Source of the DNA: Clostridia bacterium
Lineage (GTDB): Bacteria; Bacillota; Clostridia; UBA1381; UBA9506
Assembly (NCBI GenBank): GCA_017416855.1
Contig: JAFQAZ010000011.1
Location: 1 to 64,000, forward strand
Direction: 5' to 3'
Length of the DNA: 64,000 nucleotides
The notes under the pieces are model-generated. The model made no database searches. It was given only the letters and a program-made list of their open reading frames with translations, and was not told the DNA's origin. The translations under genes and the position numbers were made by a program. Shown here one piece after another: positions 1 through 64,000 of the stretch (position 1 is the first letter of the stretch; each line of letters opens with the position of its first letter).

Positions 1-393
1 AGGAAGTTCTTTTGCGGTTGTAACCACCCGACAAAAGAACGGCTGGATTAAGCGCATTCTATTTTATGGAATGCCTTACTCCATGCCTCCCCCGCACCCC
101 TTAAAACGACACAGGGGCGCTGCCCCTGGACCCCTTTACATAGAAAGAACACCTACATAACCCATTTATGGGTAGCTAGTAGTAATTGCATGGCTGGCAG
201 GCCAATAAAAAGCGCACTTGTGCGCAGCCAGTAAAGGGTAGGGCTATGCCCGAAAATGAAATACCACCCGCTATGCGGGTGGATATTTATTGGCGGAGAG
301 GGATGTACATATACAAATATACTTTCAGGATATAGGTATAGAATGATTGCAACTCCGCCATTTGATGAGGATGTATTCAATTTAATAGTCTTT
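1..393. other. Hairpin-rich non-coding region
   Basis: No convincing gene lies here. At least six stem-loops follow one another: arms 6-14/32-40; CAGGGGC-gct-GCCCCTG at 112-128; ACCCAT-tt-ATGGGT at 160-173; a compound hairpin 191-230 with the inner stem GCGCAC-tt-GTGCGC; GGGC-tat-GCCC at 241-251; CCACCCGC-tat-GCGGGTGG at 264-282. A wider pair TGGCGGAG/CTCCGCCA spans 291-360. An intrinsic terminator follows at 394-428. The layout would fit a structured RNA, a replication or transfer origin, or the end of a mobile element. I do not recognise a known family. Confidence 0.45.
291..303. repeat. 13-bp copy of the tRNA-Ser 3' end (possible att site)
   Basis: TGGCGGAGAGGGA here matches exactly, and in the same orientation, the end of the tRNA-Ser at 44171-44183. 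Such short copies mark the far ends of islands integrated at tRNA 3' ends. The first eight bases also pair with CTCCGCCA at 353-360, so the site may owe its sequence to a local hairpin instead. Confidence 0.4.
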
Positions 394-428
394 AAAACAC
401 AATCGATTATGGTTGTGTTTTTTTGTTT
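394..428 (+). terminator. Intrinsic terminator before first gene
   Basis: Nine-base stem AAAACACAA (394-402) / TTGTGTTTT (413-421) with a 10-base loop, running into a T-rich tract. It would end any transcript crossing the hairpin-rich region and lies 23 bases before the first start codon. Confidence 0.65.
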
Positions 429-450
429 TAAAAAAATGGAGGATTTAAAA

Positions 451-1116
451 ATGGTTGATTATTTTGTAACTAAAGGAAAATTGGTAGTAAGAAACAGTGA
501 GCCACTGCTTGTGGCAGACGGTGAAACAAAAGCACTTTCTCAGGCTGAATTTATCTTGTGGACAAGTCTGCATTGGAATGTGATGAATAAGGAATCACTC
601 AAGGCAGAGTTTGACAGAAGAATGAAAAAGTACGGACTCTATGGTGATGTGTCTTTTGAGCAGACGCTTAACCGTATGCAAACAAGGGGTCTTGTCGCAG
701 GTGAGTCAGATTATCTTGCGGTTGATGCACTATATAATCTGGTAAAGGATTTGTATGTAGTTCCCCTTGGAACAGTGAATGTATTTAAAAAAGCAATGAT
801 GTTTGGTGTTATGCTTATCAACGGCGTTCCCTTTAATAAATGCAGAGAGGCGATGGATGATTTCAATCTGAACTGCCTGGAAAAGAAAATTGTCGGTTTT
901 TCAAAAAGGCTTAAGGTTTCAGGGTCAGAACTTATCCGCATCAGCGATAAGGATTTATGGAATATAGAGTTTGAAGAAGAAATTGTTCCTCTTGCATACG
1001 ATGAGCACGAGGATATGGACACTCTCGGAAACTTCACAAGATTTTCAAAGGATAAAAACAAGGTCCTTGAGGCAATTGTGAATCTGTACTTAAAGAAACA
1101 AATTGTATTTGAATAA
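451..1116 (+). CDS. Hypothetical protein, mobile-element cargo
   Basis: This 221-residue protein is soluble, with no signal peptide or membrane segment, and I do not recognise the family. The frame is open further upstream, but ATG 451 is preceded by TGGAGG at a good distance and lies after a terminator, so I chose it. It is rich in charged residues and predicted helices (MNKESLKAEFDRRMKKYG near residue 45) and reads like a small winged-helix or regulatory protein. It is followed after 19 bases by a secreted stalk-domain gene and then by another hypothetical, probably as one transcript. Its position ahead of a replication-type protein suggests cargo of an integrative element. Function unknown. 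Confidence 0.6.
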   Translation: MVDYFVTKGKLVVRNSEPLLVADGETKALSQAEFILWTSLHWNVMNKESLKAEFDRRMKKYGLYGDVSFEQTLNRMQTRGLVAGESDYLAVDALYNLVKDLYVVPLGTVNVFKKAMMFGVMLINGVPFNKCREAMDDFNLNCLEKKIVGFSKRLKVSGSELIRISDKDLWNIEFEEEIVPLAYDEHEDMDTLGNFTRFSKDKNKVLEAIVNLYLKKQIVFE

Positions 1117-1135
1117 TAGAAAGGTTTGGTGACTT

Positions 1136-1975
1136 ATGAAAAGGGCAGTAAGTATTTTATTAATGGTTGTAATCATTTCCATGTGTACCAATTCATCTGC
1201 ACATATGGAAGTAAAGGTAACACTTGACGGGAACGAAATTTGTTTCCCCGATGCAAAACCGTTTATTGATGAACGCGACAGAGTTTTAGTTCCAATCAGA
1301 TTTGTATCAGAGGCACTTGGCGCTTTTGTTGATTGGGAAAATGAAACAAGAACTGCAGTTATTAAACAAGATAACGATGAAATCATTTATACAGTTTATC
1401 AGCCAATGGCATACCTGAACGGCGAAATGATGGTTATGGATACATACGGAATCTTAAAAGATTGCAGAACGATGATACCTATAAGATTTATTTCTGAACT
1501 TTTGGGTTGCATGGTTAACTGGAACGAAAAAACCGCAACGGTTGTTATTACATCACCAAAGGATGTAGTCGATTTCCCTGAGCCTGAGATTACTGTAAAT
1601 TATCCGGAGAGCATTTCAGACAAAAGGTTACTTTGGATTGATGTTTTAAACATCAGAGATTTTGAGCGTAGCGGTGATTATGAATTCAAAATAGAGTTTT
1701 TAAATCCTGCTCAGTTCAATACCTACGAACAGGACGAAGGCGCTATCAACGGATGGCAAAAATACACAAGATGCAATTTTATGTCTGTATCAAATAGTTA
1801 TAAAACCATCTACTCAATCACAAGAGCATTTTACACAACCAGAGATGCTATGAAAACTTATAAGCCAAAGGAGTGTGATGAAATCACCTTCAGACTAATC
1901 GTCAGAAATAAAATGACAAGAGAAACACGCGAGTATATTTTTACAGAAAATCTAAAGCTTCCGTATGAAGTATAA
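1136..1975 (+). CDS. Secreted copper amine oxidase N-terminal (stalk) domain protein
   Basis: The 279-residue protein begins with a signal peptide (KRAVSILLMVVIISMC; cleavage probably after the Ala of SSA near residue 22). Residues about 25-140 form the stalk domain named after copper amine oxidase, recognised by the two motifs VLVPIRFVSEALGAFVDW and MIPIRFISELLGCMVNW. In Firmicutes this domain is a cell-surface module and is not itself an oxidase. The C-terminal half (145-279) is an unrecognised beta-rich region. There is no anchor motif. It sits between two hypothetical genes of the mobile block; a second stalk-domain protein is at 58479. Domain call is firm, role unknown. Confidence 0.85.
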   Translation: MKRAVSILLMVVIISMCTNSSAHMEVKVTLDGNEICFPDAKPFIDERDRVLVPIRFVSEALGAFVDWENETRTAVIKQDNDEIIYTVYQPMAYLNGEMMVMDTYGILKDCRTMIPIRFISELLGCMVNWNEKTATVVITSPKDVVDFPEPEITVNYPESISDKRLLWIDVLNIRDFERSGDYEFKIEFLNPAQFNTYEQDEGAINGWQKYTRCNFMSVSNSYKTIYSITRAFYTTRDAMKTYKPKECDEITFRLIVRNKMTRETREYIFTENLKLPYEV

Positions 1976-2002
1976 AAAATTAATATTAAGGAGGTAGGGA
2001 AG

Positions 2003-2698
2003 ATGACCTACAAACAATTTGAGTTAAAAAAAGCAGAAGTGGCAAAAGGCATTAGTGAACTTGAAAACGAAATGCAAAAGCCAAGATTGCGAGAGTCAAT
2101 TGAGTATGAGTGGCTGGTGAAACTATTGTGTTACTTAAAGAGGTTGAATGATGCGATGGAACCCGGAGGGATGAAAGAGGACTATCTTGCACTGGAATAT
2201 CTTGCAGAGAAATTCGTATGTGTTACAAGAGATGTCACAGCTATATTAGCGGGTCTTCCAAGAGAAGAAGTTATTCTTAAGGGTGCAGACACTATGGGCA
2301 TTACGGTAGAGAAAAACAATGGCGTATTAGAGGTTACCATTCCGAAGATTTTGCCAACAAAGGACGAATCAAAACCAGATTATTTATTTGAACCGCTATT
2401 CTATGCAATGAGAGATTTTCATTATAACTGTGAATCTGTTGCTATTGATGAAAAGGTTATGATGTGTATTGAATTTGTCTATGGTGAAGATTACGACAGA
2501 CTATTAAGAGGAGACCACGACAACAAGGAAGTTAAACAGGTAATTGACGCAATTGCAAATTTTGTTGTACCGGATGACAGTGATTATTATTTAAGCCTTT
2601 GCCAAATTTCCTCTGTAGGTAAGTACAGTCATACAAAGGTTTATGTAATGCCGGAAAAAGACTTTGGAGAGTTCTTTTTGAAGCATCAAAACAAGTAA
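2003..2698 (+). CDS. Hypothetical protein (DUF6100-like), mobile-element associated
   Basis: A 231-residue soluble protein with a strong ribosome site (AAGGAGGTAGGG) just before ATG 2003. The first 90 residues are mostly charged helices; the rest mixes helix and strand (for example MGITVEKNNGVLEVTIPKIL). From memory it resembles a family labelled DUF6100 found in clostridial integrative elements, but I could not verify that. It follows the stalk-domain gene by 27 bases and is separated from the next gene by a terminator, so it probably ends the first transcript. Function unknown. Confidence 0.6.
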   Translation: MTYKQFELKKAEVAKGISELENEMQKPRLRESIEYEWLVKLLCYLKRLNDAMEPGGMKEDYLALEYLAEKFVCVTRDVTAILAGLPREEVILKGADTMGITVEKNNGVLEVTIPKILPTKDESKPDYLFEPLFYAMRDFHYNCESVAIDEKVMMCIEFVYGEDYDRLLRGDHDNKEVKQVIDAIANFVVPDDSDYYLSLCQISSVGKYSHTKVYVMPEKDFGEFFLKHQNK

Positions 2699-2775
2699 AT
2701 TAATATCCCAAAACCGTATCACAAAACGGTGATTTTAAGACAATTTTTTGTGACATGGAGAAAAGGCCGAGAAAT

Positions 2776-2797
2776 AAGGCTTTTCGAAGCCTTTTTT
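2776..2797 (+). terminator. Intrinsic terminator with TTCG loop
   Basis: Stem AAGGCTT/AAGCCTT around a TTCG tetraloop, followed by four further T. It closes the 451-2698 transcript. Confidence 0.8.
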
Positions 2798-2858
2798 CCA
2801 AATAAAAAAGACCATAAATAGGAAACTTGGATTAAAATAAGCAGGTGAAAGTAAAGTT

Positions 2859-3998
2859 ATGATTAGAGAGCAGACAATAGAATATAAGATAGTAAGTTTA
2901 ATAGGATTAGCAGGAGAAGTACAGACAGAAGAGTTATATAAATTGAAATATGGAAAAGAGTATATAAGAAAAACAATAAGCAAGTTAATAACAAAGAAAT
3001 ATATTAAAGTATATAAATTTAATAATAAAAAATATTTAAGATTAACCGTGGTGTGTAAAAGATATTTAAAAGAATACCATTCAGACAGATTTGAAAATAT
3101 GTTTGATGGAGCGAGCAGGACCAATAAGGTACGAAGCGATGAACACAGACGAATAAGAAATCACAGACTTGCTGAAATATTAATTCTCTTAGACCTTGCA
3201 GACATAAAAATTTTTGCGGATGAAAAAAGCCTGATGGAAAAAACTCTTGGATTTGAAAGAAGAAACGGCACAGACTTAACAGACTATTGTACAGAGAAAA
3301 ACACAGCAGAGTTTTATACGGCAGATGAATTAAAAGCAGCAGGATTATTCAGGAACGCAAGAACTTCAAGAGCCATGGGGGTTATCTTCTCTTATCCTGA
3401 AGCTTATATTATATATAATTTTGGTGACGAGGTTCTGGAAATGGAGAATAAAACTGAGGAATCATTTTTCTCCAAAGCTAGATTGGTATTTTATGACGAA
3501 CTACAGGGAAGGCGATATTATGAATTTCCAAGAATTATTTATGTAGGAAACAGTATGGAGCTTGCAAACAAAATTATGAATGCAAGAAAAGGAGCAGTAA
3601 AAAAGATATTTAGCTCATGGACGAGCTATCCCCATGTTCTCTTCCTTGATACATCAAATCACGCACCAGAGCAACTTAAATACATTATAAACAATACACG
3701 CTGTAAGGAGATAAGAAAATACATAGATAATAATTTTGAAGGGGAAAGAGAATGGTTATATACGACTCAAACGAAGGACAGGAAAAGCGAAATTTTGAAC
3801 TGTACCAACTGTGACCTTATAGCTATTAACCTTCATAAAGTTGGAAGCAAAGATATAACAGAAGAAAGCAAAAAACTGATACTTGTTTGTCTTGATTATC
3901 AATTGCCATATATGAAAAAATATTTCAGAAGAAGAGATAGTGTTGAGTATTATCATTTTGAATCAGCAAAATTCTATGGAACGGAGGACACCAGATGA
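2859..3998 (+). CDS. Putative winged-helix replication or plasmid-type protein
   Basis: A 379-residue basic protein. Residues 1-70 look like a winged helix (IVSLIGLAGEVQTEELYKL followed by a recognition-helix segment around KEYIRKTISKLITKKYIKV), as in replication-relaxation type proteins of plasmids and integrative elements. The remainder, from about residue 95, is of unknown fold; no catalytic motif is visible. The DNA of the first 250 bases is unusually A-rich. The stop codon overlaps the start of the next gene (ATGA), so the two are translationally coupled and probably act together in element replication. The family call is tentative. Confidence 0.6.
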   Translation: MIREQTIEYKIVSLIGLAGEVQTEELYKLKYGKEYIRKTISKLITKKYIKVYKFNNKKYLRLTVVCKRYLKEYHSDRFENMFDGASRTNKVRSDEHRRIRNHRLAEILILLDLADIKIFADEKSLMEKTLGFERRNGTDLTDYCTEKNTAEFYTADELKAAGLFRNARTSRAMGVIFSYPEAYIIYNFGDEVLEMENKTEESFFSKARLVFYDELQGRRYYEFPRIIYVGNSMELANKIMNARKGAVKKIFSSWTSYPHVLFLDTSNHAPEQLKYIINNTRCKEIRKYIDNNFEGEREWLYTTQTKDRKSEILNCTNCDLIAINLHKVGSKDITEESKKLILVCLDYQLPYMKKYFRRRDSVEYYHFESAKFYGTEDTR

Positions 3999-4948
3999 CA
4001 AAATATACGATTAAAAAAGAAAAGGATTTTGTACAGATACCAAACAGTATTCTGACAAATCCTGATATAAGCCTTAAAGCAAAAGGTATACTTGCCCTGA
4101 TGCTTTCGCTTCCTGATAATTGGAAATTCAGCATTGAAGGAATTGCAAGTAAGTGTAAAGAGAGCAAAGAATGTATTGGGAGCGCAATAAAAGAACTTGA
4201 ATCAGCTGGTTATATAAAAAGAACCATGATGCACGGAGTTGATGGCAAGATAACAGGAATGGAATATGAAATCTTTGAGGAACCTTATACCGTCGTTGAA
4301 GCTGAAGAACATAATGAAGAAAAGCCTTGCACGGCTAATCCTTCTGCGGAAAAACCTTTAACGGAAGAGCTGTCAGAAGAAAAACCGTTGACGGAAAACC
4401 CGTCAATGGATTTACCAGTGAAGGAAAAGCCTTCGGAGGAAAACCACTGGGTAAATAATACTAAAACAAATAAAAAAGAAAATAATAATATTTTATATAA
4501 TAATACTCAATCTAATCCTATCCCATCTAAGAATAAAATAAGTTTTAATATGTCTGAGATTGATAGATGCCGATGGATGGTAAAAGATAACATTGATTAC
4601 GATATTTTAGCTGAGAGGGATCATATACCTAGGGATATGCTTGATGAAATAGTGGAGATTATAGTTGAAACCATTTGCTCAAAAAATGAAACCATAACCA
4701 TTGCAAGTAATACATATCCTCATGAACTCGTAAAAAATAAATTCCTGAAAATTAACAGTGACCATATTGAGTATGTCATAGATTGTGTGAGCAAAAATAC
4801 AACCAAAATTAGCAACATCAAACAATATATGCTTGCGGCCATTTTCAATGCTCCCAACACCATCGGTAGCTATTATACTACCAGAGTGAATTACGATTTG
4901 TATGGGGAAAACGAAATAGGCAATCTTGGAAGACTGCCTGTGAATTAA
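3995..4948 (+). CDS. HTH replication protein with DUF6017-type C-terminal domain
   Basis: The 317-residue protein begins with a helix-turn-helix domain (FVQIPNSILTNPDISLKAKG, then the recognition region ESKECIGSAIKELESAGYIKR). A hydrophilic linker at about 108-150 repeats an EKPLTENPS-like unit. Residues about 185-305 match the DUF6017 pattern as I recall it (RCRWMVKDNIDYDIL, YPHELVKNKFLKINSDHIEY, NIKQYMLAAIFNAP). This architecture is common in putative replication initiators or primosome proteins of clostridial conjugative elements. It overlaps the upstream gene by four bases, and its stop codon overlaps the stop codon of the opposing toxin gene. The DNA-binding role is well supported, the replication role is inferred. 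Confidence 0.8.
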   Translation: MTKYTIKKEKDFVQIPNSILTNPDISLKAKGILALMLSLPDNWKFSIEGIASKCKESKECIGSAIKELESAGYIKRTMMHGVDGKITGMEYEIFEEPYTVVEAEEHNEEKPCTANPSAEKPLTEELSEEKPLTENPSMDLPVKEKPSEENHWVNNTKTNKKENNNILYNNTQSNPIPSKNKISFNMSEIDRCRWMVKDNIDYDILAERDHIPRDMLDEIVEIIVETICSKNETITIASNTYPHELVKNKFLKINSDHIEYVIDCVSKNTTKISNIKQYMLAAIFNAPNTIGSYYTTRVNYDLYGENEIGNLGRLPVN

Positions 4949-5850
4949 AAAAGATTTTCTTGTAATACCTTTTCAAGAACTTCTATTGCTGTGTTATAGT
5001 TAACGGGCTTGAACAAAAGTGATGCAGTTATATTTTCATAATCGGAACGATAGGCATCGTTGGTGATTATTTTTTGAATCAACAAATTCATATCAATATC
5101 GTCCTGAGCAGATAAACATGTTTTATGTTCTTTACGCTCTTCCCTAACAGCTTTTACAAGCGATTTTAATTTATCATTAAATTCGATGGTCGGAAGAAGC
5201 TTATATAAATCATAAATATGACGGGAATGCCCTTGGATAGTATCGGCAAGATAATAATCGCCTAAAGCAAATAATTTATCAACAAAGGTTCTGTCAGCGG
5301 TTTGAACATTGAGAGTAAATGGAGCTAGATCATAAAGCTCGATGATGTCGCTATATTTGTTTTCAAGCAGATAATTATAAACAAGGCTGTCGGCCTCTTT
5401 CTTTTCGGTAGGGTATGCTCTGAAAAATACAGCTGTTTCTATAATCAAATGTTGTTTTAAAAAGTTTGAATCAAACTGAGTAGGGTAATCAATAACATAC
5501 TTGTTAAAATCACGGCGGCTGCGAATCGACTCCGGTTCGGTTAAAGTAAGATTGCAATAATTAATAGCATCAACAATATGTGCTTTTAATGCTCTGCGTT
5601 TGCTTTCGCCCGGTTTTACATCTCCCATAATGTTTAGGTCGATATCTTCGGAAAAACGGTCAATTATTTTATAGCATTTGGAAAGAGATGTGCCACCTTT
5701 GAAGACAATATCAGGATTGCGTTTGGAGATTTCTTTTAAAATGAGAGTTACATAATAGTCTTTTTCGATAATAGCTATCGGTAGTTTGCAGAAATCAGCA
5801 GTATTATAAATAACTTCCTCAAATAGTTCTTTATTATCATGCAAAAACAT
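4945..5850 (-). CDS. AbiEii-family nucleotidyltransferase toxin
   Basis: A 301-residue protein of the AbiEii/AbiGii family, the toxin of type IV abortive-infection systems. The nucleotidyltransferase signature is intact: FKGGTSLSKCY followed by RFSEDIDLNI, giving the G-x-S ... D-x-D metal site, with KDYYVTLILKEI upstream. Family members transfer nucleotides to RNA targets and stop growth during phage infection. It is downstream of the antitoxin gene and overlaps it by 14 bases, so the two are co-translated. No disruption is visible, so the system may be functional although its surroundings have decayed. Confidence 0.9.
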   Translation of the reverse strand: MFLHDNKELFEEVIYNTADFCKLPIAIIEKDYYVTLILKEISKRNPDIVFKGGTSLSKCYKIIDRFSEDIDLNIMGDVKPGESKRRALKAHIVDAINYCNLTLTEPESIRSRRDFNKYVIDYPTQFDSNFLKQHLIIETAVFFRAYPTEKKEADSLVYNYLLENKYSDIIELYDLAPFTLNVQTADRTFVDKLFALGDYYLADTIQGHSRHIYDLYKLLPTIEFNDKLKSLVKAVREERKEHKTCLSAQDDIDMNLLIQKIITNDAYRSDYENITASLLFKPVNYNTAIEVLEKVLQENLF

Positions 5851-6457
5851 TGCTAAGCCCCATTTCGTATATAGATTTGTAGATCTTATCAGGGAAAAGA
5901 GAGAGATAGCTATCGAACTTATCTTTGGTAATAGACTTACTAAAAATGTAGTCGACCAGTTTGTCTTTGGTTTCTTCTTTAGATAATTCGGAATACGTTT
6001 CTATGTCCTTTAAAAGTTCCAGAAGTTGCAGAGTATAGACATTATCTTCAGTAATTTCAGTTCGCGCTTTTCGAATGATAAATGTTCGTCCATTATAATC
6101 TAGGCGTTTTATAGGATTACCCATTTCATTGCTGACAATTTCTTGGACAAATGGCATTTGCGTAGAGATTCCAAGCTTGTTAGCAAAAACATACCCACTA
6201 TAATATCCCATAATTTTATTATTTCTGGAAATGTATTTCTTTTCCACAACAATTTCCGGCGGAATTGCAACACTACCACCAAGCAATGATTTTTTAGGAA
6301 TATAGTAGATGCCATTTTCAAAACGGGATAAATACCCGTTGTCGGTTAACAATTTAAATTGTCTTCGCTTATTAACCTCGGACAAGCCGATATCTATGTC
6401 AGAAGCAACAATGGGCTCACCAGGCAAATAGGTATTTGATATATAGTTCCACAACAT
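5837..6457 (-). CDS. DUF6088/AbiEi-like antitoxin
   Basis: The 206-residue protein carries an N-terminal winged helix typical of AbiEi-type antitoxins (PIVASDIDIGLSEVNKRRQF, then LTDNGYLSRFENGIYYIPK). These antitoxins repress their own operon and neutralise the nucleotidyltransferase. A GTG nine bases upstream is also in frame, but ATG 6457 has GAGGTG about seven bases before it, so I chose the ATG. It is the first gene of the minus-strand pair and has a clear promoter at 6511-6540. The DUF6088 label is from memory. Confidence 0.8.
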   Translation of the reverse strand: MLWNYISNTYLPGEPIVASDIDIGLSEVNKRRQFKLLTDNGYLSRFENGIYYIPKKSLLGGSVAIPPEIVVEKKYISRNNKIMGYYSGYVFANKLGISTQMPFVQEIVSNEMGNPIKRLDYNGRTFIIRKARTEITEDNVYTLQLLELLKDIETYSELSKEETKDKLVDYIFSKSITKDKFDSYLSLFPDKIYKSIYEMGLSNVFA

Positions 6458-6510
6458 TAAAAACACCTCGCAATAACAAAAAAGAAAAAAATAATTTCAT
6501 TTCTGTTATT

Positions 6511-6540
6511 AGTATATCATAACGAGGATATTTTAGTCAA
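6511..6540 (-). promoter_or_regulatory. Promoter of the AbiE-type pair
   Basis: On the minus strand TTGACT (6540-6535) and TATACT (6516-6511) are 18 bases apart, which places transcription start near 6504. Close to the housekeeping sigma consensus. Confidence 0.75.
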
Positions 6541-6600
6541 TGGTTTCTTAAAAAAATATTGAATGTAAAAAATTTTTTCTTTTCCCTTTCATACCATTAT

Positions 6601-6629
6601 TTGCGAATTTGGTTATATTATGATAGAAT
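6601..6629 (+). promoter_or_regulatory. Promoter of the STAND-like gene
   Basis: TTGCGA (6601-6606) and TAGAAT (6624-6629) have a 17-base spacer; the start codon follows 59 bases later. It diverges from the toxin-antitoxin promoter, with about 60 bases between the two -35 boxes. Confidence 0.55.
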
Positions 6630-6688
6630 ATATTTTGATTATATTGGACAATTAGGATTAAGCTTTTATAGAGAAGGAAGGCATAGTT

Positions 6689-9600
6689 ATGAAAGAACAA
6701 TTAAATGATAAATGTATAGAAGTGTTAATTAATGGAATATCAAAACTAATTCTAAAGATAAAAGAGAATTATGACTGGAAAAAATTATTTATAGATACAG
6801 GTGAGTTTCTAGTTAATAGTCATGAAGCTTCCAATTCTTTTAAAGAAGATTTAATTGTAATTTTTTCAAAAGATAATTTACGTGAGATTTCTCAAAAGCT
6901 AAAGAATAGTAGTGGATATAGTTTTACTCAAATTTTATATGGTGAATTGTATAATCTAATGCTTCGCTATGAAGTTCCTCCTATGCAAGCGGAGACGTAT
7001 ATTAATCATTTTTCTCAAATGATAATAAAATATTTAGAAGAAAATGATCGAGAGAAAACATTGGAAATGTTTTTAGGAGAGTGGAGAAGAGAACAAGAGG
7101 AAAGAGCAATAAAACAAGGTGAACAGCTCAAGCTAATATATAATGAGATTACATCTCTGAAAGAAAATGATATTCAACCTTTAACCATAAGAGATATTGA
7201 TGCTCAAATAAGAAAAAGATCTGCATACAAAGGTATGAGTTTGGATTTTTTTGAATTAGATGATGAACAGTTTGAACTTAATTTTCAGGAGAGGCTAAAT
7301 AGTAACAGAATATTTGTGGTTGGTAAATCGCGGGAAGAAACCACGTATCGGATATTAAATGAATTAAAAAATAAAAATTCTGACAGGGGAGTTCTTATTA
7401 TCTCAAACCAGGAAGATTGGGAAAAATTAGAGGATAGTAATATAAGCGGATGCATACTAATCCCGATTTTTTATGCAGAGAATATACCAACCATTCCTAA
7501 TAATACAAATATCTTTGTGTATGGTGAAGACGAGCCTTGTTATAATACAGATAAATTGAATTTAAAGAAAAGAACAAGAAAAAATATAATTAATTCATTA
7601 GAAAAGATAGGTTTTGAGCCAAATGAGGCATATCAAGTTGTAGAAAAGACACATGGGTTGTATTCTGCGTTAAAAAAGAAACTTTTTAGCGACGCTATAC
7701 ACAACAAACCTGAATGGATAAAACGACATTCGGATGTTGTGATGGCTGCTTTGTTATGCGGAAAATGGACCGAGTCTGAAGGAGATAAAATAATTTTTGA
7801 AGAATTATCCGGTAAAAAATATGATGATTGTAAAAAGGAATTATTAACTTTTTCGTATGGGGAAGCTCCTTACATAGTTGAAATCAAGGGATACAGCGGA
7901 AGTAATATACAAATTGCCAGTATAGAAGACGCATGGGAGGAACTGGATTTATATATTTCTGATGAAATGTGGGGAAATTTTATAAATTTATTTTATGAAG
8001 TTTTAATCGAGTCGGAGCCTATTTTTGAATATCCTTTTGAAAAACACTTTGAGGCGAGTATTTATACTGATAAGCCTGAATGGTCTCAAACACTTAAAAA
8101 AGGAATGATTCGTACTCTGGTTATGCGTGCGTTTTACAGACAACATGCAGAAAATCAAAGACAAATAGATGAAGTGATCAGTAAAGTATTAAATACAATC
8201 ACCACTAAGAAACGATGGGGATATATTGCTCAGTATTTTACGGAATTATGCGAAGCTTCCCCAAAGGCCGTGCTAGAAAAGCTGGAAAAAGAATTTTCTG
8301 AGCCTACTGGTATGTTAGAACTATTTTCTGCAAATGACGGAGACTTTTTGACAGGACGACACTACTATACACATATTTTGTGGGCTGTAGAGCAACTCTT
8401 GCAACAAAAAATGTATGTCAAAAGGGCTATCGATTGGCTGTGGAAGGCAAATGATTATAATATTAAATATAGTGTTGGCAATAGTCCTAAAAGCATATTG
8501 GAAGTTGTGTACTGTGCGTGGATTAATATGAGCGTGCAGTCCGTGGATGAAAAAATTGATTCAGCGAGAAAAGCTGTGGCTACTTATGATTGTGCATGGG
8601 AGATTATATATGGCAATTTACCTAATGGAAGAAATTCAATCTGCTCTAATTTAAACACGCCTCACTATAGAGCTGTTGATGAGCCGGCAGAATTATATGT
8701 ATATGAGGTGAATAAGACATATATAGAATACCTCAATATTTGTGTCGAGAATATAAATGGCGATGTTGATAAATGGAAGAAAATAGTTGAGTCCTTACAT
8801 TGGTACGGAACGAAAATACAAGACGATATATTGTGTCATTTAATTGAAACTTGTCGGGAGTTTTCTGATGAAGAAAAAATTCAGGCGAAAAATTCAATAA
8901 GGCAATTGGTATACCGTCATAGATATTTTGCAGATGCTCAATGGAGTTTAGATGATGTTTCTATCCAAAAATATGAGGATGTCTTAGAAAAAATAATTCT
9001 AGAAGATAAAACTTATGAGTTTCTATATTTATTTACTTCCGAGTATGATTTTCCCTTGTTACATCCAATCCCTTATCAGAAAGAGGGAATCAGCTCACGA
9101 GATGAGAATAAGTTGCTAAGAGTTCAAGAAATAGAAACCCAGATACAGTTATTTAAGGATTGTAAATATTCTTTAGACAGATTGATTCAACTGGCGGTTA
9201 AGGATGAAAATTGTGCCTTAGGGGAGGTGCTAGCTGAGTATTATTGTAAAAATGTATTTGACAGAGATGTTTTTGAACTGTTATTAGAAAATGATTGTAA
9301 GGGTATGCATGTTTACAATTATTTCCGTAGCTTGTATTATAAGGGTAATGTTGATTTAAGAGAAATATTAAAAATGGTAAAAGAAAAGGCTTACAATATA
9401 TTCTTGATTTCTAATGTAATTAGCCTGCAAGCGATAGTAAGTCCAACTGATGCACTCATAGCAGAAGAGGATGATGAAGTAAAAAAGAAATACTGGAATA
9501 TGAATATGCTGAGAGCAGTATCTGAAAATGCAAAAGAAGATACATGGATATGGGCACTGGAAGAATGCAAAAAATACGGGATGCTGTCTTCTTATTTGGA

Positions 9601-10390
9601 ATTGTTATTTGATGCAAAAAATAAAATTTCTGTCAATCAATTATATAAAAAATTTCTAGGTATTCAAGATCTTAATGGTGATGCTACATCGAGGACAGAT
9701 TATTATCTGGAAGAAATTTTGAAAATTTTACATCAAGAGTTTATAGACGATTCTGAAAAATGTACTAAAATTGCATTGGTGGAATGGCGTTTTAGTAGAG
9801 TTTTAGATTGGAGCCAGATGCAATGTGTTCAGCGCATTATGAAATCGGATCCAACCGTGTATGCTTACTTGGTTAGTATTATTTATAAATCGGATACGAT
9901 AGAGGCAGGTGAAGAAAAGCAACAGTTAGCGAACAAATTATACTTAAGTTTTGATAAAGCAAGGTTTTGCCCTGCTGAGAAAGATGGAAAGGTAGAATAT
10001 ACCGATCTTAAGTGTTGGATTGATAAGTTTAAAGACTTATTAAGACAGCAAGGGCAGGAACGGTTGTTTGAGCACTTGCTAGGTAGGTTGTTGGCCTTTT
10101 CTCCAATGGGCGAGGATGGATGTTTGCCTTGTGAAGCTGTCCGAGAAGTAATTGAAGAACATTTTAATGATTCTTTGAAAAATTCGTACGTTGTTGCAGA
10201 AGAAAATAAGCGGGGGGTTCATACTGTCGATGATGGAAAATCAGAATTGTTGTTATCTGAAAACTATGGAAAAAATGCAAAAAAACTTTGTGGAAAATAT
10301 CCCAAGACGGCAGAAATATATTTTGCGCTAAGCGACTCATATAAATGTCAGGCTGAAAATGAAAGAAGGCGTGCTGAAGATGAGTTCTAA
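6689..10390 (+). CDS. Large STAND-like protein, candidate defence effector or sensor
   Basis: A 1233-residue soluble protein with AAGGAAGG before the start. Residues 1-160 are helical. Residues about 205-345 resemble a degenerate P-loop NTPase: a beta strand ending in VVGKSREET in place of a full Walker A, then GVLIIS, an LIPIFYAENIP strand, and IFVYGEDEP. Residues about 350-430 look like a winged helix (DVVMAALLCGKWTESEGD), and the last 750 residues are a long alpha-helical, probably repeat-type region. That order (N-terminal module, NTPase, winged helix, helical repeats) is the STAND layout used by Avs-like immune proteins. It overlaps a kinase remnant by 11 bases and sits beside an abortive-infection pair. 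I cannot name the family; a defence role is an inference. Confidence 0.6.
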   Translation: MKEQLNDKCIEVLINGISKLILKIKENYDWKKLFIDTGEFLVNSHEASNSFKEDLIVIFSKDNLREISQKLKNSSGYSFTQILYGELYNLMLRYEVPPMQAETYINHFSQMIIKYLEENDREKTLEMFLGEWRREQEERAIKQGEQLKLIYNEITSLKENDIQPLTIRDIDAQIRKRSAYKGMSLDFFELDDEQFELNFQERLNSNRIFVVGKSREETTYRILNELKNKNSDRGVLIISNQEDWEKLEDSNISGCILIPIFYAENIPTIPNNTNIFVYGEDEPCYNTDKLNLKKRTRKNIINSLEKIGFEPNEAYQVVEKTHGLYSALKKKLFSDAIHNKPEWIKRHSDVVMAALLCGKWTESEGDKIIFEELSGKKYDDCKKELLTFSYGEAPYIVEIKGYSGSNIQIASIEDAWEELDLYISDEMWGNFINLFYEVLIESEPIFEYPFEKHFEASIYTDKPEWSQTLKKGMIRTLVMRAFYRQHAENQRQIDEVISKVLNTITTKKRWGYIAQYFTELCEASPKAVLEKLEKEFSEPTGMLELFSANDGDFLTGRHYYTHILWAVEQLLQQKMYVKRAIDWLWKANDYNIKYSVGNSPKSILEVVYCAWINMSVQSVDEKIDSARKAVATYDCAWEIIYGNLPNGRNSICSNLNTPHYRAVDEPAELYVYEVNKTYIEYLNICVENINGDVDKWKKIVESLHWYGTKIQDDILCHLIETCREFSDEEKIQAKNSIRQLVYRHRYFADAQWSLDDVSIQKYEDVLEKIILEDKTYEFLYLFTSEYDFPLLHPIPYQKEGISSRDENKLLRVQEIETQIQLFKDCKYSLDRLIQLAVKDENCALGEVLAEYYCKNVFDRDVFELLLENDCKGMHVYNYFRSLYYKGNVDLREILKMVKEKAYNIFLISNVISLQAIVSPTDALIAEEDDEVKKKYWNMNMLRAVSENAKEDTWIWALEECKKYGMLSSYLELLFDAKNKISVNQLYKKFLGIQDLNGDATSRTDYYLEEILKILHQEFIDDSEKCTKIALVEWRFSRVLDWSQMQCVQRIMKSDPTVYAYLVSIIYKSDTIEAGEEKQQLANKLYLSFDKARFCPAEKDGKVEYTDLKCWIDKFKDLLRQQGQERLFEHLLGRLLAFSPMGEDGCLPCEAVREVIEEHFNDSLKNSYVVAEENKRGVHTVDDGKSELLLSENYGKNAKKLCGKYPKTAEIYFALSDSYKCQAENERRRAEDEF

Positions 10391-10690
10391 GAAAATATAT
10401 GCAGGAGAACAATACAGTTTTTATAGAGGTAAGCGAATAGGTTCTGGTGGAAATGGGACAGTGTATGAGATAACTCTATTAGAATCTAAGGATCAGAGTA
10501 TTGATTATCCATTGGTAGTAAAATTTTTTAAATACGATGGGGATGACAAGGATAAAAAGGATAAAAGGTATAGTCGTTTTAGAAAAGAAATAGAGGCGTT
10601 AAAAAACTTGGTGGCATAGATGGCATTATAGAAATAATTGATAAATATTTACCGGATAATACGCCTGAACGGAAGGACGAAGCTTGGTAA
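10380..10690 (+). pseudogene. Truncated, frameshifted Ser/Thr protein kinase
   Basis: ATG 10380 opens a kinase N-lobe: the glycine-rich loop RIGSGGNGTVYEI (about residues 16-28) and the VAIK-type lysine strand PLVVKFFKY (about 47-55). The zero frame stops at 10617. The minus-one frame continues the family pattern (GGIDGIIEIIDKYLPD ... KDEAW) and then stops at 10690, before any catalytic loop. A slippery heptamer A-AAA-AAC sits in phase at 10601-10607, exactly where the frame changes. Even with slippage the product is only about 100 residues, so the gene is broken. It was presumably the partner of the STAND-like protein, whose end it overlaps. Confidence 0.75.
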
Positions 10691-10945
10691 TAATGAATAT
10701 CGCGGAATTTAGTTCTTGTATATTTCTTTAGTAGCTTAAAAATTTTAAATCCCATGAGGCAGCAAGCTTTGTATGATATCCTAGATACACAAATCGTGCC
10801 ATATTGGAAAAAATGAGCACTATAATTTTGTAACTTGATATGATATAATTAAATTATTAAGTGGTTTTTTCCTAGATTATAAAATGAAGAATTGTGTTGC
10901 TTTAGTATTGTTGCGTGAAAAGATAATGTGTTTGGAGGTATAATG
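10691..10945. other. Intergenic stretch between decayed kinase and regulator gene
   Basis: No gene is visible. The left part is presumably debris after the kinase breakpoint near 10690. The right part holds the first copy of the shared promoter motif and a TATAAT box. Confidence 0.5.
10796..10849 (+). promoter_or_regulatory. Conserved promoter/operator, copy 1 (regulator gene)
   Basis: A 28-base element (10796-10823) reads GTGCCATATTGG, then an A run, then TGAGCACTAT. It matches 24 of 28 bases of the element at 13334-13361. In both places a -10-like hexamer follows after exactly 20 bases (here TATAAT, 10844-10849), so the element covers the -35 position. The GTG...CAC ends are inverted. This fits an activator site for the AraC-type protein encoded 97 bases downstream of the -10 box. 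Confidence 0.65.
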
Positions 10946-13219
10946 ATGAAATTCAATTTTGCATTTTCGTTTAGAGATAAAAAAAGTGATGCAATATTAA
11001 GAATGGCATTAATTTTGCTCGTAACATGTATTATTTTTGTTATAATGTTATGTATAGTTTATTTTAGTAGTGCGAATCTTATTATTCAAAAACAGACAAA
11101 GTTAAGTCAGAATCTCCTTGATATGCGAACGAAAGATGTTGATAGTATATTGGAAAAGGCTGATGCAATTTTATATAATTATTCTACTGAGTTTTTAAAG
11201 TATGGTGAAGGTAAAAATCTTTCTGTTGAAGAAAAACTAGAACTTTTAAATAAGCAAGGATTAGTATTTTCAAATGAATTTGATTATTTTTCGTTTTATG
11301 TTTATTTTAAAGAGAGTGATGTAATTGTAGATTTGGGGAATGCAGTAGGTTCTTTAGATACGTTTTATGATACCGGATGGGTTTCGGCATATGAGAATGC
11401 AGGTTTTTTAGGATATAAAACATTATATATTTATAACCGCGATAAAAAAGGAGAAGAGGTCTTAAGTATTCTTCGTGATTTTCCTTTGCAGCATCAAGAG
11501 AAGGCAGGAACCTTTATTATCAATATCAGCAGAGAAGATTTGTTTGATGGTTTTAATTATCTTTTACAAACTGGCGAAAACACGTTAATTTATGATGATG
11601 ATGGAGCGTTGATTTATGGAGATTTGAATATATTTAATCAATATAGTGAACTATTGCTTGAAGAAGAAAAGACAAGTTTTGTCAAAAAAGTTAGTGGCGA
11701 AAAGGTATTTTTCTCAAGTGTGAAATCTCCTCGTAACGGATGGAATTATGTGCGTATTCAGCCGTATAATGCCTTGGTGTCAGATTTAAATAGTTTAAAA
11801 ATAGTTTTGCTTTTAATGATAACATTTACGGTGGTTTTAACGGCTGTAATTTTGGTGTATTTGAATAAGTCTATTTATCGTCCTATATCAAACCTAATAG
11901 GAAAAATTAATGAAAATGAGGATTTGCAAGAGTTTCTTTATGGCAGATATAATGAGTTTGAATATTTAGAGAGTGCGATAGAACTATTAATTACACATAA
12001 AAATACAAAGCGTAGTACGGATAGACAGGGGAATATTAAAAGCATTCTTGCTGATATTTGTGCTGATACAGTAATTCCTGTTGAAACAATTGAGGAAATT
12101 CACATGGATTCTAATGGTTGGTTTGTCGTTTCTATTATTAAGTTGGAAGATTATGAAAGCATAAACGATAAAAAGATGGCTAAAGAGATGCTGTTAGCTA
12201 AATTACAAGAATTTTATTGTGAAAATATTAAAATTGTTTCTGGGTACGTTTCAGAAAATACACTTTTATCGCTAACATGTTTTACGAGTGAAGATATTCC
12301 TAGATTCTCGCAAATTATAGAAGAGATAAAATGTGAAATGGAAGAGTCGTGTAATGTCATTATTTCTGCTGGTGTAGGAAATGCCTATCGTGGGACGGAA
12401 CAACTTTATAATTCATATCAAGAAGCTCTGAACGCACTTCGATTAGTGGCTTTTACTAATAAAGGGAATGTTATTGACGCACAAGTAGATTTGATGATGG
12501 TTCAAGGAGCTTTAGATTATCATCAGATTCTTCGTGTAGAAACTTCTTATATCGGGTGCATTAAAGCTTTTGATTATCAAGGTGCTATGTCTTGTGTAGA
12601 AGATTTTATTAGATTGCTTCCGCATACTCCCAAAATAGCAGAAAATCTACCCGGATTGATATGGCGTTTTATGGATCATATGGTTGTGGTAATGGATGAG
12701 ATGAATATTAAAGTTATAGATGCTATTCAGCAGACGTATGGCGAATGCTATGAGGTATTTATAAATGAAGACGATCTCGCTGGTATGAAGCAATTTTTGT
12801 TTGAAAAAATTAAAGACTTTACTGCGTACTTGAAGAAGTATCACGAGAATCGTGGAGAAAATGAAGCGTTGGTTGTAGCGATATGTGAGTATATACAAAG
12901 GAACATTAATAAAGAACTCACACTTGATCAAATAGCTGATAAAGTTAATTTGTCTCCTAAATATATCAGTGCATTATTTAAACAACGCTTTAATATGACT
13001 CTTTTTGCGTATATTAATGAAATAAAGATGCAAAAAGCTCAGGAGTTACTCTTAAATACAAAAAAGAATATAGATGAGATATCTAGAGAGTTAGGATATT
13101 TAAACTTTAGAAGTTTTATTCGTGCATTTAAAAATTATTATTCCTTGACTCCCAGTCAGTATAGAACGAATTATGCGGTTAAAAACATAGGTGAGTCAAA
13201 AAATTTAGATGCAGATTAA
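10946..13219 (+). CDS. Membrane-bound AraC-family regulator with extracytoplasmic sensor
   Basis: The 757-residue protein has one membrane helix near residues 18-42 and another near 283-307 (VLLLMITFTVVLTAVILVY), enclosing an extracellular sensor region of about 240 residues, probably Cache-like. The cytoplasmic part ends in two AraC-type helix-turn-helix motifs (LTLDQIADKVNLSPKYISAL and IDEISRELGYLNFRSFIRAF, followed by the family ending SLTPSQY). Such one-component regulators sense extracellular sugars and sit beside LplA/LplB/YtcP-type importers, as here. Two in-frame codons upstream (GTG 10928, ATG 10943) are possible, but ATG 10946 has the best distance from GGAGG. A terminator follows. 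Likely controls itself and the 13448 gene through the shared motif. Confidence 0.9.
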   Translation: MKFNFAFSFRDKKSDAILRMALILLVTCIIFVIMLCIVYFSSANLIIQKQTKLSQNLLDMRTKDVDSILEKADAILYNYSTEFLKYGEGKNLSVEEKLELLNKQGLVFSNEFDYFSFYVYFKESDVIVDLGNAVGSLDTFYDTGWVSAYENAGFLGYKTLYIYNRDKKGEEVLSILRDFPLQHQEKAGTFIINISREDLFDGFNYLLQTGENTLIYDDDGALIYGDLNIFNQYSELLLEEEKTSFVKKVSGEKVFFSSVKSPRNGWNYVRIQPYNALVSDLNSLKIVLLLMITFTVVLTAVILVYLNKSIYRPISNLIGKINENEDLQEFLYGRYNEFEYLESAIELLITHKNTKRSTDRQGNIKSILADICADTVIPVETIEEIHMDSNGWFVVSIIKLEDYESINDKKMAKEMLLAKLQEFYCENIKIVSGYVSENTLLSLTCFTSEDIPRFSQIIEEIKCEMEESCNVIISAGVGNAYRGTEQLYNSYQEALNALRLVAFTNKGNVIDAQVDLMMVQGALDYHQILRVETSYIGCIKAFDYQGAMSCVEDFIRLLPHTPKIAENLPGLIWRFMDHMVVVMDEMNIKVIDAIQQTYGECYEVFINEDDLAGMKQFLFEKIKDFTAYLKKYHENRGENEALVVAICEYIQRNINKELTLDQIADKVNLSPKYISALFKQRFNMTLFAYINEIKMQKAQELLLNTKKNIDEISRELGYLNFRSFIRAFKNYYSLTPSQYRTNYAVKNIGESKNLDAD

Positions 13220-13228
13220 AGAACGAAA

Positions 13229-13268
13229 TAACTCCCGGAAAGATAACTTTTCGGGAGTTATTTTTTTT
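13229..13268 (+). terminator. Intrinsic terminator of the regulator gene
   Basis: TAACTCCCG (13229-13237) pairs with CGGGAGTTA (13252-13260), followed by nine T in a row or nearly so. It separates the regulator from the downstream locus. Confidence 0.9.
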
Positions 13269-13333
13269 GTTGTTATGTGATTTGGGATAACGTAACTAAA
13301 AGGAGTATAGAGCCACTTCAGCAAGAAATAAGT

Positions 13334-13387
13334 GTGACATATTGGAAAATTTGAACACTATTTTTTTACATGGCTGTATGGTAAAAT
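13334..13387 (+). promoter_or_regulatory. Conserved promoter/operator, copy 2 (solute-binding protein gene)
   Basis: The element GTGACATATTGG ... TGAACACTAT (13334-13361) is followed after 20 bases by TAAAAT (13382-13387), the same geometry as at 10796. The -35 region is otherwise weak, as expected for an activator-dependent promoter. Confidence 0.65.
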
Positions 13388-13447
13388 TATAATAGTAAAA
13401 TAACCTTGCTTATGGCTTGTATATTAAAAGGATTAGAAGGTGTTTTT

Positions 13448-14998
13448 ATGCGTAAGGCAAATATCATTTTTTTGAGTTTGATTATATGCACTATGTCGTT
13501 TAGTGCTTGTAATAAATCTGAGATAAAAGAAAATAGAAGATTGTCAATTTATTGGAGCGGAGTTCCGCAAGTGTCAATACAATCTAATAGCGAAACCGAA
13601 TATTATCTGGAAGAAAAGTATAACGTCGATATTGAAATTGTTCAAATAGAAGGGGATGAACAACTTTCTGCAATGTTGGCAGCAGGAAATATTCCGGATG
13701 TAATGTTTCTACGTGAACCGGAAATTTGGCAACCGCTGGCAAGACAAAATATTTTGGCCCCTATCACTTTTGAGCAGATTCGTGCCAATGCACCAAAACA
13801 CTATCAAGCAGTATCTGCGTTTGGCGAACAACTTTGGAGTAGCGGTATGGACAATGGACAGTTGTGGGCCATACCTCAAGTTGAAAACGATGAGAAAATG
13901 CATGTAGGTGTTTTGCGAAAGGACTGGATGGAGAATCTGGGCATAAACTCATTGCCTAAAACGCTGGATGAATATGAGATGTTATTTGATGCGTTTGTTC
14001 ATAATGATCCTGATGGCAACGGGTTGGATGACACATATGCACTTACGGGTATGGGTGCTCATTCTCCAAGGCAGTTTGATAGTATATTTGGTGCTTTTGG
14101 GGTGATGCCCGGGCAATGGAAGGTTCAAGACGGGAAGGTTTATAATGATGTTGTACATCCGGATGCCAAAGAGGCTCTTAAACTGTTAAACAGATGGTAT
14201 GAAAAGGGATATATTCACCCTGAATGCACAACGGATACAGTTCTTTCCACAAAGTATAAATTTTTATCTGGTTCTGTGGGAGTGGCATTTTATCCAATCA
14301 GTGATTTCTTTGAATTGACTTTGGAAGGGAGCAACAATCACCGCGAGATGAAAACCTATAATCCAAATGCGGAAATCTGTTTTTCTTATCCGCCGGAAGG
14401 TCCAGAGGGGAATAAGGGGAGTTTTACATGGGGACCCAGAAGAAATTTTGTTGGTTTTGGGAATCAGCTTCGCGAAAAACCAGAAGTTATGAATAAGATT
14501 TTGCAAATTATGGATGATTTGTATTATGATGAGGAAACGGCATTACGCCAATATTGGGGGATTCAGGGAAAGCATTATGATTATATTGCGGAAGATGTAG
14601 GCAAGGCTGGAGGTTTGCAGTATATAGGAGAATATACAGATGCTCGTAAACGTGTAGAAGCGGGATTGGGAGGATTCTTTGATTTGTTTGGTGGTTTGCG
14701 ATGGAGTGCTAATGAAATTTGCGAACAATATGATTTTTCGCAAGAAAAAGAACTTTATAAGAATTTAGTAGGAGATGCTGAATCATCGCAGGATGTATTG
14801 TTCCGGTCCGGATTACCCTCCTCGGCAATGCTTCAGCCTAAACTTGATAATTTTAAATGTGTTAGTTATAGCCAGTTTATTGTCGGAGATAGAGCGATAG
14901 AAGAATGGGATAATTTTGTTGAGGAATATATGGCTATGGGTGGTGCCATTCTTCAGCAGGAAGCACAACAACTGTATGAACAACAATTTAATCAATAA
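13448..14998 (+). CDS. Sugar ABC transporter solute-binding lipoprotein (first of two)
   Basis: A 516-residue lipoprotein. The signal sequence ends in a lipobox (MSFSAC, Cys about residue 20), so it is tethered to the outer face of the membrane. The mature part is a type of extracellular solute-binding protein related to LplA/YtcQ, with ASN-type hallmarks NIPDVMFLREPEIWQPL and DPDGNGLDDTYALTG (a calcium-like loop). It is a paralogue of the protein at 37421: both have FDxIFGAFGVMPGQW and the C-terminal FVEEYMAMGG-type end. No permease is adjacent to this copy. Chosen start: ATG 13448 with GAAGG upstream; the frame runs on to 13406 without a signal. Likely binds oligosaccharides. Confidence 0.9.
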   Translation: MRKANIIFLSLIICTMSFSACNKSEIKENRRLSIYWSGVPQVSIQSNSETEYYLEEKYNVDIEIVQIEGDEQLSAMLAAGNIPDVMFLREPEIWQPLARQNILAPITFEQIRANAPKHYQAVSAFGEQLWSSGMDNGQLWAIPQVENDEKMHVGVLRKDWMENLGINSLPKTLDEYEMLFDAFVHNDPDGNGLDDTYALTGMGAHSPRQFDSIFGAFGVMPGQWKVQDGKVYNDVVHPDAKEALKLLNRWYEKGYIHPECTTDTVLSTKYKFLSGSVGVAFYPISDFFELTLEGSNNHREMKTYNPNAEICFSYPPEGPEGNKGSFTWGPRRNFVGFGNQLREKPEVMNKILQIMDDLYYDEETALRQYWGIQGKHYDYIAEDVGKAGGLQYIGEYTDARKRVEAGLGGFFDLFGGLRWSANEICEQYDFSQEKELYKNLVGDAESSQDVLFRSGLPSSAMLQPKLDNFKCVSYSQFIVGDRAIEEWDNFVEEYMAMGGAILQQEAQQLYEQQFNQ

Positions 14999-15041
14999 AG
15001 ATATTATATATAAAACACGGTTTTGTTAAGGAGTGTAGAGA

Positions 15042-16031
15042 ATGCTAAAAATCGTATATATTGGTGCACGTGGAGGTCACTCAAAGGAAATTAATGAAGC
15101 AACCAGGGGCGATAAACGATTTGTTTGTTGTGGTGTTGCGGCAGGGGATGCAGATGAAGACATCAAAGTTTATTATGGCTATATTGTAAAGGATCATCCA
15201 GAGGCTAAACTCTATGAGGATTACCTAGAAATGCTTGATATTGAAAAGCCAAATGTTGCGGTAGTGTCACCGAAGTTTGGCGATACGGCAAAGGTTTGTA
15301 TTGAATGTGCTAAACGTGGTATTCATATTATGACGGAAAAACCGGTAGCTACTACTCGTGACGATTTGACGATTTTGAAAGAAACAGTAAAAGAAAACAA
15401 TGTTCATTTGATGGCGATGCATTTTTTGCATTATACAGGCCCTTACTACGAAGCAATATGTGCTGTACGCCAAGGTAAGATCGGAGAAGTGCGTATGGTC
15501 AATGCACAAAAAAGCTATAAATTGTATCAACGTGATGATTTTTATAAGAAAAGAGAAAGTTATGGTGGGACAATTCCCTGGGTTGGAGTTCATGCTCTGG
15601 ATTGGATTTATGCGATTATCAACAAACCTTGTGTCAAAGTTAGTGCTTGCCAAAGCACAGTAGGGAACAACGGCCACGGTGATTTGGAAACTACATGTCT
15701 GTGCCAATATATTTTTGAGGAAGAAGTGATGGCATCGTTACAGATTGATTATTTACGTCCCGACTTCGCCTCGACGCATAGCGATGACCGATTAAGAATT
15801 GTCGGAACGAAAGGCGTTCTGGAGGTTCGTGAAGGTAAATTACATTGTATAACAGAATCTGTTGATACGGTGACGATTCCTGAAACAAAGAAAGACCTAG
15901 TTTTAGAATTTTTAGAAGAAGTTTTAGGCGGAACAAAAGGAGAGTTGCGTCCCGAGGACATTTTTGCTGTAACAGAATTAGCTTTAGCTGCACAAGAAGC
16001 GGCGGATAATGGCGGAATTGTATGCTTTTAG
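15042..16031 (+). CDS. Gfo/Idh/MocA-family oxidoreductase (1 of 3)
   Basis: A 329-residue cytosolic NAD(P)-dependent oxidoreductase. The N-terminal Rossmann fold has a slightly unusual nucleotide loop (IVYIGARGGHSKEI). The family motif EKP is present as TEKPVATT near residue 100, and the second domain carries GGTIPWVGVHALDW, where the histidine is the usual catalytic position. Family members oxidise or reduce sugars, sugar acids and inositols. It follows the binding-protein gene by 43 bases and precedes a second oxidoreductase by 14 bases, so the pair may act in sequence on imported sugars. Substrate unknown. Confidence 0.85.
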   Translation: MLKIVYIGARGGHSKEINEATRGDKRFVCCGVAAGDADEDIKVYYGYIVKDHPEAKLYEDYLEMLDIEKPNVAVVSPKFGDTAKVCIECAKRGIHIMTEKPVATTRDDLTILKETVKENNVHLMAMHFLHYTGPYYEAICAVRQGKIGEVRMVNAQKSYKLYQRDDFYKKRESYGGTIPWVGVHALDWIYAIINKPCVKVSACQSTVGNNGHGDLETTCLCQYIFEEEVMASLQIDYLRPDFASTHSDDRLRIVGTKGVLEVREGKLHCITESVDTVTIPETKKDLVLEFLEEVLGGTKGELRPEDIFAVTELALAAQEAADNGGIVCF

Positions 16032-16045
16032 AAAGGATGGAGAAT

Positions 16046-17227
16046 ATGAGTGTTAAGGTTGTCACAGTAGGTGTGAGAGGATATGCGGCAAACTATGCGC
16101 GAGCTCTTTTGGAAGAACTACATAGCGGTAAATTTACCTATTCGGGTGTGATTGCACGAGATATTACAAAATCTGAATTTTGTGAAGTAATTCAAAGTGA
16201 AAGAATTCCTGTTTATAAATCTTTAAAAGACTATTTTGATGACGGGAACCAGGCAGATTTGGTCGTTATAAGTACGCCAACACATCTTCATAAGGAGGAC
16301 ACATTACTTGCTATCAAGCATGGTGCTGATGTTTTGTGCGAAAAACCGATAGCATCTTTGTATACTGATGCCGTAGAGATGATGAATGCTTCAGAGAAAA
16401 GTGCTAAGTTTGTCGGGATAGGGTATCAATGGTCTTTTTCTAATGCTAATCGCGCTTTTAAGCAAGACGTTATGGCAGGAAAACTGGGAAAGGCTATTGA
16501 AATGAAAACTCTTGTTTCCTGGCCTCGCGGATGGGATTATTATGATAGTGCCTGGAAGGGAAAAATTAAAGATAATAGTGGCAATTATGTGCTAGATTCT
16601 GTCGTAGCTAATGCCACCGCTCATTATTTACATAACATGTATGATGTGCTAGGGGAACAAGCAGATAGTAGTGATATGCCGGAGGTAATTCGGTGTGAGT
16701 TACTTCGTGCCAACAATATCGAAAATTTTGATACATGTTTTTTAGATATTACAACAAGAAAGGGCACTAAATTGATATTCATTGCAAGCCATGCACCAGA
16801 TTCTGATATAGAAGATGGTCCTAAATTTGTTTTTAACTTTGAAAAGGCGGTTGTCACCTTTAATATGGATGGAGAAGCGAATCATATTATTGCTACCTTT
16901 AATGACGGCACAGTTAAGGATTACGGCAACCCGTTTGAGACGGTACATCATAGGCTTTGGGATGCGATCGATTCTGTGACAACTCGGGAACCACTAGTTT
17001 GTTCAGTAAAAACGGCTATCGCTCATACCTTAACAATAAATAGCCTAAATGACTATGGTGAAATCGTTGATTTCCCTGCAGAGCTGGTTGTTCATGATGA
17101 AGAAAAACAAAAAACATCGGTAAAAGGGCTTTATGAACTGATGTATCAAGCATTTGAAAAGAGCTGCCTTCTGACTGATTTGGGTATAGAATGGTCAAAA
17201 GCAACACAGTATGTAGTCACTGAATAA
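16046..17227 (+). CDS. Gfo/Idh/MocA-family oxidoreductase (2 of 3)
   Basis: A 393-residue protein with an N-terminal Rossmann domain (VVTVGVRGYAANYARALL), the EKP motif in LCEKPIASLYTDA near residue 100, and a long C-terminal alpha/beta domain. The frame starts earlier, at ATG 16022 inside the upstream gene, but ATG 16046 lies behind GAAAGGATGGAG and fits better. Its nucleotide loop is GVRG rather than GxGxxG, as in its upstream neighbour (GARG), which suggests the two derive from a related subgroup. The sugar substrate is not evident. Confidence 0.85.
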   Translation: MSVKVVTVGVRGYAANYARALLEELHSGKFTYSGVIARDITKSEFCEVIQSERIPVYKSLKDYFDDGNQADLVVISTPTHLHKEDTLLAIKHGADVLCEKPIASLYTDAVEMMNASEKSAKFVGIGYQWSFSNANRAFKQDVMAGKLGKAIEMKTLVSWPRGWDYYDSAWKGKIKDNSGNYVLDSVVANATAHYLHNMYDVLGEQADSSDMPEVIRCELLRANNIENFDTCFLDITTRKGTKLIFIASHAPDSDIEDGPKFVFNFEKAVVTFNMDGEANHIIATFNDGTVKDYGNPFETVHHRLWDAIDSVTTREPLVCSVKTAIAHTLTINSLNDYGEIVDFPAELVVHDEEKQKTSVKGLYELMYQAFEKSCLLTDLGIEWSKATQYVVTE

Positions 17228-17309
17228 GTAGTACATAAAGAGGAAAGAGATATTAGATCTTTGGCCTTACATTGAATCTTTTATCTAAAAAATATTTAGG
17301 AGGAATCTT

Positions 17310-20300
17310 ATGAAAAAAAGCAAGAGAATGGTATCTTGTTTTCTTTTGATTATGTTGTTAAGCAATATTTGTATTTCATATGCACAGAAGGAAAATGAGT
17401 ATTCATTTTTGCAGGACACGGTTTTAGATGCAGCGTTTTTTGGTGGCATGAGTCCGCGTGCAATGGCTTCGTATGGTGATTATTTATATGTAGCAGCAGA
17501 TACGTCATCCGAAGCAAATTCCGGCTTGAAGGTTGTAGATATTAGCAATCCTTATGAGCCAACATTAGTTGAACAGCCGAATGCTGCGTTAAATGGTTTA
17601 TACTTTCACACGAACGATATGTCAGATACAGGTATTCATATTGATGAAGTTAATGGATATTTATATGTTGGTGATGCATCCACATCAACTCAATCCGGTG
17701 TAAGCCGACAAACGCGGCGTTTCAGCTTAGAAGATCCTGCACATCCTGTACTTAACGGTTTGTTTCCGAATGCGAGTGATATGCGTGCAGGACTTAATGG
17801 TTTTGCAACTTATGAAAATTGGCTGTTTACTACAAGCCAATCACGTATAGCAGCATTTGATACAACGGAAGCGACTGCTGATAATTCTGTATCAAATATT
17901 AAAAGATTTTCAAACTATGTTCATGATATCATCGTTTGCGATGATACTGCTTTCTTTACATATACTACAAAGCTTTATGCTGTTGATTTGACAGAAATTG
18001 CTCCTAATGCCACTAGGTGGACAGCGGGAAATACGGATTTTAGTTATGCCACACTTGTTGCAGATTTTGGGGGAACTTATGACAATACGACATCTGCCTA
18101 TACAAAATTTACACGTCTTGAAAGAGATGGTAATTGGCTATATTATGCAGACAGACATCAAGAAAAGATATGGCGAATTAACATCGGGGATGGCATTACA
18201 GCTAATGAATCATATGAGGAAATATACGCTGCCGCTGATGGCGACCATATGAATGGATTTACAGTTCATGATGATGTTGTTTATGTTTATGTAAATAAAA
18301 ATACAATTCATTATTGGGAACCGGGAACAACTACCGGAAGACAAGTTTTAACAGGCTCCTTTGACGGTGATTGGGCAGAATTAGAAGTAGCACAGAATCT
18401 ATTATTGGTACGGTCAAATTGGAAAATCCATGCTATTGTAATGGCGCATAATATGGTATCTTATGAAAATGTTGATGATATTCGATCAAGTGATGCAACA
18501 GAGATTTTCGTGACGGCTCAAAATAGTACTAATGAACCAATAACAGCTAAAATTATAACTGCTGTTTACGAAAATAATGGAGGTCGATTATTGAGTACCA
18601 CTGTTGGAGAAACAGAGGTGGAAGCAAATTCATCTAAACAGATTAGTGTTAACATACTTGACGATCCGGTTATTGCTAAAAGAGAGCCTTTATCTCATGT
18701 TAAAATTTTTGTGTGGGATGGTTTTACGAATTTAAAACCTTTGAGCAAGGTTACTTCCATAACGTTTAACAATCAAGTTCCCATTACAAAACTTACATAT
18801 TTTAATGCATTAGCGGATACGCTTGTCATACATCCGGTTGAGTACGATGACGTATATAGTGATGTAACAAACACATTATGGTATGCAGACAAAATACAAG
18901 CTCTTTACAATTTTGGTTTTTTGGGAGCCAATAGCGAGCTGAATCCGCATGGTGAAATGACTCAGGAAATGTTTGCTGAAGAACTTTGCTTAGCAAGTAA
19001 GCTCTGTGATTTAGTAGATGAAACTGTCGATGCAGAGGATTTTATTACAGAATATGGCTTTATTGAAGATTATCAGGCTGAGACAATGCTCACCCATGGT
19101 ACTTTCGTTGTAGCACTAGAAAACTTTAAGAATTTCTTGGAAGAAGAAAATTATAATGTGAGCGACATGCCATGGTATGATGAACCTATTATTTTCAGAA
19201 GCACAGATGAGGTGGCTAAGGGCGAAATCTTCTCCTTATTTGGTGAAGATCTTGATTATGCACAATCCATTCGTTTGACATCTACCACCGAAGAGGAAGA
19301 GTTATCATTACCGGTATTGCAGAAAGATGCGGAGGGACAATTTGTAACAACTATTCTTCCGGAAAATGCAAGTGGAGGAGTTTATCAGGCATCGGTTATA
19401 ACCGATCAAGGGAATAGTAATGAAATTTTCTTAAACCAAGCAAGGCCGTTTTGGGTAGCTGATTCCGATGTTTTAGTTCAAGGTGGTAACGCCAGAATTA
19501 CGGGTACTAATTTAATGAATTCTATAGTTAAATTGGTATCACAGAATAGTGGTAGCGAACATATGGCGACAATGATTGCAACTGAGCCTTATATGGCAGA
19601 ATTTGTAGTGCCGTCTAATATGCCTATCGGTATGTGTAGTATTTCTGTTTCGGCTGATAATGGTACAACGTGGATGACGCTTGATAATGAACAAGCAATT
19701 TCAATCGTTGAATCGTTTGACGATCCTTACGATTTGGACGTGGGTTGGGCAAAAAATTATAATTTTACAAACAGTAAAAATGTTATGGATTATGGAGCCA
19801 GCGGCGATGGCATTACAGATGATACCGGAGCGTTTGCGCAAGCCGTCCGAGCAGTCTATGATGACGGTGGCGGTGTGGTATATGTTCCAGAGGGAGAATA
19901 TCTCATACAATCTTTGGGGCTTATGGATAAGGTCATAATAGCTGGCGAAAGCAGAACTGGAAGTGTTCTTGTATATCAAAAAGAAGCAAGTGGAAAAACT
20001 CGCCAGAATTTTATTTACTCTGATACTAACAGGGGAGCGAGTGGCTATCAAGGTTTATATAATCTAACGATAGAAGCAGAAGAAGGAGTTACTGCTGCGG
20101 ATGATTATTGTACTTATTTTATGAAAATTGGCGAAGGCAGCAGTGGAAATAGCCAGTTTGATGGATTTTTCTTTAAAAATATAACGGTGGATATGCCTAA
20201 AGATGTTGAAAACATGACTCGAAATGGTCAAGTATCAGGTCCGATGTGGTCATATCTTACATTGAATAAATACTGTTTGGTTGACAACTGTACTTTTGTT

Positions 20301-21656
20301 GGTTTCAAAGGTGGCTTTGCACCTGTTTGGGGCGACTATGTTACCATGAGAAACTGTACAACAGAAGCGGTTAAGAGCTCGTGGTCTGCCAGAAGTTGTT
20401 ACGTTGTTTTTGAGGATAATGATATTGTATATGACAACTTAGCATTAGGCGGTCAAGATAATGATTTGGGCTTTTATTCACAAGGATTTTTTGCCAGCAG
20501 TCATTTTTATGCTGCAAACAACAACTTTGAAAATGTGGGAACGCCTCATTGGACACAAAAGGACGGGGCGAACGGAGCATATTCAGGTAGTAATGATGGA
20601 GAAATAATCTGTGCAGAGCCTGTAGATTTAGGCCATGTCAGAAAAGCCGGAACAATTTATGGAGTTAACGGTTTGGAAGTAACATTGTCGCCTAGGATGT
20701 ATCATCCTATGCTGACAGAGAATGGAATTGAACCGCTCGTAGATGCTGAAGGCAATATTGTATACTCTCAAAATATGTTGCCGGAAGAGTATATTAGTGG
20801 TACGAACAATGATGGAACACCTAATTGGGGTGACTATTATTTGTTGATTGTTGGTGGTCGTGGCTTAGGACAATACCGCAGAGTCACAGTTTTAAATGAC
20901 GACACTGCACCATACCGAGTGACGATTGATAAAGAGTGGGATATTGTTCCAGATGAAACCAGTGAATTTTTACTGACAACCTTAAATGCACAAAGTATTA
21001 TGTATAATAATACAGCAACCAACGCGCAAAAAGGCTATTGGCTCTATGGTGGCGGCGTAGATTGTATTATAGCGAACAACACGGGTAATGATGTTGATGG
21101 AATTTACGTTGCGGCGTTTGATGTCGTGCAAGGTAACCATTGCAGAACGCAGGGAACAGCAACACCAGTTATTGAAACCAATCATAGGCGCTTTAAAAAC
21201 TTCTTTATTACTATAAAGGATAATAATTTTGTGGGAGATCATCCTCAACGTCAAACTTGTTCTATTGCAATTTGGAATATATATGCTCAAGTAACAGAGC
21301 CGTTTGGCTATGGTTCCTATGGCGGAGTGATTAAAGGTAATAGTATGCAAGATGCCAATCAAGAAAAAGTATCCGTCAATGATCCACCGGAATCTCAAGC
21401 GATTTATGGTGTTGCCATAGGCAGTAGTGCAACATTCTCAGAGGATTATAAGGTAGCTAAAGGATTTATTGTAGAAAACAATAGTTTTACCAACATGCTG
21501 TCTGGTATATCAATTGGGGAATGCAGAAACACATCGAGAAATGATGGATCAATTAGCGGTGTTGTACTCAAGGAGAATACTTTTGACAATGTAGGTTCAT
21601 CTACTCAGGTGAGACAGAGTTGTATGGATGTTTTAAACTTAAGTACGGAGGAATGA
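17310..21656 (+). CDS. Giant secreted beta-propeller and beta-helix (pectate-lyase-like) protein
   Basis: A 1448-residue exported protein with a signal peptide (ending near ISYA, residue 25). Domains in order: LVIVD-type propeller, about 40-380 (AMASYGDYLYVA, GLKVVDISNPYEP); a beta-sandwich 385-490 ending in KIFVWDGFTNLKPL; a degenerate SLH-like region 505-610; an IPT/TIG-like region 620-800 (FWVADSDVLVQGG); and a right-handed parallel beta-helix from about 825, opened by the Pectate_lyase_3 signature VMDYGASGDGITDDTGAF. Beta-helix proteins of this type cleave acidic or decorated glycans. It heads a four-gene string with gaps of 2, 4 and 16 bases. No catalytic residues can be assigned. It shares domains with the protein at 24795. 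Confidence 0.85.
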   Translation: MKKSKRMVSCFLLIMLLSNICISYAQKENEYSFLQDTVLDAAFFGGMSPRAMASYGDYLYVAADTSSEANSGLKVVDISNPYEPTLVEQPNAALNGLYFHTNDMSDTGIHIDEVNGYLYVGDASTSTQSGVSRQTRRFSLEDPAHPVLNGLFPNASDMRAGLNGFATYENWLFTTSQSRIAAFDTTEATADNSVSNIKRFSNYVHDIIVCDDTAFFTYTTKLYAVDLTEIAPNATRWTAGNTDFSYATLVADFGGTYDNTTSAYTKFTRLERDGNWLYYADRHQEKIWRINIGDGITANESYEEIYAAADGDHMNGFTVHDDVVYVYVNKNTIHYWEPGTTTGRQVLTGSFDGDWAELEVAQNLLLVRSNWKIHAIVMAHNMVSYENVDDIRSSDATEIFVTAQNSTNEPITAKIITAVYENNGGRLLSTTVGETEVEANSSKQISVNILDDPVIAKREPLSHVKIFVWDGFTNLKPLSKVTSITFNNQVPITKLTYFNALADTLVIHPVEYDDVYSDVTNTLWYADKIQALYNFGFLGANSELNPHGEMTQEMFAEELCLASKLCDLVDETVDAEDFITEYGFIEDYQAETMLTHGTFVVALENFKNFLEEENYNVSDMPWYDEPIIFRSTDEVAKGEIFSLFGEDLDYAQSIRLTSTTEEEELSLPVLQKDAEGQFVTTILPENASGGVYQASVITDQGNSNEIFLNQARPFWVADSDVLVQGGNARITGTNLMNSIVKLVSQNSGSEHMATMIATEPYMAEFVVPSNMPIGMCSISVSADNGTTWMTLDNEQAISIVESFDDPYDLDVGWAKNYNFTNSKNVMDYGASGDGITDDTGAFAQAVRAVYDDGGGVVYVPEGEYLIQSLGLMDKVIIAGESRTGSVLVYQKEASGKTRQNFIYSDTNRGASGYQGLYNLTIEAEEGVTAADDYCTYFMKIGEGSSGNSQFDGFFFKNITVDMPKDVENMTRNGQVSGPMWSYLTLNKYCLVDNCTFVGFKGGFAPVWGDYVTMRNCTTEAVKSSWSARSCYVVFEDNDIVYDNLALGGQDNDLGFYSQGFFASSHFYAANNNFENVGTPHWTQKDGANGAYSGSNDGEIICAEPVDLGHVRKAGTIYGVNGLEVTLSPRMYHPMLTENGIEPLVDAEGNIVYSQNMLPEEYISGTNNDGTPNWGDYYLLIVGGRGLGQYRRVTVLNDDTAPYRVTIDKEWDIVPDETSEFLLTTLNAQSIMYNNTATNAQKGYWLYGGGVDCIIANNTGNDVDGIYVAAFDVVQGNHCRTQGTATPVIETNHRRFKNFFITIKDNNFVGDHPQRQTCSIAIWNIYAQVTEPFGYGSYGGVIKGNSMQDANQEKVSVNDPPESQAIYGVAIGSSATFSEDYKVAKGFIVENNSFTNMLSGISIGECRNTSRNDGSISGVVLKENTFDNVGSSTQVRQSCMDVLNLSTEE

Positions 21657-21658
21657 AA

Positions 21659-24600
21659 ATGAGAGAAAATTGTGGAATTGTTACTAGGATTTCTGCTTTA
21701 CTTTTAGCGTTATTTACGTTTTTTATTGCTATGGGTTGTCCGTTGGTCTCAGCAACGGGAACAACGAGTATTGCTATTCGAAAGATAGACGACGCCTGTT
21801 TTGATTTGACAGGTAAAGGTCAGTTTAATTCTATGGCAGTATATGGAAATTATTTATATATTGCTGACCGAAACGGGTCGAGCGGCACGGTCTTTGTGTA
21901 TGATATTAGCAACCCTGAAATGCCGGTCCTTCAAACCACCACAGACGAAAGATTGAATGAGCGTCCAAATCCTGATGTTTTTCAAGTCATGATGATTCAA
22001 GACGGCTATTTATATTTTGCTGTGTGTCCCGGTAGTGGTGCTATTGATACTGTAGGTGGAGAGGTAAGAAAGTTTGATTTACATGATACACCCGAAGATC
22101 CAAAGTATATTGCAACTTATAAAACTACAACACCGAGACTTGGTGGTTTGGCGGTTATTGACGGAGAATTGATTGCAGGTTCAGGCTCCAGTAATACCGT
22201 TAGCGTATGGCAAGACGATAAAACGGAAAATGCAACAGGTGAAACTGTGGAAGTTTCAACAATACGCACCGTGAATAATCAGCATATACGAAATGGTATT
22301 TATATGCCCTATGGTAATGGTGATGTGTTATATTGCTATTCAATGTATAAACAAGCTTTTTATGTTGTTCCTTCTGCTCTGAATGTTACAGATAAAATGT
22401 ATGCGAGATTAACAGGAACTAAAGCAGCGGCTATTTCAGAAACCACAGGATATGCCTATGCAGTCAAAAAAGATAATGGTGGGCTGGCAATTATTGATTT
22501 AGATGAAGGTTATCAGGGAGAAGCGTTCAAAAGCATAACGACTATTTCTCCTACTGATTTAGGAACAACGGCACTCACCAACACAATTTGCTATGGATAT
22601 GTGCATGGGAACTATTTGATTTTTGTTGGTAATGGAGCGACAGATAAATTAGTTGTTTTTGATATTTCTCAACCCTTATCACCGAAACTTATAAGTGATA
22701 ATATAGTTCTTTCAGCAAGTCATGTGACTGCTGTTGGTGATTATATTTACACGGATTTAATGAAAGCTGTGGATGGTGTTTATCATTCCTATTTAGATTG
22801 TTTTAAAATTAAAAATTATAATTTCACCATTCTACAGAGTCAAGGTGTTACTGCCTTGCCTTATGATATAGAAGGTACAGCTCCGGCGGGATGTGAAGTT
22901 AAACTTAGTTTGAAGAGTGCAGAAATGAGTGTGGCTAAGACATTTACCATTCCTGTGGATGCTAGTGGTTGGAAAAAAACATTGGCTGTAGACGAAATTT
23001 ATGATGGAAGCTATACAGTTACGGCAGAGTTGTATGATAGTGGTGATAAAGTTTTAACTAAAACATCAACGCTTTCAGTTAACCTGCCAGGTTATGACGA
23101 ACCGGACAGTAGAAACACATTAGTAAACGAAAGTGATGCTTCATCTCTTACTATTTTAAGTTATCCGTTAGACTATGATACTAACAAGGTTACTATCATC
23201 GGTGTGGTTCCTATGGGTGACCGAATTGGGTTTAAAGAAGTTTACTGTCAGGCAACAGACCCCAATGGCGTATCGCTGCTGACGGAAACACAGGCAAGCA
23301 TGGGTCAGTTTAATTTTACCGTTGATTTAGGTGCTACACCGGTAGATAATCGCGACTACACGATTGCGGTTACATGCGAGGGAGTGACAACGCCGGTAAC
23401 TGCCACATTCCGCTTTTATGGTGAAAATTTCCGAAATGCAGCATTGCGTGATGTCGATGCCGCTACCGGAGAGACCATGGCCGAGACGCTTGCAACATAT
23501 AATGGTGTTTTGTTGTTAGACATGGGTGAAGGCAGTGATTATGCAGGCCTATTAAATAAACAAACTGTTTTAGATGCTATTGCAGATGCCAATATTACGC
23601 AAAGTAGTGCAGGTTTTGATGAAATTCGTGAAATTTTTTCCTCTGCAGTAGCAGAGCAGAAAAATGTTGAAAATCTAATAGCAACTATTGATGCTTGCGC
23701 CACGGAAGATGACGTACAAAATCTTATTGGAACAAATGCAACACTTTTAGGAATTGACCTTGAAAGTGATGAATACAAAGATTTAAGTGATGAAGCAAAG
23801 AAATCTATTTGCAAAGATATAATTTCATATGAAGGAACCTTGACAGAGGAAGTAGTTAGAGATTTGTATTCTGAGGAATCATGTCTCCTTCGTCTGATTA
23901 ATACATCAGATATGACGGTTATTGGAAACTATTTACTCAAATATAAAACAGAACTCGGATTACTTCAGGTGGCTATAGATAAATATGATGTCTTGACTAG
24001 TAATCAATATATATCAGAACTTGCAACGATTCACAGAACAATGGCAAGAATTGACAAGGCAGACTATTTTGCATCTATTCCGGATATAGCTACATTATTT
24101 AATAATACATTGGCAACAATAACAATTCCTAATAGTCAGCAGAAGGATAATAATGATCGCGGAAAAGGCAGTTCAACCGGTGGAGGAGGCTTTATAAGCG
24201 GGGCAACCATTCCGATTATACAGGATAAACCTGTGGTTAGTCAGGAAAAATTTTCTGATTTAGGCTCAGTAGCCTGGGCTGAAGAGGCGATTCTTTATTT
24301 GGCAGACAAAGGGATTGTTGCAGGTAGAACAAGTACAACCTTTGCACCCAACGATAGTTTGCGTAGAGAAGAATTTGTTAAATTGTTAGTTATGAGTGCA
24401 GGAGTAGAGTTGCAGGAAGTATCTGATGAATATTCAGATGTAGACGTTTCTGCTTGGTATGCACCTTATGTTATAACCGCTTCCCGGATGGGTATTGTAA
24501 ATGGCACGGGCGATGGAAAATTTGGTGTGGGAGAAGAACTGACACGCGAACAAATGGCAGTTATGCTTGAACGCTTTATTACCAATCAGAATATGGTGAT

Positions 24601-24790
24601 GGAAAAGAAGCAAACTGTGGCTTTTGAAGATGAGATTTCCGAATACGCCAAAGAGAGTGTACAGAGGCTTGCCGAGTGGGGTATTATGAATGGAACATCT
24701 GAGAATGCATTTCAAGGCAAGGAAATTTCGACTCGTGCTATGGGGGCGAAGGTGCTTTATGAACTGCTATTGCTGGTGGAAGGGAGATAA
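21659..24790 (+). CDS. S-layer-anchored beta-propeller protein (three C-terminal SLH domains)
   Basis: A 1043-residue surface protein: signal peptide to about residue 34 (SALLLALFTFFIAMG), LVIVD-type propeller 40-390 (FNSMAVYGNYLYIADRNG), two beta-sandwich domains 395-590, a helical region 600-850, a Gly/Ser linker near 855, and three SLH domains from about 880 (SVAWAEEAILYLADKGIVAG; WYAPYVITASRMGIVNGTG; YAKESVQRLAEWGIMNG). SLH triplets bind secondary cell-wall polymer and hold the protein in the S-layer. Start ATG 21659 is seven bases after GGAGG; an ATG at 21653 is too close to it. There is no obvious catalytic domain, so it probably binds glycans or scaffolds the beta-helix partners. Confidence 0.88.
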   Translation: MRENCGIVTRISALLLALFTFFIAMGCPLVSATGTTSIAIRKIDDACFDLTGKGQFNSMAVYGNYLYIADRNGSSGTVFVYDISNPEMPVLQTTTDERLNERPNPDVFQVMMIQDGYLYFAVCPGSGAIDTVGGEVRKFDLHDTPEDPKYIATYKTTTPRLGGLAVIDGELIAGSGSSNTVSVWQDDKTENATGETVEVSTIRTVNNQHIRNGIYMPYGNGDVLYCYSMYKQAFYVVPSALNVTDKMYARLTGTKAAAISETTGYAYAVKKDNGGLAIIDLDEGYQGEAFKSITTISPTDLGTTALTNTICYGYVHGNYLIFVGNGATDKLVVFDISQPLSPKLISDNIVLSASHVTAVGDYIYTDLMKAVDGVYHSYLDCFKIKNYNFTILQSQGVTALPYDIEGTAPAGCEVKLSLKSAEMSVAKTFTIPVDASGWKKTLAVDEIYDGSYTVTAELYDSGDKVLTKTSTLSVNLPGYDEPDSRNTLVNESDASSLTILSYPLDYDTNKVTIIGVVPMGDRIGFKEVYCQATDPNGVSLLTETQASMGQFNFTVDLGATPVDNRDYTIAVTCEGVTTPVTATFRFYGENFRNAALRDVDAATGETMAETLATYNGVLLLDMGEGSDYAGLLNKQTVLDAIADANITQSSAGFDEIREIFSSAVAEQKNVENLIATIDACATEDDVQNLIGTNATLLGIDLESDEYKDLSDEAKKSICKDIISYEGTLTEEVVRDLYSEESCLLRLINTSDMTVIGNYLLKYKTELGLLQVAIDKYDVLTSNQYISELATIHRTMARIDKADYFASIPDIATLFNNTLATITIPNSQQKDNNDRGKGSSTGGGGFISGATIPIIQDKPVVSQEKFSDLGSVAWAEEAILYLADKGIVAGRTSTTFAPNDSLRREEFVKLLVMSAGVELQEVSDEYSDVDVSAWYAPYVITASRMGIVNGTGDGKFGVGEELTREQMAVMLERFITNQNMVMEKKQTVAFEDEISEYAKESVQRLAEWGIMNGTSENAFQGKEISTRAMGAKVLYELLLLVEGR

Positions 24791-24794
24791 ATAG

Positions 24795-27700
24795 ATGAAA
24801 AGAGTTTTAAGCATTATTTTAGTTTTCTGTCTTCTGTTGACTTTTGGAACAGTTGCTTTTAGTGAGGATGCTATCGCAGAAGAAACTAAGCTATTGAACT
24901 TTGAGGATATTGATGGTTCCTGGGCAAAAGAGTATATTGAAGAACTGGCTGAGCAGGGAATTATTAACGGCGTGTCTGAAACAGAGTTTGCACCGGATAG
25001 AACCATATCCCGTGCAGAATTTTTGACAATGGTATTCCGCGTTTTGAAACTGAGTCCATTAGAGTATGAGAACATCTATCCAGATGTTTTAACGACAGAT
25101 TGGTATGCAGAAATGTTGCAGGCGGTTTATAGCCTTCGTCTGTTAGATGATGAAGGGTTTGGCGGCAATTTTAATGGAAATCAGCCAATCACAAGAGAAG
25201 AAATGGCATCTCTTTTAGCACGCGGTGGGTTATTATATCTGGAGACAACTGAGTCAGAAGAAGTTACTTATGCTGATAGTGCTGAATTTTCTTCTTGGGC
25301 CAAAGGGGATATTGCAACAGTCAGCGCATGGAAGGTTATGGAGGGCAAAGAGCAAGGGAACTTTGCCTGCCACGACAACGCTACAAGAGCTGAAACCGCA
25401 GCGGTTATTAAAAGGCTTATGGATGTATTTACAGGAGCTGGCTATGACACAAGTATTATGCCCTGGCGACAAGCACCAATTATGATTAAAGCATCGGATG
25501 AAATTAAACCTGGTTATGCATTTAACCTATATGGTTATGGTTTTGAAGAGAATGGGAAAATTTATGTAGAAGATGCAAAAATAGCAGGAAAATTACCCTC
25601 TGAAAATGCAATGGTATTAGAGCCTACTATTTATGGTGATAACGCATCTTATGTTACGGCTATTCTTCCTGAGACAGCAACACCAGGTGTGTACAGTATA
25701 TGGGTGGAAAATAGTTTTGGGATGAGTCAAGCTTTTTACATGAATCAGGCACGTCCGTGGTGGGTTGGTACCTCAGATTATTACTGGGAAGGTCAAATGG
25801 TTCAGTTGATTGGTACAAACTTTATGTTAGATAGAGTTGGTGCTGAAACGAAAACTGAAGTCAAATTACTTTCTAATGGTCGTGAATATCAAGCTGAGAT
25901 TTTGGAGTTAGAGCCATACAGTATAAAGTTTACAGTTCCAACAGGAATGCCTCTAGGAGAATTCAAGATTGCCGTGACTAATAATGGTGTTACTTGGACC
26001 ACTCTTGATAATGAGCAGAGACTTTATACTGTTGAAAAAGGCGAGGACCCATATAATTTAGGTGTGGGTTGGGCAAACGGCTATGTATATAATTATAAGG
26101 TTAATGTAAAGGATTTTGGCGCCAAGGGTGATGGCGTAGCTGATGATACAGAGGCCATTGGCAAAGCCCTGGCAGATATTGAAGCGCATGGCGGAGGTAT
26201 TTGTTACTTCCCAATTGGTACATATAGGTGTACGACAATTCCCGTGCCTGGCAAAACAATTTTAGAGGGTGAAGATCGAGAAAAAACCAAACTGGCTTAT
26301 TGTGGGACTGATAATAGTGCACAATGGTGGACTAGCGCTCCGTCCTCTTACACCATTGGATATCAAGGTATGTATAATCTTACCCTTACAACCAGCCCGG
26401 AAATTACAAAATACGATTTGCCCTGGGCTGTAATATGGATTGGTCAACAATGGGATACGTATTCGGCAAATGACCGGGATTCAAGAACCTTTGATGGTAT
26501 GTTCATTAAATCTGTTAATATGGATTTTCCATTGGAGCTTGCAGAAAACGGTGCGACAGTTCACTTTTATGGTATTGTTAGATCATATGTTTTAATGGAA
26601 GATTTTAATGGCGTAGGACACAAATCAGACTTAGGACCGATTTTTGGTGACTATGTGACAGCAAGAAATATTGTATCCCATGCATCCCAAACCACTCATG
26701 AGCGTATTGGTATGTACTGTATTTATGAAAATAGCCATTTGATTCATTATCCGGATTATCGTTTGGATAATGGTAATCCAGTATATAACCAAGGAATATT
26801 CTATAGAAGTCGTACCTACTTAGCTCATAATACTATTGAAAACACAGGAACACCCAACGAAAACGGTTTGAATCAAAATGATGGTGAGATTACGGCATCG
26901 GAGCCGGTTAGTGGCGGTCGCTTATATTATATGGGTCAGGTTAATAACGCAACTCCAAATAGCATAACGGGTACATATCGTATCAATCCTGATGGCTCTA
27001 AGGTTGCAGCGGAGTGGAGCGTGACATTTCCTGCAGATAGGCCATGGGCAACTCGTTTTGAAAATATAAAAGTTGTTATTGGTAGTGGTCGTGGCGTTGG
27101 ACAGTGGCGTGATATGGTAGGATATAAAATTGACGAAAAGACAAATACATGTACCTTTACAATTGATCGTCCCTGGGATATCGTACCTGATGGAAGCAGT
27201 ACATTTCTTGTTGAAACCCATTGTGAAGAAAATATTGTCTACGATAATAAAGCCGTTAATTGCGAAAAAGGCTTCTGGCTTTATGGTGGTAATTTAGAGG
27301 CTATTATCGATGGCAATACAGGTATTAACTGTGAAGGTATTCTAAGTCGTGATTTTGAAATTGATAATACACCGACTCCTTCCCGAGCAAGATATTTATA
27401 TACGAGATTTGTAACTATTAAAAACAATCATTTTGAAGGTAGTTCGCGACTGGGTTCTATTTGTTCAATAAACCAATCATCTGTTTATATAGTGAATGGT
27501 GATGAAGGAACATTTGGTTTGTCTTGTTTTGGTGCTGAAATACGTGATAACTATATGAAAGGTGCCATGACAGAACGAAGTTCGATTAAAAATACTGAGA
27601 CAACCCCAATTAATGGTATTTTAGTAATTGTCGGAGTTGAAGGCAAAGCACCGACAGATACACTTGTTCATGGGGTAATTATAGAAAATAATACCCTTGT

Positions 27701-27860
27701 CAATATGAAGAACGGAATTTCAATCGGAAACACGACCGTGGGAAAAAGCGGACCTGCAGATATGAGTGGTGTTCTGATTAAGGGAAATCATTATACCAAT
27801 GTGAGAAGCCATATTGATATTTATGATGGTGTCGAAAACCTAGTTACAATAGATGAATAA
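24795..27860 (+). CDS. S-layer-anchored beta-helix (pectate-lyase-like) enzyme
   Basis: A 1021-residue exported protein. After the signal peptide (about residues 1-22) come three SLH domains, 28-215 (WAKEYIEELAEQGIINGVSE; DWYAEMLQAVYSLRLLDD; WAKGDIATVSAWKVMEGK), then a TIG-like domain and the shared NQARPWWVG segment, then a right-handed beta-helix from about 435 with VKDFGAKGDGVADDTEAIG, the Pectate_lyase_3 opening. From the TIG region onward it parallels the 17310 protein, including DNxxxxGxWLYGG repeats. This is the clearest surface polysaccharide-degrading candidate of the locus; whether it is a lyase or a hydrolase cannot be told. Confidence 0.88.
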   Translation: MKRVLSIILVFCLLLTFGTVAFSEDAIAEETKLLNFEDIDGSWAKEYIEELAEQGIINGVSETEFAPDRTISRAEFLTMVFRVLKLSPLEYENIYPDVLTTDWYAEMLQAVYSLRLLDDEGFGGNFNGNQPITREEMASLLARGGLLYLETTESEEVTYADSAEFSSWAKGDIATVSAWKVMEGKEQGNFACHDNATRAETAAVIKRLMDVFTGAGYDTSIMPWRQAPIMIKASDEIKPGYAFNLYGYGFEENGKIYVEDAKIAGKLPSENAMVLEPTIYGDNASYVTAILPETATPGVYSIWVENSFGMSQAFYMNQARPWWVGTSDYYWEGQMVQLIGTNFMLDRVGAETKTEVKLLSNGREYQAEILELEPYSIKFTVPTGMPLGEFKIAVTNNGVTWTTLDNEQRLYTVEKGEDPYNLGVGWANGYVYNYKVNVKDFGAKGDGVADDTEAIGKALADIEAHGGGICYFPIGTYRCTTIPVPGKTILEGEDREKTKLAYCGTDNSAQWWTSAPSSYTIGYQGMYNLTLTTSPEITKYDLPWAVIWIGQQWDTYSANDRDSRTFDGMFIKSVNMDFPLELAENGATVHFYGIVRSYVLMEDFNGVGHKSDLGPIFGDYVTARNIVSHASQTTHERIGMYCIYENSHLIHYPDYRLDNGNPVYNQGIFYRSRTYLAHNTIENTGTPNENGLNQNDGEITASEPVSGGRLYYMGQVNNATPNSITGTYRINPDGSKVAAEWSVTFPADRPWATRFENIKVVIGSGRGVGQWRDMVGYKIDEKTNTCTFTIDRPWDIVPDGSSTFLVETHCEENIVYDNKAVNCEKGFWLYGGNLEAIIDGNTGINCEGILSRDFEIDNTPTPSRARYLYTRFVTIKNNHFEGSSRLGSICSINQSSVYIVNGDEGTFGLSCFGAEIRDNYMKGAMTERSSIKNTETTPINGILVIVGVEGKAPTDTLVHGVIIENNTLVNMKNGISIGNTTVGKSGPADMSGVLIKGNHYTNVRSHIDIYDGVENLVTIDE

Positions 27861-27876
27861 GAGGAGGTGCTTTGCG

Positions 27877-30654
27877 ATGAGTAGAATGAAAAGAATTATT
27901 GCAATTTTATTAATGTTTGTTATGCTTTTGCCTTTATGCTTTGTCGTATCGGCTAGTGAAAACTCTGTAGATGAATCATACAGACAAAAGGTTATTGCCT
28001 TATCGGAATTAGGCCTTGTGGGAAATCCGGATTCATTTTTACAAAGTAAAGATGGAGATGTAACGAAACGCGAACTTGCAGTTTCTGTAAATGGTTTTTT
28101 ACAACTTCCTTCTGGCGATGTAACATTGTCAGATGTTCCAGAAAATGATAGTGCCTATGAAGCAATTTCTGCTTGTGTAGCCTTTGGACTGTTGCAGGCT
28201 AGTGAACAAAACTTTAAACCGAATCAGCCTGTTACTTCATTGGAAGCTGCAGAGGCGTTTGCAAATGCGCTTTGTTTTGAAGTTTTATCTGAAGGAAATA
28301 CGAAACTTCTCACGGCTTATAGAAATAAAGTGTTAAAATCTGTTTCAGGCAATGAGCGTCTTACAAAAGAGAAATATATTTCACTATTGCTTGATGTGGC
28401 CAAAATGGGAACTGCTGAAATTAATTCAATTACGATGGATACTGTAGTGGTTAATTCCGGCAAGACAGATACAATGCTCTATAAATATCGGTCTATTTAT
28501 CAAGTTGAAGGTGTTATCGAGGCTAATGGTGTAACCGGTCTTGATACTGCGGATGGCTTGCAAAATGATTATATAAAAATTGATGGTGCGCTATATCGTG
28601 TAGCAGATAGTGCAATGGGTGACTTTATAGGAAGCAGAGTAGTTGCCTTTGTTTTTGAAGGTACGGGCAATGAAACTGTATTAGCCTTATATGAAAACAA
28701 AAATGAAAAACTTATTCTCGCATCAGAAGACGTACTCAGTTCAAAAGCATATTCTGTTACATATTTAGAAGGTAATAGAACAAGAACGTTAAATTTGTCG
28801 AGATATATAAGTGTCATTTATAATGGTAAAATGGCCGGCACCCTGACGGCTGAGATGCTTCAGGCGAAAGATGGTAGCCTTACATTTATAGATAATGATG
28901 GTGATGGAACATATGATGTTGCCAAGGTTACTAAATATGTTGATTATGTTCTCTCGGGAGTTGACCGCACTCAGGAAATTCTTTATTTAGAAGGTGGCAC
29001 ACAATTAGATATCAGTGATGATGCAGGCCTTGTAAAAATTGAACTGAGCGGTGAAGAAATTACAAAGACATATTTCTATGAAATTGCCATGGTGGGTGAT
29101 GTTATCACTGTAGCCACAAGTGGGAGTGGAAAGAAATATATAAGCATTGCAATAGGTTTTGATGTTATTGAAGGTACTTTAACTGGAGTGAGTGATAATC
29201 AAGTTAAAATCAATAACAAAACATATTATATGACAGACAGTTTCTGGTCCAGTAAGCAAATATCAGGGTATTACGTTGGTGATAGTGTTAGAATTAGCCT
29301 TAATGGTCAGGGAAAAGTTTGCAAGATTGAAGCTGGTACTACCCTTGGTGAAAAAACAGGATTTTTATTGGATGTAGCTGGTAATCAAGGTCTTTCAACG
29401 GGCGGAAAATTCCGGATATTTGATGAAACCGGCAAGACTGTTGTCATAGATGGTGCCGAACGGGTGCGACATAATGGAAGCAGTCAAACACCTCGTGCTC
29501 TAGCAGAAAAGTTGCTGGGAGAAGGTTTTGCACCTCAACCTATTTATTACACTGTAAATGCTGAAGGTAAATTAAGAGAAATCAAAACTGCTGTTATCGG
29601 TGCAACAGAAGCTGCATTCTCTATGGATATTGCTTGGTCAAATGCTTATTATATGTCTGATAACAATAACACGTTTGTTGGAGACACGTTAGATCCAGAC
29701 TATGCTGATGATTTTTCTACGGACTATCCGACGACACGTATGGCAGCAGGTGTTGAGTATTCGGTAGGTACCGGTTCAAAAATGATTTATATTAACAAAA
29801 GAACATCTGATGGTAAAATTGCAGACAAAGGTATTCGTTGGATTGAAAAGAAAGACTTAAGTGAATTTTATAGCAAAGTTCAAATGTATGATATAGGAGA
29901 GAATGGTGTCGCTTCTCTAACGGTTATTGAGGATAGTAAAGAGATTAAAACCGATTATGAAATCAGTTCGTATTCTTATTTCTGTCCTGTCATCAACGTA
30001 CTTAGAGGTTATGATGCAGAAACAGATGGTGATGCACTTTACATTGATATTTGGCATCGCGGTAAAGAAAAACGTTTGACTGTTGATACGGTTATTGTAA
30101 GTCAGTGCCTGACTGGTACAGATAATCAGGATGACCAAAGCAATGTTTTGGAAACTGAAATTAATGTTCAGAACTTCGCAGATTATGTCAAGCCGGGGGA
30201 TGTATTGCAGGTTGTTATCAGAGATGACGAACTAATCGCTTTCCGTCGTATCTTTACTACGGAATCTAAACCTACCAATGCAGCAGAGGTGGATAAACGA
30301 CTTCTATATTTAGAAGATGGCTTAAACGAAAAGATTATTACATACAAGACGAACGTTCCTTTAAGTGCTCAGGCAGGTGTAGCATCTTTGGGTAGAGTTC
30401 TTGCAACTCAAGACAGCAATAGTATTTATTTCAAAACAAAGAGAAACGGGGTAGAAGTTAACCGTTATAGGCAGATTTTGAATCCAAGCATCGGTATGGT
30501 ATATAACATGAAGCGTACCAGAAATGAGATTACCGTTACAAATAGCAGCGTGTTGAACATGCAAGCAGGAGGCGAGGGGGGCTCCCTGATTTTGGTTCAT
30601 TCACGTGTAGGTAAAACAGTTGAAATTATTATTTTAGAGGGCTTTGAAAACTAA
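27877..30654 (+). CDS. Secreted protein with degenerate SLH region and repeated beta domains
   Basis: A 925-residue exported protein with a signal peptide ending near VVSAS (residue 25). Residues 35-135 look like weakened SLH repeats (KVIALSELGLVGN; AYEAISACVAFGLLQASE). From 170 on it contains beta-rich modules of one kind (VEGVIEANGVTGLDT, IEGTLTGVSDNQVKI) that occur in other clostridial S-layer proteins; no enzyme motif is visible. The frame opens at 27853, overlapping the previous stop, but ATG 27877 follows GAGGAGGTG at a good distance. As last member of the tight four-gene string it probably builds or spaces the surface complex. Confidence 0.75.
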   Translation: MSRMKRIIAILLMFVMLLPLCFVVSASENSVDESYRQKVIALSELGLVGNPDSFLQSKDGDVTKRELAVSVNGFLQLPSGDVTLSDVPENDSAYEAISACVAFGLLQASEQNFKPNQPVTSLEAAEAFANALCFEVLSEGNTKLLTAYRNKVLKSVSGNERLTKEKYISLLLDVAKMGTAEINSITMDTVVVNSGKTDTMLYKYRSIYQVEGVIEANGVTGLDTADGLQNDYIKIDGALYRVADSAMGDFIGSRVVAFVFEGTGNETVLALYENKNEKLILASEDVLSSKAYSVTYLEGNRTRTLNLSRYISVIYNGKMAGTLTAEMLQAKDGSLTFIDNDGDGTYDVAKVTKYVDYVLSGVDRTQEILYLEGGTQLDISDDAGLVKIELSGEEITKTYFYEIAMVGDVITVATSGSGKKYISIAIGFDVIEGTLTGVSDNQVKINNKTYYMTDSFWSSKQISGYYVGDSVRISLNGQGKVCKIEAGTTLGEKTGFLLDVAGNQGLSTGGKFRIFDETGKTVVIDGAERVRHNGSSQTPRALAEKLLGEGFAPQPIYYTVNAEGKLREIKTAVIGATEAAFSMDIAWSNAYYMSDNNNTFVGDTLDPDYADDFSTDYPTTRMAAGVEYSVGTGSKMIYINKRTSDGKIADKGIRWIEKKDLSEFYSKVQMYDIGENGVASLTVIEDSKEIKTDYEISSYSYFCPVINVLRGYDAETDGDALYIDIWHRGKEKRLTVDTVIVSQCLTGTDNQDDQSNVLETEINVQNFADYVKPGDVLQVVIRDDELIAFRRIFTTESKPTNAAEVDKRLLYLEDGLNEKIITYKTNVPLSAQAGVASLGRVLATQDSNSIYFKTKRNGVEVNRYRQILNPSIGMVYNMKRTRNEITVTNSSVLNMQAGGEGGSLILVHSRVGKTVEIIILEGFEN

Positions 30655-30760
30655 TAGCCAAATAACAACATTAAAAAGCTTTGCGATGAGATAAAAAAGC
30701 AAAGCACAAAATATTTAAAATGTACTTTATGTACATGACAAATTAAAGGAGTGTTTTTTT
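30655..30760 (+). promoter_or_regulatory. Leader with two small hairpins
   Basis: GCTTTGC (30678-30684) pairs with GCAAAGC (30699-30705), and ATGTAC-tttat-GTACAT spans 30720-30736. No T-tract follows either. They could modulate expression of the propeller gene at 30761 or bind a regulator. Confidence 0.35.
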
Positions 30761-33520
30761 ATGAGGAAACATCTAAGAAAGTCTTTGGCGTGTGTTCTGG
30801 CATTGGTCATGGTTCTTGGTACAGTAGGTGTAGTATCAGCAGAGACTGCGGTGTCTGCTGGAACACCTGCGAAGCAAACACAAACAATTTCGGCACGTGC
30901 TATGGGGGTTAACGGTGATTACTTGTATGCCGTTAGATATGCAAATAGCAACGGCAAAGCACAACTGGAAGTTTATCACTTATCTAATCCTAATGTGGCA
31001 GTTACATCCAGTGAGGCAACTGATTTGGAATTTTACACAACTATCTCTTCGGAAGGTATGCTCATCCATGATGGTTATCTTTATGTTGCTGCGAAGGATA
31101 GCTATACTTCAAGCACTACTAATGATAGCCAGACAACAAGCCACATGATTCGTAAGTATAGCCTTGCTGACCCTACAAAACCAGTTCTGGTAGGAAAGTA
31201 TGCCAACTTGGCAACTACGGGTGCTATCGGTAAATATGAAATAGGTACAAATGGTTTTGCTATTTATGGTAATTATCTTTTTGCTTCTACAATGTCTAGA
31301 CTTGGCGTTTATGATATTTCACAAGAAAATGTTACAACACCGGTTAAGCAGATGTTTGATTTTGGCGGTGCCTATGAAGATATTACTGTGTATGGAGACT
31401 ATGCTTTCATGACTAATGGTAATGAAGTGTGGTCAGTTAATGTAAAGACTAATGCTCCTACAACAACTTGGGCAGCAGATTTATCTAACTGTTCAACAAA
31501 ACAGGTGATTGCTACAGTCACTGGTTTTTCAAAAGCATTTGGTTGTGCGAATACGAAGTTATGCGTTGATAATGGTTGGCTTTACTTCGGTAGTTCGACG
31601 ACAAAAGCAGTATATCGTGTTAATATTGCAGATGGTGTAACAGCCAATGAAACCGTTTATACCGTTTGGCAGGGAACAGACGCAAATAACTTTGGATATG
31701 AAGTAGATGATGATGTTTTATATGTTTATGGTACTACCAATACTCTATATTACAAAAAATTAGAAGCAAACGAAAGCTTCACAAATGTTAATACCTTTGC
31801 AACAGCAACATTTACTGAAATTAATAACTCCAAAGTTGTTGATATACAGAAATCGGGTAATAAATTATTGTTAGAAAACAACTATTCTATTCATATTCTT
31901 CCCATTTCGGAAGTTAGCCTGGAAGTAAAAGCAGAAGAAAAACCGTCATTAAATCTTGAAACAGCGATTGTTCCTGATGGTCAGCCAATGGCATCAGCAG
32001 TATATAACAATATTTTGTATGTAAGCTATAGAAAGTCAAGTACCGGCGGTGTGTATATGTATGACATCACCAATCCTGCAGCACCGGTGCTGAAGAATAC
32101 AGTTGAACTTTTATCTACAAATATTATGTCTGTTGATGGACATACAGCTATGATTATTAATGATGGCTACCTTTATGCAGCATTTAGACATAGTGATACA
32201 GCGTTTTACATTGAAAAATATAAACTTGATGCGAATGGTGTTCCTCAATATGTAACGACGTATGGAGGAATTGGAAGAAGTCCGGTTGGCATGGCTGTTT
32301 CTAATGGTTATTTATATGCAAGTGCTATCAACTGGGCTAAATCTTACATTTGGTTAGATGACCAAACTGCTACTACGAGCACAAAGCTTACCTATGACCA
32401 GGCTAAACAACCGCTTAAAACCGATACAATAGCAGAAAGTGGTTCAACAAATAAAGGTCAAAGTATGTCTAATCTTAAATTAATAGCGTATGATGGTGCT
32501 GTTTACGGTGTGCCGATTTACGGAAGAACCGTAATACGTCAATTTACTTATAACAATAGTGAATTTATTGGACAGAACTTTACCACAAATCATTTATGGG
32601 GTGCTATATTAAGCGAAACAAAAGAAGCGGCTTACATGCTTTCAGAAAATGGTGAGCTTCTGGTAGCAGATTTGTCTGAAGGCGTTGAAAACATTAACAC
32701 GATTGTTAATACTGTGAAGATTCCTGGTGACCTAAATCTTGGTGATACAACTCTTACCAATTATGAAATGCAGGTGCAAGGTGATTATCTGTATCTGTCT
32801 ACCGCAAATGGTCATTTAGCTTCTACAGTTGGAGCAGCTGCTGCTAAAGGTGTTTACTTATTTGATATTACAGACAGACTAAATCCTTATTTGGTGTCAG
32901 TTTCTCAGACACCGCAGAGAAGACCCGCATGTAATATGGTGGTAGATAATAATGGTAATGTATATCTAACCAATAAAACAAACGATAGTACAGTGAAGTA
33001 TTTGCAGCCTGTTACTTTGGTAAAAGAGGTTGTAGAAAATAATGCACAGGGAATTAGTCTGCCAGCTACATTTACCGGTACCTTTGTAGGTAAGACATTA
33101 ACAGTTTTAGTTAACAATGAGCCCGTTACTCCTGTATGTCTTAACGGTACTTGGAGTTACACGTTGACAGAGGGTAGTGGTTCAGCAACAGTTAAGGTTT
33201 CGTGTGATGGAGCAACGATTGAGAAAAGTTATAATATTTTGGAAGAAACCGTTGTAGCATCATATTTGACAGGGGAAGACTTTATTTCTGCGAGTGTTAA
33301 CTTCGTTAACACAGAAAATGAGCCTATAGATATTTTATGTGCAGTTGCATGCTATAGTGAAAATGGTTTGATAGATTTAGATTGTGAAATTAAAACGGTG
33401 GGAGCTCTTGATTCAATGAGATTTTCACCCTGGATTCCGGTGCAAGAGTGTGATAGAGTAGCGATGTATGTTTGGGAAAGTGAGTCTCTAAGACCTATCA
33501 CAATGCTTTCTTTAAACTAA
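30761..33520 (+). CDS. Secreted double beta-propeller protein without SLH anchor
   Basis: A 919-residue exported protein; signal peptide to about residue 28 (LACVLALVMVLGTVGVVSA). It holds two LVIVD-type propellers, about 35-390 (ARAMGVNGDYLYAVRYA) and 395-760 (GGVYMYDITNPAAPVLK), a small beta domain near 770-825, and a C-terminal domain (830-919) that matches the sandwich domain after the propeller of the 17310 protein (VAMYVWESESLRPI). No SLH, LPXTG or lipobox is present, so it is either released or held by binding to the anchored proteins. Ribosome site AAAGGAG. Probable glycan-binding component. Confidence 0.8.
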   Translation: MRKHLRKSLACVLALVMVLGTVGVVSAETAVSAGTPAKQTQTISARAMGVNGDYLYAVRYANSNGKAQLEVYHLSNPNVAVTSSEATDLEFYTTISSEGMLIHDGYLYVAAKDSYTSSTTNDSQTTSHMIRKYSLADPTKPVLVGKYANLATTGAIGKYEIGTNGFAIYGNYLFASTMSRLGVYDISQENVTTPVKQMFDFGGAYEDITVYGDYAFMTNGNEVWSVNVKTNAPTTTWAADLSNCSTKQVIATVTGFSKAFGCANTKLCVDNGWLYFGSSTTKAVYRVNIADGVTANETVYTVWQGTDANNFGYEVDDDVLYVYGTTNTLYYKKLEANESFTNVNTFATATFTEINNSKVVDIQKSGNKLLLENNYSIHILPISEVSLEVKAEEKPSLNLETAIVPDGQPMASAVYNNILYVSYRKSSTGGVYMYDITNPAAPVLKNTVELLSTNIMSVDGHTAMIINDGYLYAAFRHSDTAFYIEKYKLDANGVPQYVTTYGGIGRSPVGMAVSNGYLYASAINWAKSYIWLDDQTATTSTKLTYDQAKQPLKTDTIAESGSTNKGQSMSNLKLIAYDGAVYGVPIYGRTVIRQFTYNNSEFIGQNFTTNHLWGAILSETKEAAYMLSENGELLVADLSEGVENINTIVNTVKIPGDLNLGDTTLTNYEMQVQGDYLYLSTANGHLASTVGAAAAKGVYLFDITDRLNPYLVSVSQTPQRRPACNMVVDNNGNVYLTNKTNDSTVKYLQPVTLVKEVVENNAQGISLPATFTGTFVGKTLTVLVNNEPVTPVCLNGTWSYTLTEGSGSATVKVSCDGATIEKSYNILEETVVASYLTGEDFISASVNFVNTENEPIDILCAVACYSENGLIDLDCEIKTVGALDSMRFSPWIPVQECDRVAMYVWESESLRPITMLSLN

Positions 33521-33535
33521 TCCTTTGATAAAAAT

Positions 33536-33575
33536 GGGCAATCTGATTGAACTTTATTGACCAATCAGATTGCCC
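33536..33575 (+). promoter_or_regulatory. Perfect 14-bp intergenic hairpin, no T-tract
   Basis: GGGCAATCTGATTG (33536-33549) pairs fully with 33562-33575 around a 12-base loop. No T run follows, so it is not a classical terminator. It may stabilise the 3' end of the secreted-protein message or reduce read-through into the lower-abundance cytosolic gene. Confidence 0.7.
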
Positions 33576-33615
33576 GGCAAGGTAGCTTTATGTCACAAAG
33601 ACAGGAGGAATATTT

Positions 33616-35541
33616 TTGGAAATATATGATGTAGAAGGGCAAAAAAAACGTTCATCGCAAATTAGACAGTTATTAATCGCTAATCACCTTTGCGACATAG
33701 ATGCTGACGGAAGACCTAATGGAAAAAGATGGCTTACGGGAGGGAATCTCCCAGATAAGGGTGGCATTACGGAGTGGTTCTATTTTTGTCAGGGACTTTG
33801 GAACGAAGACGAAAACTACGGTAATTTAACAGAAAAAATGCTGAAGTATTATGCACCATTAGACCATTTTACTACTTTTGAACCATTCTTTTGCATATTA
33901 GAACTTGTAAGAAATAAGCAAGCTTTATCTGTCGGACTCGTAAAAAAATTTGAAGGTTATGCCAAAAAATATTTGGAATGGTATATGAAATCCCAAGAAG
34001 ATTTTATTGGCGTTAATGATAATACACCATGTCTAATGGTGGCTGGTCTTGTACTCGGTGGTGAGTATTTTGGGGAACAACGTTGGATTGAAGAAGCAGA
34101 AAGTCGTCTTTTGCGACTTCAATCAATGTTGGAACGACGAGGATTTTTAAGCGAATATAATAGCCTAACTTATACACCGTTATCTTTATATGGTTTGTCA
34201 GCTATTAGCAATTATGCCAAGCATAAAGAGTGTATCCGATTATCATTAGCGTGCGAGGCTAGAATTTGGGAAGCGATTGCTGCTTTATATCAGCCATCTG
34301 TCTCGCAAACTGCTGGTCCTTATGCCAGAGCCTATCCTGTAGATAAACTGGCACAAAGCTACAATATGCGTACTTTACTTTATGTTGTTTTAGGGGACGA
34401 ATGCGGTGTAACTCCAATTAACACTATTTTTGCGGGGGACAAGGACGAAAATTTTTATTGGCACATTTCTGCAGCTCATATAGGTAGTATGCTTTATCAT
34501 TGCCCAAAAGAACTGGGCGAATCTATGCTTGTCAAAGATTTTCCCTATGTCGTTCAAGGAACAGCAGAGGGTTCTGCTTCTGCAGATAGCTTTTTGTTAC
34601 CCTTGGATGGATATGTTTATCAGGAGAATGTTCAATGCCGCAATGTATTTGAAGAATTGAATGAACAAGATGAGATTTTTGAATATGGCGCAGGTGTAAT
34701 CAATTTGTACACCTATTTTGATGAAACCTATTCAATGGGGACGGCTACTCGCGATTGGCATAATGGTGTGCAAACAGATAATTTTACTCTCTTATATGCA
34801 GATAGAAAAAAAGCCGTGAACCAATCACAAGTAGGAACTTTATTTGCGAATTATGTTGTTAATGCCTCCAACCTTATGAGAGATGATTTAGGGAGAAAAA
34901 TGGCTTTTCAAAGCGAGCGGACGGCCATGGTACTATATAGACCTAAGTGGCAAGGGGAAAAGGTTCTAGAGGCAGGACTGAACTTGATTTTTGGAAATAG
35001 TTCTTTACTAAAAAATGTGCGTATTGGCGACGCAGTTTTATCAAGAGAAAAGCTTGATGAAGAGGGTATTTTATATAGAGGTACTCAGCTTATACCGGTT
35101 TTTGTTCATACTGCGGGATTGTATATTATGCTAATTCCTCTTGTGGCACAGAAAGATTGCGAAGATGCCTTAATAGAATTTGCTAATATGGGAGAAAATG
35201 CAAAGTTAACCATTTACAATTATAAGGGTGATGGTAAAGAACGGATTTACCATAAAAAAGGTTTTTGTTGTTTAACAAATGGCTTTGTTTGTGAAGTTCG
35301 GCGAGAGAATGAATATGGCAGTTTTGATGAATTTATAAAAATCATGAAAGAGTTTTCGATTACGGATGAAATTCGGACTAATATTCATACTCGCTATGCA
35401 TTAGAGCGTGAAATTTGTTACAAAGGCAGCGATAAAACTTTAGCTTGCTGCGTGAGTCCGCTTACAGATGGTGTGAAATACATGACTGTAGACGGAAGAC
35501 AAATCAGTGAAGAGAAATTTATAGTGACAGGGGTGTGCTAA
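33616..35541 (+). CDS. Cytosolic (alpha/alpha) barrel-type lyase or hydrolase candidate
   Basis: A 641-residue protein without signal peptide or membrane segment. The first 330 residues are helical and rich in aromatic residues, like an (alpha/alpha) toroid (KRWLTGGNLPDKGGITEWFY; YSMGTATRDWHNGVQTDNFT follows later). From about 370 a beta-sandwich-like half begins. This two-part build occurs in heparinase-like and other polysaccharide lyases and in some glycoside hydrolases; I cannot assign a family. The start is a TTG (33616) seven bases after GGAGGA, with no ATG alternative nearby, suggesting low translation. It directly precedes the permease genes, so it probably degrades imported oligosaccharides. 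Confidence 0.65.
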   Translation: MEIYDVEGQKKRSSQIRQLLIANHLCDIDADGRPNGKRWLTGGNLPDKGGITEWFYFCQGLWNEDENYGNLTEKMLKYYAPLDHFTTFEPFFCILELVRNKQALSVGLVKKFEGYAKKYLEWYMKSQEDFIGVNDNTPCLMVAGLVLGGEYFGEQRWIEEAESRLLRLQSMLERRGFLSEYNSLTYTPLSLYGLSAISNYAKHKECIRLSLACEARIWEAIAALYQPSVSQTAGPYARAYPVDKLAQSYNMRTLLYVVLGDECGVTPINTIFAGDKDENFYWHISAAHIGSMLYHCPKELGESMLVKDFPYVVQGTAEGSASADSFLLPLDGYVYQENVQCRNVFEELNEQDEIFEYGAGVINLYTYFDETYSMGTATRDWHNGVQTDNFTLLYADRKKAVNQSQVGTLFANYVVNASNLMRDDLGRKMAFQSERTAMVLYRPKWQGEKVLEAGLNLIFGNSSLLKNVRIGDAVLSREKLDEEGILYRGTQLIPVFVHTAGLYIMLIPLVAQKDCEDALIEFANMGENAKLTIYNYKGDGKERIYHKKGFCCLTNGFVCEVRRENEYGSFDEFIKIMKEFSITDEIRTNIHTRYALEREICYKGSDKTLACCVSPLTDGVKYMTVDGRQISEEKFIVTGVC

Positions 35542-35545
35542 ATTA

Positions 35546-36496
35546 ATGAAACTGAATGATACTACAGCGGTAAAATTAAACCGCAAAAAGCAGTTATCCC
35601 GAGAAATATGGCAAAATCGATACCTACTTTTAATGCTATTGCCGGGACTTGCGTATTTTATTATTTTTAAATATATTCCTATGTTCGGTCTTACAATGGC
35701 ATTTCAGGATTACTCACTAAAAGAGGGTATTTTAGGTAGCCAATGGGTAGGCTTAGGACAATTTAAGAGCCTTTTTTCAGGTGCAGATTTCCCATTGGTA
35801 TTAAAGAATACCATTGTAATTAGTTTATTAAAGTTGGTATTTGGATTTCCAACGCCCGTGATTCTGGCTCTTATGTTTAATGAATTAAGAGAAGGTCCGT
35901 ATAAGAAAATTACACAAACCATCAGCTACATCCCGCATTTTTTTAGTTGGGTTGTTATGGGTGCTATGCTGACCTCATTGCTATCCCCGAGTACAGGTAT
36001 TATAAACGCTATCATCCAGATGTTCGGAATGAAACCGATTTATTTCATTGCTGATCCAAAATATTTTGTGGGTGTGTTAGTTGTGAGTGATATCTGGAAA
36101 GAAGCAGGTTGGAATTCTGTTGTGTATATAGCGGCTTTATCAGGTATCAATTATGAAATGCATGAAGCGGCTATCATTGATGGTGCAAGCAGATTGAAAC
36201 GCATTCTTTACATTAATTTGCCATCTATTTTACCTACGGTTGCTATTATGCTCATTTTGAAAATGGGCGGTGTTTTGGAAGCTGGTTTTGATCAAATTTT
36301 CAACTTATATAATGTGGCTGTTTATGATGTGGCAGATATTATTGATACATATACCTATCGAATGGGTATTGGTCAGTATCAGTATAGCTATTCAGCGGCG
36401 GCAGGTATGTTTAAGTCTGTGATAGGCTTAATTTTAGTACTTATTACAAATGGTCTTGTCAGAAAAATGTCTGACAATGAAGTTTCTGTATTTTAA
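35546..36496 (+). CDS. Sugar ABC transporter permease, LplB-like
   Basis: A 316-residue inner-membrane protein with six predicted helices. It belongs to the MalF-like group as seen in LplB: N-terminal LLMLLPGLAYFIIFKYIPM and the coupling-loop motif EAAIIDGASRLKRILYINLP (EAA loop) near residue 215. Partners are the permease at 36521 and the binding proteins at 37421 and possibly 13448. LplB/YtcP-type systems import oligosaccharides such as rhamnogalacturonan fragments in Bacillus. It starts four bases after the upstream stop. Confidence 0.92.
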   Translation: MKLNDTTAVKLNRKKQLSREIWQNRYLLLMLLPGLAYFIIFKYIPMFGLTMAFQDYSLKEGILGSQWVGLGQFKSLFSGADFPLVLKNTIVISLLKLVFGFPTPVILALMFNELREGPYKKITQTISYIPHFFSWVVMGAMLTSLLSPSTGIINAIIQMFGMKPIYFIADPKYFVGVLVVSDIWKEAGWNSVVYIAALSGINYEMHEAAIIDGASRLKRILYINLPSILPTVAIMLILKMGGVLEAGFDQIFNLYNVAVYDVADIIDTYTYRMGIGQYQYSYSAAAGMFKSVIGLILVLITNGLVRKMSDNEVSVF

Positions 36497-36520
36497 GTTG
36501 AAGGGAGGAAATGATTAGAT

Positions 36521-37390
36521 ATGATAAAACAAACTTTATCGGATCGCATTTTAAATGTATGTATCGTTTTGGTTATCTCGGTTATTAGTATTGTTTCCCT
36601 GATACCTATATGGAATGCGATTGTTGTTTCAATAACACCTTCCTATGCGCAAAGCCTATCTTTCTCTTTGCTTCCAAAAGCAATTGATTTTAATGCGTGG
36701 AAATCAATATTGTGCTCGGAATTTATGTGGAAATGTTTCCAAAATACTGTTGTGCGTACAGTTTTGGGTACAGCACTTAGCCTTGTACTCACTATTTTAA
36801 CGGCATATCCACTTTCTAAGAAACGATTGCCATTTGGATGCACTTTTAATGCATTATTGACATTTACCATGATTTTTAATGGTGGTATGATTCCTGCTTA
36901 TATTTTGGTGAAAAATTTGCATTTAATTGATACCTTATGGTCGCTCTTGTTACCGGCAGCTATTTCATCATACAATGTTGTGGTTATGCGCAGTTTCTTT
37001 GCAGGCTTACCCGATTCCTTGGAGGAATCAGCGAAACTGGACGGGGCTAACGATTTTATCATTTTGACAAAAATTGTTTTGCCGTTATCTTTGGCGAGCG
37101 TTGCAACCATATCTCTATGGATTGCCGTTATGCATTGGAACTCGTGGTTTGATGTTGTGCTATATATTAATGACAGAGAGAAATATGTTTTGCAGATGGT
37201 ACTTAAGGAATTTCAGGAGGCATCGTCTATCGATACGCTGGAACTTGGTAGTACAACAGGAACGGCTCCTACTACCGAAGCTGTTCAAAACGCCTCAACA
37301 TTATTTGTTATTATACCAATTTTAATGGTTTACCCATTCTTGCAGAAGTATTTTATGAAGGGTGTTACCGTGGGTGCGGTTAAAGGATAA
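36521..37390 (+). CDS. Sugar ABC transporter permease, YtcP-like
   Basis: A 289-residue inner-membrane protein of the MalG-like group. It has six helices, the usual N-terminal stretch IVSLIPIWNAIVVSI, and the EAA loop ESAKLDGANDFIILTKIVLP near residue 170. The end FMKGVTVGAVKG is typical of YtcP-type permeases. It pairs with the 35546 permease. No ATP-binding subunit is encoded in the window, so the pair presumably uses a shared MsmX-type ATPase encoded elsewhere. Confidence 0.93.
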   Translation: MIKQTLSDRILNVCIVLVISVISIVSLIPIWNAIVVSITPSYAQSLSFSLLPKAIDFNAWKSILCSEFMWKCFQNTVVRTVLGTALSLVLTILTAYPLSKKRLPFGCTFNALLTFTMIFNGGMIPAYILVKNLHLIDTLWSLLLPAAISSYNVVVMRSFFAGLPDSLEESAKLDGANDFIILTKIVLPLSLASVATISLWIAVMHWNSWFDVVLYINDREKYVLQMVLKEFQEASSIDTLELGSTTGTAPTTEAVQNASTLFVIIPILMVYPFLQKYFMKGVTVGAVKG

Positions 37391-37420
37391 TTAATTTTAA
37401 TTAAAAAGGAGAGAAGAAGT

Positions 37421-38995
37421 ATGAAAAAAATTATTTGTTTAATGCTAACCCTTGTTATGGCACTAAGTGTAGCCGGATGTAAAGGGGAGAAAAAAGCGGT
37501 TTCTAATGAAGACGGAATTATAAGCTTTACCATGATGGGTAATCCGAATCATCCTACGGATAAGGATACAGAAACGGAAAAATGGATTGAAGAAAAGTAT
37601 GGTGTTTCTATTGATGTTTACAGTGTTACGGCTAGTTATTATGAAAAATTAGCTACAATGCTTGCTTCAGATGAAGTACCTGATGTGATGTTTATTAATG
37701 AACCACAAAACTGGCAACCGTTGGTAGATCAGGGATTTTTAGCACAGGTGACTAAAGAACAGATTAAAAAGTATGCACCTCGTCATTTTGCTGCAATCAA
37801 TGAGAAAGATGAACGTATTTGGGCTATTAGTTCTTATAAAGGTGAAAACTGGGTTCTCCCTAAACTGATGGGTGATGAATATGGCACAGTTACAGTATGG
37901 CGTAAGGATTGGCTTGATAAATTAGGCATAACAAAGATTCCTGAAACTTTAGAGGAATTTGAAGCGGCTTATCTTAAGGTTCGCAACGAAGACCCCGATG
38001 GTAACGGACAGAAAGATACATATGGTTTCACTGGTTGCGGTGGCGCTACGGAACGCCAATTTGATCAGATTTTTGGTGCCTTTGGTGTTATGCCGGGTCA
38101 ATGGATTGTAGAAAATGGTAAGGTTTCTAATGGTACTGTTGACGACAGGGCAAAAGAGGCGTTGACACTTCTGCACAAGTGGTATGAGATGGAAATTATA
38201 GATCCGGAAATGATTACAGATACACAACAAACATATTTCCCGAAATTTAATGCAAACCGTGTTGCAGTTATTAATACCGGCTATGAGAATATGATAGAAA
38301 CAACGGCTACTGGTGCATCTAATAAGAAGAACTTTGAAGAAGCTCATCCCGGTGTTAAATGGGAAGATGCTGTTGCGTTTGGTTCTCTGCCGCAAGGTAA
38401 GGATGGAACACGTGGTGACTGGTTATGGGGTCCGAGAGCTAACTTTGTAGTTTTTGGCGAACAACTTTCAGAAAATGAAGAGAAGCTTGGTAAGATTCTG
38501 AGTATCTTGGATGATATCAACTATAATGAGGAGAATGCCATTCGCGCCGTTTGGGGTGAAAAAGGAGTTACTTATGATTATATAGACCCTGAAGTTGGTG
38601 TTTCTTCTGGCTTAAAGTTTTTAGCACCGTATGATACAGACACAACTGCACGCTCTTCTAAGGGATTGAATGGTTTCTTTAATATTCTAACTCCGGCATA
38701 TGGTTGGGCTAGTGCGGATATTGTAAGACAGTATACAGATGCTTCAATTTTTGAAACAAAAGCAAAACTTACTGAAGATACAAAATATGTTGATTCTTTA
38801 ATGCGTCCGTATTTGGCTTCTGCTAAACGTTATCAGGCTGATTTAGACAAACTGAAAACAACAGCATATAGTGAATTTATTACAGGTGCACGCGATCTTG
38901 AGACATGGGATGATTTTGTAAAGGAATACATGGCAAAAGGTGGCGAACAACTTCAAAAAGAGGCACAGGAATTCTATGATACAAATATGAAATAA
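37421..38995 (+). CDS. Sugar ABC transporter solute-binding lipoprotein (second of two)
   Basis: A 524-residue lipoprotein with lipobox (LSVAGC, Cys about residue 20). It carries the same landmarks as the 13448 protein: VPDVMFINEPQNWQPL, DPDGNGQKDTYGFTG and FDQIFGAFGVMPGQW. It lies directly after the two permease genes and has a strong ribosome site (AAGGAGAG), so it is the primary receptor of this importer. The two binding proteins probably extend the ligand range or act at different stages of induction. A perfect hairpin follows the gene. Confidence 0.93.
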   Translation: MKKIICLMLTLVMALSVAGCKGEKKAVSNEDGIISFTMMGNPNHPTDKDTETEKWIEEKYGVSIDVYSVTASYYEKLATMLASDEVPDVMFINEPQNWQPLVDQGFLAQVTKEQIKKYAPRHFAAINEKDERIWAISSYKGENWVLPKLMGDEYGTVTVWRKDWLDKLGITKIPETLEEFEAAYLKVRNEDPDGNGQKDTYGFTGCGGATERQFDQIFGAFGVMPGQWIVENGKVSNGTVDDRAKEALTLLHKWYEMEIIDPEMITDTQQTYFPKFNANRVAVINTGYENMIETTATGASNKKNFEEAHPGVKWEDAVAFGSLPQGKDGTRGDWLWGPRANFVVFGEQLSENEEKLGKILSILDDINYNEENAIRAVWGEKGVTYDYIDPEVGVSSGLKFLAPYDTDTTARSSKGLNGFFNILTPAYGWASADIVRQYTDASIFETKAKLTEDTKYVDSLMRPYLASAKRYQADLDKLKTTAYSEFITGARDLETWDDFVKEYMAKGGEQLQKEAQEFYDTNMK

Positions 38996-39024
38996 TGTAG
39001 TATTGTCTTAAACGAGAATATGCG

Positions 39025-39061
39025 ATCTGGTGTAATATAGCCTGTTTATATTACACCAGAT
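39025..39061 (+). promoter_or_regulatory. Perfect 15-bp intergenic hairpin after binding-protein gene
   Basis: ATCTGGTGTAATATA (39025-39039) pairs fully with 39047-39061 around a seven-base loop. There is no T-tract on the plus strand, so it may protect the binding-protein message from decay or cause partial termination rather than full stop. Confidence 0.7.
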
Positions 39062-39124
39062 TCGTATAAGGCAGAAAAACGAAGCAATCTGCGAAATGTT
39101 AAGTTTTATTGCGTAAAATAAATT

Positions 39125-39196
39125 ATGTTAGGAAAATGTATTATGTTAGGAAAATGTATTATGTTAGGAAAATGTATTATGTTAAGATGTGGCTTT
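39125..39196 (+). repeat. Tandem 18-bp repeat carrying ribosome site and start codon
   Basis: ATGTTAGGAAAATGTATT occurs three times in a row (39125, 39143, 39161) and begins a fourth time at 39179, diverging after ATGTTA. Every unit contains AGGA nine bases before the next ATG, and 18 is a multiple of three, so all four ATGs are in frame. The repeat therefore multiplies initiation sites of the downstream gene. Confidence 0.9.
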
Positions 39197-40519
39197 TATG
39201 AGATGGATGTTACACCATGTTTAGGCAGCGATATCCCCGGTTATTATATTCGCCGCCCGTCAAATGGTGTGCAGGATAAATTATACGTTCGTGCAATGGC
39301 TATCGAAGTCGATGGAGTATGTGCATTAGTTATGTCGGTTGATGCTATTACATTATTGGAGGAAACCAGGAGTAAAGCTGTTGAAAAAATTACGGCTGCA
39401 ACAGGTGTTCCAAATGAATTAATACTTTGCAGTGCAACGCATTCTCACACTGCGGGCTATGTGAAAAGTTCAAGATTGGGAACCACTCGCGACGAACTAT
39501 ACATGGAGATGATAGCACGAAAAATTGGCGATTGTGGTATTTTAGCATACCAAAATCTTGTGCCGGCAAAAGCTAAATATGCCAAAAGTGATGTATATGG
39601 TATCTCTTTCGTTCGCAACTATCGAATGAAAGATGGAACAATTCGTACAAATCCTGGTTTTCAAAATCCGGATATTTTAGAGCCGATTGGAACGATTGAC
39701 CCGGAATTTCCTATGCTATTTTTATTTGATGAAGAAGATAAGCCAATGGGAGCTCTTACAAATTTTGCACTTCATCACGATTGTGTGCAGGGGACAAAAT
39801 ATTCTGCTGACTATTCTGGAGTTTTAGCCAAAGAAATGAAGCAAAGCTATGGTGAAAACTTTACTACTGTTTTTTTAAATGGCGCATGTGGTAATATTAA
39901 TCATCTGGATGTTTCGCGTCCTCAATCAGATTTTTATGCTGGAGATGGATTTTGCTATAGCGGGTACCATATAAAAATAGGAACAAGACTAGCTGAAGAA
40001 GCACGCAAAATGTATGAAAGCGCAATACCTTTTAATATTGATGTGGTTTCCGGGAGAGCAGAGCTTTTCCCGATAAAGAAACGTACAGCACCTATTGAAT
40101 TGCTGCACGAAGCAGAGGAATTAATTAGAACAACACCATATCAAGCATTAAAAGATATTGATTCTGCAGAGTCAGTTGTTGCAAAACGTGCTAATGCAGA
40201 AGATATTGTAACTTTCTTTGGGTTGCCGGAGGAAGTACCCGTTATGATTCAAGCCTTGCGGCTTGGGGATATGATGCTTTACGGAACTTCTGGTGAAGTA
40301 TATGTAGAATTTGGTAAATACACAAAGGAAAATTCCCCAACTCAATTTAATATGTTTGCAGAATTATGTGGTGGGGTTGTTTCTGTTTATATTCCAACGC
40401 CAGAGATTTGTGCATCCAAAACAGCTTATGAGGGACAAATTCCAGTTAGTGCGCTAACAGAAGAATGTGGACAGATTATGTCGGATGAAATGCTTAAATT
40501 AGCAAAAGAAATTATGTGA
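39179..40519 (+). CDS. Neutral/alkaline ceramidase-like hydrolase, cytosolic
   Basis: A 446-residue protein related to the N-terminal catalytic domain of neutral ceramidases, a fold also found as uncharacterised members in bacterial carbohydrate loci. The zinc-site hallmark SATHSHTAGY is at about residue 86 (H-x-H), with TNFALHHDCVQG and NGACGNINHLD further on, which fit the remaining metal and catalytic positions. No signal peptide, so it is unlikely to act on external sphingolipids; an amide or ester of a sugar is more plausible. Start ATG 39179 is the last of four in-frame candidates in the tandem repeat; longer forms add 6, 12 or 18 residues. Confidence 0.8.
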   Translation: MLRCGFYEMDVTPCLGSDIPGYYIRRPSNGVQDKLYVRAMAIEVDGVCALVMSVDAITLLEETRSKAVEKITAATGVPNELILCSATHSHTAGYVKSSRLGTTRDELYMEMIARKIGDCGILAYQNLVPAKAKYAKSDVYGISFVRNYRMKDGTIRTNPGFQNPDILEPIGTIDPEFPMLFLFDEEDKPMGALTNFALHHDCVQGTKYSADYSGVLAKEMKQSYGENFTTVFLNGACGNINHLDVSRPQSDFYAGDGFCYSGYHIKIGTRLAEEARKMYESAIPFNIDVVSGRAELFPIKKRTAPIELLHEAEELIRTTPYQALKDIDSAESVVAKRANAEDIVTFFGLPEEVPVMIQALRLGDMMLYGTSGEVYVEFGKYTKENSPTQFNMFAELCGGVVSVYIPTPEICASKTAYEGQIPVSALTEECGQIMSDEMLKLAKEIM

Positions 40520-40550
40520 TTAAAAAATAATGATGAAAGGAATAAAAACT

Positions 40551-41585
40551 ATGAAAGAATTAAAATTAGGTGTCATTGGGGCTGGAGATTTTTCAACGTA
40601 TCATTTAGATGGTATTAGAAAGGCTCCTAATGCAACTGCAGTTGCTATTTGTGATTTGCATGAAGAAAAAGCAAAAGCACAGGCAGAAAAATTTTATGTG
40701 CCTGATTACTATACAAATCATCATGAGCTTTTAGCAAGAGAGGATATTGATGCAGTTACTTTACCTCTTCCTGATCAGGTACATAAACAGATTGCTATTG
40801 ATGCTCTCCGAGCTGGCAAGCATGTTTTATGCGAGAAGCCGATGGCTCTTTCTTTGGATGAGTGTAAAGAAATGATTCAGGTTGCAAGAGAAACAGGCAA
40901 GCAGCTTATGGTTGGTCAAATTGGACGTTATACTCCGGGATTCCTTCAGGCAAAAGCCTTGCTTGATAGTGGGGCAATAGGTGAACTTTTTATGATTGAA
41001 TCAGAGTATGCTCATGATTATTCAGCTATTGGTGGTCAAGGAGGATGGCGTGTAACACCTGAACGTGAGCCTATTATCGGAGGCGGATGTCATGCTGTAG
41101 ATTTAGTAAGAATGATGGCAGGAAACCCGACTGAAGTATCCGCATATGCCAACAATAAGTCTTTGACTGATTGGCCGATTCACGATTGTACGCTTGCTAT
41201 TATGCGTTTCCCCACCGGTGTAATCGGTAAAGTTATGACATCAACAGGTTGTAAGCGCAACTATACTATGCGTTCTTTACTCTATGGAACAAAAGGCACA
41301 ATTATTTTTGATAATACATCTCCTGTTATTTCCTTATTCCAAGAAAAATTTACAGATAATAAGGATTTTGAGCCATTTAATCAACAAACACTTGAAATCA
41401 AAATTCCTGTTGAGGTGAACAATCATAACTTTACCTCTGAAGTTGCAGATTTTTGCAAATGTATTGGTGAGGGCAGAGATGTTACAACTAATGGTGTTGA
41501 AGGTGCTTCAACAGTTTCTGTGTGCCTCTCGATTGTTGAGTCCTTTAAAACCGGTAAGTCTGTTTCTGTAGATTATAATTTTTGA
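40551..41585 (+). CDS. Gfo/Idh/MocA-family oxidoreductase (3 of 3)
   Basis: A 344-residue NAD(P)-dependent oxidoreductase with the classical nucleotide loop LGVIGAGDFSTYHL, EKPMALSLDEC near residue 95, and the catalytic histidine segment GGGCHAVDLVRMM near residue 180. Unlike the two at 15042 and 16046 it has the standard GxGxxG-type loop. ATG 40551 follows AAAGGA by eight bases; the frame opens earlier at 40530 without a ribosome site. It is 31 bases after the ceramidase-like gene. Probably oxidises a sugar or sugar acid released from the imported oligosaccharide. Confidence 0.88.
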   Translation: MKELKLGVIGAGDFSTYHLDGIRKAPNATAVAICDLHEEKAKAQAEKFYVPDYYTNHHELLAREDIDAVTLPLPDQVHKQIAIDALRAGKHVLCEKPMALSLDECKEMIQVARETGKQLMVGQIGRYTPGFLQAKALLDSGAIGELFMIESEYAHDYSAIGGQGGWRVTPEREPIIGGGCHAVDLVRMMAGNPTEVSAYANNKSLTDWPIHDCTLAIMRFPTGVIGKVMTSTGCKRNYTMRSLLYGTKGTIIFDNTSPVISLFQEKFTDNKDFEPFNQQTLEIKIPVEVNNHNFTSEVADFCKCIGEGRDVTTNGVEGASTVSVCLSIVESFKTGKSVSVDYNF

Positions 41586-41633
41586 TTAATAAACAGGTTA
41601 AAAAAGAAGAATAGAGCCGTTAGGAGAAAGCTT

Positions 41634-42320
41634 ATGAAACGTTCACAAATTAATAACGCCATTAAAGTAGCGATGGAAAGACTTGCAGAATACAAAATAA
41701 CATTGCCATGCTTTGGGTATTGGACAAAAGAAAATTGGATAAAAAACCAAGACATAACTGGGACAATACGTGAAAGGATGTTGGGTTGGGATGTAACTGA
41801 TTTTGGAACCGATGATTTTGAGCATTGTGGGGCAACATTGTTTACAGTCAGAAACGGAGATAAGCAGGATAAACAGTTAAAAATGCCATATGCCGAAAAA
41901 TATATCATTCTTTCTGATGAAAATGAGCAAGAAATCCCTCTTCATTATCATGTCTATAAAAGTGAGGACATTATTAACCGTGGTGGTGGTGTGCTGGTCG
42001 TTCAGCTTTTTAACAAAGCAGAAGATGGCGGATTGGATAAGGAACGGGATGTCATGGTTTACACTGACTGTATCAAACGAGTACTTAAGCCGGGAGAACT
42101 TATTGAAATTCAACCGGGAGACAGTATTACGTTAGAACCCTATGTATACCATAGATTTTATGCTAAAAAAGGTCATGGAATTTTAATTGCCGGTGAGGTA
42201 TCCAAAGTCAATGATGATAATACAGACAATGTGTTTTATCAACCTTCAGAACGATTTTCGAATGTTGAGGAAGATGAAGAAGTAACATACCCGCTTGTGA
42301 ACGAATACAACGTTTTTTAG
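41634..42320 (+). CDS. D-lyxose/D-mannose-type sugar isomerase (cupin)
   Basis: A 228-residue cytosolic protein of the D-lyxose ketol-isomerase family, which interconverts aldoses such as lyxose or mannose with ketoses. The cupin metal site is visible as PLHYHVYKSEDI (H-x-H ... E) near residue 103, with the last histidine in EPYVYHRFYA. Length matches the family. GGAG precedes ATG 41634. It ends the carbohydrate locus, and fits a terminal step that feeds a released monosaccharide into central metabolism. Confidence 0.88.
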   Translation: MKRSQINNAIKVAMERLAEYKITLPCFGYWTKENWIKNQDITGTIRERMLGWDVTDFGTDDFEHCGATLFTVRNGDKQDKQLKMPYAEKYIILSDENEQEIPLHYHVYKSEDIINRGGGVLVVQLFNKAEDGGLDKERDVMVYTDCIKRVLKPGELIEIQPGDSITLEPYVYHRFYAKKGHGILIAGEVSKVNDDNTDNVFYQPSERFSNVEEDEEVTYPLVNEYNVF

Positions 42321-42572
42321 AGAACAGTTGAATGTGGAATTATTATTGTAGTTTGCATTTGTTTTCTTCGTTAAGCAAATGACAACATTGTGCTGATGCT
42401 TGAGATATTTTAACCAACTTTTTTTCTTACTTATCTTGTATGTATATGCTATGGAAATTCAGTAAAGTGATATAGATAGTTTTGATGAAGTTCAAAAATA
42501 GATTTATCACAATAGGAGTGTCTCTCTGGTAGAGTTGCTCCTCAACTTTTAGTAGTAATTTATTAACATAAA
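42321..42572. other. Intergenic stretch, end of carbohydrate locus
   Basis: About 250 bases without a gene. I see only weak inverted pairs (TTTGC at 42352-42356 with GCAAA at 42374-42378) and no clear promoter or operator copy. Confidence 0.4.
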
Positions 42573-42612
42573 AACGGAGAAGCGAACCTCGTTATGCTGT
42601 CGCTTCTCCGTT
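42573..42612 (-). terminator. Terminator of the DUF6076 gene, possibly bidirectional
   Basis: AACGGAGAAGCGA (42573-42585) pairs with TCGCTTCTCCGTT (42600-42612). On the minus strand TTTTT follows at once, so it ends the DUF6076-type transcript. It could also end the isomerase transcript from the other side. Confidence 0.75.
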
Positions 42613-42622
42613 ACGGTAATAA

Positions 42623-43477
42623 TTAAATTTTTGTCCACTCATCGTCCATAAACCAGTTTTTAAACTCATCTGCAGAAATTTTACCGTTTCTGTATGCGGT
42701 GAGTTTTTCTTTTGTTTTTATTTTCCAGACTTCAAATTCTGTTTTTAAAAGAGGATTACGGCTAACACGGGTGTTATAGCGTCTGCGGGCTGCGTAGAAT
42801 TCAGTTTCAGTATCAGACAGGTTGCTTTTGTAGGTGTTGTTCGCACCAACAACTGAGCATTTATCTTTTAAACCCGGAACAGTTCTTTCGCAATATAAAG
42901 AATCAACTCTGCCTTTGGGAACGAAAGGTAAATTACAGTTTTTGCATAACTTAATCGGCAGATTGTTTTTTAACACCGTATGGAATTCATAATATATGAA
43001 TTCTAGGATTGTATCCGTATACACGCAATCAATTATTTCGTCGTTCCCTAGTGGGCTTGAGACAAATATTTTTGAATTCTCGGCTTCGCCTATACTTATC
43101 CCTGAACCACAATTAAAAACCATTCCCATATAAAATGATTTTCGTATGTTATCCAAGAAGTGAAGACGTGATTTGCCGGTGTACTCAGCGGTAATGTTGC
43201 ATAAATCGTATATATCGCTTTTCAGATACTTGATATCATCTAAAAAAGTATCAAGCATAAATTTTGCACACAGATTCCAAAAGTATAATTTGTTATCAGC
43301 TTGTTCAGGTTCTTCATTTATCTTTGAGATGGTTTCAAAAAGTAAAGTGATTTGCTCTTTTGTAAAATCGTTTATAAAATGAGTAAGATAGCTTTGCGGA
43401 TATCGAGGGTGCAGCTTGTTAATCATTTTAAGTAATTTATGAACTATCCCCCGAAGATAGATGCAATAACTATCCAC
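42623..43477 (-). CDS. DUF6076-like zinc-finger protein, 5'-truncated
   Basis: 284 residues from a GTG with no ribosome site. It contains a C-terminal zinc-knuckle: CKNCNLPFVPKG followed by YCERTVPGLKDKCS, a hallmark of DUF6076 proteins of clostridial mobile elements as I remember them. The frame stays open and coding-like upstream to 43561 (including FENALFGVDSYCIYLRG across the GTG) but has no start, so the true 5' end was lost at a junction with the recombinase fragment near 43540-43560. It is probably an inactive remnant. Confidence 0.65.
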   Translation of the reverse strand: MDSYCIYLRGIVHKLLKMINKLHPRYPQSYLTHFINDFTKEQITLLFETISKINEEPEQADNKLYFWNLCAKFMLDTFLDDIKYLKSDIYDLCNITAEYTGKSRLHFLDNIRKSFYMGMVFNCGSGISIGEAENSKIFVSSPLGNDEIIDCVYTDTILEFIYYEFHTVLKNNLPIKLCKNCNLPFVPKGRVDSLYCERTVPGLKDKCSVVGANNTYKSNLSDTETEFYAARRRYNTRVSRNPLLKTEFEVWKIKTKEKLTAYRNGKISADEFKNWFMDDEWTKI

Positions 43478-43541
43478 ACCAAATAATGCATTTTCAAATT
43501 TATCATAGGATGCATCTGATTTCTTTTGATCGAGATAATCA

Positions 43542-44108
43542 ATGTATGCATGTTCATCCCATTACATAGATGAGGAAGCCATCGGTGCATTTGTTTTAAA
43601 TGACATTAAAAACTATGCACAGCTTGCCAAAAACCAACGGAATGAATTGGCGGAAAAACTTTACGGGGCGTTAAAAAAGACAAATAGTTCAGAAGTAGGC
43701 ACATTGAGTACCAAGGTAAAAGGTATCGAGAAGCGTCTTTCTGAAATTAATGACAGAATAAAAAGTCTTTATGAGGATAAATGCCTTGGGAAGATACCTG
43801 AAGATGTTGCCTTAAGCCTGATGCAGGATTTTACTGTTGAAAAAAATGACCTTGAAACAAAATTGCCGGTGTTGAAAGAAAAACTCGTCAATATGAATGA
43901 AACAGTCGGAAACATCAATGAATGGCTGGATATGATTTCAGCCTATGAAAACATTACAGAACTTGACCGTGAGATTGTGTGCGGTCTGGTTGATCGTGTT
44001 ACGGTTTATGAAAAAGACCGAAGCGCAACCCCTGTGACTCATGAGGTAAAAATTGAATACAGATTTATCAAGAATCTTTTGCATAAAGAGAAAGAGGATG
44101 CTGCCTGA
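43542..44108 (+). pseudogene. C-terminal fragment of a large serine recombinase
   Basis: Only the last 188 residues remain. They begin inside the recombinase zinc-ribbon (ACSSHYIDEEAIGAFVLNDI) and continue with the coiled-coil region (KGIEKRLSEINDRIKSLYEDKCLG) and the DUF4368-type end (LVDRVTVYEKD ... EIEYRF). The catalytic N-terminal domain with its active serine is absent. Large serine recombinases move integrative elements; this remnant abuts the tRNA-Ser gene and an oppositely oriented, truncated DUF6076 gene, which shows that an element end was deleted here. Confidence 0.85.
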
Positions 44109-44134
44109 TTTCTCAAACAACATCCTCTAATCTT

Positions 44135-44162
44135 ATACACTTAAATTCCACAAAAAGTGTAT
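44135..44162. other. Small inverted repeat beside tRNA-Ser
   Basis: ATACACTT (44135-44142) and AAGTGTAT (44155-44162) form an eight-base stem. It could end the tRNA transcript on the minus strand, but the T-tract is poor. Confidence 0.35.
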
Positions 44163-44168
44163 TCGCAT

Positions 44169-44262
<94 letters not shown>

Positions 44263-44391
44263 AAGTATTCAATTCGGCAGGTGTTAACCACCTCACGAGA
44301 CAATAGTATAGCACAAAGAATAGCAAAAATCAAGCAAAAATTGAAAAAAATATAAAAAATTTAAAAATTATAAAAAAAGTGATAAATATGC

Positions 44392-44420
44392 TTGACTTTC
44401 CCTGTTTGTTATCATATAAT
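44392..44420 (+). promoter_or_regulatory. Promoter of sigH
   Basis: TTGACT (44392-44397), a 17-base spacer and a perfect TATAAT (44415-44420) lie 42 bases before the start codon; consistent with the housekeeping sigma factor. Confidence 0.8.
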
Positions 44421-44461
44421 TATTGCAAAGGCTTATGCATTTTGGCAGGAGGGTTTGTTCT

Positions 44462-45103
44462 GTGCCTGAAAAAAATTCTTTTCAAACCGTCGATATTGAT
44501 TCAAAAATATCGCAGTTGCCTGATGAAGAACTTGTTTTGCTGGCAAAGAGTGGAAATCCCTCTGCGGTAGAGGTACTTGTCAATCGGTATAAGAATTTAG
44601 TCAGGATTCGCTCTAAGTCTTATTTTTTGGCTGGGGCCGATCGTGAGGATTTAGTTCAAGAAGGTATGATTGGTCTTTATAAGGCTGTTATGAGCTTTGA
44701 TACAAGCCGTAACGTGACCTTTAAAACCTTTGCCGAGCTTTGTGTGACCAGACATATTATTTCAGCTGTGAAAATGTCTACCAGGCAGAAACATATGCCG
44801 CTGAACTCTTATGTATCCTTAAATAAAACAGAATCTGGAATGGATTCTATTGAGTATTCCGGTTTATCTGTTGAAAAGAACGAATCGAATCCTGAACAGA
44901 TTATGATCGAAAAAGAAGACATAATCGGTATTGAAGGTCAAATTGATAAGGCGTTGTCTGCATTTGAAGCTGAGGTTTTGATGTACTATTTAAGCGGCAT
45001 GTCTTATGGCAAGATTGCCGTTCATATGAATAGGGACTTAAAGTCCATTGACAACGCGCTGCAAAGAATCAAGCGCAAGCTTGAAAAAGTGCTTTTCCAT
45101 TAA
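44462..45103 (+). CDS. sigH: RNA polymerase sporulation sigma factor SigH
   Basis: A 213-residue sigma-70 family protein, the usual SigH length. Region 2 is visible (AVEVLVNRYKNLVRI, then DREDLVQEGMIGLYKAVMSFD and the promoter-melting segment FKTFAELCVTRHIISAVK), region 4 at the end (LSAFEAEVLMYYLSGMSYGK and the recognition helix). In Bacillus and Clostridium SigH starts the transition to sporulation. GTG 44462 sits eight bases after AGGAGGG; a longer frame upstream has no ribosome site. Monocistronic: strong own promoter and a terminator after the gene. Confidence 0.92.
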   Translation: MPEKNSFQTVDIDSKISQLPDEELVLLAKSGNPSAVEVLVNRYKNLVRIRSKSYFLAGADREDLVQEGMIGLYKAVMSFDTSRNVTFKTFAELCVTRHIISAVKMSTRQKHMPLNSYVSLNKTESGMDSIEYSGLSVEKNESNPEQIMIEKEDIIGIEGQIDKALSAFEAEVLMYYLSGMSYGKIAVHMNRDLKSIDNALQRIKRKLEKVLFH

Positions 45104-45134
45104 TTTGTTGTTAAGTGTGTTGTGTTGTGTTTCG

Positions 45135-45156
45135 GTAAATGGGAGCTTGCTCCTTT
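45135..45156 (+). terminator. Intrinsic terminator after sigH
   Basis: GGAGC-tt-GCTCC (45140-45151) with A residues before and five T after it. Short but typical. Confidence 0.65.
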
Positions 45157-45196
45157 TTACAATATATTTTTTTATTATCAAAGTGAGGGAAACTAC

Positions 45197-45466
45197 ATGT
45201 ACGAAGACAAGACATTGGTTTGTAAGGATTGTGGAGCAGAATTTGTTTTCACAGCCGGCGAACAGGAATTCTATGCAGAAAAAGGTTTCGAAAATGAACC
45301 TACCCGCTGCAAAGAATGCAGAATTGCAAGAAAGAACAGCTTAAGACAGTCCAGAGAAATGCACACGGCTATTTGCGCTGATTGCGGCAAAGAAGCTCAG
45401 GTTCCTTTTGAACCTAAGGAAGATAGACCGGTGTATTGCAGCGAGTGTTTTGCAAACCACAGATAA
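45197..45466 (+). CDS. Small zinc-ribbon protein
   Basis: An 89-residue protein with three CxxC-type pairs plus a fourth: CKDCGAEF (residues 9-12), CKEC near 40, CADC near 62 and CSEC near 83. The first half matches the small zinc-ribbon family often found near clostridial housekeeping genes; the second half is a CxxC repeat ribbon. It probably binds two zinc ions and may contact nucleic acid or protein. ATG 45197 follows GTGAGGGA. Role unknown. Confidence 0.8.
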   Translation: MYEDKTLVCKDCGAEFVFTAGEQEFYAEKGFENEPTRCKECRIARKNSLRQSREMHTAICADCGKEAQVPFEPKEDRPVYCSECFANHR

Positions 45467-45548
45467 TCCCAAGCTTTGAGGATTAACTTGCGTTACACAG
45501 ACATTCGTTTGGATAGCGCGATATGTGCGTTAGAAGTTTATGCTTGCG

Positions 45549-45593
45549 TATAATTACCTTTCGAAAGAGTGGGTCTAGGTTCCCACTCTTTCG
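45549..45593 (+). ncRNA. rimP-leader-type hairpin
   Basis: A perfect 12-base stem (CGAAAGAGTGGG 45562-45573, CCCACTCTTTCG 45582-45593) lies directly upstream of rimP, behind a TATAAT-like box at 45549. A GAAAGAGTGGG/CCCACTCTTTC hairpin at this place is the hallmark of the Firmicutes rimP-leader, thought to control the rimP-nusA-infB operon. The assignment rests on position and stem sequence. Confidence 0.75.
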
Positions 45594-45631
45594 TATTGTA
45601 TTACCGCTTTTATAAAGGTAAGGTGAATGGT

Positions 45632-46093
45632 TTGGCTTATTCAAAAATTGAGCAGTTGATTTTCGATATTTCAGAAAAGATAACAGCTGCTGAGAATTTA
45701 TCTGTTTGGGATGTTGAATTTAAAAAAGAGGGAAAATCCAACGTGTTGCGCGTTTATATTGATAAAGAGGGTGGTGCATCCATTGATGACTGTGAAAAGG
45801 TGAGTCTGGCCCTTTCGGAGCAGTTAGATGCATTGGATCCTATTCCGTCTGCTTATTCCTTAGAGGTTTCATCTGCCGGTCTTGACCGCAGACTGAAACG
45901 GGAATCAGACTTTTTGCGTTATATTGGTCATTTGGTCGATGTTAAATTATATGCTGCCATTGATGGTGTAAAAGATTTTACGGCCGAATTATCCGGATAT
46001 AAAGATGGCGTGGTTACGCTTTGTTATGAAAAAAATATGTTAGAAATACCGCTGGAAAAAGCCGCATCAATCCGGCTTGCTGTGATATTTTAA
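45632..46093 (+). CDS. rimP: Ribosome maturation factor RimP
   Basis: A 153-residue protein needed for maturation of the 30S subunit. The family marker EVSSAGLDRRLKRESDF is present, with LRVYIDKEGGASIDDCEKVS in the N-terminal domain and the SH3-like C-terminal domain after it. Start is uncertain: TTG 45632 follows AAGGTGA by five bases; GTG 45623 is an in-frame alternative with a weaker site. First gene of the translation operon, behind the leader hairpin. Confidence 0.92.
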   Translation: MAYSKIEQLIFDISEKITAAENLSVWDVEFKKEGKSNVLRVYIDKEGGASIDDCEKVSLALSEQLDALDPIPSAYSLEVSSAGLDRRLKRESDFLRYIGHLVDVKLYAAIDGVKDFTAELSGYKDGVVTLCYEKNMLEIPLEKAASIRLAVIF

Positions 46094-46126
46094 TGATCAG
46101 AATCAGCGTGTGGAGGTCTTATAATT

Positions 46127-47155
46127 ATGAATAAGGAATTTATGTCTGCTTTGACAGAGTTGTCAAACAGCAAAAAAATTGACAAGGAAATCATTATTGA
46201 AGCCATTGAAAAAGCGTTGATCGTAGCGTATAAAAAGAATTACGGTCATGCACAGAATGTGGAAGCAACTATCAATCGCGAAACCGGTGAAATTCGTCTT
46301 TGTCAGCAAAAGACTGTTGTTGAAGAAGTGCAGGATGCCAATTTGGAAATCTGCTTGACAGAAGCGAAGGAAATGGATGGTCATTTTCAGATTGGTGATA
46401 TAGTCAATATTGAGTTTTTACCGAAGAATTTTGGTCGTATTGCGGCGCAAACAGCTAAGCAGGTGGTTGTTCAGCGTATTAATGAGGCTGAAAATGAAAA
46501 TGCTTATGAATATTACCGTGGTAAAGAAAGCACACTGCTTAGTGGTGTAATTTCTAAAAACGATGGTCATTCCGTGACTGTTCGTGTTGATGGCGAACAG
46601 GAAGCTGAACTGCCGGCTAATGAACAGATGAAGGATGAAATCTATCAGCCCGGTGCCCGCTTTAAGTTTTTTGTTGTGGGCGTTAAAACCACTCGTGAAG
46701 GTCCGAAGCTGACTCTTTCCAGAAGTCATCCGGGTCTGGTTCGTTGTCTGTTTGAACAGGAAGTGCCTGAATTGTCAAGCGGCGTTGTAGAAATTAAAAG
46801 CATTGCCCGTGAAGCCGGTTCCAGAAGTAAAATTTCTGTTTATAGCAGCGATGCCAATGTAGATGCTGTTGGCTCTTGTGTTGGTCCCCGTGGTAGTCGT
46901 GTGCAGTATGTATGCGATGAGCTTCAGGGGGAAAAGATAGATATTGTTAAATATTTTGATGATCCGGTTCGGTTTATTGAAGAAGCGCTTAGTCCTTCTG
47001 AAGTGGTCAGTGTGTCTATTGATGAAGAAGCTCATTCTGCACATGTTATCGTACCGGCACATCAGCTGTCTTTGGCTATCGGTAAAGCCGGTCAGAATGC
47101 GAGACTGGCCGCTAAATTAACCGGTTGGAAGATTGACATTAAACCGGAGGAATAA
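46127..47155 (+). CDS. nusA: Transcription termination/antitermination factor NusA
   Basis: 342 residues, normal for a Firmicute NusA without the extra C-terminal repeats. N-terminal RNA-polymerase-binding domain about 1-125, S1 domain about 130-200 (STLLSGVISKNDGHSVTVRV), KH1 (GSCVGPRGSRVQYV near 245) and KH2 (AIGKAGQNARLAAKLTGWKI at the end). It binds RNA polymerase and nascent RNA and regulates pausing and termination. Thirty-three bases after rimP, in the conserved order. Confidence 0.97.
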   Translation: MNKEFMSALTELSNSKKIDKEIIIEAIEKALIVAYKKNYGHAQNVEATINRETGEIRLCQQKTVVEEVQDANLEICLTEAKEMDGHFQIGDIVNIEFLPKNFGRIAAQTAKQVVVQRINEAENENAYEYYRGKESTLLSGVISKNDGHSVTVRVDGEQEAELPANEQMKDEIYQPGARFKFFVVGVKTTREGPKLTLSRSHPGLVRCLFEQEVPELSSGVVEIKSIAREAGSRSKISVYSSDANVDAVGSCVGPRGSRVQYVCDELQGEKIDIVKYFDDPVRFIEEALSPSEVVSVSIDEEAHSAHVIVPAHQLSLAIGKAGQNARLAAKLTGWKIDIKPEE

Positions 47156-47162
47156 GATTTTT

Positions 47163-47450
47163 ATGAAATCTGTGCATAAACCCGTCAGGGAATGCATTTG
47201 CTGTGGAAACAAGTTCCCGAAAAACAGTTTGTTCCGTATAGTGAAAAATGATTCAGGAATTTTTTTCGATGAAAGCGGAAAGGCTGATGGTCGCGGTGCT
47301 TATATCTGCAAAAGTGCTGCCTGCCATGAAAAACTCGTAAAGCAGAAAAGATTAAACAGAGCATTTAAAGGACCGGTCGAAGAAAGTGTGTATCGGTCTT
47401 TGATAGAGCAGTTGGAGTCGACTCGGTCGGCTGAACAGGAAACAGTATAG
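47163..47450 (+). CDS. ylxR: YlxR-family RNA-binding protein
   Basis: A 95-residue basic protein of the YlxR (DUF448) family, with PVRECICCGNKFPKNSLFRI at the start and DGRGAYICKS in the middle. The family is linked to control of metabolism and RNase P in some species. ATG 47163 comes seven bases after the nusA stop. In many Firmicutes a ribosomal L7Ae-like gene (ylxQ) follows; here infB follows directly. Confidence 0.93.
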   Translation: MKSVHKPVRECICCGNKFPKNSLFRIVKNDSGIFFDESGKADGRGAYICKSAACHEKLVKQKRLNRAFKGPVEESVYRSLIEQLESTRSAEQETV

Positions 47451-47493
47451 GCAAACGCCTGTGTGTTGCGCAAAAATTCGGAGGTGTGGATGA

Positions 47494-49794
47494 ATGACAA
47501 AGGTGAGAGTACACGAACTGGCCAAGGTGCTGGATACAAATTCAAAAGAATTGATTGCCCTTTTGGGAGAATACGGCTATGTCATTAAAAATCATATGAG
47601 TATATTGGAAGATGACCAGCTGGATATTATTTTTGAAGTGTTTACCCAGCGTTATGATAAAGCGGTAGAAATTCCGAACTTCGGAAAGGTGCAGGCTCCT
47701 GCTCAAGAGGAGGCACCTAAGAAAAAGGCGTCCGGAAATAAGGAGAAAAAAGCCGCTGAACAGGCTGAAAAGAATAAAGAGGTTCAGGAACCCGCCGAAG
47801 AACAGGCTCCCATTTCCGATGAACCGATTAAGCGTAAGGTTCGCCATGTTGACACAAGACAAACCGTGGTTGATATTAACAAGCTTGATACTGAAAAGCT
47901 GGAAGAACTTGTGCCTACCAATGTGTCTCATGACGGTGTGAACAAACAGAAGCTCAAAAAGGGTGCAAACCGTCATCGTGATAATAACGTTCAGGCTACT
48001 AAGGTTAAGCCCCAGCCGGCAAAGGAACAGAAAGTTAAACAGGAAAAGAAAAAGGTGCTGATTCCCAACGAAATTTCTGTTGGTGAATTTGCATCCCGTA
48101 TGGGCGTATCTCCCACAGAAGTAATTAAAAAGCTTATGGCACTTGGTATTATGGCTGCTATCAGCCAGACCATTGAATTCGATGTGGCATCTTTAATTGC
48201 TGAAGATATGGGTGCTGAAGTAGAACATGAAATCATTTTAACTGATGAAGAAATTCTCTTTGGTGATGAAGAAGATAAGCCCGAAGATTTAGAAACCCGT
48301 TCCCCTGTTGTTGTAGTTATGGGTCACGTTGACCATGGTAAAACATCTCTTCTGGATGCTATCCGCAGTACCAATGTAACCAGCACAGAAGCAGGCGGTA
48401 TTACCCAGCACATTGGTGCACACCGTGTGCGGATTCATGATAAGAAAATTACATTTTTAGATACACCCGGTCACGAAGCGTTCACAGCTATGCGTGCCAG
48501 AGGTGCTATGGCAACGGACATTGCTATTCTGGTCGTAGCAGCTGATGACGGTGTTATGCCACAGACTATTGAAGCTATTAACCATGCAAAGGCAGCTGAG
48601 GTCAGCATTATTGTTGCCATTAACAAAATTGATAAAGAAGGTGCAAATCCTGACAGAATCAAACAGGATTTAATGGAGCACGGTCTTGTTCCTGAAGAAT
48701 GGGGCGGTGATACCATTTGTGTGGAAGTTTCTGCTAAGCAGAAGCTGAACATTGAAGGCCTTTTAGAAATGGTGCTTTTAGTGGCAGAAATGCGCGAGTT
48801 GAAGGCAAACCCCAATCGCATGGCTCGTGGTATTGTCATTGAATCCCGACTGGATAAAGGTCGCGGTCCCGTGGCAACCGTACTGGTACAGAACGGTACC
48901 TTAAAGGTTGGCGATATTGTTATTGCCGGCACGGCAATCGGTCACGTTCGTGCAATGCTTGACGATAAGGGTAAGAAAATTAAAAAAGCCGGCCCCTCTG
49001 TGCCTGTTGAAATTACCGGCCTTTCCGAAACCCCTGATGGCGGTGACCAGTTCTATGTTATTGACGATGAACGTCGCGGTAAGAATGTGGTTGAACAGAG
49101 AAAGCATCAGCAGAAGGAAGAAAGAATCAAGGCTACCACAGCGGTTACGCTAGATGATTTGTTTGATAGAATTAAAGAAGGTCAGATGAAAGACCTTAAC
49201 ATCATCGTGAAAGCTGATGTACAGGGTTCTGTGGAAGCGGTTCGTCAGTCCTTGGAAAAACTGTCTAACGATGAAGTCCGCGTTAAGGTTATCCACGGCG
49301 GTGTTGGTGCCATCAGAGAATCTGATGTTATGCTGGCGTTTGCTTCTAATGCCATCATTGTAGGCTTTAATGTACGTCCCGATGCAGGCGCGGCCTCAAG
49401 CGCTGAACGCCAGGGTGTTGATATTCGTACCTATCGCGTTATCTATACAGCTATTGAAGAAATTGAAGCAGCTATGAAGGGTATGCTGGAGCCCACCTAC
49501 AAAGAAGAAGTTACCGGTCACGCAGAAATCCGTCAGACCTTCCGCGTATCCGGCGTGGGTACCATTGCCGGCTGTTATGTGCAGGATGGTTCCATTAGCC
49601 GCAATACTCAGGTTCGTATTGTTCGTGACGGCATTGTTGTTCACGAAGGAAAACTGGCATCCTTAAAGCGCTTTAAGGATGATGTGAAGGAAGTTAACTC
49701 CGGCTACGAATGTGGTTTGGGTATTGAAAATTATAACGACATTAAAGAAGGCGACATTGTAGAAGGCTTCAAGATGGTTGAAGTTGCGAAATAA
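47494..49794 (+). CDS. infB: Translation initiation factor IF-2
   Basis: 766 residues. N-terminal IF2N-type helical segments ([20 protein letters not shown]; later [20 protein letters not shown]), a Lys/Glu-rich linker, then the GTPase domain with [24 protein letters not shown] and [11 protein letters not shown] (G1, G3, G4), followed by domains II-IV. It brings initiator tRNA to the 30S subunit. GGAGGTG precedes the start. Confidence 0.98.
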
Positions 49795-49815
49795 TTTTGC
49801 TTTTGAGGGTATAAT

Positions 49816-50160
49816 ATGAGTGCTACCAGAATTAATAGAATTAATGAAGAGTTCAGAAAAGAACTCTCTGATATTATCAGAAATATGAAAGACCCCCGTA
49901 TTCCGCTGATGACCAGTGTGGTGACAGTGAATGTTACACCGGATCTTCGATATGCCAAGATTTATATCAGTGTGCTGGGCAATGAGACAGAACAAAAAAA
50001 CGCTATAACTGCACTGAAAAATTCGGCGGGGTATGTTCGCCGTGAACTTGGCATGCGTATGAAAATGCGGTATACACCAGAACCGGTGTTTGAACTGGAT
50101 CATTCCATTGAACACGGTGCACGGATTACGGAGCTTTTAAAATCAACACAAGGTGAGTAA
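49816..50160 (+). CDS. rbfA: Ribosome-binding factor A
   Basis: A 114-residue KH-type protein that assists maturation of the 30S subunit near the 16S rRNA 5' end. Family motif RINRINEEFRKELSDIIRNM at the N-terminus and DLRYAKIYISVLG in the middle. It follows infB by 21 bases and precedes nrnA. Confidence 0.96.
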   Translation: MSATRINRINEEFRKELSDIIRNMKDPRIPLMTSVVTVNVTPDLRYAKIYISVLGNETEQKNAITALKNSAGYVRRELGMRMKMRYTPEPVFELDHSIEHGARITELLKSTQGE

Positions 50161-50161
50161 T

Positions 50162-51139
50162 TTGAATCAGTTACAAGACGTTTTACAGGTATTAAAACAA
50201 TTGAATCAAATCGCTATCTTTACCCACACGAATCCTGATGGAGACGCGCTGGGTTCTTCCTTTGCCTTAAAAGCTGCGCTGGAAGCGGCAGGGAAGAAGG
50301 CTGTTGTGTTTTTAGAAAAGGAAATGCCTAAAAGGTTCTCTTTTTTAGATACAGGATACAGCTTCGCAGGTGAAGTGTCAGCCTTTGATGGTGCTATTGC
50401 ATTAGATTGCGGTTCTTTAAACCGCTTGGGTGACTTGCAGGAGTTATATAGCTCCATTCACACAAAGCTCGTGGTAGACCACCATTATGCTGATGTGCCT
50501 TTTGGCGATGTGTATTATTCAGATCCTGAAAGTGCAGCCTGTGTAGAACTTGTGTATGAACTCACAAAAGGTTTATGCGGCAAACTGCCGGAAACGGTGT
50601 TGGCACCGCTTTATACCGGTCTTTCCACAGATACCGGCCAATTTAAATACTCCAATGTAACAGCAAAAACAATGTCCATTGCTGCAGAATTGATCGGGGC
50701 AGGATTAGACCATAGGCCCATTACCCGGCGTTTATATGACACAGTAACATTGAACAAATTAAAGTTTACCGGAGCACTGGCTGAGAAGATTCAGTTATTC
50801 AACAATGAGACCATTGCAGTTTTATATTGTTCTGATAGCTTTTTGAAGAGCTTCAACCTGTCATTTGATGAGGCTGAAGAACTGCCGAACACGGTGCTGA
50901 GTGTCGAAACCGTGCAGGTGAGTGTGATTATAAAGGATAAAGATGAAAAAACATTAAAAGTCAGCCTTCGATGTAAAGAAAACATTGATATGGCATTGCT
51001 TGCCTCAATGTTTGGCGGCGGTGGTCACAAATGTGCTGCTGGTTTTGTAACCGGGGCATCAGCTGACGATATTACAGATAAACTAGTAAAGATTATTACG
51101 GAGCAGTTGGAGGAATACAATGCCTGCACAAAACAGTGA
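50162..51139 (+). CDS. nrnA: DHH-family oligoribonuclease / pAp phosphatase NrnA
   Basis: A 325-residue DHH/DHHA1 phosphoesterase that degrades short oligonucleotides and pAp. Metal motifs FTHTNPDGDALGSS, VVDHHYADVP, and C-terminal GGGGHKCAAGFV are intact. TTG 50162 lies after AAGGTGAG; GTG 50153 within that site is an in-frame alternative. The pseudouridine synthase truB and ribF, which often follow, are absent; rnhA overlaps the 3' end by 20 bases instead. Confidence 0.93.
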   Translation: MNQLQDVLQVLKQLNQIAIFTHTNPDGDALGSSFALKAALEAAGKKAVVFLEKEMPKRFSFLDTGYSFAGEVSAFDGAIALDCGSLNRLGDLQELYSSIHTKLVVDHHYADVPFGDVYYSDPESAACVELVYELTKGLCGKLPETVLAPLYTGLSTDTGQFKYSNVTAKTMSIAAELIGAGLDHRPITRRLYDTVTLNKLKFTGALAEKIQLFNNETIAVLYCSDSFLKSFNLSFDEAEELPNTVLSVETVQVSVIIKDKDEKTLKVSLRCKENIDMALLASMFGGGGHKCAAGFVTGASADDITDKLVKIITEQLEEYNACTKQ

Positions 51140-51605
51140 ACTGAAAACAGTTGAATTGTTCACCGACGGTGCTTGCTCCGGCAATCCCGGACCAGGCGGT
51201 TGGGGTACCATTCTGCGCTACGGTGAACATACGCTTGAACTTTCAGGAGGTTATCGGTTAACGACCAATAACCGGATGGAGATTCTGGCGGTGATTCGCG
51301 GCCTTGAGCGTTTGAAGGAGCCCTGCCGCGTTTTGATTTATAGCGATAGTAAGTATGTAGTAGATGCGGTGAATCAGGGCTGGGTGTATGGCTGGCAGAA
51401 AAAAGGCTGGGTGAAGAGCAACAAGGAAAAAGCACTCAATCCGGATTTGTGGCAAAAACTGCTGGATGAGATGAAACGTCACACTGTAGAATTTCATTGG
51501 GTGAAAGGTCACGACGGTCACCCTGAGAATGAGCGTTGCGATGAACTGGCCACCACGGCGGCGGCACAGGATGGCCTGCCTGATGATACCGGCTATTGCA
51601 GTTAG
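51120..51605 (+). CDS. rnhA: Ribonuclease HI
   Basis: 161 residues. Active-site residues of type I RNase H are in place: FTDGACSGNPGPGGWG (first Asp), TNNRMEI (Glu), YSDSKYVVDAV (second Asp) and GHDGHPENERCDELA (catalytic His and last Asp). It cuts the RNA strand of RNA-DNA hybrids. The start lies inside the end of nrnA, so translation is coupled. Confidence 0.96.
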   Translation: MPAQNSELKTVELFTDGACSGNPGPGGWGTILRYGEHTLELSGGYRLTTNNRMEILAVIRGLERLKEPCRVLIYSDSKYVVDAVNQGWVYGWQKKGWVKSNKEKALNPDLWQKLLDEMKRHTVEFHWVKGHDGHPENERCDELATTAAAQDGLPDDTGYCS

Positions 51606-51617
51606 AAGGGATACAAT

Positions 51618-52379
51618 ATGTATTTTGATACACATACACATTTAGATGATGAGCGTTTTGATGATGATCGTGATACGGTGGTTCAAAAAATGCGGGATGC
51701 CCGCGTTTCCTTAGCCGTCAACATTGGCTCAGATATGAAAACCTCACGAAAAAGCATTGAGATTGCGAAAGCTTATGATGGCATTTATGCGGCAGTAGGC
51801 GTTCATCCTCACGCGGCAGAAGAAATGACGGACGAGGATATTACCGCTTTAGCACAAATGGCAAAAGGACCCAAGGTGGTTGCCATTGGTGAAATAGGGT
51901 TGGATTATTATTATGATAACAGCCCGAGAGAACTCCAAAAAAAGTGGTTTCAACGTCAAATAGAATTAGCTAAAGAATTGGATTTGCCCTATGTTGTTCA
52001 CGACCGTGATGCTCACGCTGATTGTATGGAGATTATTAAAAAATCAGGCTATTTTCGTGGTGTGATGCATTGTTATTCCGGTAGCTGCGAGATGGCACGT
52101 GAACTGTTAGAACTTGGCTTTTATATTTCCTTTGCCGGTCCGGTGACCTTTAAAAATGGTCGCAAAGCAAAGGAAGCAGCGATCTATGTTCCAATGGAAA
52201 GATTGCTCATTGAAACGGATAGTCCGTATTTGACCCCGGAACCTTACCGTGGTCAGCGGAATGACAGTTCCCATGTGCAGTATGTGGCAAAAGAAATTGC
52301 GGCCTTAAAAGGTCTGACAATAGAAGAAACAGCCCGCATAACGCGGGAAAACGGTAAATGTTTTTTTGGTATTGACTAA
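51618..52379 (+). CDS. TatD-family metal-dependent DNase
   Basis: A 253-residue TIM-barrel hydrolase of the TatD group: DTHTHLDDERFDDDRD (first metal site), GEIGLDYYYDNSPRE, VVHDRDAHAD and METDSPYL-type IETDSPYLTPEPYRG. Members act as 3'-5' DNases or tRNA-editing enzymes. Length is normal; it follows rnhA by 12 bases. Confidence 0.93.
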   Translation: MYFDTHTHLDDERFDDDRDTVVQKMRDARVSLAVNIGSDMKTSRKSIEIAKAYDGIYAAVGVHPHAAEEMTDEDITALAQMAKGPKVVAIGEIGLDYYYDNSPRELQKKWFQRQIELAKELDLPYVVHDRDAHADCMEIIKKSGYFRGVMHCYSGSCEMARELLELGFYISFAGPVTFKNGRKAKEAAIYVPMERLLIETDSPYLTPEPYRGQRNDSSHVQYVAKEIAALKGLTIEETARITRENGKCFFGID

Positions 52380-52390
52380 GGAGGATGAAT

Positions 52391-53584
52391 ATGGATTTTC
52401 AGAATTTGATTTCAGACAAAATGCTTGGTGTTAAAGCATCAGCTATCCGTGAAATTTTTAAAGTGGCAGGTAAGCCTGATGTTATCAGCTTTGCCGGCGG
52501 TCTGCCGGCACCGGAGAGCTTCCCGGTTGCTGACATTAAAACAATTTGTAACGATATACTGGATAATGAACCTATTACAGCATTACAGTATGGCATTTCA
52601 GAAGGCTATGTACCCTTAAAAGAACTTGTTCTTAACAGAATGAAAGAAAAAGAAGACATCGGCAGAGAAAATGACGATATTATCATTGTCAGTGGTTCTC
52701 AGCAGGGTTGTGACCTGACTGCCAAGGTGCTGTTAAATGAAGGTGACGGTGTTATTTGCGAAGAACCCAGCTTTATCGGTTGTTTAAACACCTTCCGTAC
52801 ATATAATGCTAAATTATATGGCGTGCCAATGAATGAAGACGGTATGGATTTGGCTGTGCTGGAAGAAACCTTGAAAAAAAATCAAAATATTAAACTGATT
52901 TATACCATTCCCACCTTCCAGAATCCTTCCGGTATTACCTCCAGCCTTGCTGTCAGAAAGGGTATGCTGGAGTTGGCACAGAAATACAATGTTATGATTT
53001 TGGAAGATAATCCCTATGGTGAGCTTCGCTTCTCAGGAGAAAAGATTCCTACTATTAAATCAATGGATACCACAGGTCATGTCATTTACTTAGGCTCTTT
53101 CTCTAAAGTGTTTTCTCCCGGCTTGCGTCTGGCTTATCTTATTATGGATAAGGGTATTATGGAGAAAATTGTTGTTGGTAAGCAGGCAACAGATGTACAC
53201 ACCAATGTGTTCTCGCAGATGATTGCTGCCCGTTACCTTAAGGATTATAACATTGATGAATCCATTGAAACCAGCAGAAAGCTCTACAAGCATCGCTGTC
53301 ATTTGATGCTTTCCTGCATGGATACATACTTCCCGAAGAATGTGTCTTACACAAGACCGGATGGGGGTATTTTCATTTGGGTTACCCTGCCTGAGGGCGT
53401 AGATACCGGCAAACTGATGCTGGAGGCTGTGGAACGAAAAGTTGCTTTCGTGCCCGGCAACGCTTTCATGACAGATCTTGATAAGCCCAGCCACTGCTTC
53501 CGTTTGAATTATTCAACTATGAGCGATGAAAAAATTGAAAAAGGAATTAAAATCTTAGGCGATTTATTAAAAGAACGCCTGTAA
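52391..53584 (+). CDS. PLP-dependent class I/II aminotransferase (2-aminoadipate type)
   Basis: 397 residues, fold type I. The PLP lysine lies in LGSFSKVFSPGLRLAY near residue 235, with NPSGI (cofactor-binding Asn) near 178 and LEDNPYGEL near 202. N-terminal VISFAGGLPAPESFP is typical of the 2-aminoadipate/aromatic aminotransferase subgroup (LysN-like) without a MocR DNA-binding domain. Start ATG 52391 lies six bases after AAGGAGG; ATG 52385 is too close. The exact amino donor is unknown. Confidence 0.92.
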   Translation: MDFQNLISDKMLGVKASAIREIFKVAGKPDVISFAGGLPAPESFPVADIKTICNDILDNEPITALQYGISEGYVPLKELVLNRMKEKEDIGRENDDIIIVSGSQQGCDLTAKVLLNEGDGVICEEPSFIGCLNTFRTYNAKLYGVPMNEDGMDLAVLEETLKKNQNIKLIYTIPTFQNPSGITSSLAVRKGMLELAQKYNVMILEDNPYGELRFSGEKIPTIKSMDTTGHVIYLGSFSKVFSPGLRLAYLIMDKGIMEKIVVGKQATDVHTNVFSQMIAARYLKDYNIDESIETSRKLYKHRCHLMLSCMDTYFPKNVSYTRPDGGIFIWVTLPEGVDTGKLMLEAVERKVAFVPGNAFMTDLDKPSHCFRLNYSTMSDEKIEKGIKILGDLLKERL

Positions 53585-53618
53585 TGGTATAGCCGGTTTC
53601 CGGCACAAAGGAGTTACT

Positions 53619-54626
53619 ATGGAACAGACAGTTGAAAGAAAAAAACGTATATTTTCAGGTATGCAGCCCTCCGGTGAATTAACCTTGGGCAACTATTTAG
53701 GAGCCTTGAAAAACTGGATTAAACTGCAGGATGAGTATGACTGTATGTATTCAATTATGAATATGCACGCCATTACTGTTCGTCAGGATCCCGCTGAGCT
53801 TCGCAAACGGAGTCTTGAGGTGCTCATGCAGTATATTGCCTGCGGCATTGACCCTGAAAAGTCTATATTATATTTTCAGTCCCATGTTTCGGCTCATGCC
53901 GAGCTGGCCTGGATTTTATCCTGCAACACCCAGATGGGAGAACTGTCCCGTATGACGCAGTTCAAGGATAAATCAAAAAAACATGCGGATAATATTAATG
54001 CAGGATTGTTTACATATCCCGTTTTGATGGCGGCAGATATTCTGCTATATCAGGCTGATTTAGTGCCCGTTGGTCACGACCAGCTGCAGCACATTGAATT
54101 AACCCGTGACGTTGCAAATCGCTTTAATTTCCATTATGGTGAAACCTTCACTGTGCCGGAACCTTATATTGGTAAAACCGGTGCAAGAGTGATGAGCCTG
54201 CAGTCACCGGAAAACAAAATGTCCAAGTCTGACCCGAATCCCAATGGTTATATCTGGCTGCTAGACCCCGAAGAAGTCATCATTAAAAAGTTCAAGCGTG
54301 CAGTAACGGATTCTGATACAGAAATCCGTGCCGGGGAGGATAAACCTGGTATTACCAATCTGCTGACCATTTATGCCGCTGTAACCGGCAAAACAGTAGA
54401 AGAAGCTGAAAAAGAGTTTTCAGGCTTTGGTTACGGCAACTTTAAACAGGCAGTTGGTGAGGCTGTGGCTGCTGAACTGACCCCCGTTCGTGAAAAGTTT
54501 GCTCAGCTACAGAGCGACAAAGCCTATGTAGAGGATATTTATAAAAAAGGTGCTGAAACTGCAGCGAAAATTGCATCGAAGACCTTGCGCAAAGTCTATA
54601 AAAAAGTTGGCTTTGTGGCTTGGTAA
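53619..54626 (+). CDS. trpS: Tryptophan-tRNA ligase
   Basis: 335 residues, class I synthetase. The HIGH-type signature is in PSGELTLGNYLGALKNW and the KMSKS loop in ENKMSKSDPNPNG. It charges tRNA-Trp. AAAGGAG precedes ATG 53619. Nothing unusual was seen. Confidence 0.97.
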   Translation: MEQTVERKKRIFSGMQPSGELTLGNYLGALKNWIKLQDEYDCMYSIMNMHAITVRQDPAELRKRSLEVLMQYIACGIDPEKSILYFQSHVSAHAELAWILSCNTQMGELSRMTQFKDKSKKHADNINAGLFTYPVLMAADILLYQADLVPVGHDQLQHIELTRDVANRFNFHYGETFTVPEPYIGKTGARVMSLQSPENKMSKSDPNPNGYIWLLDPEEVIIKKFKRAVTDSDTEIRAGEDKPGITNLLTIYAAVTGKTVEEAEKEFSGFGYGNFKQAVGEAVAAELTPVREKFAQLQSDKAYVEDIYKKGAETAAKIASKTLRKVYKKVGFVAW

Positions 54627-54641
54627 AGAAAGAGGATTATT

Positions 54642-54884
54642 ATGCGTTTAGATAAATTTTTAAAGGTTTCCCGCATTATTAAGCGTCGCACCATAGCCAA
54701 CGAGGCCTGTGACCAGGGCCGTGTGACGGCCAATGGCAATGTGGCTAAAGCATCTTACGATGTGAAAATCGGTGATGTGTTAGAGCTTCGTTTTGGTGAG
54801 AAAATCATGCGGGTGGAAGTTTTAAAGGTTGTTGAACATGTGGGTAAAGGTGATGCGGCAGAACTTTATAAGGTTTTACCATGA
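54642..54884 (+). CDS. rqcP: S4-domain protein RqcP (ribosome quality control)
   Basis: An 80-residue single S4 domain protein (MRLDKFLKVSRIIKRRTIAN), matching RqcP/YabO in size and sequence. RqcP stabilises peptidyl-tRNA on split 50S subunits during alanine tailing. It follows trpS by 15 bases. MutS2, which in Bacillus helps to split collided ribosomes, is encoded nearby at 55751. Confidence 0.92.
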   Translation: MRLDKFLKVSRIIKRRTIANEACDQGRVTANGNVAKASYDVKIGDVLELRFGEKIMRVEVLKVVEHVGKGDAAELYKVLP

Positions 54885-54907
54885 TAAACTGATGAGGTGA
54901 ATTTGCT

Positions 54908-55702
54908 ATGATGGAATTATTGTTGATTATCGGCTTAATTGTTCTGATTATCTGGACATTTACGACGAATGTTGTTTTTGGTTTTTTAATGCTGTTGGCG
55001 GTGCTTGCGTATTATTATTTCAAACGATTTGCTTCCATTTGCCACATTATAGCTCTCCGTACATACGGATTGGGCGATGTGAATGGAGCCTTTCGCTGGT
55101 TTGAACGTGCAGAAAAACGTGGTATGAACAACAGCCAGAAGATTACGTATGCATATTATTTAATGCGCGAAGGCCGTGTGGAACGCTCTGAAGCTTTGTT
55201 AAATTCTGTTTTAGCCTTTAGGTTAGATGACCAGAAGGTGAGATTTTCCGCTAAATCCAATCATGGTATTCTGATGCTGAAAACCGGACGGATTGATGAA
55301 GCTCTGGAAACCTTTGAAGAGATTTTTGAGGTTTATAAAACGACTAATATTTATGGTAGCTTGGGTTATATTTATATTGTTAAAGGCGATCTTGAAAAAG
55401 CAGAAGCCTTTAACTTAGAGGCTTATGATTTCAATAACGATGATGCGATTATTTTAGACAATCTTGTTCAGCTTTATAACAAGAAGGAAGAATACGAGAA
55501 AGCCTATGAATATGCTGTCCAGCTGATGGAAAAAAAGCCTACCTTTATTGAAGCGTATTATGATGCAGCTGTAGCCGAAATCGGTGTGGGCAAAACAGAA
55601 GAGGCAAAAGAACATTTACAGCATGCATTAACCGTGCGTACCTGCTTTATCAGCGCTATTCATCATGAGGACGTACAAGCATTATTAGACAGTATTGCAT
55701 AA
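54908..55702 (+). CDS. Membrane-anchored TPR-repeat protein
   Basis: 264 residues. An N-terminal hydrophobic hairpin (residues about 2-42; LLLIIGLIVLIIWTF, then FLMLLAVLAYYYF) anchors it in the membrane, and the rest consists of tetratricopeptide-like helices (GNSYA-type pairs such as TNIYGSLGYIYIVKGDLEKA and YEKAYEYAVQLMEKKPTF). Such repeats mediate protein contacts. ATG 54908 or 54911 may be used. Partner unknown. A strong hairpin follows. Confidence 0.85.
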   Translation: MMELLLIIGLIVLIIWTFTTNVVFGFLMLLAVLAYYYFKRFASICHIIALRTYGLGDVNGAFRWFERAEKRGMNNSQKITYAYYLMREGRVERSEALLNSVLAFRLDDQKVRFSAKSNHGILMLKTGRIDEALETFEEIFEVYKTTNIYGSLGYIYIVKGDLEKAEAFNLEAYDFNNDDAIILDNLVQLYNKKEEYEKAYEYAVQLMEKKPTFIEAYYDAAVAEIGVGKTEEAKEHLQHALTVRTCFISAIHHEDVQALLDSIA

Positions 55703-55705
55703 TAA

Positions 55706-55730
55706 GATTCCCCGCCATTGGCGGGGAATC
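55706..55730 (+). promoter_or_regulatory. GC-rich 11-bp hairpin before mutS2
   Basis: GATTCCCCGCC-att-GGCGGGGAATC is a perfect inverted repeat, 20 bases before the mutS2 start. No T-tract follows, so it may partly terminate or protect the upstream message, or reduce mutS2 translation, whose ribosome site lies right after it. Confidence 0.65.
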
Positions 55731-55750
55731 CTTGCATAATGGAGAAATAT

Positions 55751-58111
55751 ATGGATAAAAAATCATTTAAAACTCTTGAGTTTGATAAAATTTTAAACCG
55801 TTTAGCAGAATTTACGCAAAACGAAGCCGTTCAGAAAAGGATTGTTCATCTTGAACCCACAGCATCACTTGAGGAGGCTCGTGAATGGCAGAAAGAAACA
55901 ACAGAAGCAGTTGGCATTGCTTTACGTCGCGGCAATCCGCCCGGAATGAAGCTTTTTGATGTGACTCCTGGTTTGCTTCGTGCAGAACGGGGCGGCAGTA
56001 TGAATATGAAAGAGCTTTTGCAGGTGGCATCGCTGTGCAAAACTGCTCGCGCAGTTAAACGGTATTTAGAGGATGATAAATCTCTGGAAGAGGGAGTTAT
56101 CTCCGGCTTGCTGGCAGCGCTTTCGCCTCTTAAAACTGTTTCGGACCGCATTGAAGATGCCATTGTGAGCGAGGATGAAATGGCGGATGGCGCCAGTCCG
56201 GAATTGTATCAGATACGCCGCAAAATGAAGTCTTTGGCAGGAAAAATCCGAGATACACTGCAGGCTATGATCAGCTCTCCAAAATATCAGAAGGCTTTGC
56301 AGGATCCTATTATCACGATGCGCGGCGATCGCTATGTGCTACCTGTTCGAGCTGAAGCGAAAAACGAAATTAAAGGCATTGTTCACGATGCTTCAGCATC
56401 TGGTGCAACTATTTTCGTGGAACCAATGGCTGTTGTGGAGCTAACTAATTCTGTCGCAGCTTTAGAAGGGGAAGAAAAAGAGGAAATCAACCGCATTTTA
56501 GCGGAACTTTCTTCCTTTACTGTTGAATACTCTAATGAAATCAAAATCAATTTATCGACTCTTTATGAGCTTGATTTCCTGTTTGCCAAGGCAAAATATT
56601 CTTTGTCCTGTAACGGCGTTGAACCGGAATTGAATGATGAAGGTATTGTCAACATTCAAAGGGGCCGGCATCCGCTATTGGACCCTAAGATTGTTGTACC
56701 TGTAGATATTTATTTAGGTGATGAGTTTGACACCCTGGTTATTACCGGTCCGAATACCGGTGGTAAAACGGTATCTTTAAAAACCCTTGGCCTGCTGTCC
56801 TTAATGGCGGCAAGCGGTTTGCACATCACGGCTGGAGAACACAGCAAAATAGCGGTGTTTTCCAATGTGTTTGCTGATATTGGCGATGAGCAGAGCATTG
56901 AGCAGAGTTTGAGTACATTTTCTTCTCATGTTGTAAATCTTGTAAGTATTCTCAAGAGGTTAGATGCTGACTCCCTGGTGCTGGCCGATGAATTGGGTGC
57001 CGGTACTGACCCGACAGGAGGTGCAGCGCTGGCTATAGCGATTTTGGATCATATCCGGAATTCCGGTGCCAAAGCAGCGGCCACGACTCATTACAGCGAG
57101 TTGAAAATGTATGCCTTATCCACACCGAGGGTTGAAAATGCCTCCTGCGAATTTAATGTTAAAACATTATCGCCCACATACCGTTTGTTAATCGGTGTGC
57201 CGGGGAAAAGTAATGCTTTTGCCATTTCACGTCGGTTGGGGCTTTCTGAGGAAATTCTCCAGCACGCCGGTGAGCTGTTGCACAATGATAACATTCAGAT
57301 GGAGGATGTGCTGGCGCGGTTAGAGAAAAACCGCCAAAAAGCAGAAGAACAGCGCAGACAGGCAGAAACGGCCAGCCGGGATGCCAAGCAACTGCGCTCA
57401 GAACTGAAAAAAGATAGGGCAGAGCTTGACAAGCAACGGGTGCAAATTGTTCAGGAAGCGCGGACAGAGGCTTTGCGCATTTTAGAATCGGCCAAAGACG
57501 AGTCGCAAAAGTTTATCAAAGAACTTCGCGCTATTCAGGATAATGCGGCTTTAAAAGAGGCATTAAAACAGGCCGAAGACGCCAAGGCGGCTTTGCGTGA
57601 AAAACAGGAGAGATTGTCCGGTAAAGGTCAACAGACGCCAAAACGAACAGGCAAAGTGCCGAAAAATCTGAAAATCGGCGATACTGTCCGTATTATTTCC
57701 CTGGATCAGACGGCAACGGTGTTGTCCCTTCCGGATAGCTCGGGAACGGTGCAATTAGAAGCCGGTATTATGAAAATCAAAGCAAAGTTAACAGACTTGC
57801 AGTACGAACGGCCGGTAGAGAAGAAGAAATCCACAACGTCTGTTTCCCGCACACGTTCTGTATCCAATATGAAAACCGAAATTGACCTGCGCGGTCAGAC
57901 GCTTGATGAAGCCATTATGGAGGTAGACCGCTTTATTGATCAGGCGTTGCTCGCCAATTTGCAGATGATTACCATCATCCACGGCAAAGGTACCGGAATT
58001 TTGCGTAAAGGTATCAACGAGTTTTTAAAGAAACATCCTATGGTAACCGGTTTTCGCGCCGGTGGTCTGGGTGAAGGAGATACAGGTGTGACGATTGTTA
58101 CCTTGAAATAA
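55751..58111 (+). CDS. mutS2: MutS2 ATPase/endonuclease
   Basis: 786 residues, the usual MutS2 length, with ATG 55751 after GGAGAA. It has the N-terminal MutS core, Walker A GPNTGGKTVSLKTLGL near residue 335, Walker B LADELGAGTDPTGG near 412, the coiled-coil region 520-640, a KOW-like domain and a C-terminal Smr nuclease domain (IDLRGQTLDEAIMEV ... IIHGKGTGILRKG). MutS2 suppresses recombination and, in Bacillus subtilis, acts on collided ribosomes. Confidence 0.97.
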   Translation: MDKKSFKTLEFDKILNRLAEFTQNEAVQKRIVHLEPTASLEEAREWQKETTEAVGIALRRGNPPGMKLFDVTPGLLRAERGGSMNMKELLQVASLCKTARAVKRYLEDDKSLEEGVISGLLAALSPLKTVSDRIEDAIVSEDEMADGASPELYQIRRKMKSLAGKIRDTLQAMISSPKYQKALQDPIITMRGDRYVLPVRAEAKNEIKGIVHDASASGATIFVEPMAVVELTNSVAALEGEEKEEINRILAELSSFTVEYSNEIKINLSTLYELDFLFAKAKYSLSCNGVEPELNDEGIVNIQRGRHPLLDPKIVVPVDIYLGDEFDTLVITGPNTGGKTVSLKTLGLLSLMAASGLHITAGEHSKIAVFSNVFADIGDEQSIEQSLSTFSSHVVNLVSILKRLDADSLVLADELGAGTDPTGGAALAIAILDHIRNSGAKAAATTHYSELKMYALSTPRVENASCEFNVKTLSPTYRLLIGVPGKSNAFAISRRLGLSEEILQHAGELLHNDNIQMEDVLARLEKNRQKAEEQRRQAETASRDAKQLRSELKKDRAELDKQRVQIVQEARTEALRILESAKDESQKFIKELRAIQDNAALKEALKQAEDAKAALREKQERLSGKGQQTPKRTGKVPKNLKIGDTVRIISLDQTATVLSLPDSSGTVQLEAGIMKIKAKLTDLQYERPVEKKKSTTSVSRTRSVSNMKTEIDLRGQTLDEAIMEVDRFIDQALLANLQMITIIHGKGTGILRKGINEFLKKHPMVTGFRAGGLGEGDTGVTIVTLK

Positions 58112-58169
58112 ATAAAAACAGAGAAGATAAGCTCAAAGATGGTAGAGTATCAGAATCGGAGAAATGATT

Positions 58170-58445
58170 ATGAGCAACTATGAAATTATTCTGCTGGTCT
58201 GGAATGTATTTGTAATGCTTGTGTATGGGTTTGACAAATTGCGGGCGAAAAGGGGCGGCAGACGGGTCAGGGAAGCATCCTTGTTGTTATGTGCCTTTTT
58301 GTTCGGCGGCGTTGGTGCTATGTTCGGGATGGTTTTGTTTAATCATAAAACCTCAAAAATGAAATTCCGACTGCTTGTACCGCTGGCTGTTGTTGTCAGT
58401 ATTCTGACGGTTAGCTGGCTTTTCATTTATCTTTCTCTGTACTAG
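58170..58445 (+). CDS. DUF1294-type small membrane protein
   Basis: A 91-residue membrane protein with two to three helices. YGFDKLRAKRGGRRVRE followed by GGVGAMFGMVLFNHKTSKMKF is the DUF1294 signature. ATG 58170 lies six bases after GGAGAA, while the ATG at 58164 touches it. Function of the family is unknown. Confidence 0.9.
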   Translation: MSNYEIILLVWNVFVMLVYGFDKLRAKRGGRRVREASLLLCAFLFGGVGAMFGMVLFNHKTSKMKFRLLVPLAVVVSILTVSWLFIYLSLY

Positions 58446-58478
58446 ATTCGTACAGGAGCTTACAAAAGGGGGCTGTTT

Positions 58479-59318
58479 ATGTTGAAAAAAGTAATCACTT
58501 TTGTGATTCTTATTATGATGATACTAACTTCAACTTCTATTTTTGCTGTAGACACCTATAGCGGTTATGATATCCCTGTTGATATTGAGATAAACGGTCA
58601 TTTTATACAGTGTGTTCAAAAGCCGGTTATCATCAGCGGCACGACATATATCCCTTTGCGGGCATTTTCAGATGCAATTGATGGCACAATTACGTGGGAT
58701 TCCGGGAAGGGTGTCGCCACTATGACGAAAGAGGGGCATACCTTTGTTTTTTACCCCGGAAAAGAGTCTTGTCTGGTGGATGGCGTAGAGAAAACCTGCG
58801 GCGCTATTATTTATAAGGATTTGACTTTTATACCCGTCCGTGCTGTGTCTGAGGTGCTGAATTATGCTGTCGAGTGGGACGATTTTTATCTGACGGTTAA
58901 AATTTCCGCTCCGGAGCTTGTGGTTCCGGAACTGTGCAGAGATAACTCGTATACATATGAAGATGTGCTGTATCTTGGGAAAATTATTCAGATAGAATGC
59001 GGACATCAACCGTTTCAAACCAAGCTTGGCGTTGCCGGCACGGTGGTGAACCGGGTGAAATCCTCACAGTTTCCCAATAGTGTAAAAGAGGTTATTCTTG
59101 ATACCAAATATGGTGTTCAGTTTCCACCGGCTCATACTGATAAAATCAATGTAACTCCTTCAAGTGAATGTGTGATCGCGGCCAAATGCGCCTTGAATGG
59201 CGTAAATGTTGTTGGTAATTCACTTTATTTTATTGATGTAAAGCGAGCTCCTTCCTCTTGGGTGCATAATAACAGACCCCATAGTGTTACCATACACGAT
59301 ATGTCTTTTTATGAGTGA
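58479..59318 (+). CDS. Secreted SleB-type cell wall hydrolase with stalk domain
   Basis: 279 residues. Signal peptide to about 23 (VILIMMILTSTSIFA), copper-amine-oxidase-type stalk domain about 30-140 (TYIPLRAFSDAIDGTITW, FIPVRAVSEVLNYAVEW), then a Hydrolase_2 (SleB) domain from about 155 with the catalytic Glu in GKIIQIECGHQPF and VAGTVVNRVKSSQFPN. SleB-type enzymes are lytic transglycosylases used in spore germination or wall turnover. Fits the spore-forming lineage suggested by sigH. Confidence 0.92.
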   Translation: MLKKVITFVILIMMILTSTSIFAVDTYSGYDIPVDIEINGHFIQCVQKPVIISGTTYIPLRAFSDAIDGTITWDSGKGVATMTKEGHTFVFYPGKESCLVDGVEKTCGAIIYKDLTFIPVRAVSEVLNYAVEWDDFYLTVKISAPELVVPELCRDNSYTYEDVLYLGKIIQIECGHQPFQTKLGVAGTVVNRVKSSQFPNSVKEVILDTKYGVQFPPAHTDKINVTPSSECVIAAKCALNGVNVVGNSLYFIDVKRAPSSWVHNNRPHSVTIHDMSFYE

Positions 59319-59371
59319 GGCACGGGTCTTCGGTCATATCAGGCAGCATACTATTGTAAGGGATTATGTCA

Positions 59372-60115
59372 ATGGAAAATAACAATAAACATATGTCAAA
59401 AACAAGAAGAATATATTTTTTAAGGCTGATTGGAAGAATCATTGTATTGATGTTTGTGAGTTTATTATACATATTTGATTCAAAAGCGTTTGAAGTTGCA
59501 GACGGATGGAATTTCTTTCGTGAGTTTTCGGTCCTGCATATTTTATGGATGCTGTGGATGTGCGATATGGTGCTGCAGCTTATTCCTGTAAAGTCGCATA
59601 TTTCAATAGGCTCGCAAAAGGTATTTGAATCCCTATTCAGACCGATTAAAGAAAAAATTAACTATAAAAATTTGAAGCAATATATAAAAGATACAACGAA
59701 AACAGCATATAAAGTTATGCTGCTATGGATTGTTTTAACGGCTGCTATCAGCGCATTGTATCTGGGCGGAATGATGGATACGGGTATGATGATCGTAACA
59801 TCAACATTTTTTTATGTGTGTGATTTAATTTGCGTTCTTATTTGGTGTCCGTTCAGGCTCATTATGCATAATAAATGTTGTACAACCTGCAGAATATTCA
59901 ATTGGGACCATTTGATGATGTTTTTGCCTATTGTGGCATTAAACAGCTTTTTTTCCTGGACACTTATCGGGTTTGCATTTGTGGTATGGCTCATATGGGA
60001 ATTGTGTGTACTGATATATCCTGAACGTTTTTGGGAAAACAGCAATATGGCCCTTCGATGCTCTGAATGTACAGATAAGCTTTGTACACAGTATTGCAGA
60101 AAACTGAGAAAATAG
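59372..60115 (+). CDS. Uncharacterised Cys-rich membrane protein
   Basis: A 247-residue integral membrane protein with about five helices and a cluster of cysteines on one side: NKCCTTCRIFNWDH near residue 170 and LRCSECTDKLCTQYC at the very end. Eight closely spaced cysteines could hold zinc or an iron-sulfur cluster. I do not recognise the family. ATG 59372 is eight bases after AAGGGA; ATG 59366 is too close. It is followed by the potassium uptake genes, with no shared promoter visible. Confidence 0.75.
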   Translation: MENNNKHMSKTRRIYFLRLIGRIIVLMFVSLLYIFDSKAFEVADGWNFFREFSVLHILWMLWMCDMVLQLIPVKSHISIGSQKVFESLFRPIKEKINYKNLKQYIKDTTKTAYKVMLLWIVLTAAISALYLGGMMDTGMMIVTSTFFYVCDLICVLIWCPFRLIMHNKCCTTCRIFNWDHLMMFLPIVALNSFFSWTLIGFAFVVWLIWELCVLIYPERFWENSNMALRCSECTDKLCTQYCRKLRK

Positions 60116-60170
60116 TTTGCGGATAAAAGACGATTTGGCTGCTCTGAATATGAAATGTTTTTTTTGCTCT

Positions 60171-60223
60171 GAGTTGACACGAACTTTTAAGCAATGTTGA
60201 ATTTTGCGAAAGGGAGTAGTGAA
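60171..60223 (+). promoter_or_regulatory. Leader/promoter block shared with yitT (copy 1)
   Basis: GAGTTGACACGAACT and, further on, GAATTTTG and GAAAGGG lead to the KtrB-like start at 60224. A nearly identical block precedes the 62477 gene at the same distance (TTGACA to ATG: 50 and 49 bases). TTGACA-17-TTGAAT resembles a promoter, but would leave only about 15 bases of leader. Confidence 0.5.
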
Positions 60224-61573
60224 ATGCGAAGAATAATAAAAAATTTGTCATCAATACAAATAATTATGTTTGCTTTTTTATTGGTCATTATAATTGGAAG
60301 CATTCTTTTAAGTCTACCTATAAGTTCGGTAAACGGAAAGAGCGTGCCTTATGTTGATGCACTTTTTACTGCCACAACAGCTACTTGTGTCACAGGCCTT
60401 GTAACCGTGCCGACCATATCAACATGGAGCATTTTTGGGCAGATTGTAATATTGCTCCTTATCCAAATTGGTGGTTTGGGTGTTATAACAGTTGTTGCGG
60501 GTATGATGATAATTTTGCAGCGTAAAATTAATATAAATGACAAAATTATAATCAGCGATTCGTTTAATTTGAACTCTATCGGAGGAATAGTTAAGTTTGT
60601 AAAAAAAGTAATATTGTTGACCTTTATAATAGAACTGGCAGGGGCATTATTGTATATGATAGTTTTTGTTCCTGAGTTTGGTATTAAAGGAATATGGGTG
60701 TCAGTTTTTACTTCCGTATCTGCTTTTTGCAATGCGGGTATAGATATAATTTCAGAAAATAGCTTGTGCGAATATACGCTTAACCCGATAATTAATATAA
60801 CAACTATTATACTCATCATTTTGGGTGGTATCGGCTTTGTTGTGCTATTTGATTTGATTAGGTTGAGAGGAAACAAAAAACGTAAAGGGTTAAAATTTTT
60901 ATCCCTGCACAGTAAAATTGCACTTTCACTTACGGCATTTTTAATATTTTTGGGCACGGTTTTTATTTTTGTTTTTGAATATAACAATCCGGATACTTTG
61001 GGTGGATATACATTTTTTGAAAAGATTATGGTAGCCTTGTTTCAATCAGTTACTTTAAGAACTGCAGGCTTTGCATCAATAGCTCAGGAATGTATTACGG
61101 ATGCATCTGCATTTGTATCTATGCTTCTTATGTTTATTGGCGGTTCGCCGGCAGGAACAGCCGGAGGAATAAAGACGGTTACCTTTTTCGTTTTGCTTGC
61201 AAGCACATTCTCAGTTATAAAAAATAAAAGAACAGTTGATGTGTTTAACAGACAAATTTCAACAGAAATTCTGAAACGTTCTGTTGCTGTCTTTGCGGTT
61301 TCGTTATTGACTGTTATAGGTTCAACGATTTTACTTATAATTTTTAATGGCGGAGAATTTATTGATATATTATATGAAACAGTAAGTGCTACGGCAACAG
61401 TTGGATTGAGTCGGAGTTATACAAGTAGTTTAAACACAATAGGTAAAATTATTATTACATTAACTATGTATCTTGGAAGAGTAGGTCCTATTTCTCTGGC
61501 TTTTGCATTTAGTGTAAATAAAAGTAATGAAAATTTGATTGAAAATCCTGTTGAAGAAATAAGTGTAGGATAA
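60224..61573 (+). CDS. Potassium uptake channel subunit, TrkH/KtrB family
   Basis: 449 residues with the four-repeat channel build. Each repeat's filter is visible: TATCVTGLV near residue 57, SAFCNAGID near 170, LRTAGFAS near 279 and ATATVGLS near 395. The glycine in each forms the potassium filter. It is the membrane part of a KtrAB-type system whose regulatory part follows after 12 bases. ATG 60224 is chosen because GGGAG precedes it; the frame opens at 60194 without a site. Confidence 0.93.
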   Translation: MRRIIKNLSSIQIIMFAFLLVIIIGSILLSLPISSVNGKSVPYVDALFTATTATCVTGLVTVPTISTWSIFGQIVILLLIQIGGLGVITVVAGMMIILQRKININDKIIISDSFNLNSIGGIVKFVKKVILLTFIIELAGALLYMIVFVPEFGIKGIWVSVFTSVSAFCNAGIDIISENSLCEYTLNPIINITTIILIILGGIGFVVLFDLIRLRGNKKRKGLKFLSLHSKIALSLTAFLIFLGTVFIFVFEYNNPDTLGGYTFFEKIMVALFQSVTLRTAGFASIAQECITDASAFVSMLLMFIGGSPAGTAGGIKTVTFFVLLASTFSVIKNKRTVDVFNRQISTEILKRSVAVFAVSLLTVIGSTILLIIFNGGEFIDILYETVSATATVGLSRSYTSSLNTIGKIIITLTMYLGRVGPISLAFAFSVNKSNENLIENPVEEISVG

Positions 61574-61585
61574 GGGGGCTTTTAT

Positions 61586-62227
61586 ATGAGTAAAAGTTAT
61601 GCGGTTTTTGGACTTGGCAGATATGGAAGAGCAGTTGTAAAAGAGTTGTTGAATAATGGAGCAGAGGTTTTGGCAGTAGATCAGGATAGAAGAATTGTGG
61701 ATGAGCTGGTAGGCGAAATTCCTGTTTGCAAATGTGCGGATATAACTGAGCCGGGAGTGATAGAACAACTTGGTATATCGGATATAGATGTTGTAGTTAT
61801 ATCGATGGCAAAAAGCTTTGAGGCAAGTATTATGGCAACTATGCTTTGCAAAGAAGCTTATGTCAGAAAAGTTATTGTAAAGTGCTCTGATGAGTCACAG
61901 TGCAGGGTTATGAAAAAAATTGGAGCAGACGAGGTTATTTTGCCTGAAACCGAATCGGGAACACGACTTGCCAAAAATATCCTTAGTTCCGGATTTATAG
62001 ATCTTGCTGATATAACTGATAATATTTCAATTCTTGAAATGGATATAAAAGCTGAGTGGGTAGGTAAAACACTGAGAGAGCTTGATTTAAGAAAAAAATA
62101 TAACATAAATATAATTGCTTTTAAAAATAGCAATGATGTAGTTTTTGCAAATCCCGACATTGTTATTGAGGATAGTATGAAAATGATAGTAATGACTGAT
62201 AAGAAAGGTGTGGATTTCCTTAAATAG
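61586..62227 (+). CDS. Potassium uptake regulatory subunit, TrkA/KtrA family
   Basis: A 213-residue cytosolic protein with an RCK_N domain (FGLGRYGRAVVKELLNNGA, the nucleotide-binding GxGRxG, ending in D at DQDRR) and an RCK_C domain from about 140 (WVGKTLRELDLRKKYNINII). It gates the channel in response to ATP/ADP or c-di-AMP. GGGGG-type ribosome site AAGGGGG precedes it. Confidence 0.95.
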   Translation: MSKSYAVFGLGRYGRAVVKELLNNGAEVLAVDQDRRIVDELVGEIPVCKCADITEPGVIEQLGISDIDVVVISMAKSFEASIMATMLCKEAYVRKVIVKCSDESQCRVMKKIGADEVILPETESGTRLAKNILSSGFIDLADITDNISILEMDIKAEWVGKTLRELDLRKKYNINIIAFKNSNDVVFANPDIVIEDSMKMIVMTDKKGVDFLK

Positions 62228-62476
62228 TATATGAAATAAAGAACATAGTTCACGAGTGCGAGGCATTTTGTTTCATATGAGCGTTAAAACTTAATAAACT
62301 AGTTTGCCGATAGTAATTATTTACATATTGGTCAGGAAAATCTAATATTCCTGGCGGGTTTTAATGGATTTTGTTCAAAGAAAAAACAGTGAAAGTAGTA
62401 GGTCCTATTATTCACTGTTCGCCTGAGTTGACATGAACTATATAGATATGTCGAATTTTGTTGAAAGGATGTTAAT
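62228..62476 (+). promoter_or_regulatory. Intergenic region with leader/promoter copy 2
   Basis: CAGGAA (62333-62338)/TTCCTG (62348-62353) forms a small stem. AACAGTGA (62385-62392)/TCACTGTT (62412-62419) forms a longer one. The block GAGTTGACATGAACT (TTGACA 62428-62433) through GAATTTTG to GAAAGG repeats the region before the KtrB-like gene. The last part leads to the start of the 62477 gene. Confidence 0.5.
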
Positions 62477-63079
62477 ATGAAAAAAGAAGTTTTAAATTAT
62501 CTGTTTATTACTATAGGGAGTATTTTGTATGCAATAGCGACTGTTGTTTTTATATTCCCTCATTCGCTTCTGCTTGGCGGTACAAGCGGAATTTCTGTAA
62601 TCCTTAATGAGTATATATCCTTTTCTCCCGGAACAATTTTGGTTATAATCAATTTTTCTTTGTTGGTAGCAGCATTTGTGGTTTTAGGCAAAGATATGGC
62701 TATTAAAACCTTTGTTGGTTCCACATTGACTACAGCTTTTGTTGGAGTTTTTGAAAAAATATTTTATAACAGCACAATTCTTGTTTCTAATATTTATGTA
62801 TCCGCCGTGCTGGGCGCTTCTCTGATTGCAATTGCGAGCGGAATTATGTTTTATGTAAAATCAAGCTCAGGCGGAACAGATATCATAGCGCTTATTGTTC
62901 AAAAATATTCGAAAATAAACATTGGAAGAGCACTTTTGATAACGGATTTTTTGATTGTGATTGTGGGTGGGATATTATCGGGATACATAATACTTATAAG
63001 TTCATTTATTGGACTTCTTATTAAAACATTCGGCATTGATTTTGTTATAGGATGCATTAAACGAAAGACTTGCATCTAA
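62477..63079 (+). CDS. YitT-family membrane protein, short form
   Basis: 200 residues with five to six membrane helices; GGTSGISVILNEYISFSPG and SSGGTDIIALIVQKYSKINIG are YitT family hallmarks. Usual members have about 280 residues and end in a soluble DUF2179 domain, which is absent here: the protein stops just after the last helix at VIGCIKRKTCI. This may be a natural short form or a truncation. Possible transporter of unknown substrate. Confidence 0.85.
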   Translation: MKKEVLNYLFITIGSILYAIATVVFIFPHSLLLGGTSGISVILNEYISFSPGTILVIINFSLLVAAFVVLGKDMAIKTFVGSTLTTAFVGVFEKIFYNSTILVSNIYVSAVLGASLIAIASGIMFYVKSSSGGTDIIALIVQKYSKINIGRALLITDFLIVIVGGILSGYIILISSFIGLLIKTFGIDFVIGCIKRKTCI

Positions 63080-63131
63080 ACCTTATGCCTCGCAATAATA
63101 TAATCGAAAGACAATGAAATGGAGTATTAAC

Positions 63132-64000
63132 ATGACAAAAAAAGGGTATTTAATAGGGAAATATTATGAACTTATGGATAGTAAGAAGGAAAGCAAAATA
63201 GCTTTTTATACAAATCCTGCGAATGCACGTTTGGAATCATTTCAGATTGCAGATCAGCTTTATTATGTAGGCGATAAGAAGGTTTGCATTCATCTTATCG
63301 ATACCGGTGAGGGTCTGATCCTGTTAGATTCTGGATATTTCGGCACAACACATTTGCTTGTTGACAGCATTTTTAGAGCCGGTTTTGACCCTGCAGATGT
63401 TCGCTGGATTATACATTCACACGGTCATCATGACCATTATGGAGCATCAGAAGAGTTCCGCACTATGTATGGAACGAAGCTTGCCATCAGTAAAGTGGAT
63501 GCAGAGTCATTAAGAAAATATCCTCATCGGTCAGCTATTGATACCAGCGAGTATCCCTTTGCAAAAACACCGGAGTTTGATTATGAAATAGAAGATGGTG
63601 AAATTTTTGAACTGGGTAATATTAAAATTCGTTGTGTATTAACCCCCGGACATACTGACGGTGTTTTAAGCTTCTTTTTCGATGTAACCTATGAAGGTAA
63701 AACATATCTTGCCGGTATGCTTGGCGGTGCCGGTGTTAACGCACTGACTCTTCCTTATGTTTATTATAACGAAAGAACGGAAGACCCTGCACATCAGATG
63801 CTCGGTTCAATCGAAAAAATCTGGAATGAACCGGTGGTTGTTCATTTGGGGAATCATCCCGGTAATAACAAAACATTACAAAAACGGGAAAAGAAGCTTG
63901 CAGAAGGCGGCAATCCGTTCATTGCCCCTGATAGCTGGCAGTCCTTTCTGACAGAGCTCAGAGCGAAGGCAGAAAAAATTATAATCGATAATAAAAAATT
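63132..64000 (+). CDS. MBL-fold metallo-hydrolase, cut by window end
   Basis: The frame opens at ATG 63132, 7 bases after GGAG, and stays open to the last base, so only the first 289 residues are seen. The metal motif HSHGHHDHYG lies near residue 98 and TPGHTDGVL near 178, the two zinc-binding signatures of the metallo-beta-lactamase fold. No signal peptide is present. Substrate unknown. Confidence 0.9.
   Translation, partial: MTKKGYLIGKYYELMDSKKESKIAFYTNPANARLESFQIADQLYYVGDKKVCIHLIDTGEGLILLDSGYFGTTHLLVDSIFRAGFDPADVRWIIHSHGHHDHYGASEEFRTMYGTKLAISKVDAESLRKYPHRSAIDTSEYPFAKTPEFDYEIEDGEIFELGNIKIRCVLTPGHTDGVLSFFFDVTYEGKTYLAGMLGGAGVNALTLPYVYYNERTEDPAHQMLGSIEKIWNEPVVVHLGNHPGNNKTLQKREKKLAEGGNPFIAPDSWQSFLTELRAKAEKIIIDNKK

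Follow-up and report, generated by a model that had tools for sequence, protein, structure and literature searches.

A recurring pair of S-layer-anchored proteins in a probable polysaccharide-utilization locus of a Clostridia bacterium

The window analyzed here, a stretch of 64,000 nucleotides from a Clostridia bacterium (contig JAFQAZ010000011.1, positions 1 to 64,000), carries a glycan-utilization locus that spans about 10.9-42.3 kb, with all genes on the + strand. ORF calling confirmed the five consecutive exported proteins (o1-o5, + strand, 17310-33520) reported in a preliminary description of this DNA, and all five were found to have hydrophobic signal-like N-termini. The genes of the locus are as follows.

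10928..13219, +, AraC-type regulator with HTH_18 (PF12833, 1.3e-21), a GGDEF_2-like middle (PF17853, 5.5e-8) and a membrane-spanning N-terminus
13406..14998, +, solute-binding lipoprotein 1 (SBP; PF13416, 1.7e-7)
15042-16031 and 16022-17227, +, two Gfo/Idh/MocA oxidoreductases (PF01408/PF22725)
17310-21656, +, o1, 1448 aa: propeller (37-385), beta-sandwich (380-485), degenerate SLH-like region (about 480-625), tandem IPT (625-818), right-handed beta-helix (819-1445); from Pfam, blastp and local profiles
about 21653-24790, +, o2, 1045 aa: propeller, family-A Ig/helical region (residues about 550-869), C-terminal SLHx3; from Pfam and local profiles
24795-27860, +, o3, 1021 aa: N-terminal SLHx3, tandem IPT (226-430), right-handed beta-helix (432-1020); from Pfam, local profiles and a structure model
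27853-30654, +, o4, 933 aa: N-terminal SLH pseudo-trimer (about 40-187), then about 700 aa of small beta-barrels; from Pfam, a profile and a structure model
30761-33520, +, o5, 919 aa: propellers (32-384 and 396-760), C-terminal beta-sandwich, no SLH; from blastp and local profiles
33616..35541, +, o6, 641 aa: matches in relative G010 (32%) and P. contaminans (30%), beside a beta-helix gene
35546-36496, +, ABC permease 1 (PF00528, 1e-11)
36521-37390, +, ABC permease 2 (PF00528, 0.0015, below cut-off)
37421-38995, +, solute-binding lipoprotein 2 (PF01547, 3e-13)
from 39125, +, ceramidase-like protein (PF04734, 3.6e-6, below cut-off)
from 40530, +, third Gfo/Idh oxidoreductase (PF01408, 3e-33)
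41634-42320, +, D-lyxose isomerase (PF07385, 1e-86)

The gaps across o1-o5 are -4, +4, -8, and +106 bases, in place of the four-gene string with gaps of 2-16 bases given previously; neighboring genes among o1-o4 either overlap or are separated by 4 bases, and o5 starts 106 bases further on. The start of o2 is most likely the ATG at 21653, in an ATGA overlapping the o1 stop. Scanning of the o1-o4 interval revealed no promoter excess and no convincing terminator. The two SBPs (13406 and 37421) are 41% identical to each other, and syntenic copies in the relative G010 (contig C18) include a permease and an SBP that are 61% and 50% identical, respectively, to the window genes. A homolog of the regulator adjoins a further syntenic locus of this relative (G010:C39). 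The o6 protein, for which no Pfam, PDB or NCBIfam relative was found, lacks a signal-like N-terminus and is probably cytosolic. There is no ATPase gene within the locus, and its gene content and order match the layout of a glycan-utilization locus.

Three further features of the window were noted. At its start, the ceramidase-like gene has a perfect 18-base tandem repeat (39122-39184, 3.5 copies, ATTATGTTAGGAAAATGT) that supplies several ATG codons in frame and makes the peptide MLGKCI recur; the copy number of this repeat could be variable. Upstream of the locus, 6689-10390 encodes a 1233-aa protein that has neither a signal peptide nor a Pfam match; PADLOC gave only a marginal score for GajB (E 0.0016), and the protein is possibly a large regulatory or defense protein. 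The left end of the contig, near the glycan locus, carries DUF6100, DUF6017, and HTH_36 genes (2003-4948), gene types that are frequent on mobile elements.

The domains proposed for the five proteins were largely borne out. LVIVD repeats exceed the Pfam cut-off in o1 and o2 (o2: PF08309, 6e-9). The o5 protein gave no Pfam match, but blastp aligned both of its propellers with the o1 and o2 propellers (1e-37 and 1e-19); by this homology there are four propellers, distributed over the three proteins in which LVIVD-type propellers had been described. The two Pectate_lyase_3 beta-helices were recovered in o1 and o3 (PF12708, 1.2e-16 and 2.8e-12). SLH anchors, expected in two or more proteins, were found in three: Pfam detected SLH triplets at the C-terminus of o2 (PF00395, 4e-28) and the N-terminus of o3, and o4, with one SLH above the cut-off, has the entire three-lobed SLH fold in its predicted model, as does o3. 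The 480-625 region of o1 is a degenerate homolog of the o3 SLH region (z = 14.4 vs shuffles), and o5 has no such region. The sandwich domain listed as a common building block was seen in o1 and o5 only (z = 6.1). A distinct tandem IPT/TIG module is common to o1 and o3, which are 30% identical over 1018 aa (blastp 2e-127), and o4 has only the SLH domain type in common with the other four proteins. At the sequence level, the similarities among the window proteins are far beyond chance.

A predicted model of o3 (m5550b2de85ce; pLDDT 80.6) contains an SLH trimer (Z 21.2) and a tandem IPT that, in fold searches, resembles SGBP-B of a Bacteroides mixed-linkage-glucan locus. The solved folds nearest to its beta-helix are the AlgE epimerases (AlgE6: Z 19.9, 3.1 A, 348 residues), followed by tailspikes, the RbmB lyase, and polygalacturonases; PfbA was also matched. 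Across 45 diverse beta-helices, five polar positions (o3 numbering) are conserved: Q770 in 45, E698 and R772 in 43 each, and D696 and D799 in 38 each. The preliminary description had named missing catalytic residues, together with a gene set that is not conserved, as an outcome that would count against it; the beta-helices of o1 and o3 both retain all five conserved positions, including D-x-E and Q-x-R. The AlgE DPHE motif occurs in 0/45 members of the beta-helix family, and none of the GH28 motifs NTD, DD, GHG, and RIK is present in the o1 or o3 beta-helix; with both motif sets absent, o1 and o3 were ruled out as GH28 or AlgE enzymes. The conservation within the family suggests that the two beta-helices are polysaccharide-cleaving or -modifying enzymes, and the IPT-beta-helix proteins appear to constitute an unclassified enzyme family of Clostridia and Paenibacillus that extends, more distantly, to several other phyla.

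Searches with full-length o3 were swamped by SLH matches and were rerun without the SLH region. Relatives of the IPT-beta-helix part were found in 5/95 genomes of the order, own genome included, and in a 398-genome sample of the phylum in the own genome only. A scan of named genomes revealed relatives in 'Clostridia bacterium' gut MAGs (deer, goat), IPT-beta-helix proteins in many Paenibacillus species, and weaker relatives in Acidobacteria, Planctomycetota, Victivallales, and others. The P. contaminans locus also contains permeases, an SBP, a regulator, and o6. In Paenibacillus and one Clostridiales MAG, the IPT-beta-helix protein can carry its own fused C-terminal SLH domains (L147:8000-13207, L152:8438-14449, L143:7706-13711), which thereby replace separate anchoring proteins.

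Inspection of the loci of relatives in the order (G010, three contigs; G087, two contigs; G022; G084) revealed a recurring order of permeases, SBP, o2-like C-terminal-SLH protein, o4-like protein, and IPT-beta-helix protein. Using the propeller profile of the window, propellers were detected in 7/8 of the IPT-beta-helix loci of relatives vs 3/83 other loci, the weakest of the seven positives being G010:C17 (E 0.008). Gene sets with a propeller, an IPT-beta-helix, and SLH thus recur in four further genomes from the order, and in this respect the conservation that the preliminary description had asked for was found; the exact five-gene set was not. Fusions are present in G010 (propeller-SLH-IPT-beta-helix) and G087 (IPT-propeller-beta-helix), and since gene order and fusions vary between loci, the five proteins were rejected as a conserved unit. 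The composition is conserved across relatives, and the exact gene content is not.

Comparison with other genomes placed o2 and o4 in a pair of S-layer-anchored proteins (families A and B, respectively) that recurs in many Clostridia families. Family A proteins combine an Ig-like domain and helical repeats with a glycine-rich linker and SLHx3, and have a short form of about 550 aa; larger A partners have extra N-terminal modules, a propeller in o2 and F5/8, cadherin-like or cohesin-like domains elsewhere. An iterated search with the helical stretch of o2 alone gave no relatives; the family was detected with a profile built from the short partners, which o2 matches at 1.5e-28. Family B consists of an N-terminal SLH region followed by about 700 aa of small beta-barrels. 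Neither core matched a Pfam family beyond stray members. The o4 profile detected B in 95/95 genomes of the order, mostly in multiple copies, and the B core is present in 104/391 genomes of the class, own order counted in. The o4 protein is not a partner of the propeller proteins or enzymes; it comes from a distinct S-layer-like family that all genomes of the order possess.

Among 81 B genes drawn from neighborhoods of up to 20 kb in about 33 genomes, 54 have a C-terminal-SLH gene immediately upstream on the same strand, vs 20/915 other genes (2%); such a gene lies on either side of 62 and within three genes of 65. The Fisher p of about 1e-51 is indicative only, because neighborhoods from one genome, or from related genomes, are not independent of each other. 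The median A-B distance is about 10 bases; in the window, the o3 gene separates A from B. Outside the order, a C-terminal-SLH gene is upstream of 15/41 B genes vs 12/435 other genes, and family A is present in 30/35 tested out-of-order genomes with B, vs 2/20 without B. The own genome has about a dozen A/B loci, whose cargo varies and includes GH141-like and heparinase-like proteins, and ABC permeases are present at many A/B loci. One of these loci (L072, C17:22000-41999) combines an A/B pair with three propeller-like proteins (1617, 561, and 565 aa) and has no IPT-beta-helix. The partner distances of A and B are weakly correlated (Mantel r = 0.22; nearest-neighbor agreement 11/43), so tight co-evolution was not borne out; this indicates that pairs are often reshuffled and argues against tight one-to-one interfaces. 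In the open literature, neither the A/B families nor a per-locus S-layer-like paralog was found described, and the pair is apparently undescribed. It was invisible to the preliminary description because other genomes were needed to see it.

The 16 of the 81 B genes that have no such gene within three genes are mostly of a form of about 865 aa that lacks C-terminal-SLH neighbors. B genes without such a neighbor (about 856-966 aa; L068:7019-9916, L078, L079, L082, L085, L089) were seen once per genome in many genomes, and this form is a candidate for the main S-layer protein of the order.

The predicted model of o4 has middling core confidence (pLDDT 77.6, pTM 0.57). Its SLH region resembles SpaA-SLH (Z 14.4; 2.8 A for 138 residues). 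For residues 360-437, the top fold match is the self-assembly domain from the S-layer protein of Viridibacillus arvi (Z 9.5; 2.0 A for 71 residues), with unrelated small barrels scoring lower at Z 8.1 and 7.2; the match covers one small domain of o4. OB-like folds are widespread, and Foldseek matches of the o4 core to DDB1 and HIN domains, which have a small-barrel architecture in common with it, were dismissed. Overall, the model suggests that o4 may be an S-layer-type subunit. The genome (2.37 Mb, 97% complete) contains 108 SLH domains and encodes a CsaB pyruvyl transferase (TIGR03609, 275 bits vs a cut-off of 213). The outer-membrane marker Omp85 was not found in the genome, and control genomes gave matches. 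The presence of CsaB and the absence of Omp85 indicate a monoderm cell that should be able to bind SLH proteins.

Taken together, o1-o5 probably form the extracellular half of one polysaccharide-utilization locus of a monoderm Clostridia cell, with an A/B pair in its display; we assign this full model a probability of roughly 0.72. In this model, SLH trimers would tether o2, o3, and o4 to the pyruvylated secondary cell-wall polymer, with o4 serving as an S-layer-type subunit and o2 as its paired, locus-specific, propeller-bearing display protein. The anchored o3, and o1 with its degenerate anchor and its own propeller, would cleave or modify the polysaccharide, and the propellers of o1, o2, and o5 may act as platforms for ligands or partners, retaining both the glycan and o5, which has no anchor of its own, on the cell surface. 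Freed oligosaccharides would be caught by the two SBPs and imported by the adjacent permeases, breakdown would be completed inside the cell by o6, the Gfo/Idh enzymes, and D-lyxose isomerase, and the AraC-type regulator would control the locus.

The physical assembly of these proteins is a proposal. They could instead be ordinary CAZymes of a Gram-positive PUL, anchored by SLH and acting independently, with no dedicated complex and with o4 as a common S-layer paralog that happens to lie in such loci, and we consider this a serious competitor at somewhat less than even odds. The abundance of SLH domains in the genome, the absence of the A/B pair from the inspected IPT-beta-helix loci of Paenibacillus species, and the weak co-divergence of A and B are all consistent with independent enzymes, as are the single anchored enzymes, rather than complexes, reported for Paenibacillus sp. 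JDR-2 (PMC4765114). However, the adjacency of A and B is too regular (54/81 vs 2%) for such a reading, both are defined families, and other families of the class also retain the pair.

Two other explanations concern what the locus does. The polar residues of the beta-helices are conserved across phyla, and loci of this kind are recurrently linked with sugar ABC importers and catabolic genes; both observations make it improbable that the beta-helix proteins and the propeller proteins serve as adhesins or as a receptor-like matrix, attaching the cell to plant or host glycans, even though PfbA and numerous tailspikes were also among the fold matches and a classical catalytic motif is absent. Still less probable is a locus for making or remodeling the wall polymer or S-layer glycan of the cell itself rather than for feeding on outside glycans. 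The nearest folds are AlgE-type epimerases, which modify self-made polymers, and Gfo/Idh enzymes occur in both feeding and self-polymer settings, but two SBPs, importer permeases, and an AraC-type regulator lie in one string, the annotated genes there include no glycosyltransferase or export gene, and the distribution is patchy (5/95 genomes).

A more speculative extension, which we regard as rather unlikely as it stands, is that each glycan locus has its own B subunit and matching A, and that these form a substrate-specific S-layer patch feeding the ABC importer. By analogy, and just as tentatively, such a patch would trap the glycan and hold the anchored enzymes and propellers, and might then be a monoderm functional equivalent of SusC/SusD. 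The preliminary description had seen in the array a Gram-positive counterpart of outer-membrane uptake loci; the likeness holds in that the proteins are SLH-displayed and tied to ABC transport in a monoderm cell, and it fails for the five proteins as a fixed set, the true counterpart of a SusC/SusD signature being the o2-like/o4-like pair. We know of no general signature, akin to SusC/SusD of Bacteroidetes, for polysaccharide holding in monoderm Clostridia. The A/B pair would supply one, with B present in roughly a quarter of the sampled genomes of the class, would let glycan loci with unannotated enzymes be located in gut Clostridia MAGs, and would point to S-layer paralogs as working parts of nutrient capture.

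Several known systems resemble parts of this locus. The mannuronan C5-epimerases AlgE4/AlgE6 and other Pectate_lyase_3 proteins are the closest solved folds of the o3 beta-helix; unlike AlgE, o1 and o3 lack DPHE, have the conserved set D-x-E/Q-x-R, and carry a tandem IPT upstream. SLH-type S-layer proteins (Sap, SpaA, SbsB, V. arvi) share with o4 an N-terminal SLH trimer followed by beta-rich domains, whereas B has many locus-specific paralogs per genome, mostly beside a C-terminal-SLH gene. As in the SusC/SusD PULs of Bacteroidetes, a signature surface-protein pair lies beside enzymes at each locus, and the tandem IPT resembles SGBP-B; the genome lacks Omp85 and uptake would be by an ABC transporter, so the relationship is one of analogy only. 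SLH-bound pectin enzymes have reportedly been described in Monoglobus pectinilyticus. In Paenibacillus sp. JDR-2, multimodular enzymes held by SLH triplets adjoin importers, as here; they are individual enzymes with CBMs, and no A/B pair is mentioned in the available part of the paper (PMC4765114). An arrangement of SLH-anchored glycoside hydrolases beside ABC transporters was thus known before. A gpPUL is defined by a degrading enzyme, a carbohydrate transport system, and a transcriptional regulator in one locus (Sheridan et al. 2016, PMC5320581). Here, transport is represented by two permeases and two SBPs, regulation by the AraC-type protein at 10928-13219, and the enzyme by beta-helices with conserved polar residues and no assigned CAZy activity. 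SLH and S-layer are unmentioned in the gpPUL paper, and the window locus extends the gpPUL plan by a paired SLH module, by giant propeller proteins with anchors, and by a putative, unclassified family of beta-helix enzymes.
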